Below, one piece after another: positions 1-64,000 of a DNA stretch of 64,000 bases. The stretch's first letter is position 1. Each line of letters begins with the position of its first letter. The notes beneath the pieces are model-generated. The model saw only the letters and a list, made by a program, of their open reading frames with translations, searched no databases and had not been told where the DNA came from. The DNA lies in NCBI GenBank assembly GCA_024803745.1, contig JANJXV010000039.1, forward strand, positions 7,072,001-7,136,000, written 5' to 3'. The DNA is from Megascapheus bottae (taxonomy: Eukaryota > Chordata > Mammalia > Rodentia > Geomyidae). Position numbers and translations under genes: made by a program.

Positions 1-176
1 ACAGTTCAAAGCCAGCCTGGGCAGGAAAGTCTGTGAGACTCCAATGAATCACCAGAAAACTAGAAGTGGAGCACTAGCCTTGGGCAAAAAAAGAAGCTCA
101 GGGATAGCACGCAGGCCCTGAGTTCAAGTCCCAGGAAAAGCACCCCAAAAAAAACCCAAAACCCAAAACAAAAAAG
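1..176 (+). mobile_element. Type B SINE, cut by the window start
   Basis: Begins inside the B1/ID join ('ttcaaagccagcctgggcag') and ends 'ggccctgagttcaagtccc' plus an A-rich tail. The 1.1 kb that follows (177-1282) is G/T-rich unique sequence, apart from the small splice-flanked segment listed separately. Confidence 0.85.
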
Positions 177-1019
177 TGTGCACCTGTGTACGTTTGCTCA
201 CGCAGGTGTGTATCTGTGATGTCTGTTGCCCCCCTGTCTCGGTGGGTGTGTAGCATGTGTTTGGAGGAGGGGGTGTCTGTGTCTTGTGGTAGTGTTGGTC
301 ATGGGGAATAGACAGTGTGTCCGTTTTGACATGTATGTGCAGGCCGGCTGTGAATGTGTGTCCGGTGGATTGGAGGGACCTGTGGGATGGTCTGGAACCA
401 GCCAGGACCCAGGCTGTGATTCCCTTGGCTCGGTGTCCCTGCCCTGGCAATTTGGGGGAGGGACCCCAGATCTTGCTGGTGTGTTGCTGGGAGATCCTGG
501 GGAGAACTTGGGTTGGAGAGTTGGGGTAGGCCGCCCAGTGTTGGTAAGGTAAGAGCCTGGGGTTCCTTCCGAGCTCCTGCTACAGCTCAGGGCTTTGAGA
601 CTGGGGAGGTGGGGACCTGTTGTAAATGTTGGGGGTGGGGGTAAGGCACCTGGCCCGGACTTTGGAGGGGGGCGAATCTGAAAAGGAGTCTGGGAATTTA
701 GAATCCTGAGGTTGAGAAACGAGGGGATGGCTGCCGGATTCCAGGAGAGTGATGGAAGAAGAGCTGTGGGGCGCGGAGGAGGGGGGCAGAGGACAAACCA
801 ATGGGTGTCCTGAACTCCTGACTTTGCGTGACCCACCCCTGAAACTCAGTCTCTTCCATTTTAGAACCTTCTGAAACTCTGAGATGGCAAAGCCTGAAGC
901 ATGACAGCTGAGGGAGGATCCCTCTGGGGATTTCTGTAGTTCAGCTGGTCCCCCAGCAGGCCCTGGGGCCCAGAGAGAAACCAGAGGGTGCTAACGTGCT
1001 GGGTTTTATTCTGTTACAG

Positions 1020-1051
1020 GTACTGGCCCAGGCCCTGACTCCCTGAAGAGA
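1020..1051 (+). other. Candidate small non-coding exon (possibly LRFN1 5'UTR)
   Basis: About 32 bases lie between a good acceptor ('ttattctgttacag') and a good donor ('gtaagttgg') on the strand of LRFN1. There is no coding potential, and no transcript evidence can be had from sequence alone. It could be a chance pair of splice-like motifs. Confidence 0.2.
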
Positions 1052-1282
1052 GGTAAGTTGGAGCCCTTAGGCTCAAGAGAGAAATGGGGGGTGATGGGCC
1101 TTGCTTAGAGCCAGCTGGGGCCCAGAACCTCTCTGCCAAGGTTAGGGGTGGGGACCACTCTAGAAGTATCATGGTTGAGTCCGGGTTGTTAGTGACCAGG
1201 CTTTGGGGGACAGGTAGAGTCTCAGGACAAGATGTAACCTCTCTCCTCAGCATAGGTAAGGTGGTTGGGCAAGAGAAACTCC

Positions 1283-1490
1283 AGCCAAGCATGGCGGTAC
1301 ATACCTCTAGTTCCTGCTACTCAGAAGGGGGGATCTTGATTCAAGGTTGATCTGAGCAAAGCAGTATGAGACCCTATCTGAAAAACAAACTGAAGGGGAG
1401 GGAGAGAGTTGGGGGTGTGGCTCAAATGGTAGGGGGTTTTCTGAGCAAATGCAAGGTTCTGAATTCAAATAATCTGATCAAATAATCTGA
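1283..1490 (+). mobile_element. Type B SINE
   Basis: 'ccagccaagcatggcggtac' start, an ID-like half with 'ggtgtggctcaaatggtag'. Diverged copy. Between 1490 and 1928 I see only unique sequence and a T run. Confidence 0.7.
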
Positions 1491-1927
1491 CACACAGAGA
1501 GAGAATTAACACATTATTATAAGTAATAGTAGTAACTGTAGCAGCCCGTATGTAGCATTTCCTTTGTGAAGACCACAGTTACAAATAATAGTTACAAATA
1601 GCTACAAAGAATGGTGTAGAATTCTTTGAACTGATGTGGTAGATTTTTTTTTTTTTTTTAATAAATCAGTGGATAGCTGAACGCACAGATTGATGCCCTT
1701 TTGGGGGAGTCATTTGACTGACTTGGGGACTTGGGGGATGTGATCTCAAGGGAGTGAGGTCCAAATTCTGTCCCCCAATACTGAAGTGTCTCTCAGTACA
1801 TAGTAGGTGTTTTCATTCACTCTGACTGTGAGAGGTGAAGCTTTGCTCTTGTAAATTGGGGTTCTGAGCCCTAGAGACCTCCACAGTCAAGCTGGTGCAG
1901 ATCTGGGCATCTGATCATGCCAGAACT

Positions 1928-3274
1928 ACTTTTTTTTTGCCAGTCCTAGAGCTTGAACTCAGGGCCCAGGCACTGTCCCTGATCTTCTTTTGCTCTTTTC
2001 TGTGTGTGAGGAATCAAACCCAGGGCTTCATGCATGCTAAGTAGCAGTCTTCCACTAGGCCACATTCCGGTAGTTGTGTGTGTGTATACGTGTGTGTGTG
2101 GGGGGGGGAGAGACTTGAATTTTGGGCTTAGTGCTATTCCTGAGATTTTCTTTTCTTTCTTTCTTTTTATTTTTATTTTTTTGCTAGTCCTGGGCTTGAG
2201 CTCAGGGTCTGAGCACTGTCCTTGGACTTTCTCAAGGCTAGAGCTCTACCACTTGAGCCTCAGCACCACTTCCAGCTTTTTTCTATATATGTGGTACCGA
2301 GGAATCGAACCTGGGTCTTCATGCATGCTAGGCAAGCACTCTACCACTAGGTTAAGCTCCTGGTTGGTTAGCTTTTTTGCTCAAGGCTAGCACTCTACCA
2401 CTTGAGCCACAGCTTCACTTCCAGCTTTTTTTTTGTGGCTAGAGATAAGAGACTCACAGACTTTACTTCCTAAGCTGGTTTCCATCCTTGGTGCTCAGAT
2501 GTCAACCTTCTGAGTATTTAGGGTTACAGGCGGGAGCTGCTAATACTCAGCTTTCTCCTCCTTTCTGGTGTGTCTCCTCCCCTCTGAGTTTTTCTCTCTC
2601 CCCACTTGTGTCTTGCTCTTTATCTTCTCTTCCTTTTTGATTTATTGGTTAATTTGCCAGTTCTGCTTGAACTCAGGACCTCGGCGTTGTCCCTGAGCTT
2701 TCTCAAGGCTAGAGTTCTACTATTGGCTCCACAGCACCATTTCTGGTTTTTTTGTTTTTTCTTTTTGGTCAGTCATGGGACTTGAACTCTGGGCCTAGGC
2801 ATTGTCCCTGAGCTCTTTAGCTCAAGGCTACCACCCTACCCCTTGAGCCAAGCACCACTTGTGGTTTTCTAGTGGTTCATTGGAGAGAAGAATCTCACAG
2901 ACTTTAGTGCCTGGGCTGGCTTTGAACCACAATTCTCAGATCTCAGCCTTCTGAGTAGCAGGATTACAGGCTTGAGCCACCGTACCCAGCTAATTCCGGC
3001 TTTTTCGAACCCAGGGCTTCATGCATGTTAGGCAAACACTCTACTAGCCACACTCTTGGCTTTCTCTTCAGTCAGACTGAGACTTGAACTCAGAACTTGC
3101 CACTTCCACTCTTTGGGTAGCACTCTACCAACAGAGCCATGCCTCTAACCCTTGTTGCTTTTCTGAGCTAGCCATCTTGCTATAGAGCCAAAGTGGCTTC
3201 AAACTCATGATCCTCCTTTGCTCCGCCTCCCGAGTACAGGGAATACAGGTGTGTATTACCATACTACCATGCCC

Positions 3275-3275
<1 letters not shown>
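1928..3275 (-). mobile_element. SINE cluster, minus strand, before LRFN1
   Basis: Consecutive reversed copies: type D 1928-2072, type D 2162-2362, type B 2363-2556, ID piece 2652-2750, type B 2753-2990, type D piece 2992-3062 and B1-type 3061-3270. Each D copy starts (reversed) with 'gccagtcctgg' after a T run. Confidence 0.85.

Positions 3276-3322
<47 letters not shown>
3274..3322 (+). repeat. (TG)n microsatellite
   Basis: Pure TG run next to a B1-type SINE end. Confidence 0.95.
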
Positions 3323-3323
<1 letters not shown>

Positions 3324-3695
3324 ATGTAACCCACAGCTCTCCTTCATTTGGGATTGGTTTTCTTTCTCTCTCTCTACCATTCCACCCCTGCCCCCTTGCC
3401 TCTCCCTGCCTGTCTTCATCCCTTTCTGATTTCTTTCTGATTCCTCTTATGGACACAAAACTGAAAGCCACATAAGGTCACTGCCCTACACAGAGTCAGT
3501 CTTAGAGACTGTCAGTAGAGACCGGGGTACAGGGCAGTGGGAGTGAAAACCACTTCAGAGATCCCCTCTTCTCTTTTTCCCCTCTTCTCATCCTGTCCTG
3601 TGTTGTGAGGGCGGCTGATGTGTCATGGGCTGTTGCAGTGAAGGGAAGGGGGGAATCAAAGCCCAAATTCTTTGCCTGGAGCAGTGATGCTGTAC

Positions 3696-3699
<4 letters not shown>

Positions 3700-3739
<40 letters not shown>
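3700..3739 (+). repeat. (TG)n microsatellite
   Basis: Pure TG run in sequence that otherwise looks unique (3480-3980). Confidence 0.95.
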
Positions 3740-3742
<3 letters not shown>

Positions 3743-3981
3743 GGTATGCACTGATGTGAGTCCAGGCTAAAGACCCACTTAGAAGGACTTTCTGAGTCTG
3801 AGCTAGGAAACAGATGCGGTGAATCTCACACGCTGCCTTCTTCATACCCCCTCTGGCCCTGCCCAAGATGGGAGAGGTATTTGAAAGTTGACAGAGTATG
3901 CAAGGCCCAGGGTTGTTCAGTGGTTCTCAGTAAACAATCCTTGTAAAGATACTATGACTCTCATCCCATTTTAGAAATTAT

Positions 3982-4486
3982 GTCGTTCTGAGGCATGGCT
4001 CAGGTGATAAGTGAGAGTATCAGACACTGAGTTCAAGTCCCATTCTTGGACGTTTTTTTTTTTTTTCTTTCCAGTCCTGGGGCTTGAACTCACAGCCTGG
4101 GCACTGTCTTTGGGCTTTCTGAAGGATAGCACTCTACCACTTGAGCCACAGCACCACTTCTGGAGTTTTCTGTGTGTGTGGTACTAAGGAGTCGAGCCCA
4201 GGGCTTGGTGCATGCTAGGCAAGCACCTACCACTAGGCCACACTCCCAATCCCTCTCAGGTCAATTTTAAAAAAGTCATTCTGGCCAGGGCTGGGAGTAT
4301 GGTCTAGTGGTAGAGTGCTTGCATGTATTCATGAAGACCCGGGTTCAATTCCTTGGTGCCACATACATAGAAAAAGCCGGAAGTGGTGCTGAGGCTCAAG
4401 TGGTAGAGCTCTAGCCTTGAGAAAGTGCAAGGACAGTGCTCAGGCCCTGAGTTCAAGCCCAGGACTGGCAAAAAAAAAAAAAAAAG
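3982..4486. mobile_element. Three SINEs, mixed orientation
   Basis: ID monomer + at 3982-4050, type D - at 4052-4256 and type D + at 4284-4486. The last is a good full copy with an A tail. Confidence 0.85.
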
Positions 4487-4587
4487 TCGTTCTGGCCTAG
4501 ATAGATGGGGAATCCTAGTGTTGGGAGAGTCACAGGGCGGATGCCAGGATTTGAACCGGAATCCAATTGATTTCAAAGCACTTGCCC

Positions 4588-4808
4588 CTGCTGGGAGCCA
4601 GTGGCTCTTACCTGGAGCTCACAGCCATAACCCCAGCTGCTGAGGAGACTCACACCTGAGGATCGCCATTTAAAGGCCGCCAAATCATGGACTCTTTAAT
4701 TAACCAGCAAAAAGCTGGAACTGGAGAGGTGGCTCAAGTGGTAGAGTATCAACGTTGGATAAAAAAGCCAAGGGATAGTGTCCAGGCCCTGAGTTCAAGC
4801 CTCTGTAC

Positions 4809-4815
<7 letters not shown>
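4588..4815 (+). mobile_element. Type B SINE
   Basis: Left half 'gccagtggctcttacctgga', right half 'ggtggctcaagtggtagagt', ending at a CA run. Confidence 0.8.

Positions 4816-4851
<36 letters not shown>
4812..4851 (+). repeat. (CA)n microsatellite
   Basis: CA run at the 3' end of a type B SINE. Confidence 0.95.
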
Positions 4852-4852
<1 letters not shown>

Positions 4853-4899
4853 CGTAGTTGTAATAGTATTTGTTCTTGGTGCATCTTAGCCACTTGATA

Positions 4900-4946
4900 G
4901 TGATAATAATGATGATGGTGATGAAGATGATGATGATAAGGATGAC
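4900..4946 (+). repeat. (GAT)n-rich simple repeat
   Basis: Imperfect 'gatgatgat' units between a CA run and a MIR. Confidence 0.85.
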
Positions 4947-4954
4947 TTCTAGAA

Positions 4955-5155
4955 TGTATTAAGCTCATCTTCCATGCTAGGTGCTATTTTAAAGTCAGCC
5001 GGGTTTATTGATTAACTTACATACTCTTCACAGAAATGAGGCTTTGTTTCTATCTCTACTTTCCAGATGAAGAAACCGAGATTCAGAGAGGTTCAGACAC
5101 TTTCCCGAGGTCACACAGCTAGTAAGTGTCACAGCTGGGATTGAACCCAGCTGGG
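4955..5155 (+). mobile_element. MIR SINE
   Basis: Core 'cagatgaagaaaccgag' followed by 'gaggtcacacagctagtaag' and 'gggattgaacccag', the diagnostic MIR layout. It is an old mammalian repeat. Confidence 0.85.
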
Positions 5156-5209
5156 TATGGTCTTGACATTGATGGCCTTAAGTTATAATCAACAAAAATT
5201 TCAAAACCT

Positions 5210-6745
5210 TTGGTAGGGTTGGGGGGAAGGTGCTGTTTCAAGTGGTAAGTGGCTTTCCTTGGATTCAACCCCCAGTACCACCTACATAAATAAGTTAATA
5301 AATTAATTAAATAGTAGGTACTGAAGGATCCAGATTGGCCCAGGTGGGAGAAAGAGGTTGTACATTAAAGAGTGGTATATATATTATTTTTTTTAATTTT
5401 AATTTTTATTTTTTTTGGGGGGTGAGGGTTGTTGGTTGTGGGACTTGAACTCAGGGACTAGGGACTGTCCTTGAGCTTTCTTAAAGCTATTGTTCTACCA
5501 TGTGAGCCACAGTACCACTTCCAGCTTTTTCTGTGTATGTGGTACAAAGGACTTGAATCTGGGTCTTCATGCATGTAGGCAAGCACTGTACCACTTTTCT
5601 TTCTTCTTCTTTTTTTTTTTTTTTTTTTTTTTGGTCGGTCATGGGGCTTGAAACCTGGGCCTAGGAGCTGTCCCTGAGCTCTTCAGCTCAAAGCTATTGC
5701 TCTACCACTTGAGCCACAGCGTCACTTTCTTTTCTTTTCTTTCTTTCTTTTTTTTTTTGCCAGTCCTGGGGCTTGAACTCAGGGCCTGGGCTCTGTCCTT
5801 GGGCTTTCTCAAGGCTACAGCTCTACCACCTGAGTCACAGCACCACTTCCAGCTTTTTTCTATGTATGTAGTACCAAGGAATCAAACCTGGGTCTTTGTG
5901 TATGCTAGGCAAGCACTCTACCACTAAGCCAAACTCCCGGCCCCTCCTTTAAAATTTTTTTTAATGAAAATTTTGTTTTGCATATGATGTAAAAATCAAT
6001 GTTAATAAATTCTTTAATAAATTCAAAAAAATTTTTTTGCCAGTCCTGGAGCCTGGACTCAGAGCTTGGGCAGTATCGCTGAGTTGCTGCTGCTTCTTCT
6101 TTTTGTTTTTATTTTTTTCTAAAGGCTAGCACTCTACCACTTGAGCCACAGCACCACTTCTGTCTTTTTTGTGTATGTAGGTCTGAAGAATCAAATCCAG
6201 GGCTTCATGCAGGCTAGGCGAGCACTCTACCACCCAGCCTCATTCCCAGCCCCCACCACTTTGGGCCATAGCTCCACTTCTGGTTTTCTGTGGGTTCATT
6301 GGAGAGAAGAGTCTTGCAGACTTTCTTGCCCAAGCTGGCTTTGAACTTTAATCTTCAGATCTCAACCTGAGTTGAGTAGCTACGATGACTCCTAGCTATA
6401 TTTATTTTAATTAATCTATTTTTTTTTTGCCAGTCCTGGGGCTTGACCTCAGGGCTTGAGCACTTTCCTTGAGCTTCCTTTTTGCTCAAGGTTAGCACTC
6501 TACCACTTGAGCCACAGCACCACTTCCGGCTTTTTCTGACTATGTGATATGGAGGAATCGAACCTGGGTCTTTGTGCATGCTAGGCAAGAACTCAACCAC
6601 TAGGCCACACTCCTGGCCCCTTTATTTATTTATTTCTTTTGTTGGTCCTGGGACTTGAACTCAGGGCCTGGAGCCTGTCCCTGAGTTTTTGTATTTTTGC
6701 TCAAGTCTAGTGCTCGACCACCTTGAGCCACAGCTCCACTCCCAA
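5210..6745 (-). mobile_element. SINE cluster upstream of LRFN1 exon 1
   Basis: ID piece + 5210-5300; then reversed copies: type D 5390-5598, partial 5600-5735, type D 5736-5943, type D 6026-6248, type B piece 6249-6400, type D 6419-6618 and ID piece 6620-6745. About 80 bases of unique DNA separate the cluster from the LRFN1 exon region. Confidence 0.85.
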
Positions 6746-6915
6746 GGGTTGGTAATTTATCAACTGTCCTAGAAAGATTATAATGTATGGCTAGGCACTC
6801 TGCGTGGTATTCAGGTCACGGGAGGAGTGGGATTCAGTTCTGAGACAGGCCAGCCGGGAGCTGGCAGGGTGGTGACAGAACCCTGTGCCTGGGTCACCTT
6901 CCGCTTCCTCTGCAG

Positions 6916-6952
6916 GTCTAACCTCCTGTCCCTGCTGCTGTCCCCGGGCACC
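6916..6952 (+). other. LRFN1: 5'UTR part of the first LRFN1 coding exon
   Basis: A pyrimidine-rich acceptor 'cttcctctgcag' ends at 6915. The next 37 bases lead to the Kozak-like 'gcaccatgg'. This implies at least one upstream non-coding exon, either before 6.9 kb or outside the window. Confidence 0.6.
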
Positions 6953-9900
6953 ATGGCTCCAGGCCCCTTCTCCACGGTGCTCTTTTCACCACCTCCGACT
7001 GCCCTGTCTTTTCTGTTGTTACTCTGGGCCGGGGCATCTCGTAGCCAGCCTTGTCCAGGCCGCTGCATTTGCCAGAACGTGGCCCCCACGTTGACCATGC
7101 TGTGTGCCAAGACCGGCTTGCTGTTCGTGCCCCCGGCCATCGACCGGCGCGTGGTGGAGTTACGGCTCACTGACAACTTCATCGCCGCCGTCCGACGTCG
7201 GGATTTCGCCAACATGACCAGCCTGGTTCATCTCACCCTCTCCCGGAACACCATCGGCCAAGTGGCGGCCGGCGCCTTTGCCGATCTCCGCGCCCTCCGT
7301 GCCCTGCACCTGGACAGCAACCGCCTGGCCGAGGTGCGCGGCGACCAGCTGCGTGGCTTGGGTAACCTTCGCCACCTGATCCTTGGCAATAACCAGATCC
7401 GCAAGGTGGAATCGGCGGCGTTCGACGCCTTCCTGTCCACCGTGGAAGACCTGGATCTGTCTTACAACAATCTGGAAGCCCTGCCTTGGGAGGCCGTGGG
7501 CCAGATGGTGAACTTGAACACGCTCACCCTGGACCACAACCTCATCGATCACATCGCCGAGGGGACCTTCGTGCAGCTGCATAAGCTCGTGCGTCTCGAC
7601 ATGACCTCCAATCGCCTCCACAAACTCCCTCCCGATGGCCTGTTCTTGAGGTCCCAAGGCAGCGGGCCCAAGCCCCCCACACCCCTGACCGTCAGCTTCG
7701 GGGGGAACCCATTGCACTGTAACTGTGAACTACTCTGGCTAAGACGCTTGACCCGAGAGGATGATCTAGAAACCTGTGCCACCCCGGAGCACCTAACCGA
7801 TCGCTACTTCTGGTCCATCCCCGAGGAGGAATTTCTCTGTGAACCACCGTTAATCACCCGCCAAGCTGGAGGCCGGGCCCTGGTAGTGGAAGGCCAAGCG
7901 GTCAGTTTACGTTGCAGGGCTGTGGGTGACCCTGAGCCTGTGGTACACTGGGTGGCACCAGATGGGAGATTGCTGGGGAATTCCAGCCGGACCCGGGTGC
8001 GAGGGGATGGGACCCTGGATGTGACCATCACCACGCTGAGAGACAGTGGCATCTTCACCTGCATTGCCTCTAATGCGGCTGGGGAAGCCACGGCGCCCGT
8101 GGAGGTCTGCGTGGTACCTCTGCCACTGATGGCGCCTCCGCCAGCTGCCCCGCCGCCTCTCACCGAGCCTGGCTCCTCTGACATCGCCACGCCTGGAAGA
8201 CCCGGTGCCAATGAATCCACTTCTGAACGCCGGCTGGTGGCAGCTGAGCTCACCTCAAGCTCTGTGCTCATTCGCTGGCCAGCCCAGAGGCCAGTGCCCG
8301 GGATCCGCATGTACCAGGTCCAGTACAACAGCTCGGCTGATGATTCGCTTGTGTACAGGTAGGTGAGGTGCTGCCCTGAGCCCAGGGGTCTTCCTCTCCC
8401 TTCCATGTGTCCATTCCCTTGGCTTTGTTTTGTTTCAGTGGTGATCCTGGAGCTTGAACTCACAATCTGGGTGCTGTCTCTGGCTCAGCTTTTTCCCTCA
8501 AATCTGGTGCTCTACCACTTGAGCCGTACCTCCATTTCTGGTTTTGTTTTTTCTTTTGGTAGGTCTTTGGAGATCAGAGTCTCACAGATTTTCCTGGCTG
8601 GCTTTGAACTGTGACTCTCAGATCTCAGCCTCCAGAGTAGCTAGGATGACAGGTGTGTGCGGGGTTTCTCTTGGTTTTCTTGCTCAGCTGGGGTTTCTGG
8701 TTGACCTCAGACTTGTCTCTGGCTCCTTCATTTGCTCTGTCTCCTCTCTTCTTTATTTCTGTCTTACTCTCTGTTTTTCTTGCATTTGGCAAATATTTAT
8801 TGAGCATCTACATGTGGAAAGCTGAGGGCTGCAGTTGTAATAGCAAAGGAAGCCAGCCTGATTGCTGAGTTCCCAGTCACCATCGGTCATGGTCACCAAC
8901 CTCAGAAGTTAGACATTTTAGCTGGATGCTGACAGATCACATCTGTCATCCTCTCTACTCAGGAGACTGAGGTCTGAGGATCCCAGTTCAAAGCCAGCCC
9001 AGGTAGGAAAGTCCTTGAGATTCCTATCTCCAATTAACCACCAAAAAAGAAAAAGAAAAGAAAAGAAAAGAGCCAGAAGTGGAGTTGTGACTCAAGTAGT
9101 AGAACACCAACCTTGCGTAAAACAAAAGCTGAGATAGGGGCCAGAAGTTTGGCCTAGGGGTAGAGTGCTTGCCTAGCATACACAAAGACCCAGGTTTGAT
9201 TCCTCAGTACCCCACATACATAGCAAAAAGCCAGAAGTGGTGCTGAGGCTCAAGTGGTAGAGCTCTAGCCTTGAGAAAGTCCAAGGACAGTGTTCAGGCC
9301 CTGAGCTCAAGCCCAGGACTGGCAAAAAAAAAAAAAAAAAAAAAAAGCTGAGATAGCACCCAGGCTCTGAGTCCAAGATCCAGAACTGGTAAAAAGTAAA
9401 AGTTAAACATTTTGGAGAGGAAATACACACATGTCTATTTAGCTATATTTCTTTTTCTTTTTCTTTTTCTTTTTTTTTAAATTGGTCCTGGAGCTTAAAC
9501 TTAGTGCCTGGGTGCTGTCCCTGTGATCTTTCACTTAAGGCTAGCACCACTTTAGGTTTTCTGGTGGTTCCTTGGAGATAAGAGTCTCATGGACGTTCTT
9601 GCTCAGGCTGGCTTTGAACCACAACCCTCAAATCTTAGCCTCCTAAGTAGCTAGGATTATAGGTATGAGCCACTAGCACCTGGCTTTTAGTTACATTTCT
9701 ACTAAGAAACCATTAAAAGGCATGGAGTGTGGTCTAGTGGTAGAGTGCCTGCCTAGTGTGCACTATGCCTGTGAAGCCCGGAGTTCGATTCCTGAGTACC
9801 ACATGAACAACAAAAAAAGCCTAAAGTGGTGGTGTGGCTCTAGTGGTAGAGCACTAGCTTTGAGAAAGCCCAAGGACAGTGCTCAGGCTCTGAGTCCAAG

Positions 9901-12900
9901 CCCCAGGACTGGCAGTAAAAGAAAAAAACTATTAACCACTTCAATTATGTCAACACATGGGGTACATTGTAGATAGAGAAAGCAAAAAAGCTGAGAAAAA
10001 TGGGCATTATTTCAACCCCTTTGCCTGGGTTTGAAGCCAGGACTGGTGAACAAATCTGGGTCGTGGTTAAAGCAGTTTTCTGAGATACTGGGGTTCTAGT
10101 ATTTTTTGGTTTTCCAATATGGCTTTTAGCCACAGATCTGGCCATACTACTGTGTGGGACTTGCTCATTAACTCTTGGGTACCCTGGCAACTGGCTGTCA
10201 GCTGCAGAGACACCTCTTTTTGTTTCCACCTCCCCTGTGCACTGTAGAGTGGCTACCGAATGCCTTGTTCTGGAATTGACCCCCATCAGGATGCTAGAGG
10301 GACTGGAAAATTGTCCCACCTTGAGATCCACCCCTAGCTTTGCGGTATGCCCGGGCCTTCCCTCGTGAACCTGCCTCTTGGCCTCCACCTCTGACTCCCT
10401 TTGGCCACCACTTTCCATGTCCTCTTGCCACAGGCGTGGTGCCAAGTGGGCATGTCCCCATTGTTGATAAAGTGCATCAACAACTCTCTTTTCCTCATGG
10501 TCCTCTCCCAACCCCTAACCCCTAGATAGGGACTGGACACCCTGTATTCTAGGCTGATCTGGATTTCTGGCTTCCTTGCCTAGCCTCCCCAAGAACTGGG
10601 ATTACATGCTCAGCACATGGTCTTCCTTTTGATTCTAGCTACCCAATACTGAGCACAGACCTTCTCTGTACTACATCTGATGCTAGCTATGCCCTGTGCT
10701 GACAGAGACAGCTAGATCCTGGCCCAATTTTACAAACAATAAGCAAAGGAACCACACAGAACATTTCATATGATGTTTCTAAGGGTGCTGTGACTTCATT
10801 CTCCCTTCCCAGTTTCACTGTGATTCAGGGATCATTTTCTCTCCCACGTTCTTGTCTTCTTTCTTTATTATTTGCAGCACTGAGGATCGAGCCCCGGTCC
10901 TCACACATACTCCTCGAGGGCCTCATTAGCCTTCTACCTTTGCAGATAGGAAAATTGAGGTTGAATGGTTGGGGAGCCTTTGTCGGATCATGTAGAAATC
11001 AGCAGAGCTGTCTTTTATATTCAGGACACATACTTTCTGTTTGCTGGGAAAATGGATAATGCATGTCAGTAAATAACCCTGTTTCTTTGACTTTCCTCTT
11101 CTCCTTGTCTGTCCTCCTTTCTGGCCCATAATCACCACATCACAGATAAGGGGAAGGTTCCCCCTCCCCCCAGACCCTATGTGAGTGCAGATGTCGTTAG
11201 TCTCCTGTCTCTGGCCAAGCAGGAAATCCTAAAATGCTTTCTCTAAGGGCCTAGGTTCCAGTCCTCCATCCTCTAGCTGATGCCTGCAAGACGGCTCTGC
11301 ATGGGTTAACTTTCTCACTGCTGCCACAGGGAGGAGGTGACATCCAATCAGAAGCCGGCTCAGATGGCTTGTTCTGGTCTAACAGCCAATGAGAGACACG
11401 GGGGCTTAAGCTTTCTTAAGAAGCCAGTCACTGTCCTTGATAAAGGGGGATCCCCTAGCAACTGGTTATTTGGGGGGGAGGGAAGCAAGGGAATGCAAAG
11501 CTATAAGGAGAAGAAGGGGACAACTTGAGCGTGGGGGAGCCAGGCTGGGGGCAATGCTGCCCTGAGGAAAGACAGGTAGGCGGAGCATGAGCGCCACTTT
11601 GGTGGGTTCATACTTGGGGCCTGTGAGATGGAGCACGATTCCTGGGGTAATGAGAGACCCCCCCTGGAGGTGACTGAGGTGGGGCTTCAAAATCAAAGTG
11701 GCCCAGGGGCTGGGAGTTCGGCCTAGTGGTAGAGTGGTTACCTCGTATGCACTAAGACCTGGGTTCGATTCCTCAGTAATACGTACATAGAAAGAGCTGG
11801 AAATGGTGTTGTGGCTCAAGTGATAGAGTTCTAGCCTTGAGAAAACCCAAGGACAAACCGGGCACAGTGACTCACACCTGTCATCCTAGCTACTCAGGAG
11901 GGTGAGATCTGAGGATCAAGGTTCAAAGTCAGCCCAGCTACAAAAGGACCTGAGACTCTTATCATCTCCAGTGAACCTATAGAAAATGGGAAGTGAGGTT
12001 GGCCTCCAGGGTAGGGTGGTAGCCTTGAGCTGAAGAGCTCAGGGACAGTTCCCAGGCCCAGCTCAAGTCCCATGACCCACAAAAACAAACAAACAACAAC
12101 AACAAAACCCAAGGACAGTGCTGAGGCCCCGAGCTCAAGCCCCAGAATTGGGGGAAAAAAAAAAAAGTGACCCAGAAGGAGGGGAAGGTGGTGCTCTGAG
12201 AGGTAAGCAGGCCTGTAGAGATGAGGTATGGCCTTTCCAGGGCTGGAGCCTCTGGTCTGCATGAGGCTGGCCTTGCTCCTGACGGGTCCCTAAGCACTTT
12301 GTCACCCTAGGAGAGCTTGTAAGGCGAGGAACTAGGCATGCACATCGAGTGGACTTGGGTTTGGCAGGCCTGGCTTGCTTGAGGTTTTCTAGAGGTTAAT
12401 GGGAGATAAGAGTCTCAGGTCCTTTTGTGCCTAGGCTGGCTTTGAACCCTGATCCTCAGATCTCAGCCTCCTTCCTGAGTAGCTAGGATGACAGGTGTGA
12501 GCCGCCATGCCCAGGGAGGCCTGGCTTTTTTGAGACTGAATGGGAGCAATTAGGAAGATGGATGTGCCCAGCAGAAGGGGCCAGGGCCACCCAGAACAAG
12601 CTACAGTTGGGTGCCAGTGGTTCCCAATTGTAATCCTAGCTGCTCAGGAGGCTGAGATCTGAGGATCACAGTTCAAAGCCTGGGCAGGCTGCCCCCCCCC
12701 CCCCCACCGCCCAGTGGTCTCCCACTGAGCTAAATCCCCAACCCCTGGGAGACTCTTATCGCCAATGAACCACCAGAAACCTGGAAGTAGAGCCATTGCT
12801 TAAAGTGATAGAGTGCTAGCCTTGAGCATAAGAGCTCAGGACAACACCCAGGCCCTGAGTTCAAGCCCCAAAACAACAACAACAACGACAACAACAAAAG

Positions 12901-13596
12901 TCTTACGGTTGGTTTGGGGAGGAATTGGCCCAGAACCGAGCCAGGATTTTTGACTATCTCCGAATAGGATTTTAGTTAATGGAAACATTAAGTATCAGAT
13001 TTTGAATGTATTTTGTCCCTCCTCTTCCTCCTTCTTCTTTTTGCCAGTCCTGGGGCTTAAACTCAGGGCCTGGGCACTGTTCTTGAGCTTTTTTTTCTAC
13101 CTTGAGCTTCCCTTCCACTTGCACTGCTCTACTTCTGGTCTTCTGGTGGTTCATTGTAAATAAGAGTTTCATGGCCTTTCCTGCTGGGCTGGCTTTGAAC
13201 TGTGATTCTCAGATCTCAGCCTCCTGAGTAGCTAGCATGACAGGTGGAGCCACTGGTTCCTAGCTCTTACCTGTTTTTATGATATGGGAAATCTGGTTAT
13301 TTCTACCTTTTTCCACTCTAGTGGGGTCTGGGGAAACTGATTTATAGGAATGTTAAGAAACTTGCCTTGGGCTCGGAACGTGGCCTAGTGGTAGCCTGCT
13401 TGCCTAACATGCACAAAGCCCCTGGTTCTATTTCCTGGAACTACATACATAGAAAAAGCTGGAAGTGTCGCTGTGGCTCAAATGGCAGAGTGCTAGCCTT
13501 GAGCAAAAAGTGTTCAAGGACAGTGCTCAATCCCTGAGCTCAAGCCCCAGGATTGGCCAGATCGAGCGAGAGAGAGCAAGAGCGAGAGCGAGAGAA

Positions 13597-13639
<43 letters not shown>

Positions 13640-16630
13640 AACTTGCCTAAGGACACAGCGCTAAGCAAAAGGCAAAGGAGAGATGCACAGCTAGACAGTC
13701 TGACAAACTTAATTAATAAACCACTTTTTTTTTTTTGCTGTGAAGGGAGGGGCTTAAAGTAAGAAAGGAACACACTCGCTTGGCTATACTTCATTCAATT
13801 ATGGATGGAACTTTGTAAGGCTGATTGGCTCCTGTCTGACATTACCGGGCTAACTGTACACAAAGTAATGGTGGCTTCTAATATCTGGAGAAGGGTGGAG
13901 CATGATGAGCCTAAGCAGAGTAGAAAAATTATATCCCTGCTTAGCTCTTGTGGGGTGGGGCTTATACCAATGCTTCCTCTTTCTCCCTCCCTTCCTTCCT
14001 TTCTTTTTTTTCTTTCACCAGTCCTGGGGCTTGAACTCAGGGCCTAGGCACTGTCCTTGGACACTTTTTGCTCAAGGCTAGTGCTCTGCCACTTGAGCCA
14101 CAGCGCTATTTTCACCTTTTTCTGTGTATGTGGTATCAAACCCAGGCTTCATGCATGCTAGGCAAGCACTCTACCACTAGGCTTCGCTCCCAGCCCGCCC
14201 CCCCCCCCTCTTTCTTTCTTTCTTCTTGTGCTAGGGGCTTAAACTTAGGGTCTTTCGCTATTTCTTGGCTTTCGTGCTTAAGTATAGAGCTCTACCACTT
14301 GAGCCACAGTACCACTTCCAGCTTTTTTCTATGTATGTGGTACCAAGAAATGGATCCCTGGCCCAAAAGAAGCCATTTTTTCTCTTTCTTTTCCTTCTTT
14401 CTTTTCTTTCTCTCTTTCTCTCTTTCTTTCTTTCTTTCTCTTTCTTTTGTCGGTTATAGGTCTTGAACTCTGGGCCTGGGCTGTGTCCCTAAGCTGAATA
14501 CTCAGCTCAAGGCTAGCGGTCTACCACTTGAGCCACAGTGCCAGCCACATTGCTGTCTTATTTTTGGTAGTTAATTGGAGATAAGAGTCTCAAATTTGTC
14601 CCAGGTGGTCTTCCTATCTCAGCCTGGAGAGTAGCTGTGATTACAGGTGCAAGCCCACAGGGCCTGATGCCATGCCCCTCAATAAAGCTGGGAATATGTA
14701 ATTGAGTGGAAGTTGCCCCTGGAAATGCCATTTTTTTTTTTTTTTTGCCAGTCCTGGGCTTGAGCTCAGGGCCAGAGCACTGTCCTTGGACTTTCTCAAG
14801 GCTAGAGCTCTACCACTTGAGCCTCAGCACCACTTCTGGCTTTTTTCTATATATGTGGTACCGAGGAATCGAACCCGGGTCTTCATGCATCCTAGGCAAG
14901 CACTTTAACCACTAGGCAAAACTCCCGGCCTGGAAATGCCATTTTATCCCAAGGCCGTACATTCAGATGAAGGGGCATCCCACGTGAAAGGCAGGGAGAA
15001 GTATAAAAGGGGAACTAGAAGAGAATCCTTTATCAGGAAGAACAGGACAGGCGTTGGAAGTGCTTAACCTGTGGGCGGGGCATGCAGATATGGAGGTGTA
15101 GACCCGGGACCCTGAAGGGGTAGTGGTGGGAGGCAGAGTGAGACACGCCTCCTATGCAGGGGCGGGACTATGTAAATGAAGACAATGAATGGCAGATAGT
15201 GGCCCAGTAGACAATTGACAGGCGGGTGGTGGCGGGGCCATGCAGGTGAAGGGTGTGGCCTGTAGCACCAGTGTCCTCAAATGGCAGCTATATGAAAACT
15301 GAGGAGGAGCTTGAATAACAGCTGTGGGAGCCCCGGAGACACTGGGGGGGGAGGGGGGTGGGATAGAGGGGAGAGAGTGTCTTTGGGAGGCATGATAGAA
15401 AAACTAATGGGGGCGGGGATATGTAAATGAGGAAGTATGAATGGCAGATACTGTCCCCAATAAGTGATTGACTAGGTAGGTCTGAGGGTGGGGCATGCAG
15501 GTGAGGGGCGTGGCCTGTGCCCGGGGTCCTGAAAGGATAGAACTATATTGGTGGAGGAGGAGCCAGGATGTTGGGGAATTTTTTTTGGGGGGGGGGAATA
15601 GAGGGACACCCCTGCAGGTTCAGCTTCCGCTTTCCTTTCTGGGAGGGAGGGGGTGTCAGGTGAGCGGGTGCGGGGCTCAGGATGGGGTTCACGCCCCTGA
15701 CCCCCCCCACTCCCTCTCTGCAGGATGATCCCATCCACCAGCCAGACCTTCCTGGTGAACGACCTGGCAGCCGGCCGGGCTTACGATCTGTGCGTGCTGG
15801 CGGTCTACGACGACGGTGCCACGGCCCTGCCGGCCACGAGAGTCGTGGGTTGCGTGCAGTTCACGACGGCGGGGGATCCTGCGCCTTGTCGCCCCCTGAG
15901 GGCCCATTTCCTGGGCGGCACCATGATCATCGCCATCGGGGGCGTCATCGTGGCCTCGGTCCTGGTGTTCATCGTTCTGCTCATGATTCGCTACAAAGTC
16001 TACGGCGATGGAGACAGTCGCCGCGTCAAGGGCGCGTCCCGGTCACCCCCGAGGGTCAGCCACGTGTGTTCGCAGACGAACGGCGGTGCAGGCACGCAGC
16101 AGGCCCCGGCCGCGCAAGACCGCTACGAGGCCCTGAGGGAGGTGGCCACCCCGGCTGCTGCGGTGGCCGTCGAGGCCAAGCCCCCCCCCACCACGGCTGA
16201 GGCAGCGGCCATGGAGAGGGAGGCCATCCTAGGGCGCTCCCTGGGCGGCTCGGCCACCTCCCTGTGCCTGCTGCCGTCCGAGGAGACTTCGGGGGAGGAG
16301 TCTCGGGCGCTGGCGGGTCCTCGGAGGAGCCGCTCGGGGGCCCTGGGGCCACCGGCTTCGGCGCCCCCGATTCTAGCTTTGGTTCCTGGAGGGGCTCCGG
16401 CCCGATCAAGGCCACAGCAGCGTTATTCCTTCGATGGGGACTACGGGGCATTATTTCAGAGCCACAGTTACCCGCGCCGCGCCCGGCGGACAAAGCGCCA
16501 CCGCTCCACGCCACACCTGGACGGGGCCGGCGGGGGCGCGGCCGAGGAGGACGGAGACCTGGGGCTGGGCTCCGCCAGGGCGCGCCTGGCTTTTACCAGC
16601 ACCGAATGGATGCTGGAGAGTACCGTGTGA
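6953..16630 (+). CDS. LRFN1: LRFN1 (SALM2), leucine-rich repeat and fibronectin III synaptic adhesion protein, complete in two coding exons
   Basis: Coding exon 1 is 6953-8358 and coding exon 2 is 15724-16630. They join across an AG|G arginine codon (donor 'gtaggtgag', acceptor 'ctctctgcag') to give 770 residues, close to the human length as I recall it. The ATG at 6953 sits in 'gcaccatgg' and begins a signal peptide (about residues 1-31). An in-frame upstream ATG at 6827 lies before the splice acceptor that ends at 6915, so it is not used. Domains in order: LRRNT with CPGRCIC (34-40), about six LRRs (65-245), LRRCT with [12 protein letters not shown] (253-264), an Ig-like C2 domain (about 302-390), a Pro-rich linker, an FN3 domain split by the intron, and a membrane segment near 536-558. 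The cytoplasmic tail ends in ESTV, a class I PDZ ligand. Family knowledge: it is a postsynaptic organiser that binds PSD-95. The exons are GC-rich while the 7.4-kb intron is full of SINEs. Identification is firm. Confidence 0.97.
8425..8665 (-). mobile_element. Type B SINE in the LRFN1 intron
   Basis: Reversed copy ending 'gtagctaggatgacaggtgt', starting only about 65 bases after the exon 1 donor. Confidence 0.85.
8785..8860 (+). mobile_element. Old L2/MIR3-like fragment
   Basis: 'caaatatttattgagcatct' is a widely shared ancient mammalian repeat string. The family is not certain. A similar string lies at 61378-61430. Confidence 0.4.
8915..9395 (+). mobile_element. Type B SINE split by a type D SINE
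   Basis: The B copy runs 8915-9138 and resumes 9345-9395. A full D copy (9139-9344) sits between, flanked by a duplication of 'aaagctgagatag' (ending 9138 and 9357). Confidence 0.9.
9470..9925. mobile_element. Type B SINE (-) then type D SINE (+)
   Basis: B reversed 9470-9686; D forward 9718-9925 ending 'caggactggcagtaaaag'. Confidence 0.85.
11706..12168 (+). mobile_element. Type D SINE split by a type B SINE
   Basis: The D copy begins at 11706, breaks at 11855 and resumes at 12104. A full B copy lies between. The 14-base 'aaaacccaaggaca' occurs at both junctions (11842-11855 and 12104-12117). Confidence 0.92.
12382..13265. mobile_element. Three type B SINEs
   Basis: Reversed partial 12382-12520; forward 12605-12890, broken by a C run and a short unrelated piece (12690-12745); reversed 13040-13265. 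Confidence 0.8.
13370..13650 (+). mobile_element. Type D SINE with an expanded (GA)n tail
   Basis: D copy 13370-13560 followed directly by a GA-rich microsatellite 13560-13650 where the A tail would be. Confidence 0.85.
14013..14930 (-). mobile_element. SINE cluster in the LRFN1 intron
   Basis: Reversed copies: type D 14013-14200, partial D 14220-14360, type B 14440-14670, type D 14730-14930. CT-rich runs lie at 13980-14012 and 14380-14450. Confidence 0.85.
15060..15560 (+). repeat. Diverged tandem repeat in the LRFN1 intron (period about 255)
   Basis: Matching blocks include 'gcgggactatgtaaatga' (about 15162) and 'gcggggatatgtaaatga' (about 15415), 'aatggcagata' (15187, 15440), and 'gcatgcagg' with 'gtggcctgt' near 15240-15270 and 15497-15517. 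A weaker third block starts near 15075. Confidence 0.7.
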
Positions 16631-17520
16631 GCGAGCGGGGAAAGGGGTCCGGGCGCCGGGATGCCTGGGGAGACGGGGGGGGGGGCTCCCCTTCACCACT
16701 CACCTCCGTGGATAAACGGCCACAGCCCCCCCACCCCACTCCACCCCACCTCGGGGACGCTGGGGCGGGAAAAGCACATTGCCTGGAACCTGGGCCTGGA
16801 GCTGCGCGGGAGACTCCGCCCTCCTCTTCCTCCTGGGAGGGAGGGGCGGGGCGTGCCCAAGGCCACGCCCCTCTAGCGCGCCTATTGGCTCAGGGGCGTG
16901 GTCACCGGCCGCCACGCCCCCTCCTGCCCCTCCCCTCGCGCGCTCGCGGACCTCGCTGGAGCCGGTGCCTTACACAGCGGAGCGCGGGGAGGGGCAGGGC
17001 CCCCCCGACACTGCAGCACTGAGACACGAGCCCCCTCCCCCAGCCCGGCACCCCGGGGCAGGGGTCAGGGGTCCATTTCTTGTATCTGGCTGGACTAGAT
17101 CCTATTCTGTCCCGCGGCGGCCTCCAAAGCCCCCCCCCACGCCCTGACCCACACCTCGCCCCCATCCCCTGCTTCCCTTCCCTGGTCCCCCCTGTCTGTC
17201 TCCGTCCTGCCCTCTGGACTGTCTGTCTTACGTCTCTGTCCAGCTCCACTTGTTCCTTTTCCTCTGTTCCGTGGTGGTCTCTTCTCCCTCTGCCTTCCCT
17301 TAATTTGTCTTTCCCCCCTAATTTCTTCTCACTCTCAGATGTCCCGGGCAGGTCCCACTGGAAGGACCAGACTTTTCCCCCTCTGCCTTCTTCGTACCTC
17401 CTCGCCACAACCTTGCCCCCAATAAATCCCCCACATGAACAAAATCCAAAACCAAATCCCCCCTCCTCACTCTACCAGAGCCGGGACCCTCCGCCGCAGC
17501 AGAATTAAACTTTTTTCTGT
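16631..17520 (+). other. LRFN1: LRFN1 3'UTR
   Basis: This is GC-rich and then C/T-rich sequence with no SINE, running from the LRFN1 stop to an ATTAAA signal. It contains several CACGCCC and GGGGCGTGG boxes (16840-16930). No second gene is visible in it. Confidence 0.65.
17504..17509 (+). terminator. LRFN1: Poly(A) signal ATTAAA, probable LRFN1 3' end
   Basis: ATTAAA is followed by a T-rich and then GT-rich stretch ('cttttttctgtgtctg'), typical of a cleavage and polyadenylation site. An AATAAA near 17420 is an alternative. Confidence 0.6.
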
Positions 17521-17719
17521 GTCTGAGGCCGCTCTGCTGACATGTGTGTGTGTGTTGAGGGGAGGGTGACTTAGAAGGTAAAATAAAGACCCAAGTTAGG
17601 CTGAAGGAAGGTTGACAATAGGGGTTGTGGGGAGGGGAGGGGAGGAGAGGGCAAACTGGCAGACAAAGCTCTTACCTTCCTAAGACTTAAAGATGAGGTG
17701 TTGTCAAAATAAAATTATT

Positions 17720-17950
17720 GTAGTTGGGTGCTCACTGGTGGCTCATGCCTGTAATCCTAGCTACTCAGGAGGCTGAGATGGGAGGGGGAAAAAAAGAGCA
17801 ATTATGTGAGACTCTTTATCTCCAAGGAATCAGCAAAAAGCCAGAAGTAGAGCTATGGCTCAAGTGGTAGAGCACCATCCTTGAGTAAAAAAGCCAAGCC
17901 AGAGTTCGAGTCTGACTTCAAGTTCCAGTACCTACTCACCCCCATACACA
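17720..17950 (+). mobile_element. Type B SINE after LRFN1
   Basis: 'ggtggctcatgcctgtaatc' start, ID-like half 'agctatggctcaagtggtag'. Confidence 0.85.
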
Positions 17951-17959
17951 AAATGATTG

Positions 17960-18105
17960 TAGCTAAAGAAGTGCTAAACCCTTAATCCTAGAAGCAACCT
18001 TAGGATGTGGGGACTGCTGTCTCAACTTACAGATGAGCAGACTGAAGTCCAGAAAGAGGAAAGTACCTGGCACACAGTGACATAAAACCAGGTGGGAATC
18101 AGAGT
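17960..18105 (+). mobile_element. MIR SINE
   Basis: 'ttacagatgagcagactgaa' followed by 'cctggcacacagtgacataa' and 'gggaatcagag', matching MIR with divergence. Confidence 0.65.
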
Positions 18106-18114
18106 TTTAAAAAG

Positions 18115-20740
18115 GCAGGAGGAGGCTGGAGAAGTGGCTCAGTGACAGCATTTGCTCAGAGGAGGAGTAGAGGAGTTGGGTTCCATTCCCAGTACTGCAA
18201 AAATCAGCCATCCCCTACCACATTCCTGGAAAAAGACAGGTGGAGATGGGTATTGTGGTCCCCACCTGGAATCCCAGCTATTCTGGAGGCTGAGGGAGGA
18301 GGATTGCTTGAGCCTAGGGACATAAATAATGATAAAGAAAAAGGCAGGTGGCCTGACTTCTGCTTTGTCTTCAACCTGAGCCCTCTCTGTTGTGCAGTCT
18401 GAATGATCTTTCTGCTCCTAGGGCTGTATGTAACACAGGAAGTGGAACCAGAGGCAGTTGTGCAGTTGAAGTGCCTTGCCTGAGGCCCTCTCCCCCAATC
18501 CCCCCCCCCACCCTGCGCTCCTGCGGATACAGAAACTGGCAGTTTTCCTGTGCCAGCTCACTGCGAGTGGCTAAACTTGAGAACCCCAAACCAGCTTGGT
18601 AGGGAAGTTCAAGTGGGTCATAGAAAAACCAGCCTGATGAGAAAGAGTAAAGTCAATGATGTGCTAGTGCACATGCCTGTAATCCTTGCTACTCAGAGAG
18701 CTAAAAATCTGAGGATCATGGTTCAAAGCCAACCTGAGCTGGAAAGTTTGTGAGATTTTAATCTCCAATGAACCAGCAAAAAAAACCAAAAACAAACAAA
18801 AAAACCCCAAACCAGGCGTGGTAACTCTCACCTGTAATCCTAGCTACTCAGGAAGCTGAGATCTGAGGATCAAGGTTCAAAGCCAGCCCAGGCACTAAAG
18901 ACCTTGAGACTCTTATCTCTAATTAATCCCTAGAAAAGGGCAAGTGGTGCTGTGGTTCAAGGGATAGGGTGGTAGCTTTGAGCTGAAGAGCTCAGGGACA
19001 GAGTCCAGGCCCAGATTTCCAGCCCCAGGACCCACAAACAAACAAACCAAAAAAACAAAACCAAACAAAACAACCCAGAACTGGAACTGTGGTTCAAGTG
19101 GCTGTAGCTCACTAGTCTTGAGCAATAAAGCTCAGTGATACTACCCAGACCCTATGTACAAAAAGTTAATGGTATATAACAAGCTTGGTAATCAGGCACA
19201 GTGGCTTTTACCCATAATCTCAGTTATTTGAGAGGTGAGCAGATTCTGTTGCATAAAAGATAAGACCCTATCTGAAAAAAAAAAAAACTAACCAGAGAAT
19301 AAAGGACTGGAGGTGTGACTCAAGTGGTACAACACCTGTCTAGCAAGTCTGAGGGTCTGAGTTCAAAACCCAGTATAAACAAAAGATAACAAGAAAAAAA
19401 ATCTACCCCACCAATAACTGGTCTAGTTATCACCAAAAGTACTGGTCTAGTTATGCAGTATCTGCCATTTTTTAAAACTACTTCCTTGGGACATGGAAAT
19501 GAGAGAAAGATCACAGTCTAGGTCAACTAAGGCCAGAAAACTGAAACTCTGACTGAACATTAATTAAAAGCCAAAATGGGTTTCAGAGTGATTTACTGAG
19601 CAGTGTTTGTTTATTGTGTCAAACCCCAGTAAAGAAGGAAGGAAGGAAGAAGGAAGGGTAAGAAGGAAAAAAGAAATAAAAAATCAGTCTAGGCTGGGAG
19701 GTTGGCCTAGTGGTAGAGTGCTTGCCTAGCATGCAGGAGACCGGGGTTCAATTCCTAGATACCACAAACAAAAAAAAAGCCAGAAGTGGTGCTGAGGCTC
19801 AAATTGTAGACCTCTAGCCTTGATAAAGTCCAAGCCCAGGACTGGCAAAAAAAAAAAAATTGTCTAGAAAGAATGTAAACTGGAGGACTGGGAGTTTGGG
19901 CTAGTGGTAGAGTGCTTGCCTAGCATACACGAAGACTGGGGTTCGATTCCTCAATACTGTATACATAGAAAAAGGCAGAAGTGGTGCTGTGGCTCAAGTG
20001 GTAAAGCTCTAGCCTTGAGAAAGCCCATGGACAGTGTTCAGGCTCCGAGTTCAAGCCCCAGGACTAGCAAACAACAACAACAACAACAACAAAAGAAAGA
20101 AAGAAAGAAAGAGAAAGAAAGAAAAGAGAATGTAAAGTGGAGCCTAGAAAACCAGTGTATTAATGGGGATGCTGGTGGATCCTATAATTCAGCTACTCAG
20201 TTGTTTGAGATCAAAGCCAGACTGGGCAAGAAAGGCCATGAAACATTTCTGATTAACCGCCTAAAAACCATAAGTGAAGGTGTGGCTCAAAGTGGTAGAC
20301 TTGAGTGAAAGAAGCTTAGGAACAGCACTCGGTCCCTGAGTTCAAGCCCCACAGCTGACAAAAAAAGAAAAGAAAGAAAAGAAGGAAGAAAGCCTGTTTG
20401 ATTGGGGATGTGTGCTGTGGTTCTTATCTGTAATCCTAGCTACCTAGAGGAGGATTTCAGTTTGAGGCCAACCCCGACAAAAAGTTCATGAGATTCCGTC
20501 TCAGCCAATGGCTGTGCATGATGGTACTTGAAGTTCCAGCTATGGGGTGGGGAGTTCAATGGCTGGGTGTAGTGGTGGGTACCTAGAAAAGTACAAATTG
20601 GTGGATGGCAGCCCAGGTTGGCCAAGGCAGTCTACCTTGGACACAATGAAAAAAAAAAGTGCTGCAGTTGTGACTCAAGCGGTAGAACCCCTGCCTAATA
20701 AATGAAATTGACCCTCAGTATCACCACCACCAAAATAAAA
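18115..20740 (+). mobile_element. SINE cluster between LRFN1 and IFNL1
   Basis: ID piece 18115-18210, B1 piece 18240-18320, type B 18655-18800, type B 18812-19040, ID tail 19075-19165, B-like 19190-19400, type D 19692-19860, type D 19885-20075, B 20170-20360, B-like pieces 20410-20740. The gaps 18320-18655 and 19400-19690 hold nothing I recognise. Confidence 0.75.
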
Positions 20741-20825
20741 CAAAACAAAAAGCCTGTGTAGAAGGAGTAAGGAGATCTGCCCCTTGCTCTTGAGGACACT
20801 TGTGGGAAAAAGATCTGTTGTTTAG

Positions 20826-21014
20826 GCTGGGAATGTGGCTTAGTGGTAGAGTGCTTACCTAGCATGCATGAAGCCCTGGGTTCGATTCCTTAGTGCCACA
20901 TAAACAGAAAAAGCCAGAAGTGGCAGCTGTGGCTCAAGTGGTAGAGCCCTAGCCTTGAGCAAAATAAGTACAAGCACTGACTTCAAGCCTCAGGACTGGT
21001 GTGCACACGTGTGT

Positions 21015-21050
<36 letters not shown>
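20826..21050 (+). mobile_element. Type D SINE followed by (TG)n
   Basis: D copy 20826-21000 ending 'caggactggtg', then a TG run 21014-21050. The next 540 bases (21051-21590) are unique G-rich sequence without a recognisable gene. Confidence 0.85.
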
Positions 21051-21053
<3 letters not shown>

Positions 21054-21589
21054 AGGCATGCGCCCACACACAAAGAGATTTGCTGCTGGCTGGAAAGACA
21101 CTATGAAGGGGGATAGATGGGGGCTCTCAGGTCAGGTCAAGCCCTGTGGTTGGGGGGTCTCAGGGCTGGCACAATTAAAACTCCTTCCAGATCTTGAGGA
21201 AGGAGAAGGAAGGCTTCTAGCCAGCCAGGGATCCCCTGAGGCCTGGGGAGAAGGAGAGGAAGACAGAAATAGCAACAGAGAAGGAGGGAGGAGACTAGAG
21301 CTGGGAGGCAGCGAGGGTAGCTGCATAGCCTGGGAGAATCTCAGGCCTGGAGGCTCCCTCCTCAGCCTTCCCCGCCCAGCCACACTTAGCCATGACAGTC
21401 ACCATGATTCCTGGATGCTAAATGCTCCAGGCAGTCAGGCTGGGCTGGCAAACCTTCCTGTGCAGGAGTGGGGGGGGGGGGGAGGTGCAGGGGAGGCTGG
21501 GGGGAGGGGGAACAATCTAGGCAGTCCCCAAACTCGGCAAATTCAGTAGCTTACATAATAAGCAAGATTGCATCTAAAATCTGCAACAA

Positions 21590-21742
21590 ACTGGGTGCTG
21601 GTGCCTCACGCCTGTCATCCTAGCTACTCAGGAGGCGGAGATCTGAGGATTAAAGTTTGAGGCCAGTCTGAGCAAGGAAAGACCAACCATGAGACTCTAG
21701 CACTCTAGCACTCTACCACTGGAGCCAAACCTCCACTTCTGG

Positions 21743-21796
<54 letters not shown>

Positions 21797-22240
21797 ATGC
21801 ACGTGCCAATACTAGGGCTTGAACTCAGGGCCTGGGCACTATCTCTTAGCTTTTTCAATCAAGGCTGGAGCTCTTCTTCTTGAGCCACACTCCATTTTGG
21901 AGTTTTTCCTAACCTATTGGGGATCAGAGTGTCAAGGGGACTGGGAGCATAGCCTAATGGTCGAGTGATTGCCTCGCATGCATGAAGCCCTGGATTTGAT
22001 TTCTTGGTAACACATACACTGAAGAAAGCCAGAAGTGATGTTGTAGCTCAAATGGTAGAGCCCTAGCCTTGAGAAAAAAAAAAATGTGTCCAAGGACAGT
22101 GCCCAGGCCCTGAGTTCAAGCCCCAGGACTGGGGCGGTGGGGGGGGCGTGGGAAGAGTCTCACTGGCTTTTTGCGTGTGCTGGGTTGGAACTGTGATTCT
22201 TAGTAGTTAGGATTCCAGGCATGAGCCACTGGCTCCTGGA
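21590..22240. mobile_element. Rearranged SINE pieces with (TG)n
   Basis: Type B + piece 21590-21700; reversed ID piece and a TG run 21747-21796; reversed piece 21810-21935; full type D + 21938-22135; reversed B piece 22150-22240. A CA run lies at 22348-22378. The rest of 22240-22690 is unassigned. Confidence 0.75.
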
Positions 22241-22347
22241 CCTGGCTCTTCACCAATCATTTATTATCTGGTATATATGCTGAGTGACATAAAGCCCTCC
22301 ATCTGTCTTAGGTACATTCAGTACTCCCAAATCCATGCACGCATGCA

Positions 22348-22378
<31 letters not shown>

Positions 22379-23387
22379 TCTAGATGTGCGTGAATGTGCA
22401 TGATGATGCAGCTTTGGCTAGCCCCAAGTTCGGAGAGACACTCACTTGGGCACACAATCACAAAGCTCAGGCACACACCAACAACATACACTCAGGTCCA
22501 GCTTCACCATCACAACAGCCACAGTTGTTGTGAGTTTTTTTTTTGTTGTTGTTTATATATAAGCTGAAAAATAAGCTCATCTATGATCTTGGGTCTAGGC
22601 TGTAAATAAGGGGAAGGAGGAAATAACTTAAGGCAGGGTGGGGGCTAAGGCATAAATAGGATGCAGGGGTACCCCGGATGTTTTAGGGATGGTTCCACAT
22701 TATTTGACACATAGGGTCCCTCTGGCCACACAGCTCATGTCCTGGGTGAGGAGGTGAAACAGGTTGAAGGTGACAGAGGCCTGCAGGCAGCCTGGAGACT
22801 CCTGTGGAGACACGATTGCGGGGGGGAGGAAGAGTTACACTTGTGCAAGATGGGGATGCAGGCTCAGTGCTCCCCTGTCCTGTCCACCACCCACCCCTCA
22901 CCTTCTTCAGGGCAGCCTGGAGTCTGTGCAGCCACTGGGCCAGGCGGCGGCTGTGGGGTCTGGGGCTGGCTGAGGGCTGAGCCAGAGCCTGGGGACAGAA
23001 CAGAGTGGGGGTGACGCCAGGCCTGGCACCCAGGGGACCACCGGGCAGCAGAGCCCCCCATGGCCCAGGAGGGCCTGGACCCAGGACTCACACAGGCCTG
23101 GAGCTGCGAGTGGATGGAGTGCAGGGTGCTGAGTGGCTGCTCCAGGAGGTCCCCCAGGGCGGGGTCAGCCACGGAGCCCAGGACCTTCAGCGTCAGGGCC
23201 AGCTCAGAGCCCAGGGCCCGGGGGCGCTCCCACACCTGAGGGGCAGACACAGGGTGGGGCTCAGCTGAGGAGGGGGCAGGAGGCTAGGGCATGTGGGGAC
23301 CAGGCCAGGTGCTAGGGGCAGATGATGGAAGTTAGACACCAGAGAAAGAATGAAGAGGTTTCAGGGGAGATAGAAGGAGTGAGAGGA

Positions 23388-23565
23388 GGGCCGGGGGTTG
23401 GCCTAGTGGTAGAGTGCTTGCCTAGCATGCACAAAGACCAGGGTTCAATTCCTCAGTACCATATACACAGAAACTGTGGCTCAAGTGGTAGAGTGCTAGC
23501 CTTGAGCAAAAAAAGCTAAGGGACAGCCCCCAGGCCCTGAGTTCAAGCCGTGCAACTGACAAAAG
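23388..23565 (+). mobile_element. Type D SINE inside IFNL1 intron 3
   Basis: Shortened copy ('ggttggcctagtggtagagt' to 'gtgcaactgacaaaagg') lying between converted exon 4 and decayed exon 3 of the IFNL1 remnant. A B1-type piece follows at 23800-23880. Confidence 0.8.
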
Positions 23566-24234
23566 GAAGAGGGGGAGAGAAAAAAGAGGAGGGCAAAGGA
23601 GAAGGCAAGTGAGATGTGGACCCATGGAAGGGGCGTCTGGGGGTCCCGGAGAACACTCCACCAGCACAGCGATGGGGATGATGACTGGAGAGCATGGAGG
23701 GAGGCAAGGGAGAAGAGAAGCATGGGGACACAGGGCCAAGGGGCAGGGAGAAGGACAGATAGGGGACAGTCTTGGGTCATAGGGTAGAGAAAAAGGTATG
23801 GGAGCAAGGTAGTTTACGCCTGTGATCACTGCACTAAGAAGGTTGAAGCAGGAGGATCTGAAGTTCAAGGTGAAACTGGGATGCCTGCCAAGACTGACTC
23901 AGAGAGAAACAGAAACAGAGAGACAGCAAGCAGAGAGAGAAGAGGCTCTAGGTTAGACTGAGAGGAATAAAGTTCTGTAGAGAACCTACAACAGTGACAG
24001 TGGGATGAGATGAAGACAGGCGAAGGGAGTCACTTGTGGAGCCCCGGGGCAAGGGCAGGTAAGGGTAAGTTCCTCCTGGCCCTTTGCTTACCTGGAGTTG
24101 TTGCAGGTTCTAGGCTCTGGGGAAGAGGTGGATGGTGCATTTCACATCATTTCCCTGGAGCCACGGTTCCTGGAAAGCAGGCCACAGGAGGGCGGAGGCT
24201 TGCTCATAGAGGCAAGAGTGCAGGCTGAGGCCAG

Positions 24235-24945
24235 GCGAGTCTAGCTACTCATGAGGCTGAGATCTGCAGGGTCACAAGTCGAAATCAGTTAGGGTAGAAA
24301 TGTCCAATGAGCCGGCAAATTTCCAATAAAAAAAAAGCTGGACTGGAGGCATGGTGCAAGTGGTACAGCACTTGCCTTGGAGTAAAAAAAAAGCTAAGTG
24401 AGATCTGAGTTTAAGCCCAGATATTTATTCATTCACACATATTCACACACAAATTGTTGACGTGGCAGGAAGGCCTGAGTTGAACCCATAGAACAAAAGA
24501 TAGAACTCAAGCCTGGTGCTGGTGGCTCATGACTGAAATCCTAGCTATTCAGGAGGCTGAGACCTGAGGATCTAGGTTTGAAGCCATCCTAGGTAGGAAA
24601 ATCCTTAAAACTCTTATCTCCAATTAACTCCATAGAAAAAGCTGGAAGTGGCACTGTGGCTTAGAGCCCTAGCCTCGAACACAAAGAGGCTCAGGGACAG
24701 CACCGAGACCCTGAATTCAAACCCCAGGATCAGAAAGGGGAAGAAAAAACAAAACACTGAGGTTTAGCCTAGTGGTAGAGTGCTTGCCTCGCATGCACAA
24801 AGACCCAGGTTCGATTCCTTGGTACCACATACATGGGGGAACGAAAAGCCAGAAGTGGTGCTGTGGCTTAAGTGGTAGAGCTCTAGCTTTGAGAAAGCCC
24901 AAGGATAATGCTCAGGCCCTGAGTTCAAGCCCCCTGACAGGCAGA
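24235..24945 (+). mobile_element. Two type B SINEs and one type D SINE in the IFNL1 remnant
   Basis: B 24235-24420, B 24510-24735, D 24745-24945, between exons 3 and 2 of the remnant. Confidence 0.8.
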
Positions 24946-25077
24946 AAAAAAATAGAAGTTGACCATAGTTGCAATTGTTGGAGGCTAGCCCAGAATAGAA
25001 GTCTGAGGTTAGCCTTGGCCATGCAGCAGTTTTAATTGCTTAGCCTGTAATAGCTACAGACACCAAAACATCTTTGG

Positions 25078-25281
25078 CCTTTTTTTGTTGTTTTTTGCCA
25101 GTCCTGGGCTTGAGCTCAGGGCCTGAACTCTGTCCTTGGACTTTCACAAGGCTAGAGCTCTACCACTTGAGCCTCAGCACCACTTCTGGGTTTTTTTCTA
25201 TGTATATGGTACTGAGGAATCGAACCCGGGTCTTCATTCACGCTAGGTAAGCACTCTACCATGAGGCCAAACTCCCAGCCC
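25078..25281 (-). mobile_element. Type D SINE inserted at IFNL1 exon 2
   Basis: Reversed full copy flanked by 'catctttgg' at 25069-25077 and 25282-25290. The joined host sequence is the end of the old exon 2. Confidence 0.92.
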
Positions 25282-25646
25282 CATCTTTGGTTTCTTGAAG
25301 GCTTCTACCTCCTGTGGCAAGAGAGATCAGAAGCGATCGAGGTGGCAGCCCAGGTTGATTGCCAGGGACCTGGAGGAGGTGACAGACTGTGCTGTGACAA
25401 TATCCAGAAACAGAGTCTCACCCCAAGAACCACGTGGGAAGCATCACGTGCACACTCAGGCTATACTCACCTCGTGGCTGGTGCTTCTGTGGTGGTCCTC
25501 GATGATATAGCTCAAGCCAAAAGCAAAAGCAGAAACAGCGTTTTCACAGCCCTCAAATATAAGCACCCACAGCTGGGTGGACCCAACCTCTGGCACAGCT
25601 CAGCGAATAGGTGGTGTGGCTAGGTTAATCGGAACTGAACCATATA

Positions 25647-25665
25647 GGGAAAGGAAACCGAAGTG
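25647..25665 (+). promoter_or_regulatory. ISRE-like purine motif upstream of the IFNL1 remnant
   Basis: 'gggaaaggaaaccgaagtg' contains GAAACCGAAG, close to the GAAANNGAAA core. It lies about 250 bases upstream (in gene direction) of the surviving IFNL1 exon 2, so it may be a relic of that promoter. Chance occurrence is possible. Confidence 0.3.
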
Positions 25666-25894
25666 CGCTCTCGCCAGACTGAAGCTGGTGTGGTTGAGAA
25701 TGCCAAGAGCAGCTTAGGTCTGGCTCGCTTTGATATTTCCGAGGCCATGGTGGACATGGGGGGAATGGGGGGGAGCTCGGAATAGAGCGCGTGTGGATGA
25801 GACTCTCACTGACGATGGCACAGCTTTCCATTCATAAACTCTTGGGGTGCTGCCATGGTTGTGCTAATTATGGTTAAGATTTGATTTTGGTGTG

Positions 25895-26380
25895 TTGGTG
25901 TCAGTTTGGGGGCTTGAACTCAGAGCCTGGCAGGGCTGTCCCTGAGCTTTGGTGGCCAAGGCTAGCGAGCGCTCTAGCACGGGAGCCCCAGATCTACTTC
26001 CAGCTTTTTTGGTAGTTCTTTGAGGTTAAGAGTCTCAGAATTCCCTGAGTAGGCTGGCTTTGAACCGTGATCCTCACATCTCAGCCTTCTGAGTAGCTAG
26101 GATGACGGGTATGAGCTACAGGCTCCTGTTCTCCCCCCCTCCCTTTTTGTCAATCGTAGAGCTTGAACTCTGGGCCTGGGTGTTGTCCCTGAACTCTTCA
26201 GCTCAAGGCTATCTTGCCCTACCCCTTAAGCCACAGTGCTACTTCAGGTTTTCCAGTGGTTAATTGGAGATAAGAGACTCGCAGTCTTTAGGGCCCAGGC
26301 TGGCTTTGAACCACCACCCTCCAATCTGAGCCTCCTGAGTAGCAGGATTACAGGCGTGAGCCACCACGCCCAGCTCCCCA
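25895..26380 (-). mobile_element. Two type B SINEs
   Basis: Reversed copies 25895-26130 and 26140-26380. The following 26400-27240 holds a CA run (26704-26751) and otherwise unassigned DNA. Confidence 0.8.
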
Positions 26381-26701
26381 TCCTTTTTAACTTCATATTT
26401 CTGAAATCTGTCAGTGGGGACATCCACTTCACTCTTCTAACTGCTGTATTATTTTAGAATACATCCAAGCCTGTTCATACCTACTCCCCCAGAAATGGAC
26501 ACCGAGGTGCTTTCAGCCCATAAGGCTCACACCTGTCTCCTGTGTGGGAGATTTTTTTTTCCAGCACACCAGCTGGATCCCTTCCCCCACAGCTCGTGGC
26601 CTCATCTTTTGTGCTCACTTGTAGAGTTCTCCATGCTGACAGCTCCCCACTTTATGACGATCTGGGATCTTTCAGGCTGAGTCTGAGAGCTTCTGTGTAT
26701 G

Positions 26702-26754
<53 letters not shown>

Positions 26755-27249
26755 TGTGCACATATGCAAAGCCAACTGGAAATTCTAGGGTGGATCAGCT
26801 CAGAGCCATCGTTAATCAGGTTTGTGTGAGAGTGATTTCAGTAGATTTCCTAAGGTGTGATACCCTCCTCCCCTTTCCCCCCCCTCTCAATCTGACACAT
26901 TTGCCTAAAAGGCACTCTGCTCCTCAAGCCACACTCCTAGCCCTTATTCCTTTTCTCTTTACTTTTCAGATGGGGTCTCTTGTTTTTTGCCCTAGGCTAG
27001 CCTCAAACCAGAAACTTCTTCTCTCCATCTCCTGAATAACTGAGGGCCTCTACTTTAATTTCTGCATCTATGGAGAATTCTTACACTCATAGTGCTGAGA
27101 TAAGGGTTAGGTTCCTTAGGGGCCTAGGGTATAAAATTTAAGGGGGTGTTCACTGTCTCAGTCAGGGGAGCACCCCAAATATCTCACTGTGCTTCAAATG
27201 ATACCACTGAACTGGTGTATGTATGTGAGACATGAACTGGTCACTAACC

Positions 27250-27640
27250 ATGAGCTTTTTCACTCAAGGCTAGCATTCTACCATTTGTGCCACAGCTGTA
27301 CTTTCTGCTTTTTGGTGGCTCATTGGAGATAAGGATCTCATGGATGGGCTGGGAGTCTAGCTTAATGGTCGAGTGCTTGCCTAGCATGCACAAAGATCCG
27401 GGTTTGATTCCTCAGTATCATATACATCGAAAAAGCCAGAAGTGGTACTATGGCTCAAGTGGTGGAGCTCTAGCTTTGAGAAAGACCAAGGACAGTGCTC
27501 AGGCCCTGAGTTCAAGCACCGGGACTGGCAAAAAAAAAAAAGAAAAGAAAAAGGAGTCCTACCCTAACTGGCTTTGAACCACAATTCTCAGATCTCAGCC
27601 TCTTGCATGGCTGGTATTACATGTGTGAGCCACTAGGGAA
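27250..27640. mobile_element. Reversed type B SINE split by a forward type D SINE
   Basis: B pieces 27250-27346 and 27560-27640; D forward 27347-27540. Unassigned DNA with a CA run (28136-28170) follows up to 28350. Confidence 0.8.
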
Positions 27641-28134
27641 GGGAAGAAGTCGTGTGTGTGTGAGGGGTGGAGGTGGGGGGGGCAGCCTGGAAACCAGATC
27701 TGAAACACAGAAGTGAGAAGCTGGGGGCTGCTTTTCTGTCTTGAGAAGAAATCCGAATAGAGAATCCTTGAAGCAGTGGGAGGAGACGGAGTCAGTCCTG
27801 AGTCACCTCTATCCTCCAGTGACATGAAAGTACAGAGTAAGGAGGCAGATGTTTTTAAAAGAAATTGGAGCATGGAGGAGGCCTGGGTGGGAATGTAAGG
27901 GGACACGTGGGAATTTGAGGGGGCAGGCCAGGAGAAAAATGATGGGTTTGGATGACATGCCTCAAACACAGCCCGTCATAAATAATGACACAATGTTTCC
28001 TGGGTGCTTTACACCCAGGCTGAGGAAGATGTCCGCCATAGCTACACCGCTGCCACCTGCAATGGGATTCGCTCTCTACTCGCTGGTGACACTGACGCTT
28101 GTAATCATCACGCCACCACCAACCCAGCCCTTAC

Positions 28135-28173
<39 letters not shown>

Positions 28174-28354
28174 TGCGCATGTGTGCACACCTGGTGAACA
28201 GTGCCATGTGCAGTTCAGCAGAAAGACCTGCTGGTGGCGCTGTCTTTCTTTCCTTCATCTTCCTTCCTTTCTCTCCCCACCCCCCCTTTATTTCTCTCTC
28301 TTTCAAGAAACTTAGAAACTTTCTTTCTTTTCCTTTTCCTTTTTTTTTGGGGGG

Positions 28355-28620
28355 GGGGTCAGTCCTGGGGCTTGAACTTTCTCAAGGCTAGAGCTCTACC
28401 ACTTGAACCACAGCACCACTTGCAGCTTTTGGGTGATTCATTGAGGATAAGAGTTTCATGGGAGCCAGGAGTTTGGCCTAGTGGTAGAGAGCTTGCCAAG
28501 CATGCATGGAGACCTGGGTTCGATTCCTCAGTATCACATACATAGAAAAAAACCAGAATTGCAATCCTGCAATCCTCAGATCTCAGCCTCCTGAGTAGTT
28601 AGGATGACAGACATGAGCTC
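28355..28620. mobile_element. Reversed type B SINE split by a forward type D piece
   Basis: B halves 28355-28461 and 28565-28620; D piece 28462-28560 lacks its second unit. A CT run of about 80 bases follows at 28634-28715. Between 28720 and 29310 I see no gene or repeat. Confidence 0.8.
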
Positions 28621-28629
28621 CCAGTCCCT

Positions 28630-28713
<84 letters not shown>

Positions 28714-29309
28714 GATAGTGAATTTCTCCTTTACCCCAGCACCTTGGTCAGCCTGGCCAGTAGATGGGGCTAGAGGAATCCCAGTGAGTAGCTCGGCCTG
28801 CCAGAGTTCTGGCAAGCATGCTTTTCTCTCCATGACTGGTTTCTCTGGGGACAGCTTTTTCTCTTGTTGGGTGGCAGCCTTGGATCCAGGGATTTCAGTC
28901 AATGCTGACCTGGTCACTGTCTTCTCATCCTCTCTCCAGTCTAAGCATGTGTGAACTGAGTTAGGCAGTTGATAACCCAGTCCTCAATCTGTATGGCTGC
29001 ACAGGAGCTGCAGCTGCAGCTGCTCAAGCTATATACACAGAAGAGCTGGAGGCTCCTTCCAAGCGTGTGCTCTAGATTCTAGCTGTGTGTGCTCTCAGCG
29101 GTTCCCCAAACTGCTTGCGTCCTCGCCTACCATCCTTGGCTTTGTCTGCCCTCCAGGGGCTGTTTCTGCTTCTCTGGTGATTAGAGGGCTGTTCCAGCTT
29201 TTAGCGATGGCAATATGAATGTTCTTTCCCAGTGGATCTTCCTTGGGTAACTTTGTCTCTAGTTCTAGGAAGCTCCCTCCTGCCCAGAATCCTGGTATTC
29301 AGAAACCTG

Positions 29310-30075
29310 AGAGCCACCGCTTAAGCCACAGCTCCACTTTGGGCTTTTTGCTAGTTAATTGGAGATTAGAGTCTCATGGACGTTCCTGGCTGTGCTGGTT
29401 TCAAACCTTGATCCTCAGATCTCAGCCTCCTGAGTAGCTAGGACTACTCAGCCACAGTCACATTTTCTTCAAAACATCTGTGTAGCTAGGTTCACTCAGA
29501 GCCTATATGCCTATTTCAGATTCCTCCCTTCTGCAAGTACCTTTCCTTGTGCAAAATTCTTGGAAAAGACTGGATAAGTTCCTGGGGTCAAGTGAAATTT
29601 CAGGACCATGGACAGGTAGTGATGTCTGAACACTGGTACCATGTCAAAAACACTTGAAATTTATTTATATCACCTCATTTTTTGTATTTATTGTTGTTTG
29701 TTTTGTGCCATACTGAAACTTGAACTTAAGGCCTGGGCACTATCCCTGAGATTCTTCTGCTCAAGGCCAGTGCTCTATTATTGGAGCCACAGCACCTCAA
29801 CTGGCTTTTTGTTGGTTAATTGGAGATGAGAATCTCATGGATTTTGCTGCCCAGACTGACTTTGAACTGAGATCCTCAGATCTCAGTCTCCCAGGATGAC
29901 AGGCCTGAGCTACTGGGGCCTGGTTCGTTTTACATTTCCATAAACCTTGTTAGGTACACCTTCCTGCCTACCAGGACTAGAACGCTAGGAATCATTTTCT
30001 CTCTTTCCCTTTTCTTGGCAGTACTGGGATTTGACCTCAGGGCTTCAAGCCTGTGCTCTACTATTTGAACCATGC
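29310..30075 (-). mobile_element. Type B SINE copies, minus strand
   Basis: Pieces 29310-29450, a fuller copy 29695-29935, and an ID fragment 30010-30075. The stretch 30080-30520 is unassigned. Confidence 0.7.
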
Positions 30076-30769
30076 TTCTGTGCCCCTGTACTTGGTCCCT
30101 TCTAGACAGTCACAGATCAGCCTAGCACTTGAAATGACACAAAACTTTTCTGAGATAATCCGATAAGCCCCCACAAGCCCCCACTTCTTCGTTGGCTAGA
30201 ACTGGAGGCTATAATTTCCCACTGCTTCTTCTCTAGTTCCACCCTCCCCCCATTTTGTCCTAAGGGAACAGAGCCAAGAAGATCCCCTGGCTGCCTTTGT
30301 CCTCCAGATGGCTTCCCCAGTTGGGCAGTGTCAGCAGACACTGTTTGACACCTCTGACAGGTGTCTGAGATGGGTAAAACCAAAGTATTTCCTCTTCAGA
30401 GAAGCTTCAAGAAGCTCCAATCTGGGGTTGGGACTCAGGACTGGTGGGAAATAGATGATTCTAGAAGCTCTGTGTCTATATCTGTCAGGACTCTGCTGAG
30501 AACCTGCTCCCAGGGCCATCAGGTCTCATGGTGCCAGCTAAGCTTGGTGTGGGTCGACCCCTCTGTGGGCTTCCTTCAGCCCCACTCGAGATCATAGTGA
30601 GGTGAGTTTCTCCCCCATGTGGTCCTGGCGTCATCTCATGAACCTTATACCAGACGTTGCCATTTCCTGCCTGCATCAGTTTCCTTTGGCTTCAGCAACA
30701 GTCCACCACAGAATTAATGACTTGAAAATATTCACATTTTCCAGCATGAAAACGCAGGAGGCCAAGTGC

Positions 30770-31045
30770 GATTTATAGGTACGACATTGCTATGTGACCT
30801 AATAGGTGAGATATTATTCAGCCACCTAAAGGAAGGAAATTCTGACAAGATAATTCATAGAAGAGACCTGAGGACCTGAAGCGGAGTGAAATGAACCACG
30901 GCACGCTATGATTCACGCCGTGTGAGTCCATAGATGTGGGGTCCTGGACACGCATAAACCCAGAGATGGAAAGTGGAAGCAGGGGTTGAGAGGTGAGGGA
31001 GGGGGGATTAGGACCTGGTATGCAATAGATAAAGAAATTGGGTTT
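30770..31045 (+). mobile_element. L1 3'-end fragment in the left arm
   Basis: 'attattcagccacctaaagg' and 'aaggaaattctgacaagata' resemble the 3' part of old mammalian L1 elements. Its mirror is at 54045-54330, so it predates the duplication. Confidence 0.55.
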
Positions 31046-31049
31046 TGCT

Positions 31050-31985
31050 GCCAGACACAGTGGCTCACACCTGTAATGCTAGCTGCTCTGGAGGCTGAGA
31101 TCTGAGGATCAAGGTTAAAAGACAGCCCCAGCACAAAAGGACCTGAGACTCTTCAACTAACCTCTAGAAAATGGGAAGTGGGGCTTGGCTCAAGGGAAGG
31201 GTGGTAGCCTTGAGCTGAAGAGCTCAGGGACAGCACCAAGGCCGAGTTCAAGCTCCATGACCCACCAAAAAAAAAATAAAAGTGGATTTTGCGAGATGAA
31301 GAAGAATCCTGGGGATTGATCTCTGCATGGACTCAAGGTGCTTAAAATTACTAAACTCCAACCAGGCATGGTGGTACACACATGCAATCCAAGCACTTAC
31401 AGACAGAGGTAGGAGGAGCATGAGTTCTAGGCCAGCATGAGCTACAACGTAAGGCAATAACTTAAAAAAAAAAAAACCTTAGCAAACTTAACACCTATCA
31501 AAAGTTACTATTATACATTTAAAATATATAGTTGTTGGGCCGGGAGTTTGGTAGAGTGCTTGCCTAGCATGCACCACAGACCTGGGTTCAATTCCTTGGT
31601 ACCACATACATAGTAAAAAGCCAGAAATGGTGCTGAGGCTCAGGTGGTAGAGCTCTAGCCTTGAGAAAGTCCAAGGACAATGCTCAGGCCCTGAGCTCAA
31701 GCCCAGGACTGGCAAAAAAAAATCAATGTTAATAAATTCTTTAAAAAATATATATAGTTGTTGGATTTGGGGTTTGGGGCTTTGTCAGATGTGGGGCTTG
31801 AACTTAGGGTCTGGGTGCTGTCCCTGAAAGCGACACTACCACATTGAGCCATAGCTCCACATCCAGTTTTCAGGTAGATACTTAGAAATGGATTTTCACA
31901 GACTTTCCTGTTCAAGCTAGCTTCAGATGTCAGCCTCCACAATAGCTAACACTAGAGACATGAGCCAACAATACCTGGCTTATAT
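31050..31985. mobile_element. SINEs specific to the left arm
   Basis: Type B + 31050-31290, B1-like + 31362-31460, type D + 31536-31720, type B - 31770-31985. Confidence 0.8.
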
Positions 31986-32246
31986 GTATATTTATGCGTA
32001 TATATTGAATTCACTAACTGAAAAGAACCACAAGGGAAATTCTCGCCAAGTTGAATTCTCTGCAATTCTAAAGATGAGAAATGCAAAATCCAGCCATGAG
32101 CAGTGCTAGTTCCCTCTGGAACCATAGGACACAGCAGGAACCTTTTTGTGTATGTGCCAATACTTGAACTCAGGTCCAGGATGCTGTCCCAATGAGAAGA
32201 AAAAGAAGACGTAGAGAAAGGTTTACCCTAAAGAATAAAACTCAGG

Positions 32247-32447
32247 GCCGGGAGTTTGGCCTAGTGGTTAAAGTGCTTGCCTAGCATGCATGAAGACCCG
32301 GGTTCGATTCCTCAGTACCACATACATAGAAAAAAGCCGGAAGTGGTGCTGAGGCTCAAGTGGTAGAGCTCTGGCCTTGAGAAAGTCCAAGGACAGTGCT
32401 CAGGCCCTGAGCTCAAGCCCAGGACTGGCAAAAAAAAAAAAAAAGAA
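32247..32447 (+). mobile_element. Type D SINE specific to the left arm
   Basis: Near-consensus full copy with an A tail, flanked by 'gaataaaactcaggg'-like direct repeats (about 32233 and 32446). Not seen at the mirror site. Confidence 0.88.
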
Positions 32448-32704
32448 TAAAACTCAGGGAAACTACTACCTCAGGAAACACAGAGAAGTGAGTGGGAACA
32501 CAGCAGGAAAGCCTGGAAGCCATTTATCCAAATCTCCCAGGAATACTAGGGAAGCCACATGTGGCTCCTTTCATCAGAACTGGAGGCAGACACACCTGGA
32601 GGGCCAGTCTCCACCTCCAGCCTCAGAACAAGCAGCAACACACGTGTGTGATTGCACATGGCAGTAAAGGAGCCCCAGTGTCCACAAGTGCACAAACCAC
32701 GACA

Positions 32705-32913
32705 CAATGGTGATTTATCTGCATGATTTATCTGCGTGATTTATTTGCAAAATTTTACCAAGAGTATAAAAAAATAAATACATTTTTGGCTCTGAGTTGG
32801 AGAATATACACACGTAATAAATACAGAAATGGCAATGGGGTAACATCAGGTAGAACAAGGAGTCAGTGCATAAATAAAGGGAAGGACCCAGGACTGGCTG
32901 TGCAGGGGCGCCG
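32705..32913 (-). promoter_or_regulatory. IFNL2: AU-rich 3'UTR of the left IFNL2/3-type gene, with poly(A) signals
   Basis: Reverse complement of the right-arm 3'UTR: 'tttatt' poly(A) signals near 32738-32745, the repeated 'gatttatctgcat' unit, and TAAAT pentamers. Confidence 0.6.
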
Positions 32914-34402
32914 TCATTTGCACTGGGGGCCCTTGATGACACAGCTCAGGTCCCGGGTGAGGAGGTGAAACAGGTTGAAGGTGACAGAGGCCTGCAGGCA
33001 GCCTGGAGACTCCTGTGGAGACACGATTGCGGGGGGAGGAAGAGTTACACTTGTGCAAGATGGGGATGCAGGCTCAGTGCTCCCCTATCCTGTCCACCAC
33101 CCACCCCTCACCTTCTTCAGGGCAGCCTGGAGTCTGTGCAGCCACTGGGCCAGGCGGCGGCTGTGGGGTCTGGGGCTGGCTGAGGGCTGAGCCAGAGCCT
33201 GGGGACAGAACAGAGTGGGGGTGACGCCAGGCCTGGCACCCAGGGGACCACCGGGCAGCAGAGCCCCCCATGGCCCAGGAGGACCTGGACCCAGGACTCA
33301 CACAGGCCTGGAGCTGCGAGTGGATGGAGTGCAGGGTGCTGAGTGGCTGCTCCAGGAGGTCCCCCAGGGCGGGGTCAGCCACGGAGCCCAGGACCTTCAG
33401 CGTCAGGGCCAGCTCAGAGCCCAGGGCCCGGGGGCGCTCCCACACCTGAGGGGCAGACACAGGGTGGGGCTCAGCTGAGGAGGGGCTAGGAGGGGAGTCG
33501 GGAGGGACAGGAGAGGGGACACTGGTAGCAGCACAGACAATGCTTTCCCCAGAGACCAGGTCTGGGAGTCATGGAGGAGAGAGGAGAGGGGGAGGCAGGG
33601 AGGGGAGGACTCAGAGAGGAGACCACAGAGGGGCATGGGGAGGGGAGGCCAGACCTGACTCCAACTCACCTGCAGCTGCCTCAGGTCCCGGGCCCTGGGG
33701 AAGACGTGGGAGCTGCACTTGACGTCCTTCTGCAGGAGGGACTGTTCCTGGAGGGGAGGGCACAGGTTACCCACGCAGGAGCTCCAGGACAGCCCAGCGT
33801 GGGCTAGTAGAGGTGAGCCTGAGCCCACAAAGGAGGGGAAGCATTAGCCAGTGCAGGAGGGAAGAGGTTAGCCCACAGGGGAGGAGGCAGGCTAGACCCA
33901 GCGAAGAAACTAGAGGATGCTCACGGAGGGGACATCCACACGCAGGAAGATGGCAGCCCCTCTCCAGGAGGGGGATTTGCACATGGCACTGAGGGCAGGA
34001 GCGAGCCCCCTGCAGCTGGGGTGCAGGTTAGCCCGCTGTGGGAGGGGGGATGCTCCCGGAAGCTCAGTGGCGATGGCAGCCCCCAGCGGAGGGGTCAGCC
34101 GGCACAGCAGAAGACCAGTCACTCACCAGGGCATCCTTGGCTCTCCTGAAGGCCTGGAACTCTTGTGGGGACAGGGACTGGAACTGGTCCAGGTGGCAGT
34201 CCCCGGCATCCGACTGTCTCTGGAGGGCCTTGGTCACAGGAGCTGCCTGGGTGCTGCCCAGAGCCCAGGCCATCAGCAAGGCCAGGAGGAGCCTGTGGTG
34301 TCCAGACATGTCTGTGGCACAGAAGGGCAGCAGGTGAGTGGGGAGGGCCCGGACACAGCGGGGTGGGGGACAGGCCAAGAGCACCTCCAACTCACCCTGC
34401 AA
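32914..34402 (-). CDS. IFNL2: Type III interferon lambda, IFNL2/3-type, left palindrome arm; first ATG lost
   Basis: This is a secreted antiviral cytokine that acts through IFNLR1/IL10RB (family knowledge). Minus-strand coding exons are 34127-34311, 33670-33747, 33302-33445, 33112-33198 and 32914-33012, all with GT-AG introns. A first exon ending at 34393 corresponds to MLQ-D of the right-arm copy, but its ATG reads ATA (34400-34402). Translation would therefore start at the exon 2 methionine (34307-34309), giving 196 residues that still begin with a hydrophobic signal peptide (HHRLLLALLMAWALG). Six cysteines are spaced for the family disulfides (42-139, 76-173, 192-199 in the 200-residue numbering). 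The remaining codons appear the same as in the right-arm gene. The name IFNL2 is given by position only; it could equally be called IFNL3. Confidence 0.92.
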
Positions 34403-34574
34403 TATCAGCGACTCTGGCGCCCCTCAGTAGTGGTTCCCGGGTTGGCGGCTGGAGAGGTGACACGGGCTCAGAGTGTCCTCGTGGACTGCAGCCTGCTGGG
34501 GCCAGACAGCCGAGGCTCGTGGGTTCCAGCGGGTTGGAAGACACGCTGAGTGCCAGGGCTCCAAGGCGCTGCTT

Positions 34575-34735
34575 CTTTTAACCTGGCTGGCTGGGCACTC
34601 CCAGCTGATGAAGGGAAAATGGAAAACGCAGCCTGGGTGACACTGGCCGCTAGGGGAGCCACGCTGGGAAAGCCCAGAGGGGGCGGGGCCACATAGGTGA
34701 GCAGCTGAGGGAAAAGGAAAGGGCGGGACACACCT
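34575..34735 (-). promoter_or_regulatory. IFNL2: Putative promoter of the left IFNL2/3-type gene
   Basis: Just upstream of the gene (minus strand) is a TATA-like 'ttaaaag' (34575-34581). An IRF-type purine run 'gggaaaatggaaaac' lies at 34613-34627, with a second 'gggaaaaggaaaggg' near 34708-34722. A kB-like decamer GGGAGTGCCC lies between the TATA-like box and the first IRF-type run. IFNL promoters are known to use IRF and NF-kB sites; the assignment to these exact strings is inference. Confidence 0.45.
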
Positions 34736-34810
34736 GGCGAGAGACTTAGTGACTTCCAGAAGGAGCCGTGAGCCACGAGGACAGGTCCCACTGCTTGTCA
34801 GGGTGTATCT

Positions 34811-34960
34811 CAATCAGACAGACAGGCAGACAGAGAGAGAGGGAGAGAGAGAGAGAGGGGGGGAGAGAGAGACAGACAGAAAGAGATAGAGACAGAGGGA
34901 GAGAGAGACAGAGGGAGAGAGAAACAAAGGGGGAGAGAGAGACAAAGAGAAAGAGAGAGA

Positions 34961-35040
<80 letters not shown>

Positions 35041-35042
35041 GC
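34811..35042 (+). repeat. (GA)n/(GACA)n microsatellite, left arm
   Basis: Imperfect GAGA and GACAGA runs ending in a pure GA stretch followed by (GACA)n at about 35010-35040. Confidence 0.95.
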
Positions 35043-35254
35043 ACAGGTCTGGGAGCTGAAGGCCTGCAGGACAGGGATGCTGAGAAGCTACAAAGTATCC
35101 AGGAACCCCAAGAAAGAAAGGGAGAGGTCCCCCATCTTTTCCTGAATAAAGCCATCTGAGAAGGATGGGGTCGGTCACCATCTTGGGGCTGACACCGTTC
35201 AAGGGACAACTCAGAGCCCTGGGAAACCAACACGGACAGCGAGACCCAAGATTG

Positions 35255-35470
35255 CTCCTGGGAGGGCTCGTGCCCACCATCCTAGCTACTCAGGAGGCTG
35301 AGATCCCAGGAGCCTGGTTTGAACACAACCAGGGAGACAAACGGACAGACTTATCTCCAATCAACCATGAAAAAGCCACCTGCAGAGATCTGAACCTCGT
35401 GGTAGAGTGCCAGTACTGAGCCACAAAAAGCTCCAAGGACAGTGACCAGTCCCTAAGCTCATGCCTTAGT
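35255..35470 (+). mobile_element. Type B SINE shared by both arms (left copy)
   Basis: 'ctagctactcaggaggctga' core. The mirror copy is at 48485-48690, so it predates the duplication. Confidence 0.8.
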
Positions 35471-35472
35471 GT

Positions 35473-35477
<5 letters not shown>

Positions 35478-35514
<37 letters not shown>
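35478..35514 (+). repeat. (CA)n microsatellite, left arm
   Basis: Pure CA run of about 36 bases, the counterpart of 48424-48478. Confidence 0.95.
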
Positions 35515-35516
<2 letters not shown>

Positions 35517-35779
35517 ATCTAATTCAGCTGCTTTATAACCTCCTCCTCCACGTCTGCTCCCCCTTGGAGTTCATAGAAAGTCTCCCAGATGAGGAACGGT
35601 CCAGAGTCAGTTCCTGGAGTGACGCTCTATCTAGCTCCATGTCGTGGTCCCATTTGAAACTCGGGTCCCCGACTCCTGGCTCCTGCTTTGTGTTTCGATG
35701 TGGATGGGTGGTAGAACGCACCTCCAAGTGGCCCGGGAAAATAAGCACCACAAACGCAGCACTATTCCCCGTGGATGTT

Positions 35780-35785
35780 TTTATT
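35780..35785 (-). terminator. IFNL4: Poly(A) signal, probable left IFNL4 3' end
   Basis: 'tttatt' (AATAAA on the minus strand), about 385 bases after the left IFNL4 stop and matching the right-arm signal. Confidence 0.55.
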
Positions 35786-36167
35786 TAATAACTTATAGTT
35801 CAGCACCAAGAGGAGAAGAAGAGCAAACACAGGCATTTCAGGTCACAGAACGCAGAGTGACAGTGACTTGAGGACCCGGGCCTTCAGTGAGGACGAGGAT
35901 CCCAGAAACACAGATTCACAGAATCCACTCGAGTCTCGGGGTTCCCAGGCCGGGCTGGGATCTGCCCTGGCAGGGTGACACTGCCAGGAATCCCCGAGGG
36001 AGCCGCGGCCCCAGACACCAGGCTCAACGCTGGCCTCCACGAGAGCGTGAGCAGGAGCCCGAGGCGGCTGTGCCCGGATCCGGAGGAAGGAGGCAGCGGA
36101 TCCCGGAGCCGGGCGTTCGCAGGGTGACGCGCACAGGTCCGGGTCCCGCGCGCCGGGATGGGCGAAC

Positions 36168-37553
36168 TCACACGCAGGGCCCCGCGTTCGCCACCGCCCT
36201 GAGGTCCTCCGTGAGCGTGCGCAGGAGGCTGAAGATGACCGCGAACTCGTGACAGCGCGGCGAGGCCCGGGAGCCGGGCGGAGGCGAGGGGCGCGGAGTC
36301 GGGGTTTCCTGCGCTTCGGGGCCCCGCGCTCCCACCACCGCCCTGCGCGCTGCGCGGCGCCTCCCCGGCCTCCGCGGCCACGTCCTGGGGGATCTGGGCG
36401 GGATCAGCCGCAGCTGCGGGCGGACGCGGGGCGGTGAGGACCCGGGCCGGTGAGGTCGGGGGCCGGGCGCGCCCTCCCCGACGCCCCGCGTCCTCCCCGG
36501 CCGCACGGCCCTGCGGGGCCTGGGCGGACGCGGGGCGCTCGGGGCGCGGGCGGCGGCGAAGCGGGGTGTCGGGCGCGGGTCACTCACGCAGGCCTCCAGG
36601 TCCCGCCGCGCGGCCGCCAGCAGCTCCAGCGTCGGGCCGGTGCCGGGCAGGGGCGCGGGGCTCCGCGGGCTGCTCAGCACCGCCTGCGCGTCGGCGATGG
36701 CTCGGGCCACGTGTCGCATCCGCGCACAGGACTGCGGGGACCCGGGAGGGAGGGAGGGGAGGAGGGAGGGAGTGAGAGGGCGCCGCGCCCCGCCGCACCC
36801 GCCCCGCCCAGCCTCGCCCGGCCCCGCCTCACCGACGACGGCGGCGGCGGAGTCCTGCGCGCGCCGGACGAGCACTCGCGGGGCCACTGCCTCTGAATCT
36901 CTTCCTCCTACGGGACGAGCGCCCGGTGAGTCCGGGGTCCCCATTCCGCACCCCAGATCCCGACCGCGGGAAGCCTGGGGCCCGGGGCCTCCGGCCGCCA
37001 GGGCTCCTGCCACGGAGCAGGGCTGCGGGGAGGGGGACAGGACCCGCGCCTGGCGGCGATGCGGGGACGCACGGGACGCGGGACGCCCCTGGGGTCTGCA
37101 CCGAGCCGGCTCAGCCCGGGGCCTGCAGGACCAGCGCCTGGTGGGGCTGGGGCCCCCTCGGCCCTCTCGTCCCACGCCCCGAGCGCGGGCAGCCTGGGAT
37201 CCCGCGACGGGCAGGGACGACCGGGGCCCCAAGGCCCAGGCCCGCATCTGTCGGAGGCCGCGCGCCTCGAGGCCCCGCCCGCCCCGCCGCCGCCAGCCGC
37301 GTCCTGGCCCCCAGTGAGGACGAGGGCGCGTCGGGAGCTGGGGCGGGGACGCGGGCTGAGGCTCGCGGTCACTCACGTAGCCGTTCCTCAGCGCCCTGAC
37401 GGCCGCCAGCACCTCGGGGTCCAGCGAGCGGTACTGGGAGAGGACGCAGCGCCCTGGCTCCCCCGCCAGCCCCGACGCCGCCTTCCCCAGCGCCCACAGC
37501 GCGCACAGCACCAAGGCCAAGGCCGCCTGGACTCTCGCGGACATCGAGGACAT
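36168..37553 (-). CDS. IFNL4: IFNL4, left palindrome arm, apparently intact
   Basis: Minus-strand exons are 37377-37553, 36833-36907, 36588-36731 and 36168-36413, all with GT-AG introns (donors 'gtgag'), encoding 213 residues. The signal peptide is MSSMSARVQAALALVLCALW. Family blocks are RCVLSQYRSLDPEVLAA (helix A), CARMRHVARAIADAQAVLS, LELLAAARRDLEAC and FSLLRTLTEDLR, ending GPCV. Six cysteines (36, 71, 86, 132, 186, 212) match those of human IFNL4. The human N-linked site (N-C-S in exon 2) is E-C-S here, so no sequon remains. Exon 4 is longer than the human equivalent because of an Arg/Pro-rich linker; an unrecognised small intron inside it cannot be excluded. Glycine 163 is aspartate in the right copy. 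In this copy one frame stays open across the whole gene, introns included. Human has only a pseudogene (IFNL4P1) at the comparable second position, to my knowledge. Confidence 0.9.
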   Translation of the reverse strand: MSSMSARVQAALALVLCALWALGKAASGLAGEPGRCVLSQYRSLDPEVLAAVRALRNGYVSDREPQPASPPQLPTRPRPHWGPGRGWRRRGGRGLEARGLRQMRAWALGPRSSLPVAGSQAARARGVGREGRGGPSPTRRWSCRPRAEPARCRPQGRPASRASPHRRQARVLSPSPQPCSVAGALAAGGPGPQASRGRDLGCGMGTPDSPGARPVGGRDSEAVAPRVLVRRAQDSAAAVVGEAGPGEAGRGGCGGARRPLTPSLLPSLPPGSPQSCARMRHVARAIADAQAVLSSPRSPAPLPGTGPTLELLAAARRDLEACVSDPRPTPRFAAARAPSAPRPPRPRRAVRPGRTRGVGEGAPGPRPHRPGSSPPRVRPQLRLIPPRSPRTWPRRPGRRRAARRAVVGARGPEAQETPTPRPSPPPGSRASPRCHEFAVIFSLLRTLTEDLRAVANAGPCV

Positions 37554-38174
37554 CGCGGGCGTCGCTGCTCCTGCGGGAGCAGAGCATCAGTCTGGCCAAC
37601 GCCAGGGACCCCCACCCGGCCGGACCCCCATTCCCCGCACTGCAGCAGGCTGGAGCCAGGGCGCTGCCCGGCCACTGGTGGGGGAAGCGCCGGCCCCTGA
37701 AGCCCGCTCTCCCCTCTGCCCTTCTTCTCACCTACAGCGAGTTCTTGGGTTCTGAAGCTGGGGGACCTGGGGTCCTCTGTCCCTTGGGTGGTGCACAGAG
37801 AGCTGCCCACCGTCTCCACTGGTCCCTGAGCCGTCCATGGTGACTTTTATGTGCCTGGAGGAGAAATGGTTCGAAACTGGGCTTCCCCAACCGCGGAGTC
37901 CATTTTCCGAACATCACAGCTGGCAGAGACCCAGCGGGATGCTGGCCAGGGTGTGAGAACTTTGCCAGCCAGTGGTTGGGTGACATTGCTGACTGGTGGT
38001 TAACCCACACTTAACAAATGTAGTCTCTTTCCTATCTCTCCCTTGCATCAGTGCAGTGTCATTTCCTCTATCTGGGTACCAATATCTTTATAACCAGTCC
38101 TGCACCCCTGCAGTCCCAGTGAGAGGAATAACCAACGTTTGAGAACAGAACAGCTAATGTTAGTGGAACCCTGT

Positions 38175-38560
38175 TTCCAGGAGTTTGGCCTAGTGGTAAA
38201 GGCTTGCCTAGCATGCATAAAGACCTGGGTGGATTCCTTGGTACTACATACATAGCAAAAGCCAGAAGTGGTGCTGTGGCTCAAGTAGTGGAGTTCTAGC
38301 CTTGAGAAGACTCAAGGACAGTGCTCAGGCCCTGAGTTCAATCCCCTGGACTGACAAAAAAAAAATGAGGGGCTGAGAATGTGGCTTAGTGGTAGAGGGC
38401 TTGCCCTGCATGCAAGAAGTCCTAGGTTCGACTCCTCAGTACCAGATACACAGAAAACACTATATGTGGCAGTAAAGCTTAAGTGGCAGAGTACTAGCCC
38501 TGAGCCAAAGAAGCTCAGTGACATTCCCTAGGTCCTGAGTTCAAGCCCCAAGTCTGGCAA
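38175..38560 (+). mobile_element. Two tandem type D SINEs
   Basis: Copies 38175-38360 and 38367-38560, just inside the loop. Confidence 0.85.
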
Positions 38561-38584
38561 AACAAAAACAATCTAAATGAGGTG

Positions 38585-39270
38585 GGTGCCAGTGACACCT
38601 GCAATCCTGGCTACTCAGGAAGTGCCAGGGCCAGCTGGCAATGAATGGGAATTCCTGATTTAGGGGGTGAGGACTTGGAAAAGAAATAGACAAGAGACAA
38701 ACAGGTGGGGTCGGGAGGTCTACAGCCCAGGTCAGCAGACCAAGAAGGCTGTGAGCTTAAGACTGAAGCACCGATTATTTCTAAATCAAGTCTTATATAC
38801 TTTCTTGAAACCAGGGAACTGCCAGGGGTTACCTTAGCACCAAATGGTAATCAGGTCTCAGATCAGTGAAGCAGAAAGTGATAAAGCAATAACACATTTT
38901 TACCAAATGGTAATCAAGTCTCAACAGAAAGATAAAGCAATAAATCAATAAAGTCAGGAGGTTCACAATACTGACAGTACAGCTCAAAATTTATAGGCAT
39001 GGCGTCACACATGACAGACAGCTCACTTCTTTGTGTGGTTATCTTACTCAGTGATGCAGATTCTTAGGACAGTCTGACTCCACACTCCCCAGGAAGCTGA
39101 GATTTGAGTGTTTTGGTTTGAAGTCATCTCAGGCAGGAAAGTCTGTGAGACTCCATTCACCCTCCAGCAAACCGGAAGTGGTGGGGAGGCTCAAGGTGAT
39201 AGAACAGAAGCCTGAGCAAAACCTCCGTGCTCAGTGCTCAGACACCAAGTTCAATCCTCAGGATCAGAAA
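38585..39270 (+). mobile_element. Type B SINE split by the solo LTR
   Basis: Left piece 38585-38622, right piece 39091-39270; the junction sequence 'aggaag' is duplicated. Confidence 0.85.
38623..39091 (-). mobile_element. Solo LTR, class II (IAP-like) endogenous retrovirus
   Basis: About 468 bases, TG...CA ended, flanked by a 5-6 base duplication (aggaag at 38617-38622 and 39091-39096) and sitting inside a type B SINE whose halves resume on each side. On the minus strand it reads U3, a TATA-like 'gtatataagac' and then a C/T-rich U5. About 220 bases of its U3 match 41987-42211. Confidence 0.8.
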
Positions 39271-40049
39271 ACAGAACGAAAGTCCTGAATGATCAGGAAG
39301 GAATCGGACTGGAGCCCAAACAAGGGATGTCACTTCCTGGTACCCCGGAGGCCATGTGTTTTACTGCACAACCACCACCATCACCACCACAAATCTTTTC
39401 TAAAATTCATCTGGATGCATACCCATCATCTCTTCATTCCTCAAGAACCTGGCCAAGTGAAGGTTCCTAACCCATTTTACAGGTTGAAAACAGAGACCCA
39501 GTTACACAAAGATTTCCCCCTTGGTTCAGGCAGCAGAGGTGAGCTGTGGACCTCTGCACTGTAGTTTAAAAGCTGTAATTCCTAAAGGACCCTTTACATG
39601 TGACCCACTGTTTTTTTTGGGGGGGGGTCAGTCATAGGACTTGAACTCTCAGATCTCAGGCTCCTGAATAGCTAGGATTATAGCGTGAGCCACCAGCACC
39701 TGGCTGAAATGTGTTTATTTGTGCAAGTGTTTTGTGATGAACAACACTCTCTCCAAGAGAAAAACACACAACTCTGGAGAATATGTCTTGTGTCCCACCA
39801 GCAGAAGGTAAAACTATGTTTAACAGTTTGTAACAATCTCTCCTTCTCTGTGAGCCATCTAGCCAAACTGTAAGCTGGTGGTATACAGAGCAGTGGCCTG
39901 CTTTTTTGTCTCATTTGCATTTCCCCACATCTTTAATTACACTGTATCAGTTAGGATCCAGCAGGAAGCAGATGGTCCAATCAATTTAGGATAATTTGAG
40001 GCGCAGTTTGTCCCTGGAGCATTTGGGAAAAGATTGGATAGTGAAGCGG

Positions 40050-40830
40050 GCCACTGATGGTTCAGGGCTGTATCCCTAACTACTCAGGAGGCTGAGATCT
40101 GCAGGTCATGGTTGAAAGGCAACCCAGGAAGGAAAATCTGTGAGACTCTTATTTCTAATTAAGCACCAAAAAGTCAGAAGTGCTCAAAGTGTAGAGCACT
40201 AGACTTGAGTGAAAAACTCAGAGACAGTGCCCAGGCCCTGATTTCAAGCCCCAAAGGGGAGAGAGAGAGGGGGGAGGGAGAGAGAGAGGGAGGGGGGAGA
40301 GAATGAAATGACTGAAGTTAAGAAAAGGTCCTGGGGCCTGCATGGGAGAGGGGCAGTCACCTCTACCTCCACTGGGAGGAAGTGTAGGTAGGAATTAAGG
40401 GAATGGATTCACTGTGGAAATTTTGAAGGAGAAAGCCTGGGGATAACTTAACCTGACTTCCTTTCCTTTCTTCTTGGCTTTCCCACTAAGCTCTAGGCAA
40501 AGGAAAATGAGACTAGAGTCCTGACAGGGAGAAGCAGATCCATCGCTGGAAGATAGGCTCTCTCTACTGCTGTCCATTCTTACAGGAGCATTTAATAAGA
40601 ATTAATTAAGCCAGGCGCCAGTGGCTCACACCTGTAATCCTAACAACTCAGGAGACTGAGATCTGAGGATCTCAGTTCAAAGCCACCCTGGTCACAAAAG
40701 TCTGGGAGATTATCTCCAGTGAACCCCCAGAAAACTGGAAGTGGCACTGTGGCTTAAGTGGTAGAGCAGTAGCCTTGAGCTGAAAAGCTCAGGGACAACA
40801 CCCAGGCCCAGAATTCAAGCCTTACAACAG
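40050..40830 (+). mobile_element. Two type B SINEs
   Basis: Copies 40050-40260 (with a GA-rich tail to 40310) and 40613-40830, whose tail runs into the polypurine tract. Confidence 0.82.
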
Positions 40831-41122
40831 AAGAAGGAGGAGGAGGAGGAGCAGGAGGAGCAGGAGGAGGAGGAGAAGGAGAAGGAGAAGGAGAAGAGGA
40901 AGAGGAAGAAGAAGAAAAAGAAGAAGAAGAAGAAGAAGAAGAAGAAGAAGAAGAAGAAGAAGAAGAAGAAATAAATAATAAATAAAGAAGAGGAGGAGGA
41001 GGAGGAGGAGGAGGAGGAGGAGAAGAAGAAGAAGAAGAAGAAGAAGAAGAAGAAGAAGAAGAAGAAGAAGAAGAAGAAATAAAGAAGAAGTGGAGGAGGA
41101 GGAGAAGGAGGAGGAGGAGGAA
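40828..41122 (+). repeat. Long polypurine (GAA)n/(GGA)n tract
   Basis: Nearly 300 bases of G and A only, apart from short 'aaataaataataaataaag' breaks. Blocks of GGA and GAA alternate (GGA-GAA-GGA-GAA-GGA). It grows from the tail of a type B SINE. Confidence 0.95.
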
Positions 41123-41369
41123 AAAATATCACTGGAGCAAAAGAGCTCTGTGTCTCTACCTCCCTATGAGAGCACCCACACTTGTCCTTCTGTTCTTTGT
41201 TCTGTTTTCCTGCTTGCTCACCAGCTTGATTTGTCCAGACATTCTCATTCTTCAATCAAAATCAAGGACTGTAAGTAAAGGAAACCTCACTAACCCACAC
41301 ATGCATATAGTATTGGGCTTGCCTTCTTCCGTTCTCTTCTTCTCCTTCTTCTTTTCATCCTCCTCCTTC

Positions 41370-41985
41370 TTCTTGCTTGAACTCAGGATCTGAGCACTGT
41401 CCTTGGGCTTTCTCAAAGCTGGAGCTCTACCACTTGAGCCACAGAACTACGTCTGGCTTTTTCTATATATGTGGTACTGAGGAATCGAACCCAGGACTTC
41501 ATGCATGCTAGGCACTCTATCATGAGGCCAAACTCTTGGCCCCAGGCCTGGCATTCTTTTTAGGTGTCAAAGTCCTGAGTTCAAGCCCCAGGACTAATGC
41601 AAATAAGATAAAATAAAAACTGAGCTCTATAATCCTGTAATCCTTGTGACCCAAAAGACTGAGATCTCAGAGTCAGGGCACCAAGTCAGCCAAGGGGGCT
41701 GGAAAGGTGCCTTAGTGGAGAGGGCTTGCCTAGCCTGTGTAAAGCCCTGAGCACAATTCCTCAGTAACACTACACAGAAAAAGCCAGAAGTGGTGTTATG
41801 GCTCATGTGGTAGAGTGCTGGCCTTGAGCAAAAGAAGCTCAAGGACAATGCCCAGGCCTTGAGTTCAAATCCCAAGACTGGCAAAAAAAAAAAACATCAA
41901 AAGCAGGAAATGTTCTGGATATTGTCTCCAATTAACTAGGAAAACACCAGATACAGAGTGTGCCTGAAGTGGCAGCTCACCAGCA
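41370..41985. mobile_element. Type D SINEs and a B piece beside the truncated LTR
   Basis: D reversed 41370-41545, short pieces to 41690, D forward 41697-41893, B piece 41895-41985. Confidence 0.75.
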
Positions 41986-41986
41986 G

Positions 41987-42211
41987 AAGGTGATAAAGCA
42001 ATAACATATTTGTACCAAATGGTAATCAAGTCTCAACAGAAAGATAAAGCAATAAATCAATAAAGTCAGGAAGTTCACAATACTGACAGTATAGCTCAAA
42101 ATTTATAGGCATGGCGTCACACATGACAGACAGCTCACTTCTTTGTGTGGTTATCTTACTCAGTGATGCAGATTCTTAGGACAGTCTGACTCCACACTCT
42201 GGCTCCCAACA
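41987..42211 (-). mobile_element. Truncated second LTR joined to ERV internal sequence
   Basis: Matches the U3 half of the solo LTR closely. On the minus strand it starts TGTTGGGAGCC, the kind of start known from IAP LTRs. It ends abruptly at a SINE at 41987, so R and U5 are missing. Confidence 0.75.
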
Positions 42212-45200
42212 TCTTGATTTTAAAAGAAGCGAATCCGCCTGTCTTAGGTTGGGTGGATCGCTGACTCTGCCTTACCCGTCATGGGGAACTTCTTCAGATC
42301 AAGCTGATGGCCAGAGCGCATCCCCGCTTTACCCGTCCCTGGCTGTGATTCCTCTTGGGGGAAACTCGTTCATCTGGAGCTTGATTTTGTGGAGTTGACC
42401 TGCAAAATTTAGTAATGAATTTTGCAAGATCTTTACCACACAAGGTAGGCAAATAATAATTATTATAAGCGACATTTCTGGACCAACAAAGGTCATCAGT
42501 AAGCCTTTTAAGTTGTTTAAGGAGGGAACATACGGCTGAAACTGTTCAAACAACTCCTTGGCTCTCTGTTATCTCAACATCAAGTGATGGTGCCTACTCA
42601 AGCCCAATGATTTGTCTATGAAGCTGAAATAAATCAACAAATAAGTTTGTGTGATGTCAAAGTCCATTTCTCTGGGGATCGGAAAGTCCAAAATCCTCAC
42701 ACGCTGTCTCCATCTAGGAATGATGAATCCAGTAGCTCTTTACTGGAAACCAGCTGATGAAATCAACTTGAAGGCCTGTGAGGACAGGGTTTAGTTCCAG
42801 TCCTCTCAGGAAGCAGCTGCAGGGTGGTGGAATCAGGCAGGACAGAATGTGAGCAGCAGTCTCAGCTCTCAGCAGCTCCAATGGAATGTCACACCTCCTG
42901 CTGGGTCACCTGCAAATTTCTGCACAGATCAGTTAAAGAAGCTTAACCTAAGGCCTGACTTTGCTGAATTCTCCAATGATTGCCTGGTTGCTTTACCTGA
43001 GCACACTCTTTTGCAGGCTGGCACCCCATTGGTTTTTAGGACAATATAGGGCTGAGATTCCAAAGTAATACCAGGGTGACAACTTTTAGTAACCAGATTT
43101 CCTTTAAATGAGGCTAGGATTCTCTAGTCAGGGATAGAAGATTTGAACCTGTGCAGTCTCCACTCTTGCACATCTGTTACTACTCTTTCCCATACCTCTA
43201 ATTTATCCTGTCTCACTTCCCAAAAATGATTCTGGTCCCTTCATTTTAAGGGGGTTGATGGGTGAAGATTCATCTTCTGTAACCTCTTCAAGCTGACTCA
43301 GGGGCGTTGTCTCTATACTTACCTAAGGACCCTAAAAGCTTAGCCTATTTTACCAAGGGGTTGCCAGGATTACATTTCAGGAGCAATATTTTACTCCAAA
43401 CTGGAGATCATATAAAACATTTAACAACTGCATAAACCTTTTCTTTGGCTACAACAGTGTAGCTTACTTAGCACCCATTTGCAAAGGCATTTTCTTGATT
43501 GTTTGGGGAACTTGATCTCTGTGACCCTAACAATGCTTCAGTTGTCAATGTAGGCCTAAACAGATCATTAGGGACACAGCCTCAGGTTCACAGACTTTCC
43601 TGAATTTATGGCTGGTGTCAAATCGAAATTCACTCACTTAGGGCTTTGAGCAAATACAGGGGGTCAGGATTGTAAACTATGCACTGTTACAGATGACTGA
43701 CAAGTTCCTGCCCATTATGAAAGGCACGGGCATTAGGAAGGCATGCTTACAAACTATTCTATGACCTCCCAGCCCTGATTAATTTTAAATGGCCAAGCAC
43801 GAGTGACTCTAGGTTCTGACACCATCTCTGCCATTCAAACAGTGGACTTTGTCGGTTGCTGGGCTTGAACTCAGGGCCTAGGTGCTGTCCCTCAGCTCTT
43901 GAGCTCAAGGCTAGCACTCTGTCACTTTGAGCTCAAAGCAACTCTGCCTCATTAGCATTCTGCTGGTAGATGAGACACCATGGTCTCACAGGGACTTTGC
44001 TTTGTCCGGGCTGGCTCAGAACTGCAAATTTCAGATCAATGAGTCCTTTAGAAGGCCACTTTACTCCAATTAAAGCAAGAAGGTGGTCAACACAGAAATA
44101 GTCTCTAAGCATGATCTTACCTGGAACTTGGTAAGGGCCAAAATTACATCTGAATAAGGGTCTGCTATCCTCTTCCATGGGTCTGCTGGAAATTGTTATA
44201 AACTTACAAGAACAAACTGAAATAGCAATTAAGCAATCATTTTGGCAGTCCTACTTTCACTTGTTTCTCTCTTTTATTTTTTTGCTTGCTTTATTTATTT
44301 ATTTATTTTCATATTTTTTAATTGTAATTAATAGAAGGGTTACATTATATTCACCAGATAGAAGGTACATTACTTCACATACATTGATACCCTTTCTCAT
44401 GTCTTGGTCTCCATTTCCCTCCCCCCACCCCCTCTCTCTTTTATTTTTATTATTTATTTATTTATTTATCTTGGTTAGGTTACTGCTTAGAACTCCAATA
44501 ACAGTTTAAACTCAAATAACAGTGTTTCCCTAATGCAAGAATTACAAACATCAGTGCACCAAAAGTCCAGACTTAGTTTCCTTCTTTTTCTAAAATACAT
44601 TCAATTGTAAAGTAGCATGAAACCAAATCATAAGGAGATAACCCTCTAAACATTTTGTAAACCCCCTTTTCCCTAAATTAATACATTTTAGGGGGCAGTT
44701 TAAGAAATACTAATCACATCACCCACATTCTACCATCAGATTTCCAATGTTAGTCTGCAAGGAAAACGAGACAGGACGAAGATGGTCTACTCTGCCCATC
44801 TGAGCAGGTTTAGATGAACAGCCTTTGTGCCAGCTTATCTTCTTTCACCATGCACGGACCCTCCCTAGGGCATGTCCCACCATGGGAACCCAGAGCTGCA
44901 CTTTTTCCAGTTTACCTCTCACCCCCAAAGATAGGCTCACAGGACTAAACTAAGTTTTCCTGTCCTTTCTCTTGGCATTTGATTACCTAAACAATTTAAA
45001 AAGATAAACAGACAAGGTTTCTGACATTGATAAGCAAATTCACATTTAAATTTCTGATACTTATCTCCAAACTTGAACTCCAGGAAATAAATTCCAAATT
45101 CCCTAATACCTCTGTGCTGAACAGGATACAATGTTTACAATGTAAACAGCTCTATGCATTACAATACCAGATTTTTAAAATGCAGATTTTAGGATCTTTA

Positions 45201-45340
45201 GAAAAATACTTTTAACCAGTTCCTCTTTAAAACAATGCAATAAAATTTGAAATATTCAAACCCAATCATTTCATTGAAGTTTAAACTTAGATTTACCCAA
45301 TTGCCTTTGTGTATCAAGTATAAATTCATCCATTGTTTTA
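42212..45340 (-). mobile_element. Degenerate ERV internal region (env 3' end recognisable)
   Basis: On the minus strand, 42329-42553 encodes a short open stretch with a strongly hydrophobic segment (IIIIICLPCVV) followed by a basic/amphipathic tail. This resembles the membrane anchor of a betaretrovirus-type Env just before the LTR. The rest is broken by stops and by inserts (a SINE piece at 43845-43930 and AT-rich, perhaps L1-derived, DNA at 44270-44490). Gag and pol were not recognised. It is a non-functional relic. Confidence 0.55.
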
Positions 45341-45344
45341 TTGA

Positions 45345-45800
45345 TTGATTGATTGATTGCCAGTCCTGGGCTTGAGTTCAGGGCTTGAGCACTGTCCTTG
45401 GACTTTCTCAAGCTTAGAGCTCTACCACTTGAGCCTCAGCACCACTTCTGACTTTTTTCTATGTATGTGGTACCAAGGAATCGAACCCAGGTCTTCGTGC
45501 ATGCTAGGCAAGCACTCTACCACTAGGCCAAACTCCCGGCCCTCATTCATTGTTTTATACAGTATGTTGACAATTTAACCTTGAACACGTTCACTCACAC
45601 CCATTTACACACATTCATACTCAAAGATCTTAAAGCGTACAAAATTAATTTCAGCCGGGGTTCGATTCCTTGGTACCACATACATAGACAAAAGCTGTAA
45701 ATCGTGCTGAGACTCAAGTGGTAGAGTGCTAGCCTTGAGAAAGTCCAAGGACAGTGCTCAGACCCTGAGCTCAAGCCCAGGACTGGGAAAAAAAAAAAAA
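45345..45800. mobile_element. Two type D SINEs at the inner edge of the right arm
   Basis: Reversed 45345-45543; forward 45653-45800 lacking its first about 50 bases. Confidence 0.82.
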
Positions 45801-46346
45801 AGAAAAGAAAAGATATGTTGCCAGTAAATAACTACAATGCAGAAGAGACACAGGACACAGACAGCAGACGAGCAGCTGTCCGGTGTGCTCAGATGACACA
45901 ACTGAGGACAGCCACAGCTGGGACAGGTTCACTGATGAGTAAAGTCCACCAGCTCGGCTGACATCCCACCCAGCCTAGGGCCAGCAATGACATAGGGAAA
46001 AGGACACCCCGGCCGGGGAAGCCCAGTCGAACCATTTCTCCTCCAGTCACATGAAAGTCACCATGGACGGCTCAGGAACCAGTGGAGACGGTGGGCAGCT
46101 CTCTGTGCACCACCCAAGGGACAGAGAACCCCAGGTCTCCCGGCTTCAGAACCCAAGAACTCGCTGTAGGTGAGAAGAAGGGCAGAGGGGAGGGCGGCTT
46201 CAGGGCCAGGCTCGTCCCCCACCAGTGGCCGGGCAGCGCCCTGGCTCCAGCCTGCTGCAGTGCGGGGAATGGGGGTCCGGCCGGGTGGGGGTCCCTGGCG
46301 TTGGCCCGACTGATGCTCTGCTCCCGCAGGAGCAGCGACGCCCGCG

Positions 46347-47769
46347 ATGTCCTCGATGTCCGCGAGAGTCCAGGCGGCCTTGGCCTTGGTGCTGTGCGCG
46401 CTGTGGGCGCTGGGGAAGGCGGCGTCGGGGCTGGCGGGGGAGCCAGGGCGCTGCGTCCTCTCCCAGTACCGCTCGCTGGACCCCGAGGTGCTGGCGGCCG
46501 TCAGGGCGCTGAGGAACGGCTACGTGAGTGACCGCGAGCCTCAGCCCGCGTCCCCGCCCCAGCTTCCCGACGCGCCCTCGTCCTCACTGGGGGCCAGGAC
46601 GCGGCTGGCGGCGGCGGGGCGGGCGGGGCCTCGAGGCGCGCGGCCTCCGACAGATGCGGGCCTGGGCCTTGGGGCCCCGGTCGTCCCTGCCCGTCGCGGG
46701 ATCCCAGGCTGCCCGCGCTCGGGGCGTGGGACGAGAGGGCCGAGGGGGCCCCAGGCCCACCAGGCGCTGGTCCTGCAGGCCCCGGGCTGAGCCGGCTCGG
46801 TGCAGACCCCAGGGGCGTCCCGCGTCCCGTGCGTCCCCGCATCGCCGCCAGGCGCCGGTCCTGTCCCCCTCCCCGCAGCCCTGCTCCGTGGCAGGAGCCC
46901 TGGCGGCCGGAGGCCCCGGGCCCCGAGCGCGCGTTCCCGCCGTGCCCGGTGCAGGGCCCCAGGCTTCCCGCGGTCGGGATCTGGGGTGCGGAATGGGGAC
47001 CCCGGACTCACCGGGCGCTCGCCCCGCAGGAGGAAGAGATTCAGAGGCAGTGGCCCCGCGAGTGCTCGTCCGGCGCGCGCAGGACTCCGCCGCCGCCGTC
47101 GTCGGTGAGGCGGGGCCGGGCGAGGCCGGGCGGGGCGGGTGCGGCGGGGCGCGGCGCCCTCTCACTCCCTCCCTCCTCCCCTCCCTCCGTCCCGGGTCCC
47201 CGCAGTCGTGTGCGCGGATGCGACACGTGGCCCGAGCCATCGCCGACGCGCAGGCGGTGCTGAGCAGCCCGCGGAGCCCCGCGCCCCTGCCCGGCACCGG
47301 CCCGACGCTGGAGCTGCTGGCGGCCGCGCGGCGGGACCTGGAGGCCTGCGTGAGTGACCCGCGCCCGACGCCCCGCTTCGCCGCCGCCCGCGCCCCGAGC
47401 GCCCCGCGTCCGCCCAGGCCCCGCAGGGCCGTGCGGCCGGGGAGGACGCGGGGCGTCGGGGAGGGCGCGCCCGGCCCCCGACCTCACCGCCCCGGGTCCT
47501 CACCGCCCCGCGTCCGCCCGCAGCTGCGGCTGATCCCGCCCAGATCCCCCAGGACGTGGCCGCGGAGGCCGGGGAGGCGCCGCGCAGCGCGCAGGGCGGT
47601 GGTGGGAGCGCGGGACCCCGAAGCGCAGGAAACCCCGACTCCGCGCCCCTCGCCTCCGCCCGGCTCCCGGGCCTCGCCGCGCTGTCACGAGTTCGCGGTC
47701 ATCTTCAGCCTCCTGCGCACGCTCACGGAGGACCTCAGGGCGGTGGCGAACGCGGGGCCCTGCGTGTGA
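46347..47769 (+). CDS. IFNL4: IFNL4, right palindrome arm, apparently intact
   Basis: Exons are 46347-46523, 47030-47104, 47206-47349 and 47524-47769, giving 213 residues. The layout and motifs are those of the left copy, with aspartate at 163 (GARDPEAQE). All splice sites are GT-AG. Intron 1 is 506 bases against 469 on the left, mainly because of an extra GC-rich block near 46924-46960. It lies upstream of, and co-oriented with, the IFNL2/3-type gene, as human IFNL4 does with IFNL3, so this is the positional orthologue of human IFNL4. IFNL4 signals through IFNLR1/IL10RB (family knowledge). Mouse and rat lack the gene, so a rodent with two open copies is notable. A non-coding exon ending near 46169 (donor 'gtgagaag') plus an acceptor ending at 46329 may supply 5'UTR. 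Confidence 0.92.
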
Positions 47770-48152
47770 GTTCGCCCATCCCGGCGCGCGGGACCCGGAC
47801 CGGTGCGCGTCACGCTGCGAACGCCCGGCTCCGGGATCCACTGCCTCCTTCCTCCGGATCCGGGCACAGCCGCCTCGGGCTCCTGCTCACGCCCTTGTGG
47901 AAGGCCAGCGTTGAGCCTGGTGTCTGGGGTCGCGGCTCCCTCGGGGATTCCTGGCAGTGTCACCCTGCCAGGGCAGATCCCAGCCCCGCCTGGGAACCCC
48001 GAGACTCGAGTGGATTCTGTGAATCTGTGTTTCTGGGATCCTCGTCCTCACTGAAGGCCCGGGTCCTCAAGTCACTGTCACTCTGCGTTCTGTGACCTGA
48101 AATGCCTGTGTTTGCTCTTCTTCTCCTCTTGGTGCTGAACTATAAGTTATTA

Positions 48153-48158
48153 AATAAA
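48153..48158 (+). terminator. IFNL4: Poly(A) signal, probable right IFNL4 3' end
   Basis: AATAAA in 'ttattaaataaaaacatcc', about 385 bases after the IFNL4 stop. The mirror signal on the left arm is at 35780-35785. Confidence 0.55.
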
Positions 48159-48421
48159 AACATCCACGGGGAATAGTGCTTCGTGTGTGGTGCTTATTTT
48201 CCCGGGCCTCTTGGAGGTGCGTTCTACCACCCATCCACATCGAAACACAAAGCAGGAGCCAGGAGTCGGGGACCCGAGTTTCAAATGGGACCACGACATG
48301 GAGCTAGATAGAGCATCACTCCAGGAACTGACTCTGGACCGTTCCTCATCTGGGAGACTTTCTATGAACTCCAAGGGGGAGCAGACGTGGAGGAGGAGGT
48401 TATAAAGCAGCTGAATTAGAT

Positions 48422-48423
<2 letters not shown>

Positions 48424-48478
<55 letters not shown>
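48424..48478 (+). repeat. (TG)n microsatellite, right arm
   Basis: Pure TG run of about 54 bases, longer than its left-arm mirror. Confidence 0.95.
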
Positions 48479-48481
<3 letters not shown>

Positions 48482-48484
48482 ACA

Positions 48485-48690
48485 CTAAGGCATGAACTTA
48501 GGGACTGGTCACTGTCCTTGGAGCTTTTTGTGGCTCAGTACTGGCACTCTACTACGAGGTTCAGATCTCTGCAGGTGGCTTTTTCATGGTTGATTGGAGA
48601 TAAGAGTCTGTCCGTTTGTCTCCCTGGTTGTGTTCAAACCAGGCTCCTGGGATCTCAGCCTCCTGAGCAGCTAGGATGGTGGGCACGAGC
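48485..48690 (-). mobile_element. Type B SINE shared by both arms (right copy)
   Basis: Inverted partner of 35255-35470, between IFNL4 and the IFNL2/3-type gene. Confidence 0.8.
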
Positions 48691-48913
48691 CCTCCCAGGA
48701 GCAATCTTGGGTCTCGCTGTCCGTGTTGGTTTCCCAGGGCTCTGAGTTGTCCCTTGAACGGTGTCAGCCCCAAGATGGTGACCGACCTGATCCTTCTCAG
48801 ATGGCTTTATTCAGGAAAAGATGCCGGACCTCTCCCTTTCTTTCTTGGGGTTCCTGGATACTTTGTAGCTTCTCAGCATCCCTGTCCTGCAGGCTTTCAG
48901 CTCCCAGGCCTGT

Positions 48914-48921
48914 GCTCTGTC

Positions 48922-48999
<78 letters not shown>

Positions 49000-49156
49000 T
49001 CTCTGTCTCTCTCTCCCCCTCTGTTTCTCTCTCCCTCTGTCTCTCTCTCCCTCTGTCTCTGTCTCTGTCTGTCTCTCTCTCTCTCTCTCTGTGTCTCTGT
49101 CTCTCTCTCTCCCCCTCTGTCTCTCTCTCTCCCTCTGTCTCTGTCTGCCTCTGTCT
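48914..49156 (+). repeat. (CT)n/(CTGT)n microsatellite, right arm
   Basis: Mirror of the left-arm GA/GACA tract, with different internal unit counts. Confidence 0.95.
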
Positions 49157-49239
49157 GATTGAGATACACCCTGACAGGCAGTGGACCTGTCCCCGTGGCT
49201 CGGGGCTCCTTCTGGAAGTCACTAAGTCTCTCTCCAGGT

Positions 49240-49396
49240 GTGTCCCGCCCTTTCCTTTTCCCTCAGCTGCTCACCTGTGTGGCCCCGCCCCCTCTGGGCT
49301 TTCCCAGCGTGGCTCCCCTAGCGGCCAGTGTCACCCAGGCTGCGTTTTCCATTTTCCCTTCATCAGCTGGGAGTGCCCAGCCAGCCAGGTTAAAAG
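49240..49396 (+). promoter_or_regulatory. IFNL3: Putative promoter of the right IFNL2/3-type gene
   Basis: Mirror image of the left promoter: TATA-like 'ttaaaag' (49390-49396), kB-like GGGAGTGCCC (49369-49378) and an IRF-type run on the opposite strand, 'gttttccattttccc' (49344-49358), about 170-220 bases before the ATG. Confidence 0.45.
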
Positions 49397-49565
49397 AAGC
49401 AGCGCCTTGGAGCCCTGGCACTCAGCGTGTCTTCCAACCCGCTGGAACCCACGAGCCTCGGCTGTCTGGCCCCAGCAGGCTGCAGTCCACGAGGACACTC
49501 TGAGCCCGTGTCACCTCTCCAGCCGCCAACCCGGGAACCACTACTGAGGGGTGCCAGAGTCGCTG

Positions 49566-51056
49566 ATGTTGCAGGGTGAGTTGGAGGTGCTCTTGGCCTG
49601 TCCCCCACCCCGCTGTGTCCGGGCCCTCCCCACTCACCTGCTGCCCTTCTGTGCCACAGACATGTCTGGACACCACAGGCTCCTCCTGGCCTTGCTGATG
49701 GCCTGGGCTCTGGGCAGCACCCAGGCAGCTCCTGTGACCAAGGCCCTCCAGAGACAGTCGGATGCCGGGGACTGCCACCTGGACCAGTTCCAGTCCCTGT
49801 CCCCACAAGAGTTTCAGGCCTTCAGGAGAGCCAAGGATGCTCTGGTGAGTGACTGGTCTTCTGCTGTGCCGGCTGACCCCTCCGCTGGGGGCTGCCATCG
49901 CCACTGAGCTTCCGGGAGCATCCCCCCTCCCACAGCGGGCTAACCTGCACCCCAGCTGCAGGGGGCTCGCTCCTGTCCTCAGTGCCATGTGCAAACCCCC
50001 CTCCTGGAGAGGGGCTGCCATCTTCCTGCGTGTGGATGTCCCCTCCGTGAGCATCCTCTAGTTTCTTCGCTGGGTCTAGCCTGCCTCCTCCCCTGTGGGC
50101 TAACCTCTTCCCTCCTGCACTGGCTAATGCTTCCCCTCCTTTGTGGGCTCAGGCTCACCTCTACTAGCCCACGCTGGGCTGTCCTGGAGCTCCTGCGTGG
50201 GTAACCTGTGCTTCCCCTCCAGGAACAGTCCCTCCTGCAGAAGGACGTCAAGTGCAGCTCCCACGTCTTCCCCAGGGCCCGGGACCTGAGGCAGCTGCAG
50301 GTGAGTTGGAGTCAGGTCTGGCCTCCCCTCCCCATGCCCCTCTGTGGTCTCCTCTCTGAGTCCTCCCCTCCCTGCCTCCCCCTCTCCTCTCTCCTCCATG
50401 ACTCCCAGACCTGGTCTCTGGGGAAAGCACTGTCTGTGCTGCTGCCAGTGTCCCCTCTCCTGTCCCTCCCGACTCCCCTCCTAGCCCCTCCTCAGCTGAG
50501 CCCCACCCTGTGTCTGCCCCTCAGGTGTGGGAGCGCCCCCGGGCCCTGGGCTCTGAGCTGGCCCTGACGCTGAAGGTCCTGGGCTCCGTGGCTGACCCCG
50601 CCCTGGGGGACCTCCTGGAACAGCCACTCAGCACCCTGCACTCCATCCACTCGCAGCTCCAGGCCTGTGTGAGTCCTGGGTCCAGGCCCTCCTGGGCCAT
50701 GGGGGGCTCTGCTGCCCGGTGGTCCCCTGGGTGCCAGGCCTGGCGTCACCCCCACTCTGTTCTGTCCCCAGGCTCTGGCTCAGCCCTCAGCCAGCCCCAG
50801 ACCCCACAGCCGCCGCCTGGCCCAGTGGCTGCACAGACTCCAGGCTGCCCTGAAGAAGGTGAGGGGTGGGTGGTGGACAGGATAGGGGAGTACTGAGCCT
50901 GCATCCCCATCTTGCACAAGTGTAACTCTTCCTCCCCCCGCAATCGTGTCTCCACAGGAGTCTCCAGGCTGCCTGCAGGCCTCTGTCACCTTCAACCTGT
51001 TTCACCTCCTCACCCGGGACCTGAGCTGTGTCATCAAGGGCCCCCAGTGCAAATGA
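49566..51056 (+). CDS. IFNL3: Type III interferon lambda, IFNL2/3-type, right palindrome arm, intact
   Basis: Six coding exons: 49566-49575, 49660-49844, 50223-50300, 50525-50668, 50772-50858 and 50958-51056, all GT-AG, giving 200 residues. The short first exon (ATG TTG CAG G) joins exon 2 to read MLQDMSGHH, the same layout as human IFNL2/3 (MKLDMTG). The signal peptide ends near STQA|APV. Family blocks are clear: CHLDQFQSLSPQE (helix A), CSSHVFPRARDLRQLQ, ALTLKVLGS, PALGDLLEQPL, WLHRLQ and ESPGCLQASVTFNLF. The stop follows KGPQCK. Six cysteines at 42, 76, 139, 173, 192 and 199 fit the three known disulfides. No N-glycosylation sequon is seen. The gene lies about 1.8 kb downstream of, and co-oriented with, an IFNL4 gene, and is followed by AU-rich 3'UTR motifs. 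Confidence 0.96.
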
Positions 51057-51260
51057 CGGCGCCCCTGCACAGCCAGTCCTGGGTCCTTCCCTTTATTTAT
51101 GCACTGACTCCTTGTTCTACCTGATGTTACCCCATTGCCATTTCTGTATTTATTACGTGTGTATATTCTCCAACTCAGAGCCAAAAATGTATTTATTTTT
51201 TTATACTCTTGGTAAAATTTTGCAAATAAATCATGCAGATAAATCATGCAAATAAATCAC
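51057..51260 (+). promoter_or_regulatory. IFNL3: AU-rich 3'UTR of the right IFNL2/3-type gene, with poly(A) signals
   Basis: Several ATTTA pentamers (51090-51200) are followed by AATAAA at 51225-51230 and 51251-51256. Around the signals a 13-base unit close to 'ataaatcatgcag' is repeated about three times. AU-rich elements that destabilise cytokine mRNAs are well known. The same block occurs on the left arm at 32705-32910. Confidence 0.65.
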
Positions 51261-51479
51261 CATTGTGTCGTGGTTTGTGCACCTGTGGACACTGGGGCTC
51301 CTTTACTGCCATGTGCAATCACACACGTGTGTTGCTGCTTGTTCTGAGGCTGGAGGTGGCTGGGTCTATAGTTGTGGCTGCCTCCAGTTCTGATGAAAGG
51401 AGCCACATACACGTGGCTTCCTGGGTTTGCCCTTCTCCCTTCCTTTCTTCTTTTTGTTTCTTTTTGTCTTTTTGTCTTT

Positions 51480-51960
51480 CTCCCTCTTTCTAATTTAATT
51501 TTATTGTCAGAATGATGTACAGAGTGCTTACAGTTACATAAGTTAGGTTATAAGTGCTTTTTTTTTCTTCTTTTTTGTGGGCCTGGAAGTGTCAGCCTTG
51601 GTGCCATCCCTAAGCTCTTCAGCTCTCGGCTTCTCCTTTACCTCGTTGAGCTTCAGCTCCTCATCTGAGGTACTGGTGCTTAATTGGTGATAAAAGTCTG
51701 ACAGAGTTTTGTGTCTGGGCTGGCTTTGAACAACAATCCTCAGATCTTAGCTAGGATTACAGCTGTGAGGACAGCTTTGGGGTTTCGTTACCCCTCCTGT
51801 GTTTTTCTCCCACCTTCCTTCCCCTCCCCACTTACCACGTGGTGGAGTTCAGTTCCAGCACATTGTTTTGTGTATATTACTGTTATATTTGTTCACCCTT
51901 TGTCCTGTCTCACTATTTTATTATTCTCATTCCCTTCCCTAATTCAAATAAACTCATATA
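51480..51960 (-). mobile_element. Possible L1 3' end with an inserted type B SINE
   Basis: AT-rich and then C-rich stretches ('cacattgttttgtgtatatt', 'ccttcccctccccacttacc') resemble a reversed L1 3'UTR with its G-rich tract. A reversed type B SINE lies at 51570-51775. The similar 44270-44490 stretch may be the same family. Confidence 0.35.
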
Positions 51961-52016
51961 CAATATACCAGGTAACCAAATCAGATATAGTGACAATGGG
52001 GAATTCCTTTCTTCCT

Positions 52017-52098
52017 ATCTCCTTCCTTCCTTCCTTCCTTCCTTCCTTCCTCCCTTCCTTCCTTCCTTCCTTCCTTTCTTCCTTCCCTTCTTCCTTTC
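52017..52098 (+). repeat. (TTCC)n microsatellite
   Basis: Tetranucleotide run followed by a reversed type B SINE (52100-52320). Confidence 0.92.
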
Positions 52099-52442
52099 AC
52101 TGGTTGTTGTGTTTGAACTCAGGGTCTGGTCTCTTCCCCTGAACACCTCTTATTCAATCAGCCCTCACTCTATCACTTGTGCCACAGCTCTCTTTCCAGC
52201 TAATTGATGTGGTTTAATGAGATGAGCTCATTAAACTGGGCTGGCCTTGAACTGTGATCTTCAGGTGCAGCCTTCTGAATAGCGAGGGTTACAGTTGCGA
52301 GCCACCAGTGCCAGGTCTCTGCAATGCATCTTTTCCTTACTTCCAGGTACTTCCACTTTTCTGCACCCCCAAATCAACATTAACTCAAAAAGTGAAAGGC
52401 CTGTATTGTTGGCAAGGTAGAGTCAGTCAGGACTGGATGGGA

Positions 52443-53090
52443 TCTAGGAATGTGGCTTAGTGGGAGAGTGCTTGCCTAGCATGCATGAAACCCTGGGTTT
52501 GATTCCTCAGTACCACATACACCAAATAAAAGGAAGTAATGCTGTGGCTCAAGTGGTAGAGTGCTCGCCTTGAGCAAAAAATCCTCAGGGACAGTTCCAA
52601 GGCCTCAAGTTCAAGTATCAGGACTGGAGAAAAAATGGATTTGATGGGGGCTGTGGAGGAGATGTGCTGGGTTGTGAGCAGTGCCCACGTCTCTCGTGCA
52701 AACCCAACAGCTCCATCAATTGCAAGCTGACAATGTAAAATTGCTGCAAGGAAATTGGATGAAATATTATAGAGAGGGGTCGGGAGTTTGGCCTAGTGGT
52801 ACAGTGCTTGCCTAGCATGCACGAAGTCCTGGGTTCACTTCCTTGCTACCATATACACAGAAAAAGCTGTCATCCTAGCTACTCAGGAGGCTCAGATCTG
52901 AGGATCATAGTTCTAAGGTATCCAGGGCAGGGAAATCTATAAGACTCCTACCTCCAGGGCACTTGCCTAGCATGCATGAAACCCTAGGTTCGATTCCTCA
53001 GTACCACATACACTGAAAAGCAGGAAGTAATGCTGTGGCTCAAGGTGGTAGGGTGCTAGCTTTGAAGAAAAACCCAGGTACAGTGCCCAG
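52443..53090 (+). mobile_element. Type D SINEs and pieces, right arm
   Basis: Full D 52443-52630; D first unit 52780-52865; B1 piece 52870-52950; D piece 52955-53090. The stretch 53091-53680 is unassigned, perhaps retroelement-derived. Confidence 0.78.
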
Positions 53091-53794
53091 GCTAACTCTG
53101 CTGTAAAGGTACTGTGAATACAATGTTCGAGTCTTAGGGGCTCATCAAGGACTAGGCAGAATCAGAGTCCCTGGAACACCCGGATTGAAGCAGACTTCCT
53201 CTGTCACTGACCACTGTGGCCAGAGACAAAACAGCAAGGAGATACGGGGCTGGGACAGGCTGGAGAAATGAGATTTGGAGAACCAAGACATGAGAAAGGG
53301 TATCAATGTATGTGAATTAATGCACCCTCTATCTGGCGAATATCATGTAACCCTTCTATTAATTATAATACAAAATATATGGAACAAAAAAGAAATGAGA
53401 TTTGGAGAGACCAGGGGATCTGATGCTATTCTGCTATTAGACCCCAGGAGCTCCTGAACAAGTTTTTCTTGAGTTGAGGAGAGGGGAAAGAATAACAGGT
53501 AGGTTCAGAGACTTGGGTATCAATTGATCTTGTGGTTACAACCATTCACATGAGATGTAATTTGTACACATAGAAATCAACATAGCAAGAAAACATTCCA
53601 CCCGTAAAACAGACGTCCATCTTATCTCCAAGGCCTTAAGCTTTCAGTGTCCAAGTAGCTCTAGTTTCAACAGCTGGAGTAGTAACTTTTACCTTGAGCT
53701 GAAGAGCTCAGGAAGTACTCCTAGGCCCAGAATTCAAGTTCCACCACCACCACCACTACCACCACCACCACTACCACCACCACCAACAACAAAA

Positions 53795-54030
53795 CGAGTC
53801 TCATGGCCTTTCATGCCTGGACTGGCTTTGAACCTAGATCCTCAGCTCTCAGTCTTCTGAGTAGCTAGGAGCACTAGGCCTGAGCCACCAGCGCCCAGCA
53901 CGTCATGTTTTGTTTAAGACAAAATCTGGCTATGTAGCCCATGCTGGCCTGAAACTCACGACCCTCCGACCTCTGTCTCCAAATGCTTGGATTATAGGTA
54001 TGCTCTTCCAGGCCTGGTTGCAGTTTACTA
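53795..54030 (-). mobile_element. Type B piece and a B1 SINE
   Basis: Reversed B piece 53795-53903. Then 53905-54025 reads as a plain B1 ('ggctatgtagcccatgctgg', 'gcttggattataggta'). A CCA-rich run lies at 53738-53790. Confidence 0.75.
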
Positions 54031-54044
54031 ATTCTAAGTACCTT

Positions 54045-54330
54045 GTAAAACTCCATATGGAAACCAATTCCAAGAACTCTTCTCACCTTGAAGAAGAGTT
54101 CTGCTCCTTCCTCAGCCCTCACCGCTCCCCTTGGACTTTCCATCTGCGTCTGAGCCCGACCGGAACCCCACGTTCATGGACTCACACGGCGTGAATCATA
54201 GCGTGTCGTGGTTCATTTCACTCCGCTTCAGGTCCTCAGGTCTCTTCTATGAATTATCTTGTCAGAGTTTCCTTCCTTTAGGTGGCTGAATAATATCTCA
54301 CGTATTAGGCCACATAGCAATGTCGCACCT
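54045..54330 (-). mobile_element. L1 3'-end fragment in the right arm
   Basis: Inverted partner of 30770-31045. Confidence 0.55.
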
Positions 54331-54704
54331 ATAAATCGCACTTGGCCTCCTGCATTTTCGTGCTGGAAAATGTGAATATTTTCAAGCCATTAATTCTGTG
54401 GTGGACTGTTGCCGAAGCCAAAGGAAACTGATGCAGGCAGGAAATGGCAACGTCTGGTATAGGGTTCATGAGATGACGCCAGGACCACATGGGGGAGAAA
54501 CGCACCTCACTATGATCTCGAGTGGGGCTGAAGGAAGCCCACAGAGGGGTCGACCCACACCAAGCTTAGCCGGGTGCCAGGATCATTCTGAGGCCCTCAG
54601 GCCCTGGAAAGAGGGTGTCTGGCATCTGAATCAAGGCACATCTAGATGCTTCATGGATGTAGATTTCAGTTTCTTTTTCTTTGTTTCTTCCCCCCCCCCC
54701 TTTT

Positions 54705-54931
54705 TTTTGTTGGTTGTGAGGCTTGAACTCAGAGCCTGGGGGCTGTCCCTGAACATTTTCACTCTACCAACTTTGAGCCACAGCACCTTTTCTGGTTTTT
54801 TGGTGGTTCATTGGTGATAAGTATCTCATAGACTTTCCTGCTCAGGCCAGCTTTGAACCATGAGCCTTAGATCTCAGCCTCCTGAGTAGCTAGGGTTATA
54901 AGTGTGAGCTACTGGTGCCCAACTTGCTTGC

Positions 54932-54993
<62 letters not shown>

Positions 54994-55206
54994 TTTCTTC
55001 TGTCTATTTTGCTGAAAGCATGCACTCTCCACTCTAGCCACAGCTCCACTTCTGGCTTTTCTTGGCCGTGCATTGGAGCTAAGAGTCTTCTAAGACTCTC
55101 GTTCCTGCTGGGTCAGGAAACCAGAAGTGGAGGGACTGAGAGTGGTAGAGCACTAGCCTTGAGCTGAAGCGCTCAGGCCAGCACCCAGGCCCAGAGTACA
55201 TGCCCC

Positions 55207-55263
<57 letters not shown>

Positions 55264-55345
55264 TTTACTGCCTGGGCTGGCTTCAAACCATGATCCTCAG
55301 ATCACGGCCTCCTGAAGAGCTGGCGTTACGGACACCTGGCGCTCT
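54705..55345. mobile_element. SINE pieces with TTTC and CA microsatellites
   Basis: B reversed 54705-54930; (TTTC)n 54933-54990; B pieces 55000-55125; ID forward 55110-55200; (CA)n 55208-55260; B reversed piece 55262-55345. Confidence 0.78.
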
Positions 55346-55614
55346 CTGTGGTCCTTGCGGTTTCTGTGTCCTGGTCTTATGGCCCTGGTCTCCCCCTTTC
55401 CTGAGTAGTTCATTTCCACATTCCAATCCCCACTCCCTCATGGGGCATCTCTGGCTGGAGCAGGGTCAGCTCTGGGGCTATGAGACGCAGAAAACACATT
55501 GACTCCTTCCTCCCAACTCCCCTGGTTTCTGCTCACCCAGCTTGGGGTGCCCCTAGAGGCAGGCACCCACCTCAAGCTGTGTTTGCCCACCTAAGTCCCT
55601 CCTGTTTGGCTCAG

Positions 55615-56175
55615 CAGAGAGAGAGACAGAGACAGAGACAGAGACAGAGACAAAGAGACAGAGATAAAGGGGAGAAAGATGGAGATAAAGAACAGACAGA
55701 CACACAGGGAGACAGAGAAGTGAGGGGGGGAGAAAGATGGACAGAGAGAAAGATACAGAGAGGCAGAGACAGTTGAGAGAAAGGCAGAGAAAGAGAGGCG
55801 GTCAGGTTGCTGCCAGTCGCTCACGCCTGTAACCCTAGCTACTCAGGAGACTGAGACAGGTTCAAAGCCAGCCTCAGAAGGAAAGTCTATGAGACTCTCA
55901 ACTCCAGTGAACCACCAGAAAATCAGAAGTGGAGCTGCGGCCCAAAGTGGTAGAGTGCTAGCTTTGGGCTGAAGAACTCAGAGACGTACTCAGGCCTTGA
56001 GTTCAAGCCCCCCCCCCCAGAGAGAGAGGGGGTGGGGAGAGAGGGAGGGAGGAAGACACAGACATAGAGACAGGAGTTGAGAGAGCGGAAGAGAGATGGA
56101 AAGACAGAGAGAAAGGCAGAGGAGACACAGACAGACATAGAGACAGAAAGAAGAGAGAGGGAAGGGGGGAAGGGG
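55615..56175 (+). mobile_element. Type B SINE between two GA-rich tracts
   Basis: GA/GACA-rich 55615-55800, B forward 55803-56010, GA-rich 56010-56175. The stretch 56180-56860 is unassigned. Confidence 0.8.
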
Positions 56176-56859
56176 AGGGAATGGATAGAAGAAGAGGCCA
56201 GAAAACCTTTCAGGCCTGCAGGCTGGGGTGAAGGCAAGGCACAGGGGTGGTGAGCACCTTCTTTCTGAGTCCTTAGGTGGGGGACAAGCGCCCAGGCACC
56301 TGGAGGAAGTGCGCATGCCCAGCACAGTCAGGCGTGGCTCATCCCCTCCCCTCCTTCTCCCCCCACCCCTCACCCCCCACCCCCACCATGGCTGCTCTGT
56401 CTCCCACCCTGCTGGGGCGGCTGCGACCTTCCCATGTGGAAGGAGAACTTGGGAGAGGGCTTCAAACCAGCGCAGGTGACTTGGTTCTCCTGGGAGAAAT
56501 GTCACACTGAGTGTTGTCATCTCAAAGTCATTTTTTTCCCCCTTTCTTTGATGGCTCAGGTAGGTTCAAATTCATTTTGATTGGAAGTCATAGAATCCCA
56601 CTCAAACTAGCTGAAGTCAGAAGAGGCATGTAATCCGAGGAGACAGGATGTGTGAAAGAATCTAATAGAAACATTTTGGCATTATCTTGTAAAGATGAAT
56701 CTATGCAGAGTGTGTGAACCAGAAATTCAACACCTAAGATGCATAAAGAGAAGCTCTTCCACCAGTGTACCAGAGACATGACTAACACATTCTATGTTTA
56801 TACATATTATTTATATATACTATATTAGTATATAGTATCTATGGTAAATATATTTTCTT

Positions 56860-57895
56860 CTCAGTTCAGGGTCTGGGCACTGTCCTTGGACATTTTTTGC
56901 TCAAGGCTAGTGCTCTGCCACTTGAGCCACAGCGACACTTCTGGCTTTTTCTGAGTTAGTGGTACCGAGGAATCGAATGCAGGGTTTAGTGTATGTAAGG
57001 CAGACACTCTACCACTAGGCTACAGTCCCAGCCTATAAATATTTTAACCAGGCATGGCGACTCACACCTGTAATACCAGCTACTCCATCTGCTGAGAATA
57101 GGAAGATCACAGTTAAAGGCTAAAAGCAGTGGAAACCACATGTCAGTTGGTACATATCTGTAGTCCCAGCAGAGGGAGGGTGGCCTGGAAAAGGTTTTGG
57201 GTATATGTCCACTTCACATATACGAGGACAATTATAGGAGAGTTTGAATAACTCGGGCCAGACTCATATAGCCTATAAAAGACTGAGCTGGAATGGTTGG
57301 CCCACATGGAGGCTGAGATCTGAGGCTCGGAGTTCAAATCTATCCCAGGCAGGATAGATTTTTTTTTTTTCCCCGCAAGGCTATCACTTGAGCCACAGTG
57401 TCACTTCCGGCTTTTTCTGTGTATGTGGTACTGAGGAATGAAACCCAGGACTTCATGCATGCTAGGCAAGCACTCTACCACTGAGCTACCTTCCCAGCCC
57501 CCCAAGAGGCTTTTATCTCCAATTAACCACCAAAACAAATCAAAAGTGGAGTTGTGGCTCAAATGGTAGAGTGCTAGACTTGGGTTTAAAAAAAAAACTC
57601 TCAGGGACAACACCCAGGCCCCGAGTTCAAGTATGAGGACCACCTTCCCCCAAAACAAACAAAGGAATGAACACCAGAAAATTATAACTTGGGGGGCCGG
57701 GAGTTTGGCCTAGTGGTTAAAGTGCTCGCCTAGCATGCACGAAGACCCGGGTTCGATTCCTTGGAACCACATATATAGAAAAAGCCTGAAGTGGTGCTGA
57801 GGCTCAAGTGGTAGAGCTCTAGCCTTGAGAAAGTCCAAGGACAGTGCTCAGACCCTGAGCTCAAGCCCAGGACTGGCAAAAAAAAAAAAAAAATT
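56860..57895. mobile_element. SINE cluster upstream of SYCN
   Basis: D reversed 56860-57035, B1 piece 57050-57130, B forward pieces 57290-57355 and 57505-57660 split by a reversed D piece 57370-57500, and a near-consensus D forward 57694-57895 flanked by 'aaattataacttggg' repeats. Confidence 0.82.
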
Positions 57896-58174
57896 ATAAC
57901 TTGGGTTCAGAATACAGAACCAGCAGGTTCAATCCCTCCACCATATCTCCCCCTGGTGGTTGCCCCTGGTATTGCTGCCAGTGAAACCCTCAAAGCTAGG
58001 GAGCCCTAGGGCAGAGGCTAGGGCTGGTGGAAGTGCTTTCTCCTGGGGCTTCTCTGTGCCTTTCATCAGCTTTCTCTCAACACTCCCACCTTCCTGTTGG
58101 CCTTACACCTTTCTATTCCTGTCCCCACTCCTGCAGCAGGTTCCAGGTTTGGCTGTGGGCTGTGTGTGTGCGTG

Positions 58175-58672
58175 CACACCAGTCCTGGGGCTTGAACTCA
58201 GGACCTGGGCACTGTTGTAGAGCTTTTTTGCTCAAGGCCTGAGCCATCATCCTTTGCTTCCCACTTTTTGTTGTTGTTGTTTCATTGGAGATAAGAGTCT
58301 TGCGATCTTTCCTGCCTGGATGGTCTTCGAATCACAATCCTGAGATCTCAGCTTCCTGAGTAGCTGGGATTACAGATGTGAGTCAGCAGACACGTGGGCT
58401 CACATTCTCCTTTTCCATGATCTGATGGGAAATGTCAAGTCAAGGATAAAAAGTTCTGCAAAACAGGGGCCAGGAGTTTGGCCTAGTGGTTAAAGTGCTT
58501 GCCTAGCATGCACGAAGACCCGGGTTCGATTCCTTGGTGCCACATACATAGAAAAAAACTGGAAGTGGTGCTGAGGCTCAAGTGGTAGAGCTCTGTCCTT
58601 GAGAAAGCCCAAGGACAGTGCTCAGGCTCTGAGCTCAAGCCCAGGACTGGCAAAAACAAAAAAAAAAAAAGT
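58175..58672. mobile_element. Type B SINE (-) and type D SINE (+)
   Basis: B reversed 58175-58400; D forward 58465-58672, flanked by 'aaaagttctgcaaaacag' copies at 58450 and 58668, a clean target-site duplication. The stretch 58675-59215 is unassigned. Confidence 0.88.
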
Positions 58673-59214
58673 TCTGCAAAACAGAGTTTGTATATGAAGA
58701 GAGATTAAGGAGGGAACAAAATCCAAGCTGCCTTTCTTCCCATAGCCTTCATGTGTTTGAGTTATAGTTATTGACTCACTCCCTGCTGTGGCTCCCTGGG
58801 TCCTTGGTGGGTGGATGGGATTAGAGAGAACTCTCTGCCCATCTACGGGTGTCACAGAGCAGGGCAGGGGCCTCTGAGCCTCTGAAGTAGACACATGGCT
58901 TTGGGAAAGCAGCAAGTGCAGATTAGATTTCATGGGGTGTGGAACAGAAGGAAGAAAAAGGATCTAGGTCAGATCTGGGGTAGGATCAAGGACTCAAACC
59001 AAGTCCTGGTGCATGAGGCATCTGTGGGTTGATGGGTGGTATGATTCCTGTCTTTATGTTTAGAGTATTGCCTTTGCTCCATACTGCTTATTAAATGCTT
59101 ATGTTGTGTTTACAAATAATGTTTATATGACCTGGGGGGGGCATACATCTGTAAACCCTGCTGCTCCAGAGACGGCGACAGGAAAATATTTCCCTGAACT
59201 AAGGATCATAGTCC

Positions 59215-59450
59215 TAGCTCAGCTGGGCCTGGATTCCTAGTGATTTAGAAGGCTGAGATCTGAGGATTGGAGTTCAAAGCTAAGCCTGGGCAAGAAAGTC
59301 TGTGAGAGATCCTCAGTTCTCCAGCAAAAACTCAGAAGTAGGAGGAGTAGAGCAAGTGGCTGAGCGCCTGCCTTGAGCAAAGACAGCTTAGGGACAGCAC
59401 TCAGGTCCTGAGTTCAAGCCCCAGGACCAGCAAATACACCCATACTCATA
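59215..59450 (+). mobile_element. Type B SINE upstream of SYCN
   Basis: Diverged copy ending about 125 bases before the SYCN TATA box. Confidence 0.78.
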
Positions 59451-59574
59451 TATCTCAATGAATTAATTATTAAAAAGATTTGAAGGTTAAGAAAATCTTT
59501 AACTTGCTCTCTGGGGGTGGGGTGGGGGAAGGCCCCACTTTTATCTCGCAGCTTCTCTCTTCTCACGGGTCCTC

Positions 59575-59582
59575 TATATAAA
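59575..59582 (+). promoter_or_regulatory. SYCN: SYCN TATA box
   Basis: 'tatataaa' lies 41-48 bases before the chosen ATG, and no other TATA-like string is close by. This implies a very short 5'UTR. The upstream stretch 59511-59574 is G/C-rich and free of SINE. Confidence 0.75.
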
Positions 59583-59622
59583 CCTGAGTCTTGAAGCCTC
59601 GGCTCACACAGTGTCTGGCACC

Positions 59623-60309
59623 ATGACCCAGCTGTGCCCTCTGCTGCTGCTGGCTCTGGCCCTGGCCACCCTCCCCCAGGCCCGGGGCACCTGCCCAGTG
59701 CCCGCCGATCTCAAGCGGGACGATGGAACGCGCATGTGCGCCAAGCTCTACGACAAGAGCGACCCTTACTACGAAAACTGCTGCCAGGGGGCTGAGCTGA
59801 CGCTGCAGCCGGGCGCTGATCTGCCTTACCTGCCCTCCGACTGGACCAATACGGCATCCTCGCTGGTAGTGGGCCAGCGCTGCGAGCTCACCGTGTGGTC
59901 CAGGCCTGGCAAAAGTGGCAAGACTCGCAAATTCTCAGCAGGCACCTACCCTCGCCTAGAAGAGTACCGCAGGGGCATCCTGGGGGACTGGTCCAACTCC
60001 ATCTCCGGCCTCTACTGCAGGTGAGGACCCCCAGCCTTGGGTCCAGATCCCCCCCCAGACCCAGCCATGGGTGCCCCTCAAAACTCAAGGCCCAGTCCTA
60101 CGAGGTCATACCTAGTCTAGCTGTCCATGTGCTAGACTTGAACCAGCCCCAATCCTGAGATCCCCCAGCCCCATCCAAGCTCCCACACCAGCCCCAGCTG
60201 TATCCCCCAATCCAGGCCAAGACCCCCGCCCCCCTGAGCTCCTGAACTGAGAACTTCACCCCCTCCAACTACTGCTGAGAATCTCTGATCTTTTTACAGA
60301 TGTAACTGA
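59623..60309 (+). CDS. SYCN: SYCN, syncollin, complete in two exons
   Basis: Exon 1 is 59623-60020 and exon 2 is 60300-60309 (donor 'gtgagg', acceptor 'ctttttacag'), giving 135 residues that end YCRCN; human is 134. A hydrophobic signal peptide ([15 protein letters not shown]) is followed by the syncollin core, including [55 protein letters not shown] and the C-terminal YCRC. I chose the ATG at 59623; an in-frame ATG at 59611 would only add MSGT ahead of the signal peptide. Family knowledge: it is a zymogen-granule membrane-associated protein of pancreatic acinar cells that affects granule fusion. A TATA box lies about 45 bases upstream, as expected for a strongly expressed exocrine gene. The position between the IFNL cluster and NCCRP1 matches human. 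Confidence 0.96.
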
Positions 60310-60547
60310 GGCCTCCAGGATCCTTCGCGGGTATCCCCATGTGGGGCACGTCACATCAGGGAAATGGGCTCATTTCCTGGTTTGGGGACTTGACCTGCCT
60401 GTCACCTGGTTGGAAGGCTTGGCTGTGGTTTAAGGCTACCTCTGGGATTGGCCCCACCGCCCTCTCGGACAGCACCTACCTCCTCCTTCCGTGCCCACCT
60501 TTATGCTGATAGGCTCCTGCATCCTATATTAACCCATTGTACTTCCC

Positions 60548-60553
60548 AATAAA
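60548..60553 (+). terminator. SYCN: SYCN poly(A) signal AATAAA
   Basis: AATAAA lies about 240 bases after the stop, with a T/G-rich stretch following ('gagttcttgccctgac'). Confidence 0.75.
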
Positions 60554-60969
60554 CGAGTTCTTGCCCTGACAAGTCTCCCTGGCCCTTCTGATTGTCCTCC
60601 CCCCCGCCCCATCCCCGGTGGGGCTGGGTACAGGCAGCCAGTTGGCCCTTTCCTTTCTCGGTCTCGTCTTAGTCGGGGCGTGTTCTCTCTACCCCTCTTG
60701 CAGGTCAGGAGGCAAGAAGGACTAAACACCCCGACACCCCCACACAGTGCTGAACACCTGGCTTCTTCCTGCACCCTTCCCCACCCCCATGCCCAGGAGG
60801 AGAGAGCTCTCTGCTGCCCCCACCTGGCCTGTGTGAAATACAGCCCTCTTGAACCCGACCTGTGTCCACAGGTGGATGGGTGGTGTAGGGGGAGAATGGC
60901 AGGGCTGGCTGACCTAGGGCAGTGCTAGGCTTGGGGACCCAGCCACCAGAGTTAGCTATGCATAAAGAC

Positions 60970-61240
60970 AGAGGACTGGGTATGGTGGCTCACACCTGTA
61001 ATCCTAGCTACTCAGGAGGCTGAGATCTGAGGATTGTGGTTCAAAGCCAGCTCAGGCACAAAAGTCCATGAAACTCTTATCTCCAATTAACCACCAGAAA
61101 ACTGGAAGTGGCGCTGTGGCTCAACATGGTAGAATGCTAGCCTTGAGCTGAAGAGCTCAGGGACAGCGCCCAGGCCCAGAGTTCAAGCCCCATGACTGAC
61201 AAAAAAAAAAAAAAAGCTAAAGTGCAACACCCAGGTTCCC

Positions 61241-61280
<40 letters not shown>
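60970..61280 (+). mobile_element. Type B SINE and (CA)n
   Basis: Good copy 60970-61215 between SYCN and NCCRP1; CA run 61242-61280. Confidence 0.88.
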
Positions 61281-61283
<3 letters not shown>

Positions 61284-61599
61284 TGGTGTCAAAACTCCAG
61301 AGTAGTAAAGAATTGGAGGAGAGACTGGGATTGGAACTAAGTGGGTTTCTGAAGCTACTCAGCATCTTCAATCATTTTATTCATTCACTTGGTGGTGACT
61401 TACTGAGCATCAACTATCTGACAAGCACTCCCCCACTGGGGCTCAGAGAGCCAGAGCCAGACAGTCAGGGATACAGGAAGCCAACCAGGCAAGATTTGGT
61501 AGCAGGGAGATGGGAAAAGGCCAGGACGACAGTGGGGTAGCTCTGGAAGATCAAGTTGGGGTGAAGGGATCGGATAGGGGGTGCTGAGAAATTAGAGGG

Positions 61600-61840
61600 G
61601 GTAGGTGCTGGTGGCTCACACCTGCAATCCTGGCTACTCAGGAGGCTGGATCGTGGTACAGAGCCAGCCAGGGCAGGAAAGTCCGTGAGACTCTTATCTC
61701 CACTTAACCACCAGAAAACTGCAAGTGGCACTGTGGCTGAAAGTGACAGAGCATTAGTCTTGAGTGAAGAGAGCTCAGGGACAGCACCCAGGCTCTGAGT
61801 TGAAGTCCCAGGACTGACCCCCCCCCAAAAAAAAGGTCAG
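61600..61840 (+). mobile_element. Type B SINE near the NCCRP1 3' end
   Basis: Forward copy ending in a C run and an A tail. It lies antisense to NCCRP1, about 120 bases beyond its stop. Confidence 0.85.
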
Positions 61841-61963
61841 AGATTCTGATATGGCCAAGAAGTGACAAAGCAGGTTGACACTAAGGACAGATGAGAAAGC
61901 CAAGGTACAGGCAGAGGAAGGGGCTGTGGGCCAAGAAGGCCCAGGGCGGCCCGGGTCAGCCTG

Positions 61964-64000
61964 TCACTCTCTGAGCTGCACGGACACAGAGGAGTCGGTC
62001 ACCCGGGTCCTGCGAAGACCCCCGGGCTCCATGCGGTTCTTAGTCTTGTGCAGAAAGTGGATGAACCTCACTCCCGGGCCGTACTGGCGGAAGACGTGGG
62101 ACACCTGTGGCAGAGCAGGTTTAGAGGGGGCCCACCTCCCTGCCCTCCCTCTGCCCCCCCCTCCTCATGGCATTGGAGTGAGGACCTGGGAGGGGAAGCT
62201 CACCTGGATCCAGCGCCCAGGGGGCCCCCTTCCTGAGGTGCGGGGGGCCACGTGGTGCTGCGCGATGACAGTGTGGCGGTCAGCGGCCAGCAGCCAGACG
62301 TGCAGTTCATACACACAATCGTCCAGCCGGCTGTCCTCGAACCTGGAAGTGGAGTCCCAGGGTCAATATGTCCCAATACCTCCAATCCCAACCACTGGGG
62401 ACAGGGCGAAGATAATGAGGCAGAGGTGGGCACAGGCCAGGGGCAAGCCCAGGACACTGGGTTGTATCTGGCCCAGCTGGGCACCATCAGATCAGGTGTC
62501 CTGGGTTAACTGCTTAAAGCAAGGAGAAATCCATCTCAAGACTAAGAAGGGAGCCAGGTCCTGTGGCTCAGGTCTCCAATCCTGTGCCTCAGGAGGCTGA
62601 GATCTGAGGATCAAGGGTTAAGACCTAGCTAGATAGGAAAGTCCGTAAGACTTAATCGGTGAAAAGACTAAAGTGGAGCTGTGGCTCAAAGGGCTTGAGC
62701 TCTGGCCTTCAGCAAAAGAACTCAAGGACAGCACCCAGGTCCCACTACCAGCAAAACAAAACACAAAAACAAAAAAACCAAAATATAATTGCACACATGC
62801 TACACACACACACAAATAGTACACACTGGGAACACACTGGCAAAAGCCACAGATTTAAGAGGACCACAGTTTAAATTCTAGACAGTGGGGGTGGTTTCGC
62901 GAGGGCAGGCGTGGTCGTTATGGGTGTGGCTCTCGCTGTGGACAGGGTTGTGGGCGTGGTCTTCGGTGTGGGCGTGGCTTGTCGGTTGTGGGCGTGGCCG
63001 TTGCTGTGGGTGTGGCTTGTCCTGGGCGTGACTTGCCCTATGTGCTAGCTACATGGTGGCGGGGCCAGGCCTGCACTGGAGCCCAGGTGGGTAGGGGCGG
63101 CCCAGGGCTGAGGCAGCCCCAGGTGATCAAGGTCGGGCTTCGGGACCAGGTACGCACCAGTCCATTACGGTGACATCGGGCTGCTCGTCATCCAGCAGCT
63201 CCTCCCACAGGCCCTCGGCCAGGAGGTTCACGCACTGCTGCTTCACTGTCCAGCTGCAGAGAGAGAGAGGCAGGGGGGGGCGGGGAGGCAGCTGTGGGGT
63301 CTGACCCAGTGGTGACCATCTGCACCCGATGGTGAGCCACACATGGATGCCTTGGCGCCTAAGAGTCTCAGCTCCCATGAGGCTGGGGGTGGGGGGAGAA
63401 CCATAAACTCTAAGCCCTTGGTTACAGATGGGGAAACTGAGGCAGAAGATGAGAACTCACTGAGGGTCAGGCAGTGGGAAGAGTAGCAGAATCAACATGC
63501 TAGCCAGAGCAGGGCTGGGTTCCCTGATGATGCCACGGATGGCAGCCCTTCCCTCCGGGGGGAGGAAGAGGTCAGGAATGATCCCAATAGCTACGTCAGC
63601 TGTTATGTAATGGACACTATTAGTGTTGTACCCCCACCCCACCCGTGCTCCTTGTTTGGCAACCATTCTTCCTACTCAACTCTGCAGAAGACAGAAGCCC
63701 AGAGAGACTAAGTCAATTTCCCAAGCCACAGAGCAATGAAGACTAGAAAAGGAGGAAAAACAAACAAATAAACAAACAAATCCCACACAGTCAAGGCCCT
63801 GTCGCTCACCTGAGATTTTGCTGGAGCTTTTCAGATCCAATGTACCATCCACGGAAGTTGCCTGGCAGGTGGCAATAGTTTGAATGTCATTGTCCCATAA
63901 GAATATCCCCCCCCCCAGTCCAGGCTTCTCCACAGCACTTACCCAGGGCCTCCAGTGGTTGCTGGGTGGGGCCAGTTGGAGGAGCTGGCTGGTAAATGTT
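61964..64000 (-). CDS. NCCRP1: NCCRP1, F-box-associated-domain protein, 3' five exons (partial)
   Basis: Minus-strand exons seen, in transcript order: 64000-63943 (runs off the window), 63861-63810, 63253-63158, 62342-62204 and 62104-61964. Their phases fit one another and all borders are GT-AG. The translation contains NIYQPAPPTGPTQ, GNFRGWYIGSEKLQQNLSW, TVKQQCVNLLAEGLWEELLDDEQP, VMDWFEDSRLDDCVYELHVW, AQHHVAPRTSGRGPPGRW and FIHFLHKTKNRMEPGGLRR, ending SVQLRE. That is the FBA domain of NCCRP1. Family knowledge: this FBXO-like protein lacks the F-box in mammals and is expressed in stratified squamous epithelia. The 5' Pro-rich exon lies beyond the window. It converges with SYCN, as in human. 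Confidence 0.96.
62550..62790 (+). mobile_element. Type B SINE in an NCCRP1 intron
   Basis: Forward copy with an A/C-rich tail. Confidence 0.82.
62885..63035 (+). repeat. GTGGGCGTGG minisatellite in an NCCRP1 intron
   Basis: At least seven close repeats of 'tgtgggcgtggc'-like units about 18-24 bases apart. They form clustered GC/GT boxes. Confidence 0.8.
63425..63480 (+). mobile_element. MIR fragment in an NCCRP1 intron
   Basis: 'acagatggggaaactgaggc' followed by 'ctcactgagggtcaggcag'. A second MIR-like stretch occurs at 63665-63745 ('gcccagagagactaagtcaa'). Confidence 0.6.

What the first reader, a model, noticed from the sequence alone, without database searches (positions are those of the whole stretch)
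36168..47769. Two open IFNL4 genes in a rodent
Both copies have complete signal peptides, all six family cysteines, intact GT-AG splice sites and full C-termini, and differ by one noticed residue (G/D at 163). Mouse and rat lack IFNL4, and many humans carry a frameshift in it. A second copy is only a pseudogene in human, to my knowledge. Two coding copies in a rodent would be unusual and would bear on claims that IFNL4 is under selection for loss.
Basis: partly seen in the sequence, partly recalled or inferred. Interest (0 to 1): 0.9.

Follow-up and report, generated by a model that had tools for sequence, protein, structure and literature searches.

The report
Twin IFNL4 genes in a gopher
A pocket-gopher-like rodent carries two nearly identical, open copies of the antiviral signal gene IFNL4, but both have lost a splice site and a sugar-attachment site, so they probably make an altered, possibly weakened, version of the protein.

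Summary
Two 213-codon IFNL4-type genes lie head-to-head (37553-36168 minus; 46347-47769 plus). They differ at two coding bases, one changing residue 163 (G/D). They sit in the arms of an inverted duplication beside two IFNL2/3-type genes encoding identical proteins.

Two points were missed. (1) The last "exon" contains the former intron 4, 72 nt in frame, whose acceptor CAG reads CGG in both copies. Residue 163 lies inside it. (2) The N-glycosylation site at human N61, reported as needed for human IFN-lambda4 activity, is absent.

IFNL4 in a rodent is not new: nine rodent genera have annotated IFNL4-like proteins. Two distinct IFNL4-like proteins are also listed for elephant, rhinoceros and others. 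An outer 470-bp block is 92% identical but the core about 99%, pointing to gene conversion on an older duplication.

Best reading: a converting palindrome maintains two IFNL4 genes encoding a structurally altered, probably attenuated IFN-lambda4. Expression and function are untested, and recent loss of function is the main rival.

The parts
36168..37553 (-). IFNL4 copy 1, 213 aa (G163); exons 37553-37377, 36907-36833, 36731-36588, 36413-36168
   Evidence: its protein is identical to copy 2 except residue 163; copy 2 matches Pfam IL28A 81 bits and PDB 9bpu_C
46347..47769 (+). IFNL4 copy 2, 213 aa (D163); exons 46347-46523, 47030-47104, 47206-47349, 47524-47769
47599..47670 (+). Copy 2: former intron 4 read as coding, 72 nt (residues 158-181); donor position GTGGTG, acceptor position CGG instead of CAG
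36267..36338 (-). Copy 1: the same former intron 4 (mirror coordinates); contains the G/D163 difference at 36322
32914..34309 (-). IFNL2/3-type gene a (five coding exons, 196 aa)
   Evidence: family PF15177
49662..51056 (+). IFNL2/3-type gene b (protein identical to a; 3 synonymous differences)
32550..37924 (+). Left arm of the inverted duplication (core about 99% identical to the right arm)
45980..51421 (-). Right arm of the inverted duplication
30534..31002 (+). Outer block of the older inverted duplication, left
   Evidence: 92% to 54573-54106; these are the only two strong matches found in the assembly
54106..54573 (-). Outer block of the older inverted duplication, right
22702..24169 (-). 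IFNL pseudogene in the IFNL1 position: in-frame TAG in exon 2 (24112-24110); exons 3-5 97-99% identical to genes a and b, consistent with conversion; exon 1 not looked for
48149..48160 (+). Poly(A) signal region (overlapping ATTAAA/AATAAA) 3' of IFNL4 copy 2; mirrored at about 35789 for copy 1

Best explanation
The window holds the type III interferon locus of a pocket gopher or close relative, arranged as a palindrome: IFNL2/3-IFNL4 facing IFNL4-IFNL2/3. The inverted duplication is older than its 99% core suggests, and ectopic gene conversion between the arms keeps both cassettes, including IFNL4, nearly identical. Each IFNL4 is probably transcribed as a four-coding-exon gene in which the old intron 4 is always retained. 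It would yield a 213-aa IFN-lambda4 with a 24-residue proline-rich insert just before the C-terminal SPRC segment and no N-linked glycan. I expect it to fold and signal through IFNLR1/IL10RB, but with reduced secretion or potency.

Shown: gene structure, duplication, homology, absence of the acceptor AG and of the sequon. Inferred: conversion, retention in mRNA, constraint, and all activity.
For: Structure and homology. Head-to-head arms. A 651-base query over exons 3-4 finds only the two copies at 99-100% in the 2.84-Gb assembly, so no redundant haplotig was found. Core about 99% identical, against 6% mismatch in the 5' flank (37554-37924) and 92% identity in an outer block with only two strong matches in the assembly. 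Conversion elsewhere in the locus: exons 3-5 of the IFNL1-position pseudogene are 97-99% like genes a and b, while its exon 2 has diverged.

Acceptor loss: predicted proteins of other species that read into the end of intron 4 show ...LPGFQ/DSPRC or the like (P0204, P0238, P0157, P0213, P0240, P0209, P0027), whereas the window reads ...PPGSR/ASPRC, with CGG at the Q codon.

Constraint: 5 of 45 conserved columns changed against 69 of 140 variable columns. Against Castor, IFNL4 has 31-39 against 16-22 lineage-specific differences, and the same animal's IFNL2/3 has 21-28 against 12-14, so there is no clear IFNL4-only relaxation. Survival of one copy without a lesion under simulated neutrality falls to about 0.01-0.06 at 5% divergence.

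Attenuation: N61A abolished glycosylation and the antiviral activity of conditioned medium for human IFN-lambda4 (PMC6181419 passages).
Against: No transcript data. No ortholog DNA, so no dN/dS. The window has the longest tip in the IFNL4 tree (0.52 against 0.23 for Castor). It changes five columns conserved in at least 95% of the others (L64Q, W66Q, L89M, L198T, L205A; 11%, as high as the highest of the 16 other species tested) and has the most residues unseen in others at variable columns (21; the 16 others 1-17). In the least variable third of sites it has 8-9 lineage-specific differences against 3-4 for Castor. No IFNL4 protein of Thomomys, Dipodomys or Perognathus appears among the 26 hits or the 120 shown of 140, although their IFNL2/3 are listed. 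A scan of 1 kb upstream finds no IRF-type or NF-kB-type motif at either IFNL4, whereas the IFNL2/3 genes have one and two IRF-type matches (no NF-kB match either). The permissive G+C-rich context makes open frames cheap.
Confidence: 0.55

Rival explanations
1. Recently dead gene pair. IFNL4 lost function in the gopher lineage (acceptor loss, donor decay, sequon loss), and both copies stay open only because little time has passed, the sequence is stop-poor, and conversion copies the same state to both.
For: Loss of the intron-4 acceptor and a weak-looking donor in both copies; loss of the sequon; longest branch and most novel residues; 21% chance openness by composition; simulated neutral copies at 1% divergence are intact 41-55% of the time; no IRF-type motif upstream, unlike IFNL2/3; no annotated IFNL4 protein of other geomyoids among the hits shown.
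Against: The retained intron is exactly in frame without a stop; six cysteines, E at the human-154 position and most conserved residues are kept; substitutions avoid conserved columns over the long term; IFNL2/3 of the same lineage is also fast.
Confidence: 0.3
2. Two ordinary, fully functional IFNL4 genes. Intron 4 is still removed through a cryptic acceptor, giving a near-canonical protein.
For: AG dinucleotides exist nearby (47607, 47622, 47627, 47690). Use of 47690/47691 would keep the frame (inference).
Against: The first three AGs would leave introns of about 10, 25 and 30 nt, too short for the spliceosome (general knowledge). 47690/47691 would delete SPRCHE with the conserved Cys186. 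Glycosylation would still be absent.
Confidence: 0.1
3. Assembly artefact: an inverted false duplication of one haplotype.
For: About 1% divergence could equal heterozygosity (not measured).
Against: No N in the window; unique spacer and flanks; a microsatellite difference and a 36-bp indel between arms; identity falls away at both ends, with an outer block at 92%; human and mouse have the same head-to-head layout, with about 6 kb over 97% identical and about 10 kb between (PMC2654155 passage).
Confidence: 0.04

Closest known systems
Human IFNL4 / IFN-lambda4 (PDB 9bpu_C; PMC4199494, PMC6181419, PMC6767866)
   Same: Position upstream of an IFNL2/3-type gene, six cysteines, leader, conserved C-terminal segment; 140 bits
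   Different: Two open copies; intron 4 retained as 24 residues; no N61 sequon; E at position 154, where nearly all humans have K (PMC6181419 passages)
Human and great-ape IFNL4-like region upstream of IFNL2 (PMC6767866 section 9)
   Same: Second IFNL4 cassette, upstream of the other IFNL2/3-type gene
   Different: The ape copy stops after 49 aa; here both frames are open
Castor canadensis interferon lambda-4-like (P0007, P0204)
   Same: Sister in the protein tree (branch support not printed); 52-57% identical for P0007
   Different: Intron 4 is removed in the P0007 model (DSPRC follows RRP directly); carries the NCS sequon
Two-copy IFNL4 entries of Elephas (P0010/P0190) and Diceros (P0019/P0023)
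   Same: Two distinct IFNL4-like proteins with the same longest-contig length; one elephant and both rhinoceros proteins also lack a sequon
   Different: Copies differ more; gene models are odd (fusion or intron read-through); DNA not examined here
Human IFNL4 expression control by intron retention (Hong 2016, known here only through a passage of PMC6137953)
   Same: Retained intron limits full-length product
   Different: Human retention is a splicing outcome; here the acceptor itself is gone and the intron stays in frame

Membership tests
IFN-lambda4 (IFNL4) | Pfam IL28A (PF15177) family match above cut-off | tested here: met
   81 bits, cut-off 27
IFN-lambda4 (IFNL4) | Closer to IFN-lambda4 than to IFN-lambda1-3 | tested here: met
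   140 bits to 9bpu_C against 24-26 bits to lambda1/lambda3 chains; falls with Castor in the IFNL4 tree
IFN-lambda4 (IFNL4) | Six mature cysteines and secretory leader | tested here: met
   C36, C71, C86, C132, C186, C212 aligned; leader judged by eye, no signal-peptide program run
IFN-lambda4 (IFNL4) | Locus position upstream of an IFNL2/3-type gene | tested here: met
   Both copies; flanked by an LRR/Ig gene and syncollin
IFN-lambda4 (IFNL4) | Five coding exons with intron 4 before (D/E)SPRC (typical, not strictly defining) | tested here: not met
   Acceptor AG absent in both copies, 72 nt read through; DNA of relatives not seen
IFN-lambda4 (IFNL4) | N-glycosylation sequon at the human N61 position (typical; absent from some annotated IFNL4) | tested here: not met
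   Window ECS, no sequon anywhere; 35 of 38 aligned orthologs have it
IFN-lambda4 (IFNL4) | Glutamate at human position 154 (ancestral, more active form) | tested here: met
   E188 in the window; significance from PMC6181419 passages
IFN-lambda4 (IFNL4) | Signals through IFNLR1/IL10RB and induces interferon-stimulated genes | not testable with these tools
   Needs expression assay

The most novel reading that the evidence does not exclude
The IFNL3-IFNL4 head-to-head palindrome is an old mammalian arrangement held together by gene conversion, so two IFNL4 loci are the ancestral state. IFNL4 is then repeatedly toned down by different routes: a frameshift and K154 in humans, a stop in the second ape copy, deletion in mouse and rat, and here a fixed, in-frame retained intron plus loss of the glycan in both copies at once.
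Probability: 0.25. Interest if true: 0.65.

Novelty: new variant of a known kind. Interest (0 to 1): 0.45.

Why it matters
IFNL4 is known for being favoured when broken in humans. A rodent lineage with two open copies, both carrying the same splice-site and glycosylation changes and apparently kept alike by gene conversion, is a natural test of whether IFN-lambda4 is selected for loss, for attenuation, or for retention. It also bears on the suggestion that the second IFNL4 copy arose by duplication in the great-ape lineage (PMC6767866 section 9), because a rodent shows the same head-to-head layout.

Tried and rejected
Rejected: "IFNL4 in rodents is new". "Chance open frame" as the whole story: homology is strong, although openness by itself is weak. 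"Assembly artefact": see rivals. "The outer 470-bp block is a dispersed repeat": only two strong matches plus one 88-base weak match in the assembly. "IFNL4-specific acceleration": the longest tip looked like relaxation, but IFNL2/3 of the same lineage is fast too.

Led nowhere: dN/dS (no ortholog DNA within reach); upstream motif scan (no IRF-type match at IFNL4, one and two at IFNL2/3; four simple patterns, too crude to decide); searches for papers on rodent IFNL4 or IFNL4 copy number (no paper on a two-copy rodent IFNL4 seen in the listings).
Full report
What is there. The window (64,000 bases, no N) lies at G000:C39:7072001-7136000 of a 2.84-Gb assembly. It contains the type III interferon locus. 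From left to right: an LRR/Ig-domain gene (6.8-8.4 kb; Pfam; the name LRFN1 is my recall of the human neighbourhood); an IFNL pseudogene (22.7-24.2 kb, minus); an IFNL2/3-type gene (34309-32914, minus); IFNL4 copy 1 (37553-36168, minus); a spacer; IFNL4 copy 2 (46347-47769, plus); a second IFNL2/3-type gene (49662-51056, plus); and syncollin (59.5-60.0 kb, Pfam Syncollin). In human, IFNL4 is upstream of IFNL3 and an IFNL4-like region is upstream of IFNL2 (PMC6767866 section 9). From the recalled position of human SYCN beside IFNL3 and LRFN1 beside IFNL1, copy 2 would be the positional IFNL4 and copy 1 the positional partner of the ape IFNL4-like region.

Source organism. The IFNL2/3 protein matches Thomomys bottae best (P0028). 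Its model includes an apparent intron piece; over the window's 196 residues 193 agree. Thomomys bottae (listed as Megascapheus bottae) is in Geomyidae, Castorimorpha. I infer a pocket gopher or close relative; the species is not settled.

The two IFNL4 copies. Both encode 213 aa and differ at codon 85 (synonymous) and codon 163 (G/D). Copy 2 gives Pfam IL28A 81 bits; human IFN-lambda4 9bpu_C 140 bits; 26 ortholog hits and 140 with a profile (120 listed). In a protein tree of the window and 37 species the window is sister to Castor (branch support was not printed). A DNA search of the assembly with 651 bases over exons 3-4 finds the two copies at 100 and 99%, and otherwise only short matches of less than 100 bases.

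The window has 24 residues, 158-181, between the basic stretch (RRA-like) and the SPRC segment, where none of the 38 orthologs that I aligned has any. That count is partly a result of my choice: models holding intron-4 residues were among the 83 of 121 hits left out. The telling evidence is in those left-out models. Predicted proteins that read into the end of intron 4 show what it encodes when translated: LPGFQ, LPGLQ or LPEFQ followed by DSP(R/G)C in Castor P0204, Neofelis P0238, deer P0157, the bat P0213, the unnamed P0240, narwhal P0209 and pangolin P0027. The window reads PPGSR-ASPRC at the same place. So the codon that must be CAG in a working acceptor is CGG, in both copies. On the donor side the window reads GTGGTG, where two read-through models (P0027, P0213) have V-S, as a GTGAGY donor would give (inferred from protein only). 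The former intron is now 72 nt, in frame and stop-free, and still has a pyrimidine-rich 3' half. The only AGs nearby are at 47607, 47622 and 47627 (introns far too short, general knowledge) and 47690, whose use would delete SPRCHE with a conserved cysteine. The single residue that differs between the copies, 163, lies inside this former intron.

Glycosylation. The human N61 position is E70 here, and the protein has no N-x-S/T at all. The site is present in 35 of 38 aligned orthologs and absent in pika, rhinoceros and Pteronotus, so its loss is uncommon but not unique. Over all 121 hits, 99 have a sequon somewhere (several of the 22 without one are partial models). In human IFN-lambda4, N61A abolished glycosylation and the antiviral activity of conditioned medium (PMC6181419, passages). 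The residue at human position 154 is the ancestral, more active E here.

Duplication history. Arms 32550-37924 and 51421-45980 align over 5461 columns at 96.5%. Most 250-base bins of the core show 0.4-2% mismatch; a simple-repeat stretch reaches 8%, the IFNL4 5' flank 6%, and homology then ends. Outside the arms a 470-bp block matches its inverted partner at 92%. In the whole assembly these are the only two strong matches found, with one further 88-base match at 74%, so it does not look like a dispersed repeat. An older inverted duplication with a younger-looking core is what ectopic gene conversion leaves. The IFNL1-position pseudogene shows the same: its exon 2 carries a stop (24112), yet about 560-580 bases over exons 3-5 are 97-99% identical to genes a and b. 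In human and mouse IFNL2/IFNL3 are also inverted, over 97% identical across about 6 kb, about 10 kb apart (PMC2654155, passages, where gene conversion is mentioned as a possibility). Whether the palindrome is ancestral or re-formed repeatedly cannot be settled here.

Is it under constraint? For: 5 of 45 conserved columns changed against 69 of 140 variable ones (Fisher 3e-6). This mixes older and younger changes, so it speaks to the long term only. Simulated neutral decay leaves one copy intact 32% or 17% of the time at 2% divergence and 5.5% or 1.4% at 5%, for two assumed indel rates. Against: the window has the longest tip (0.518; Castor 0.231), the most residues unseen in other species at variable columns (21 against 1-17 in the 16 others tested) and a share of changed conserved columns (11%) matched only by Heterocephalus and Erinaceus among those 16. 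In three-sequence relative-rate counts IFNL4 has 31-39 window-specific against 16-22 Castor-specific differences over six outgroups, p below 0.05 in three of six; in the least variable third of sites it is 8-9 against 3-4. IFNL2/3 gives 21-28 against 12-14 over five outgroups, p below 0.05 in two of five. The lineage is therefore fast at both genes, and nothing singles out IFNL4 clearly. A recent loss of function, within the last few percent of divergence, cannot be excluded. An upstream scan found no IRF-type motif at IFNL4 but one and two at IFNL2/3; it is crude, but it leans against interferon-like induction of IFNL4.

Known background. IFNL4 is present in most mammals analysed and constrained (dN/dS 0.23, N=12), and absent in mouse and rat (PMC4199494, passages). 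The ape second copy stops after 49 aa (PMC6767866 section 9). Full-length human IFN-lambda4 is poorly expressed because of intron retention and a weak poly(A) signal (passage of PMC6137953 citing Hong 2016; Hong 2016 itself not read). In the listings I saw no paper on a two-copy rodent IFNL4 or on loss of the intron-4 acceptor. The library is open-licence papers only, so this is not proof of absence.

Verdict. It is a new variant of a known gene. The surprise is not that a rodent has IFNL4, nor that there are two, but that both share a lost splice site turned into coding sequence and a lost glycan site, inside what looks like a converting palindrome.

Noticed in passing
22702-24169 (minus): IFNL pseudogene in the IFNL1 position: exon 2 carries TAG at 24112-24110, while exons 3-5 are 97-99% identical to the two IFNL2/3-type genes, a likely gene-conversion tract.
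   Followed up: partly
32914-34309 (minus) and 49662-51056 (plus): Two IFNL2/3-type genes encode identical 196-aa proteins with only three synonymous differences.
   Followed up: yes
36171-37586 (minus): A single stop-free frame of 472 codons runs through the whole of IFNL4 copy 1, introns included, a reminder that open frames are cheap in this G+C-rich stretch.
   Followed up: partly
6773-8359 (plus) and 59503-60021 (plus): Flanking genes: an LRR plus immunoglobulin-domain protein (LRFN1 by position, recalled) and syncollin.
   Followed up: partly
P0028 (Thomomys bottae interferon lambda-2-like): The public gene model appears to include a piece of intron 1 as coding; the window's gene gives a cleaner five-exon model.
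   Followed up: no
P0010/P0190, P0019/P0023: Elephant and black rhinoceros each list two distinct IFNL4-like proteins with the same longest-contig length, suggesting two-copy loci outside Euarchontoglires.
   Followed up: no
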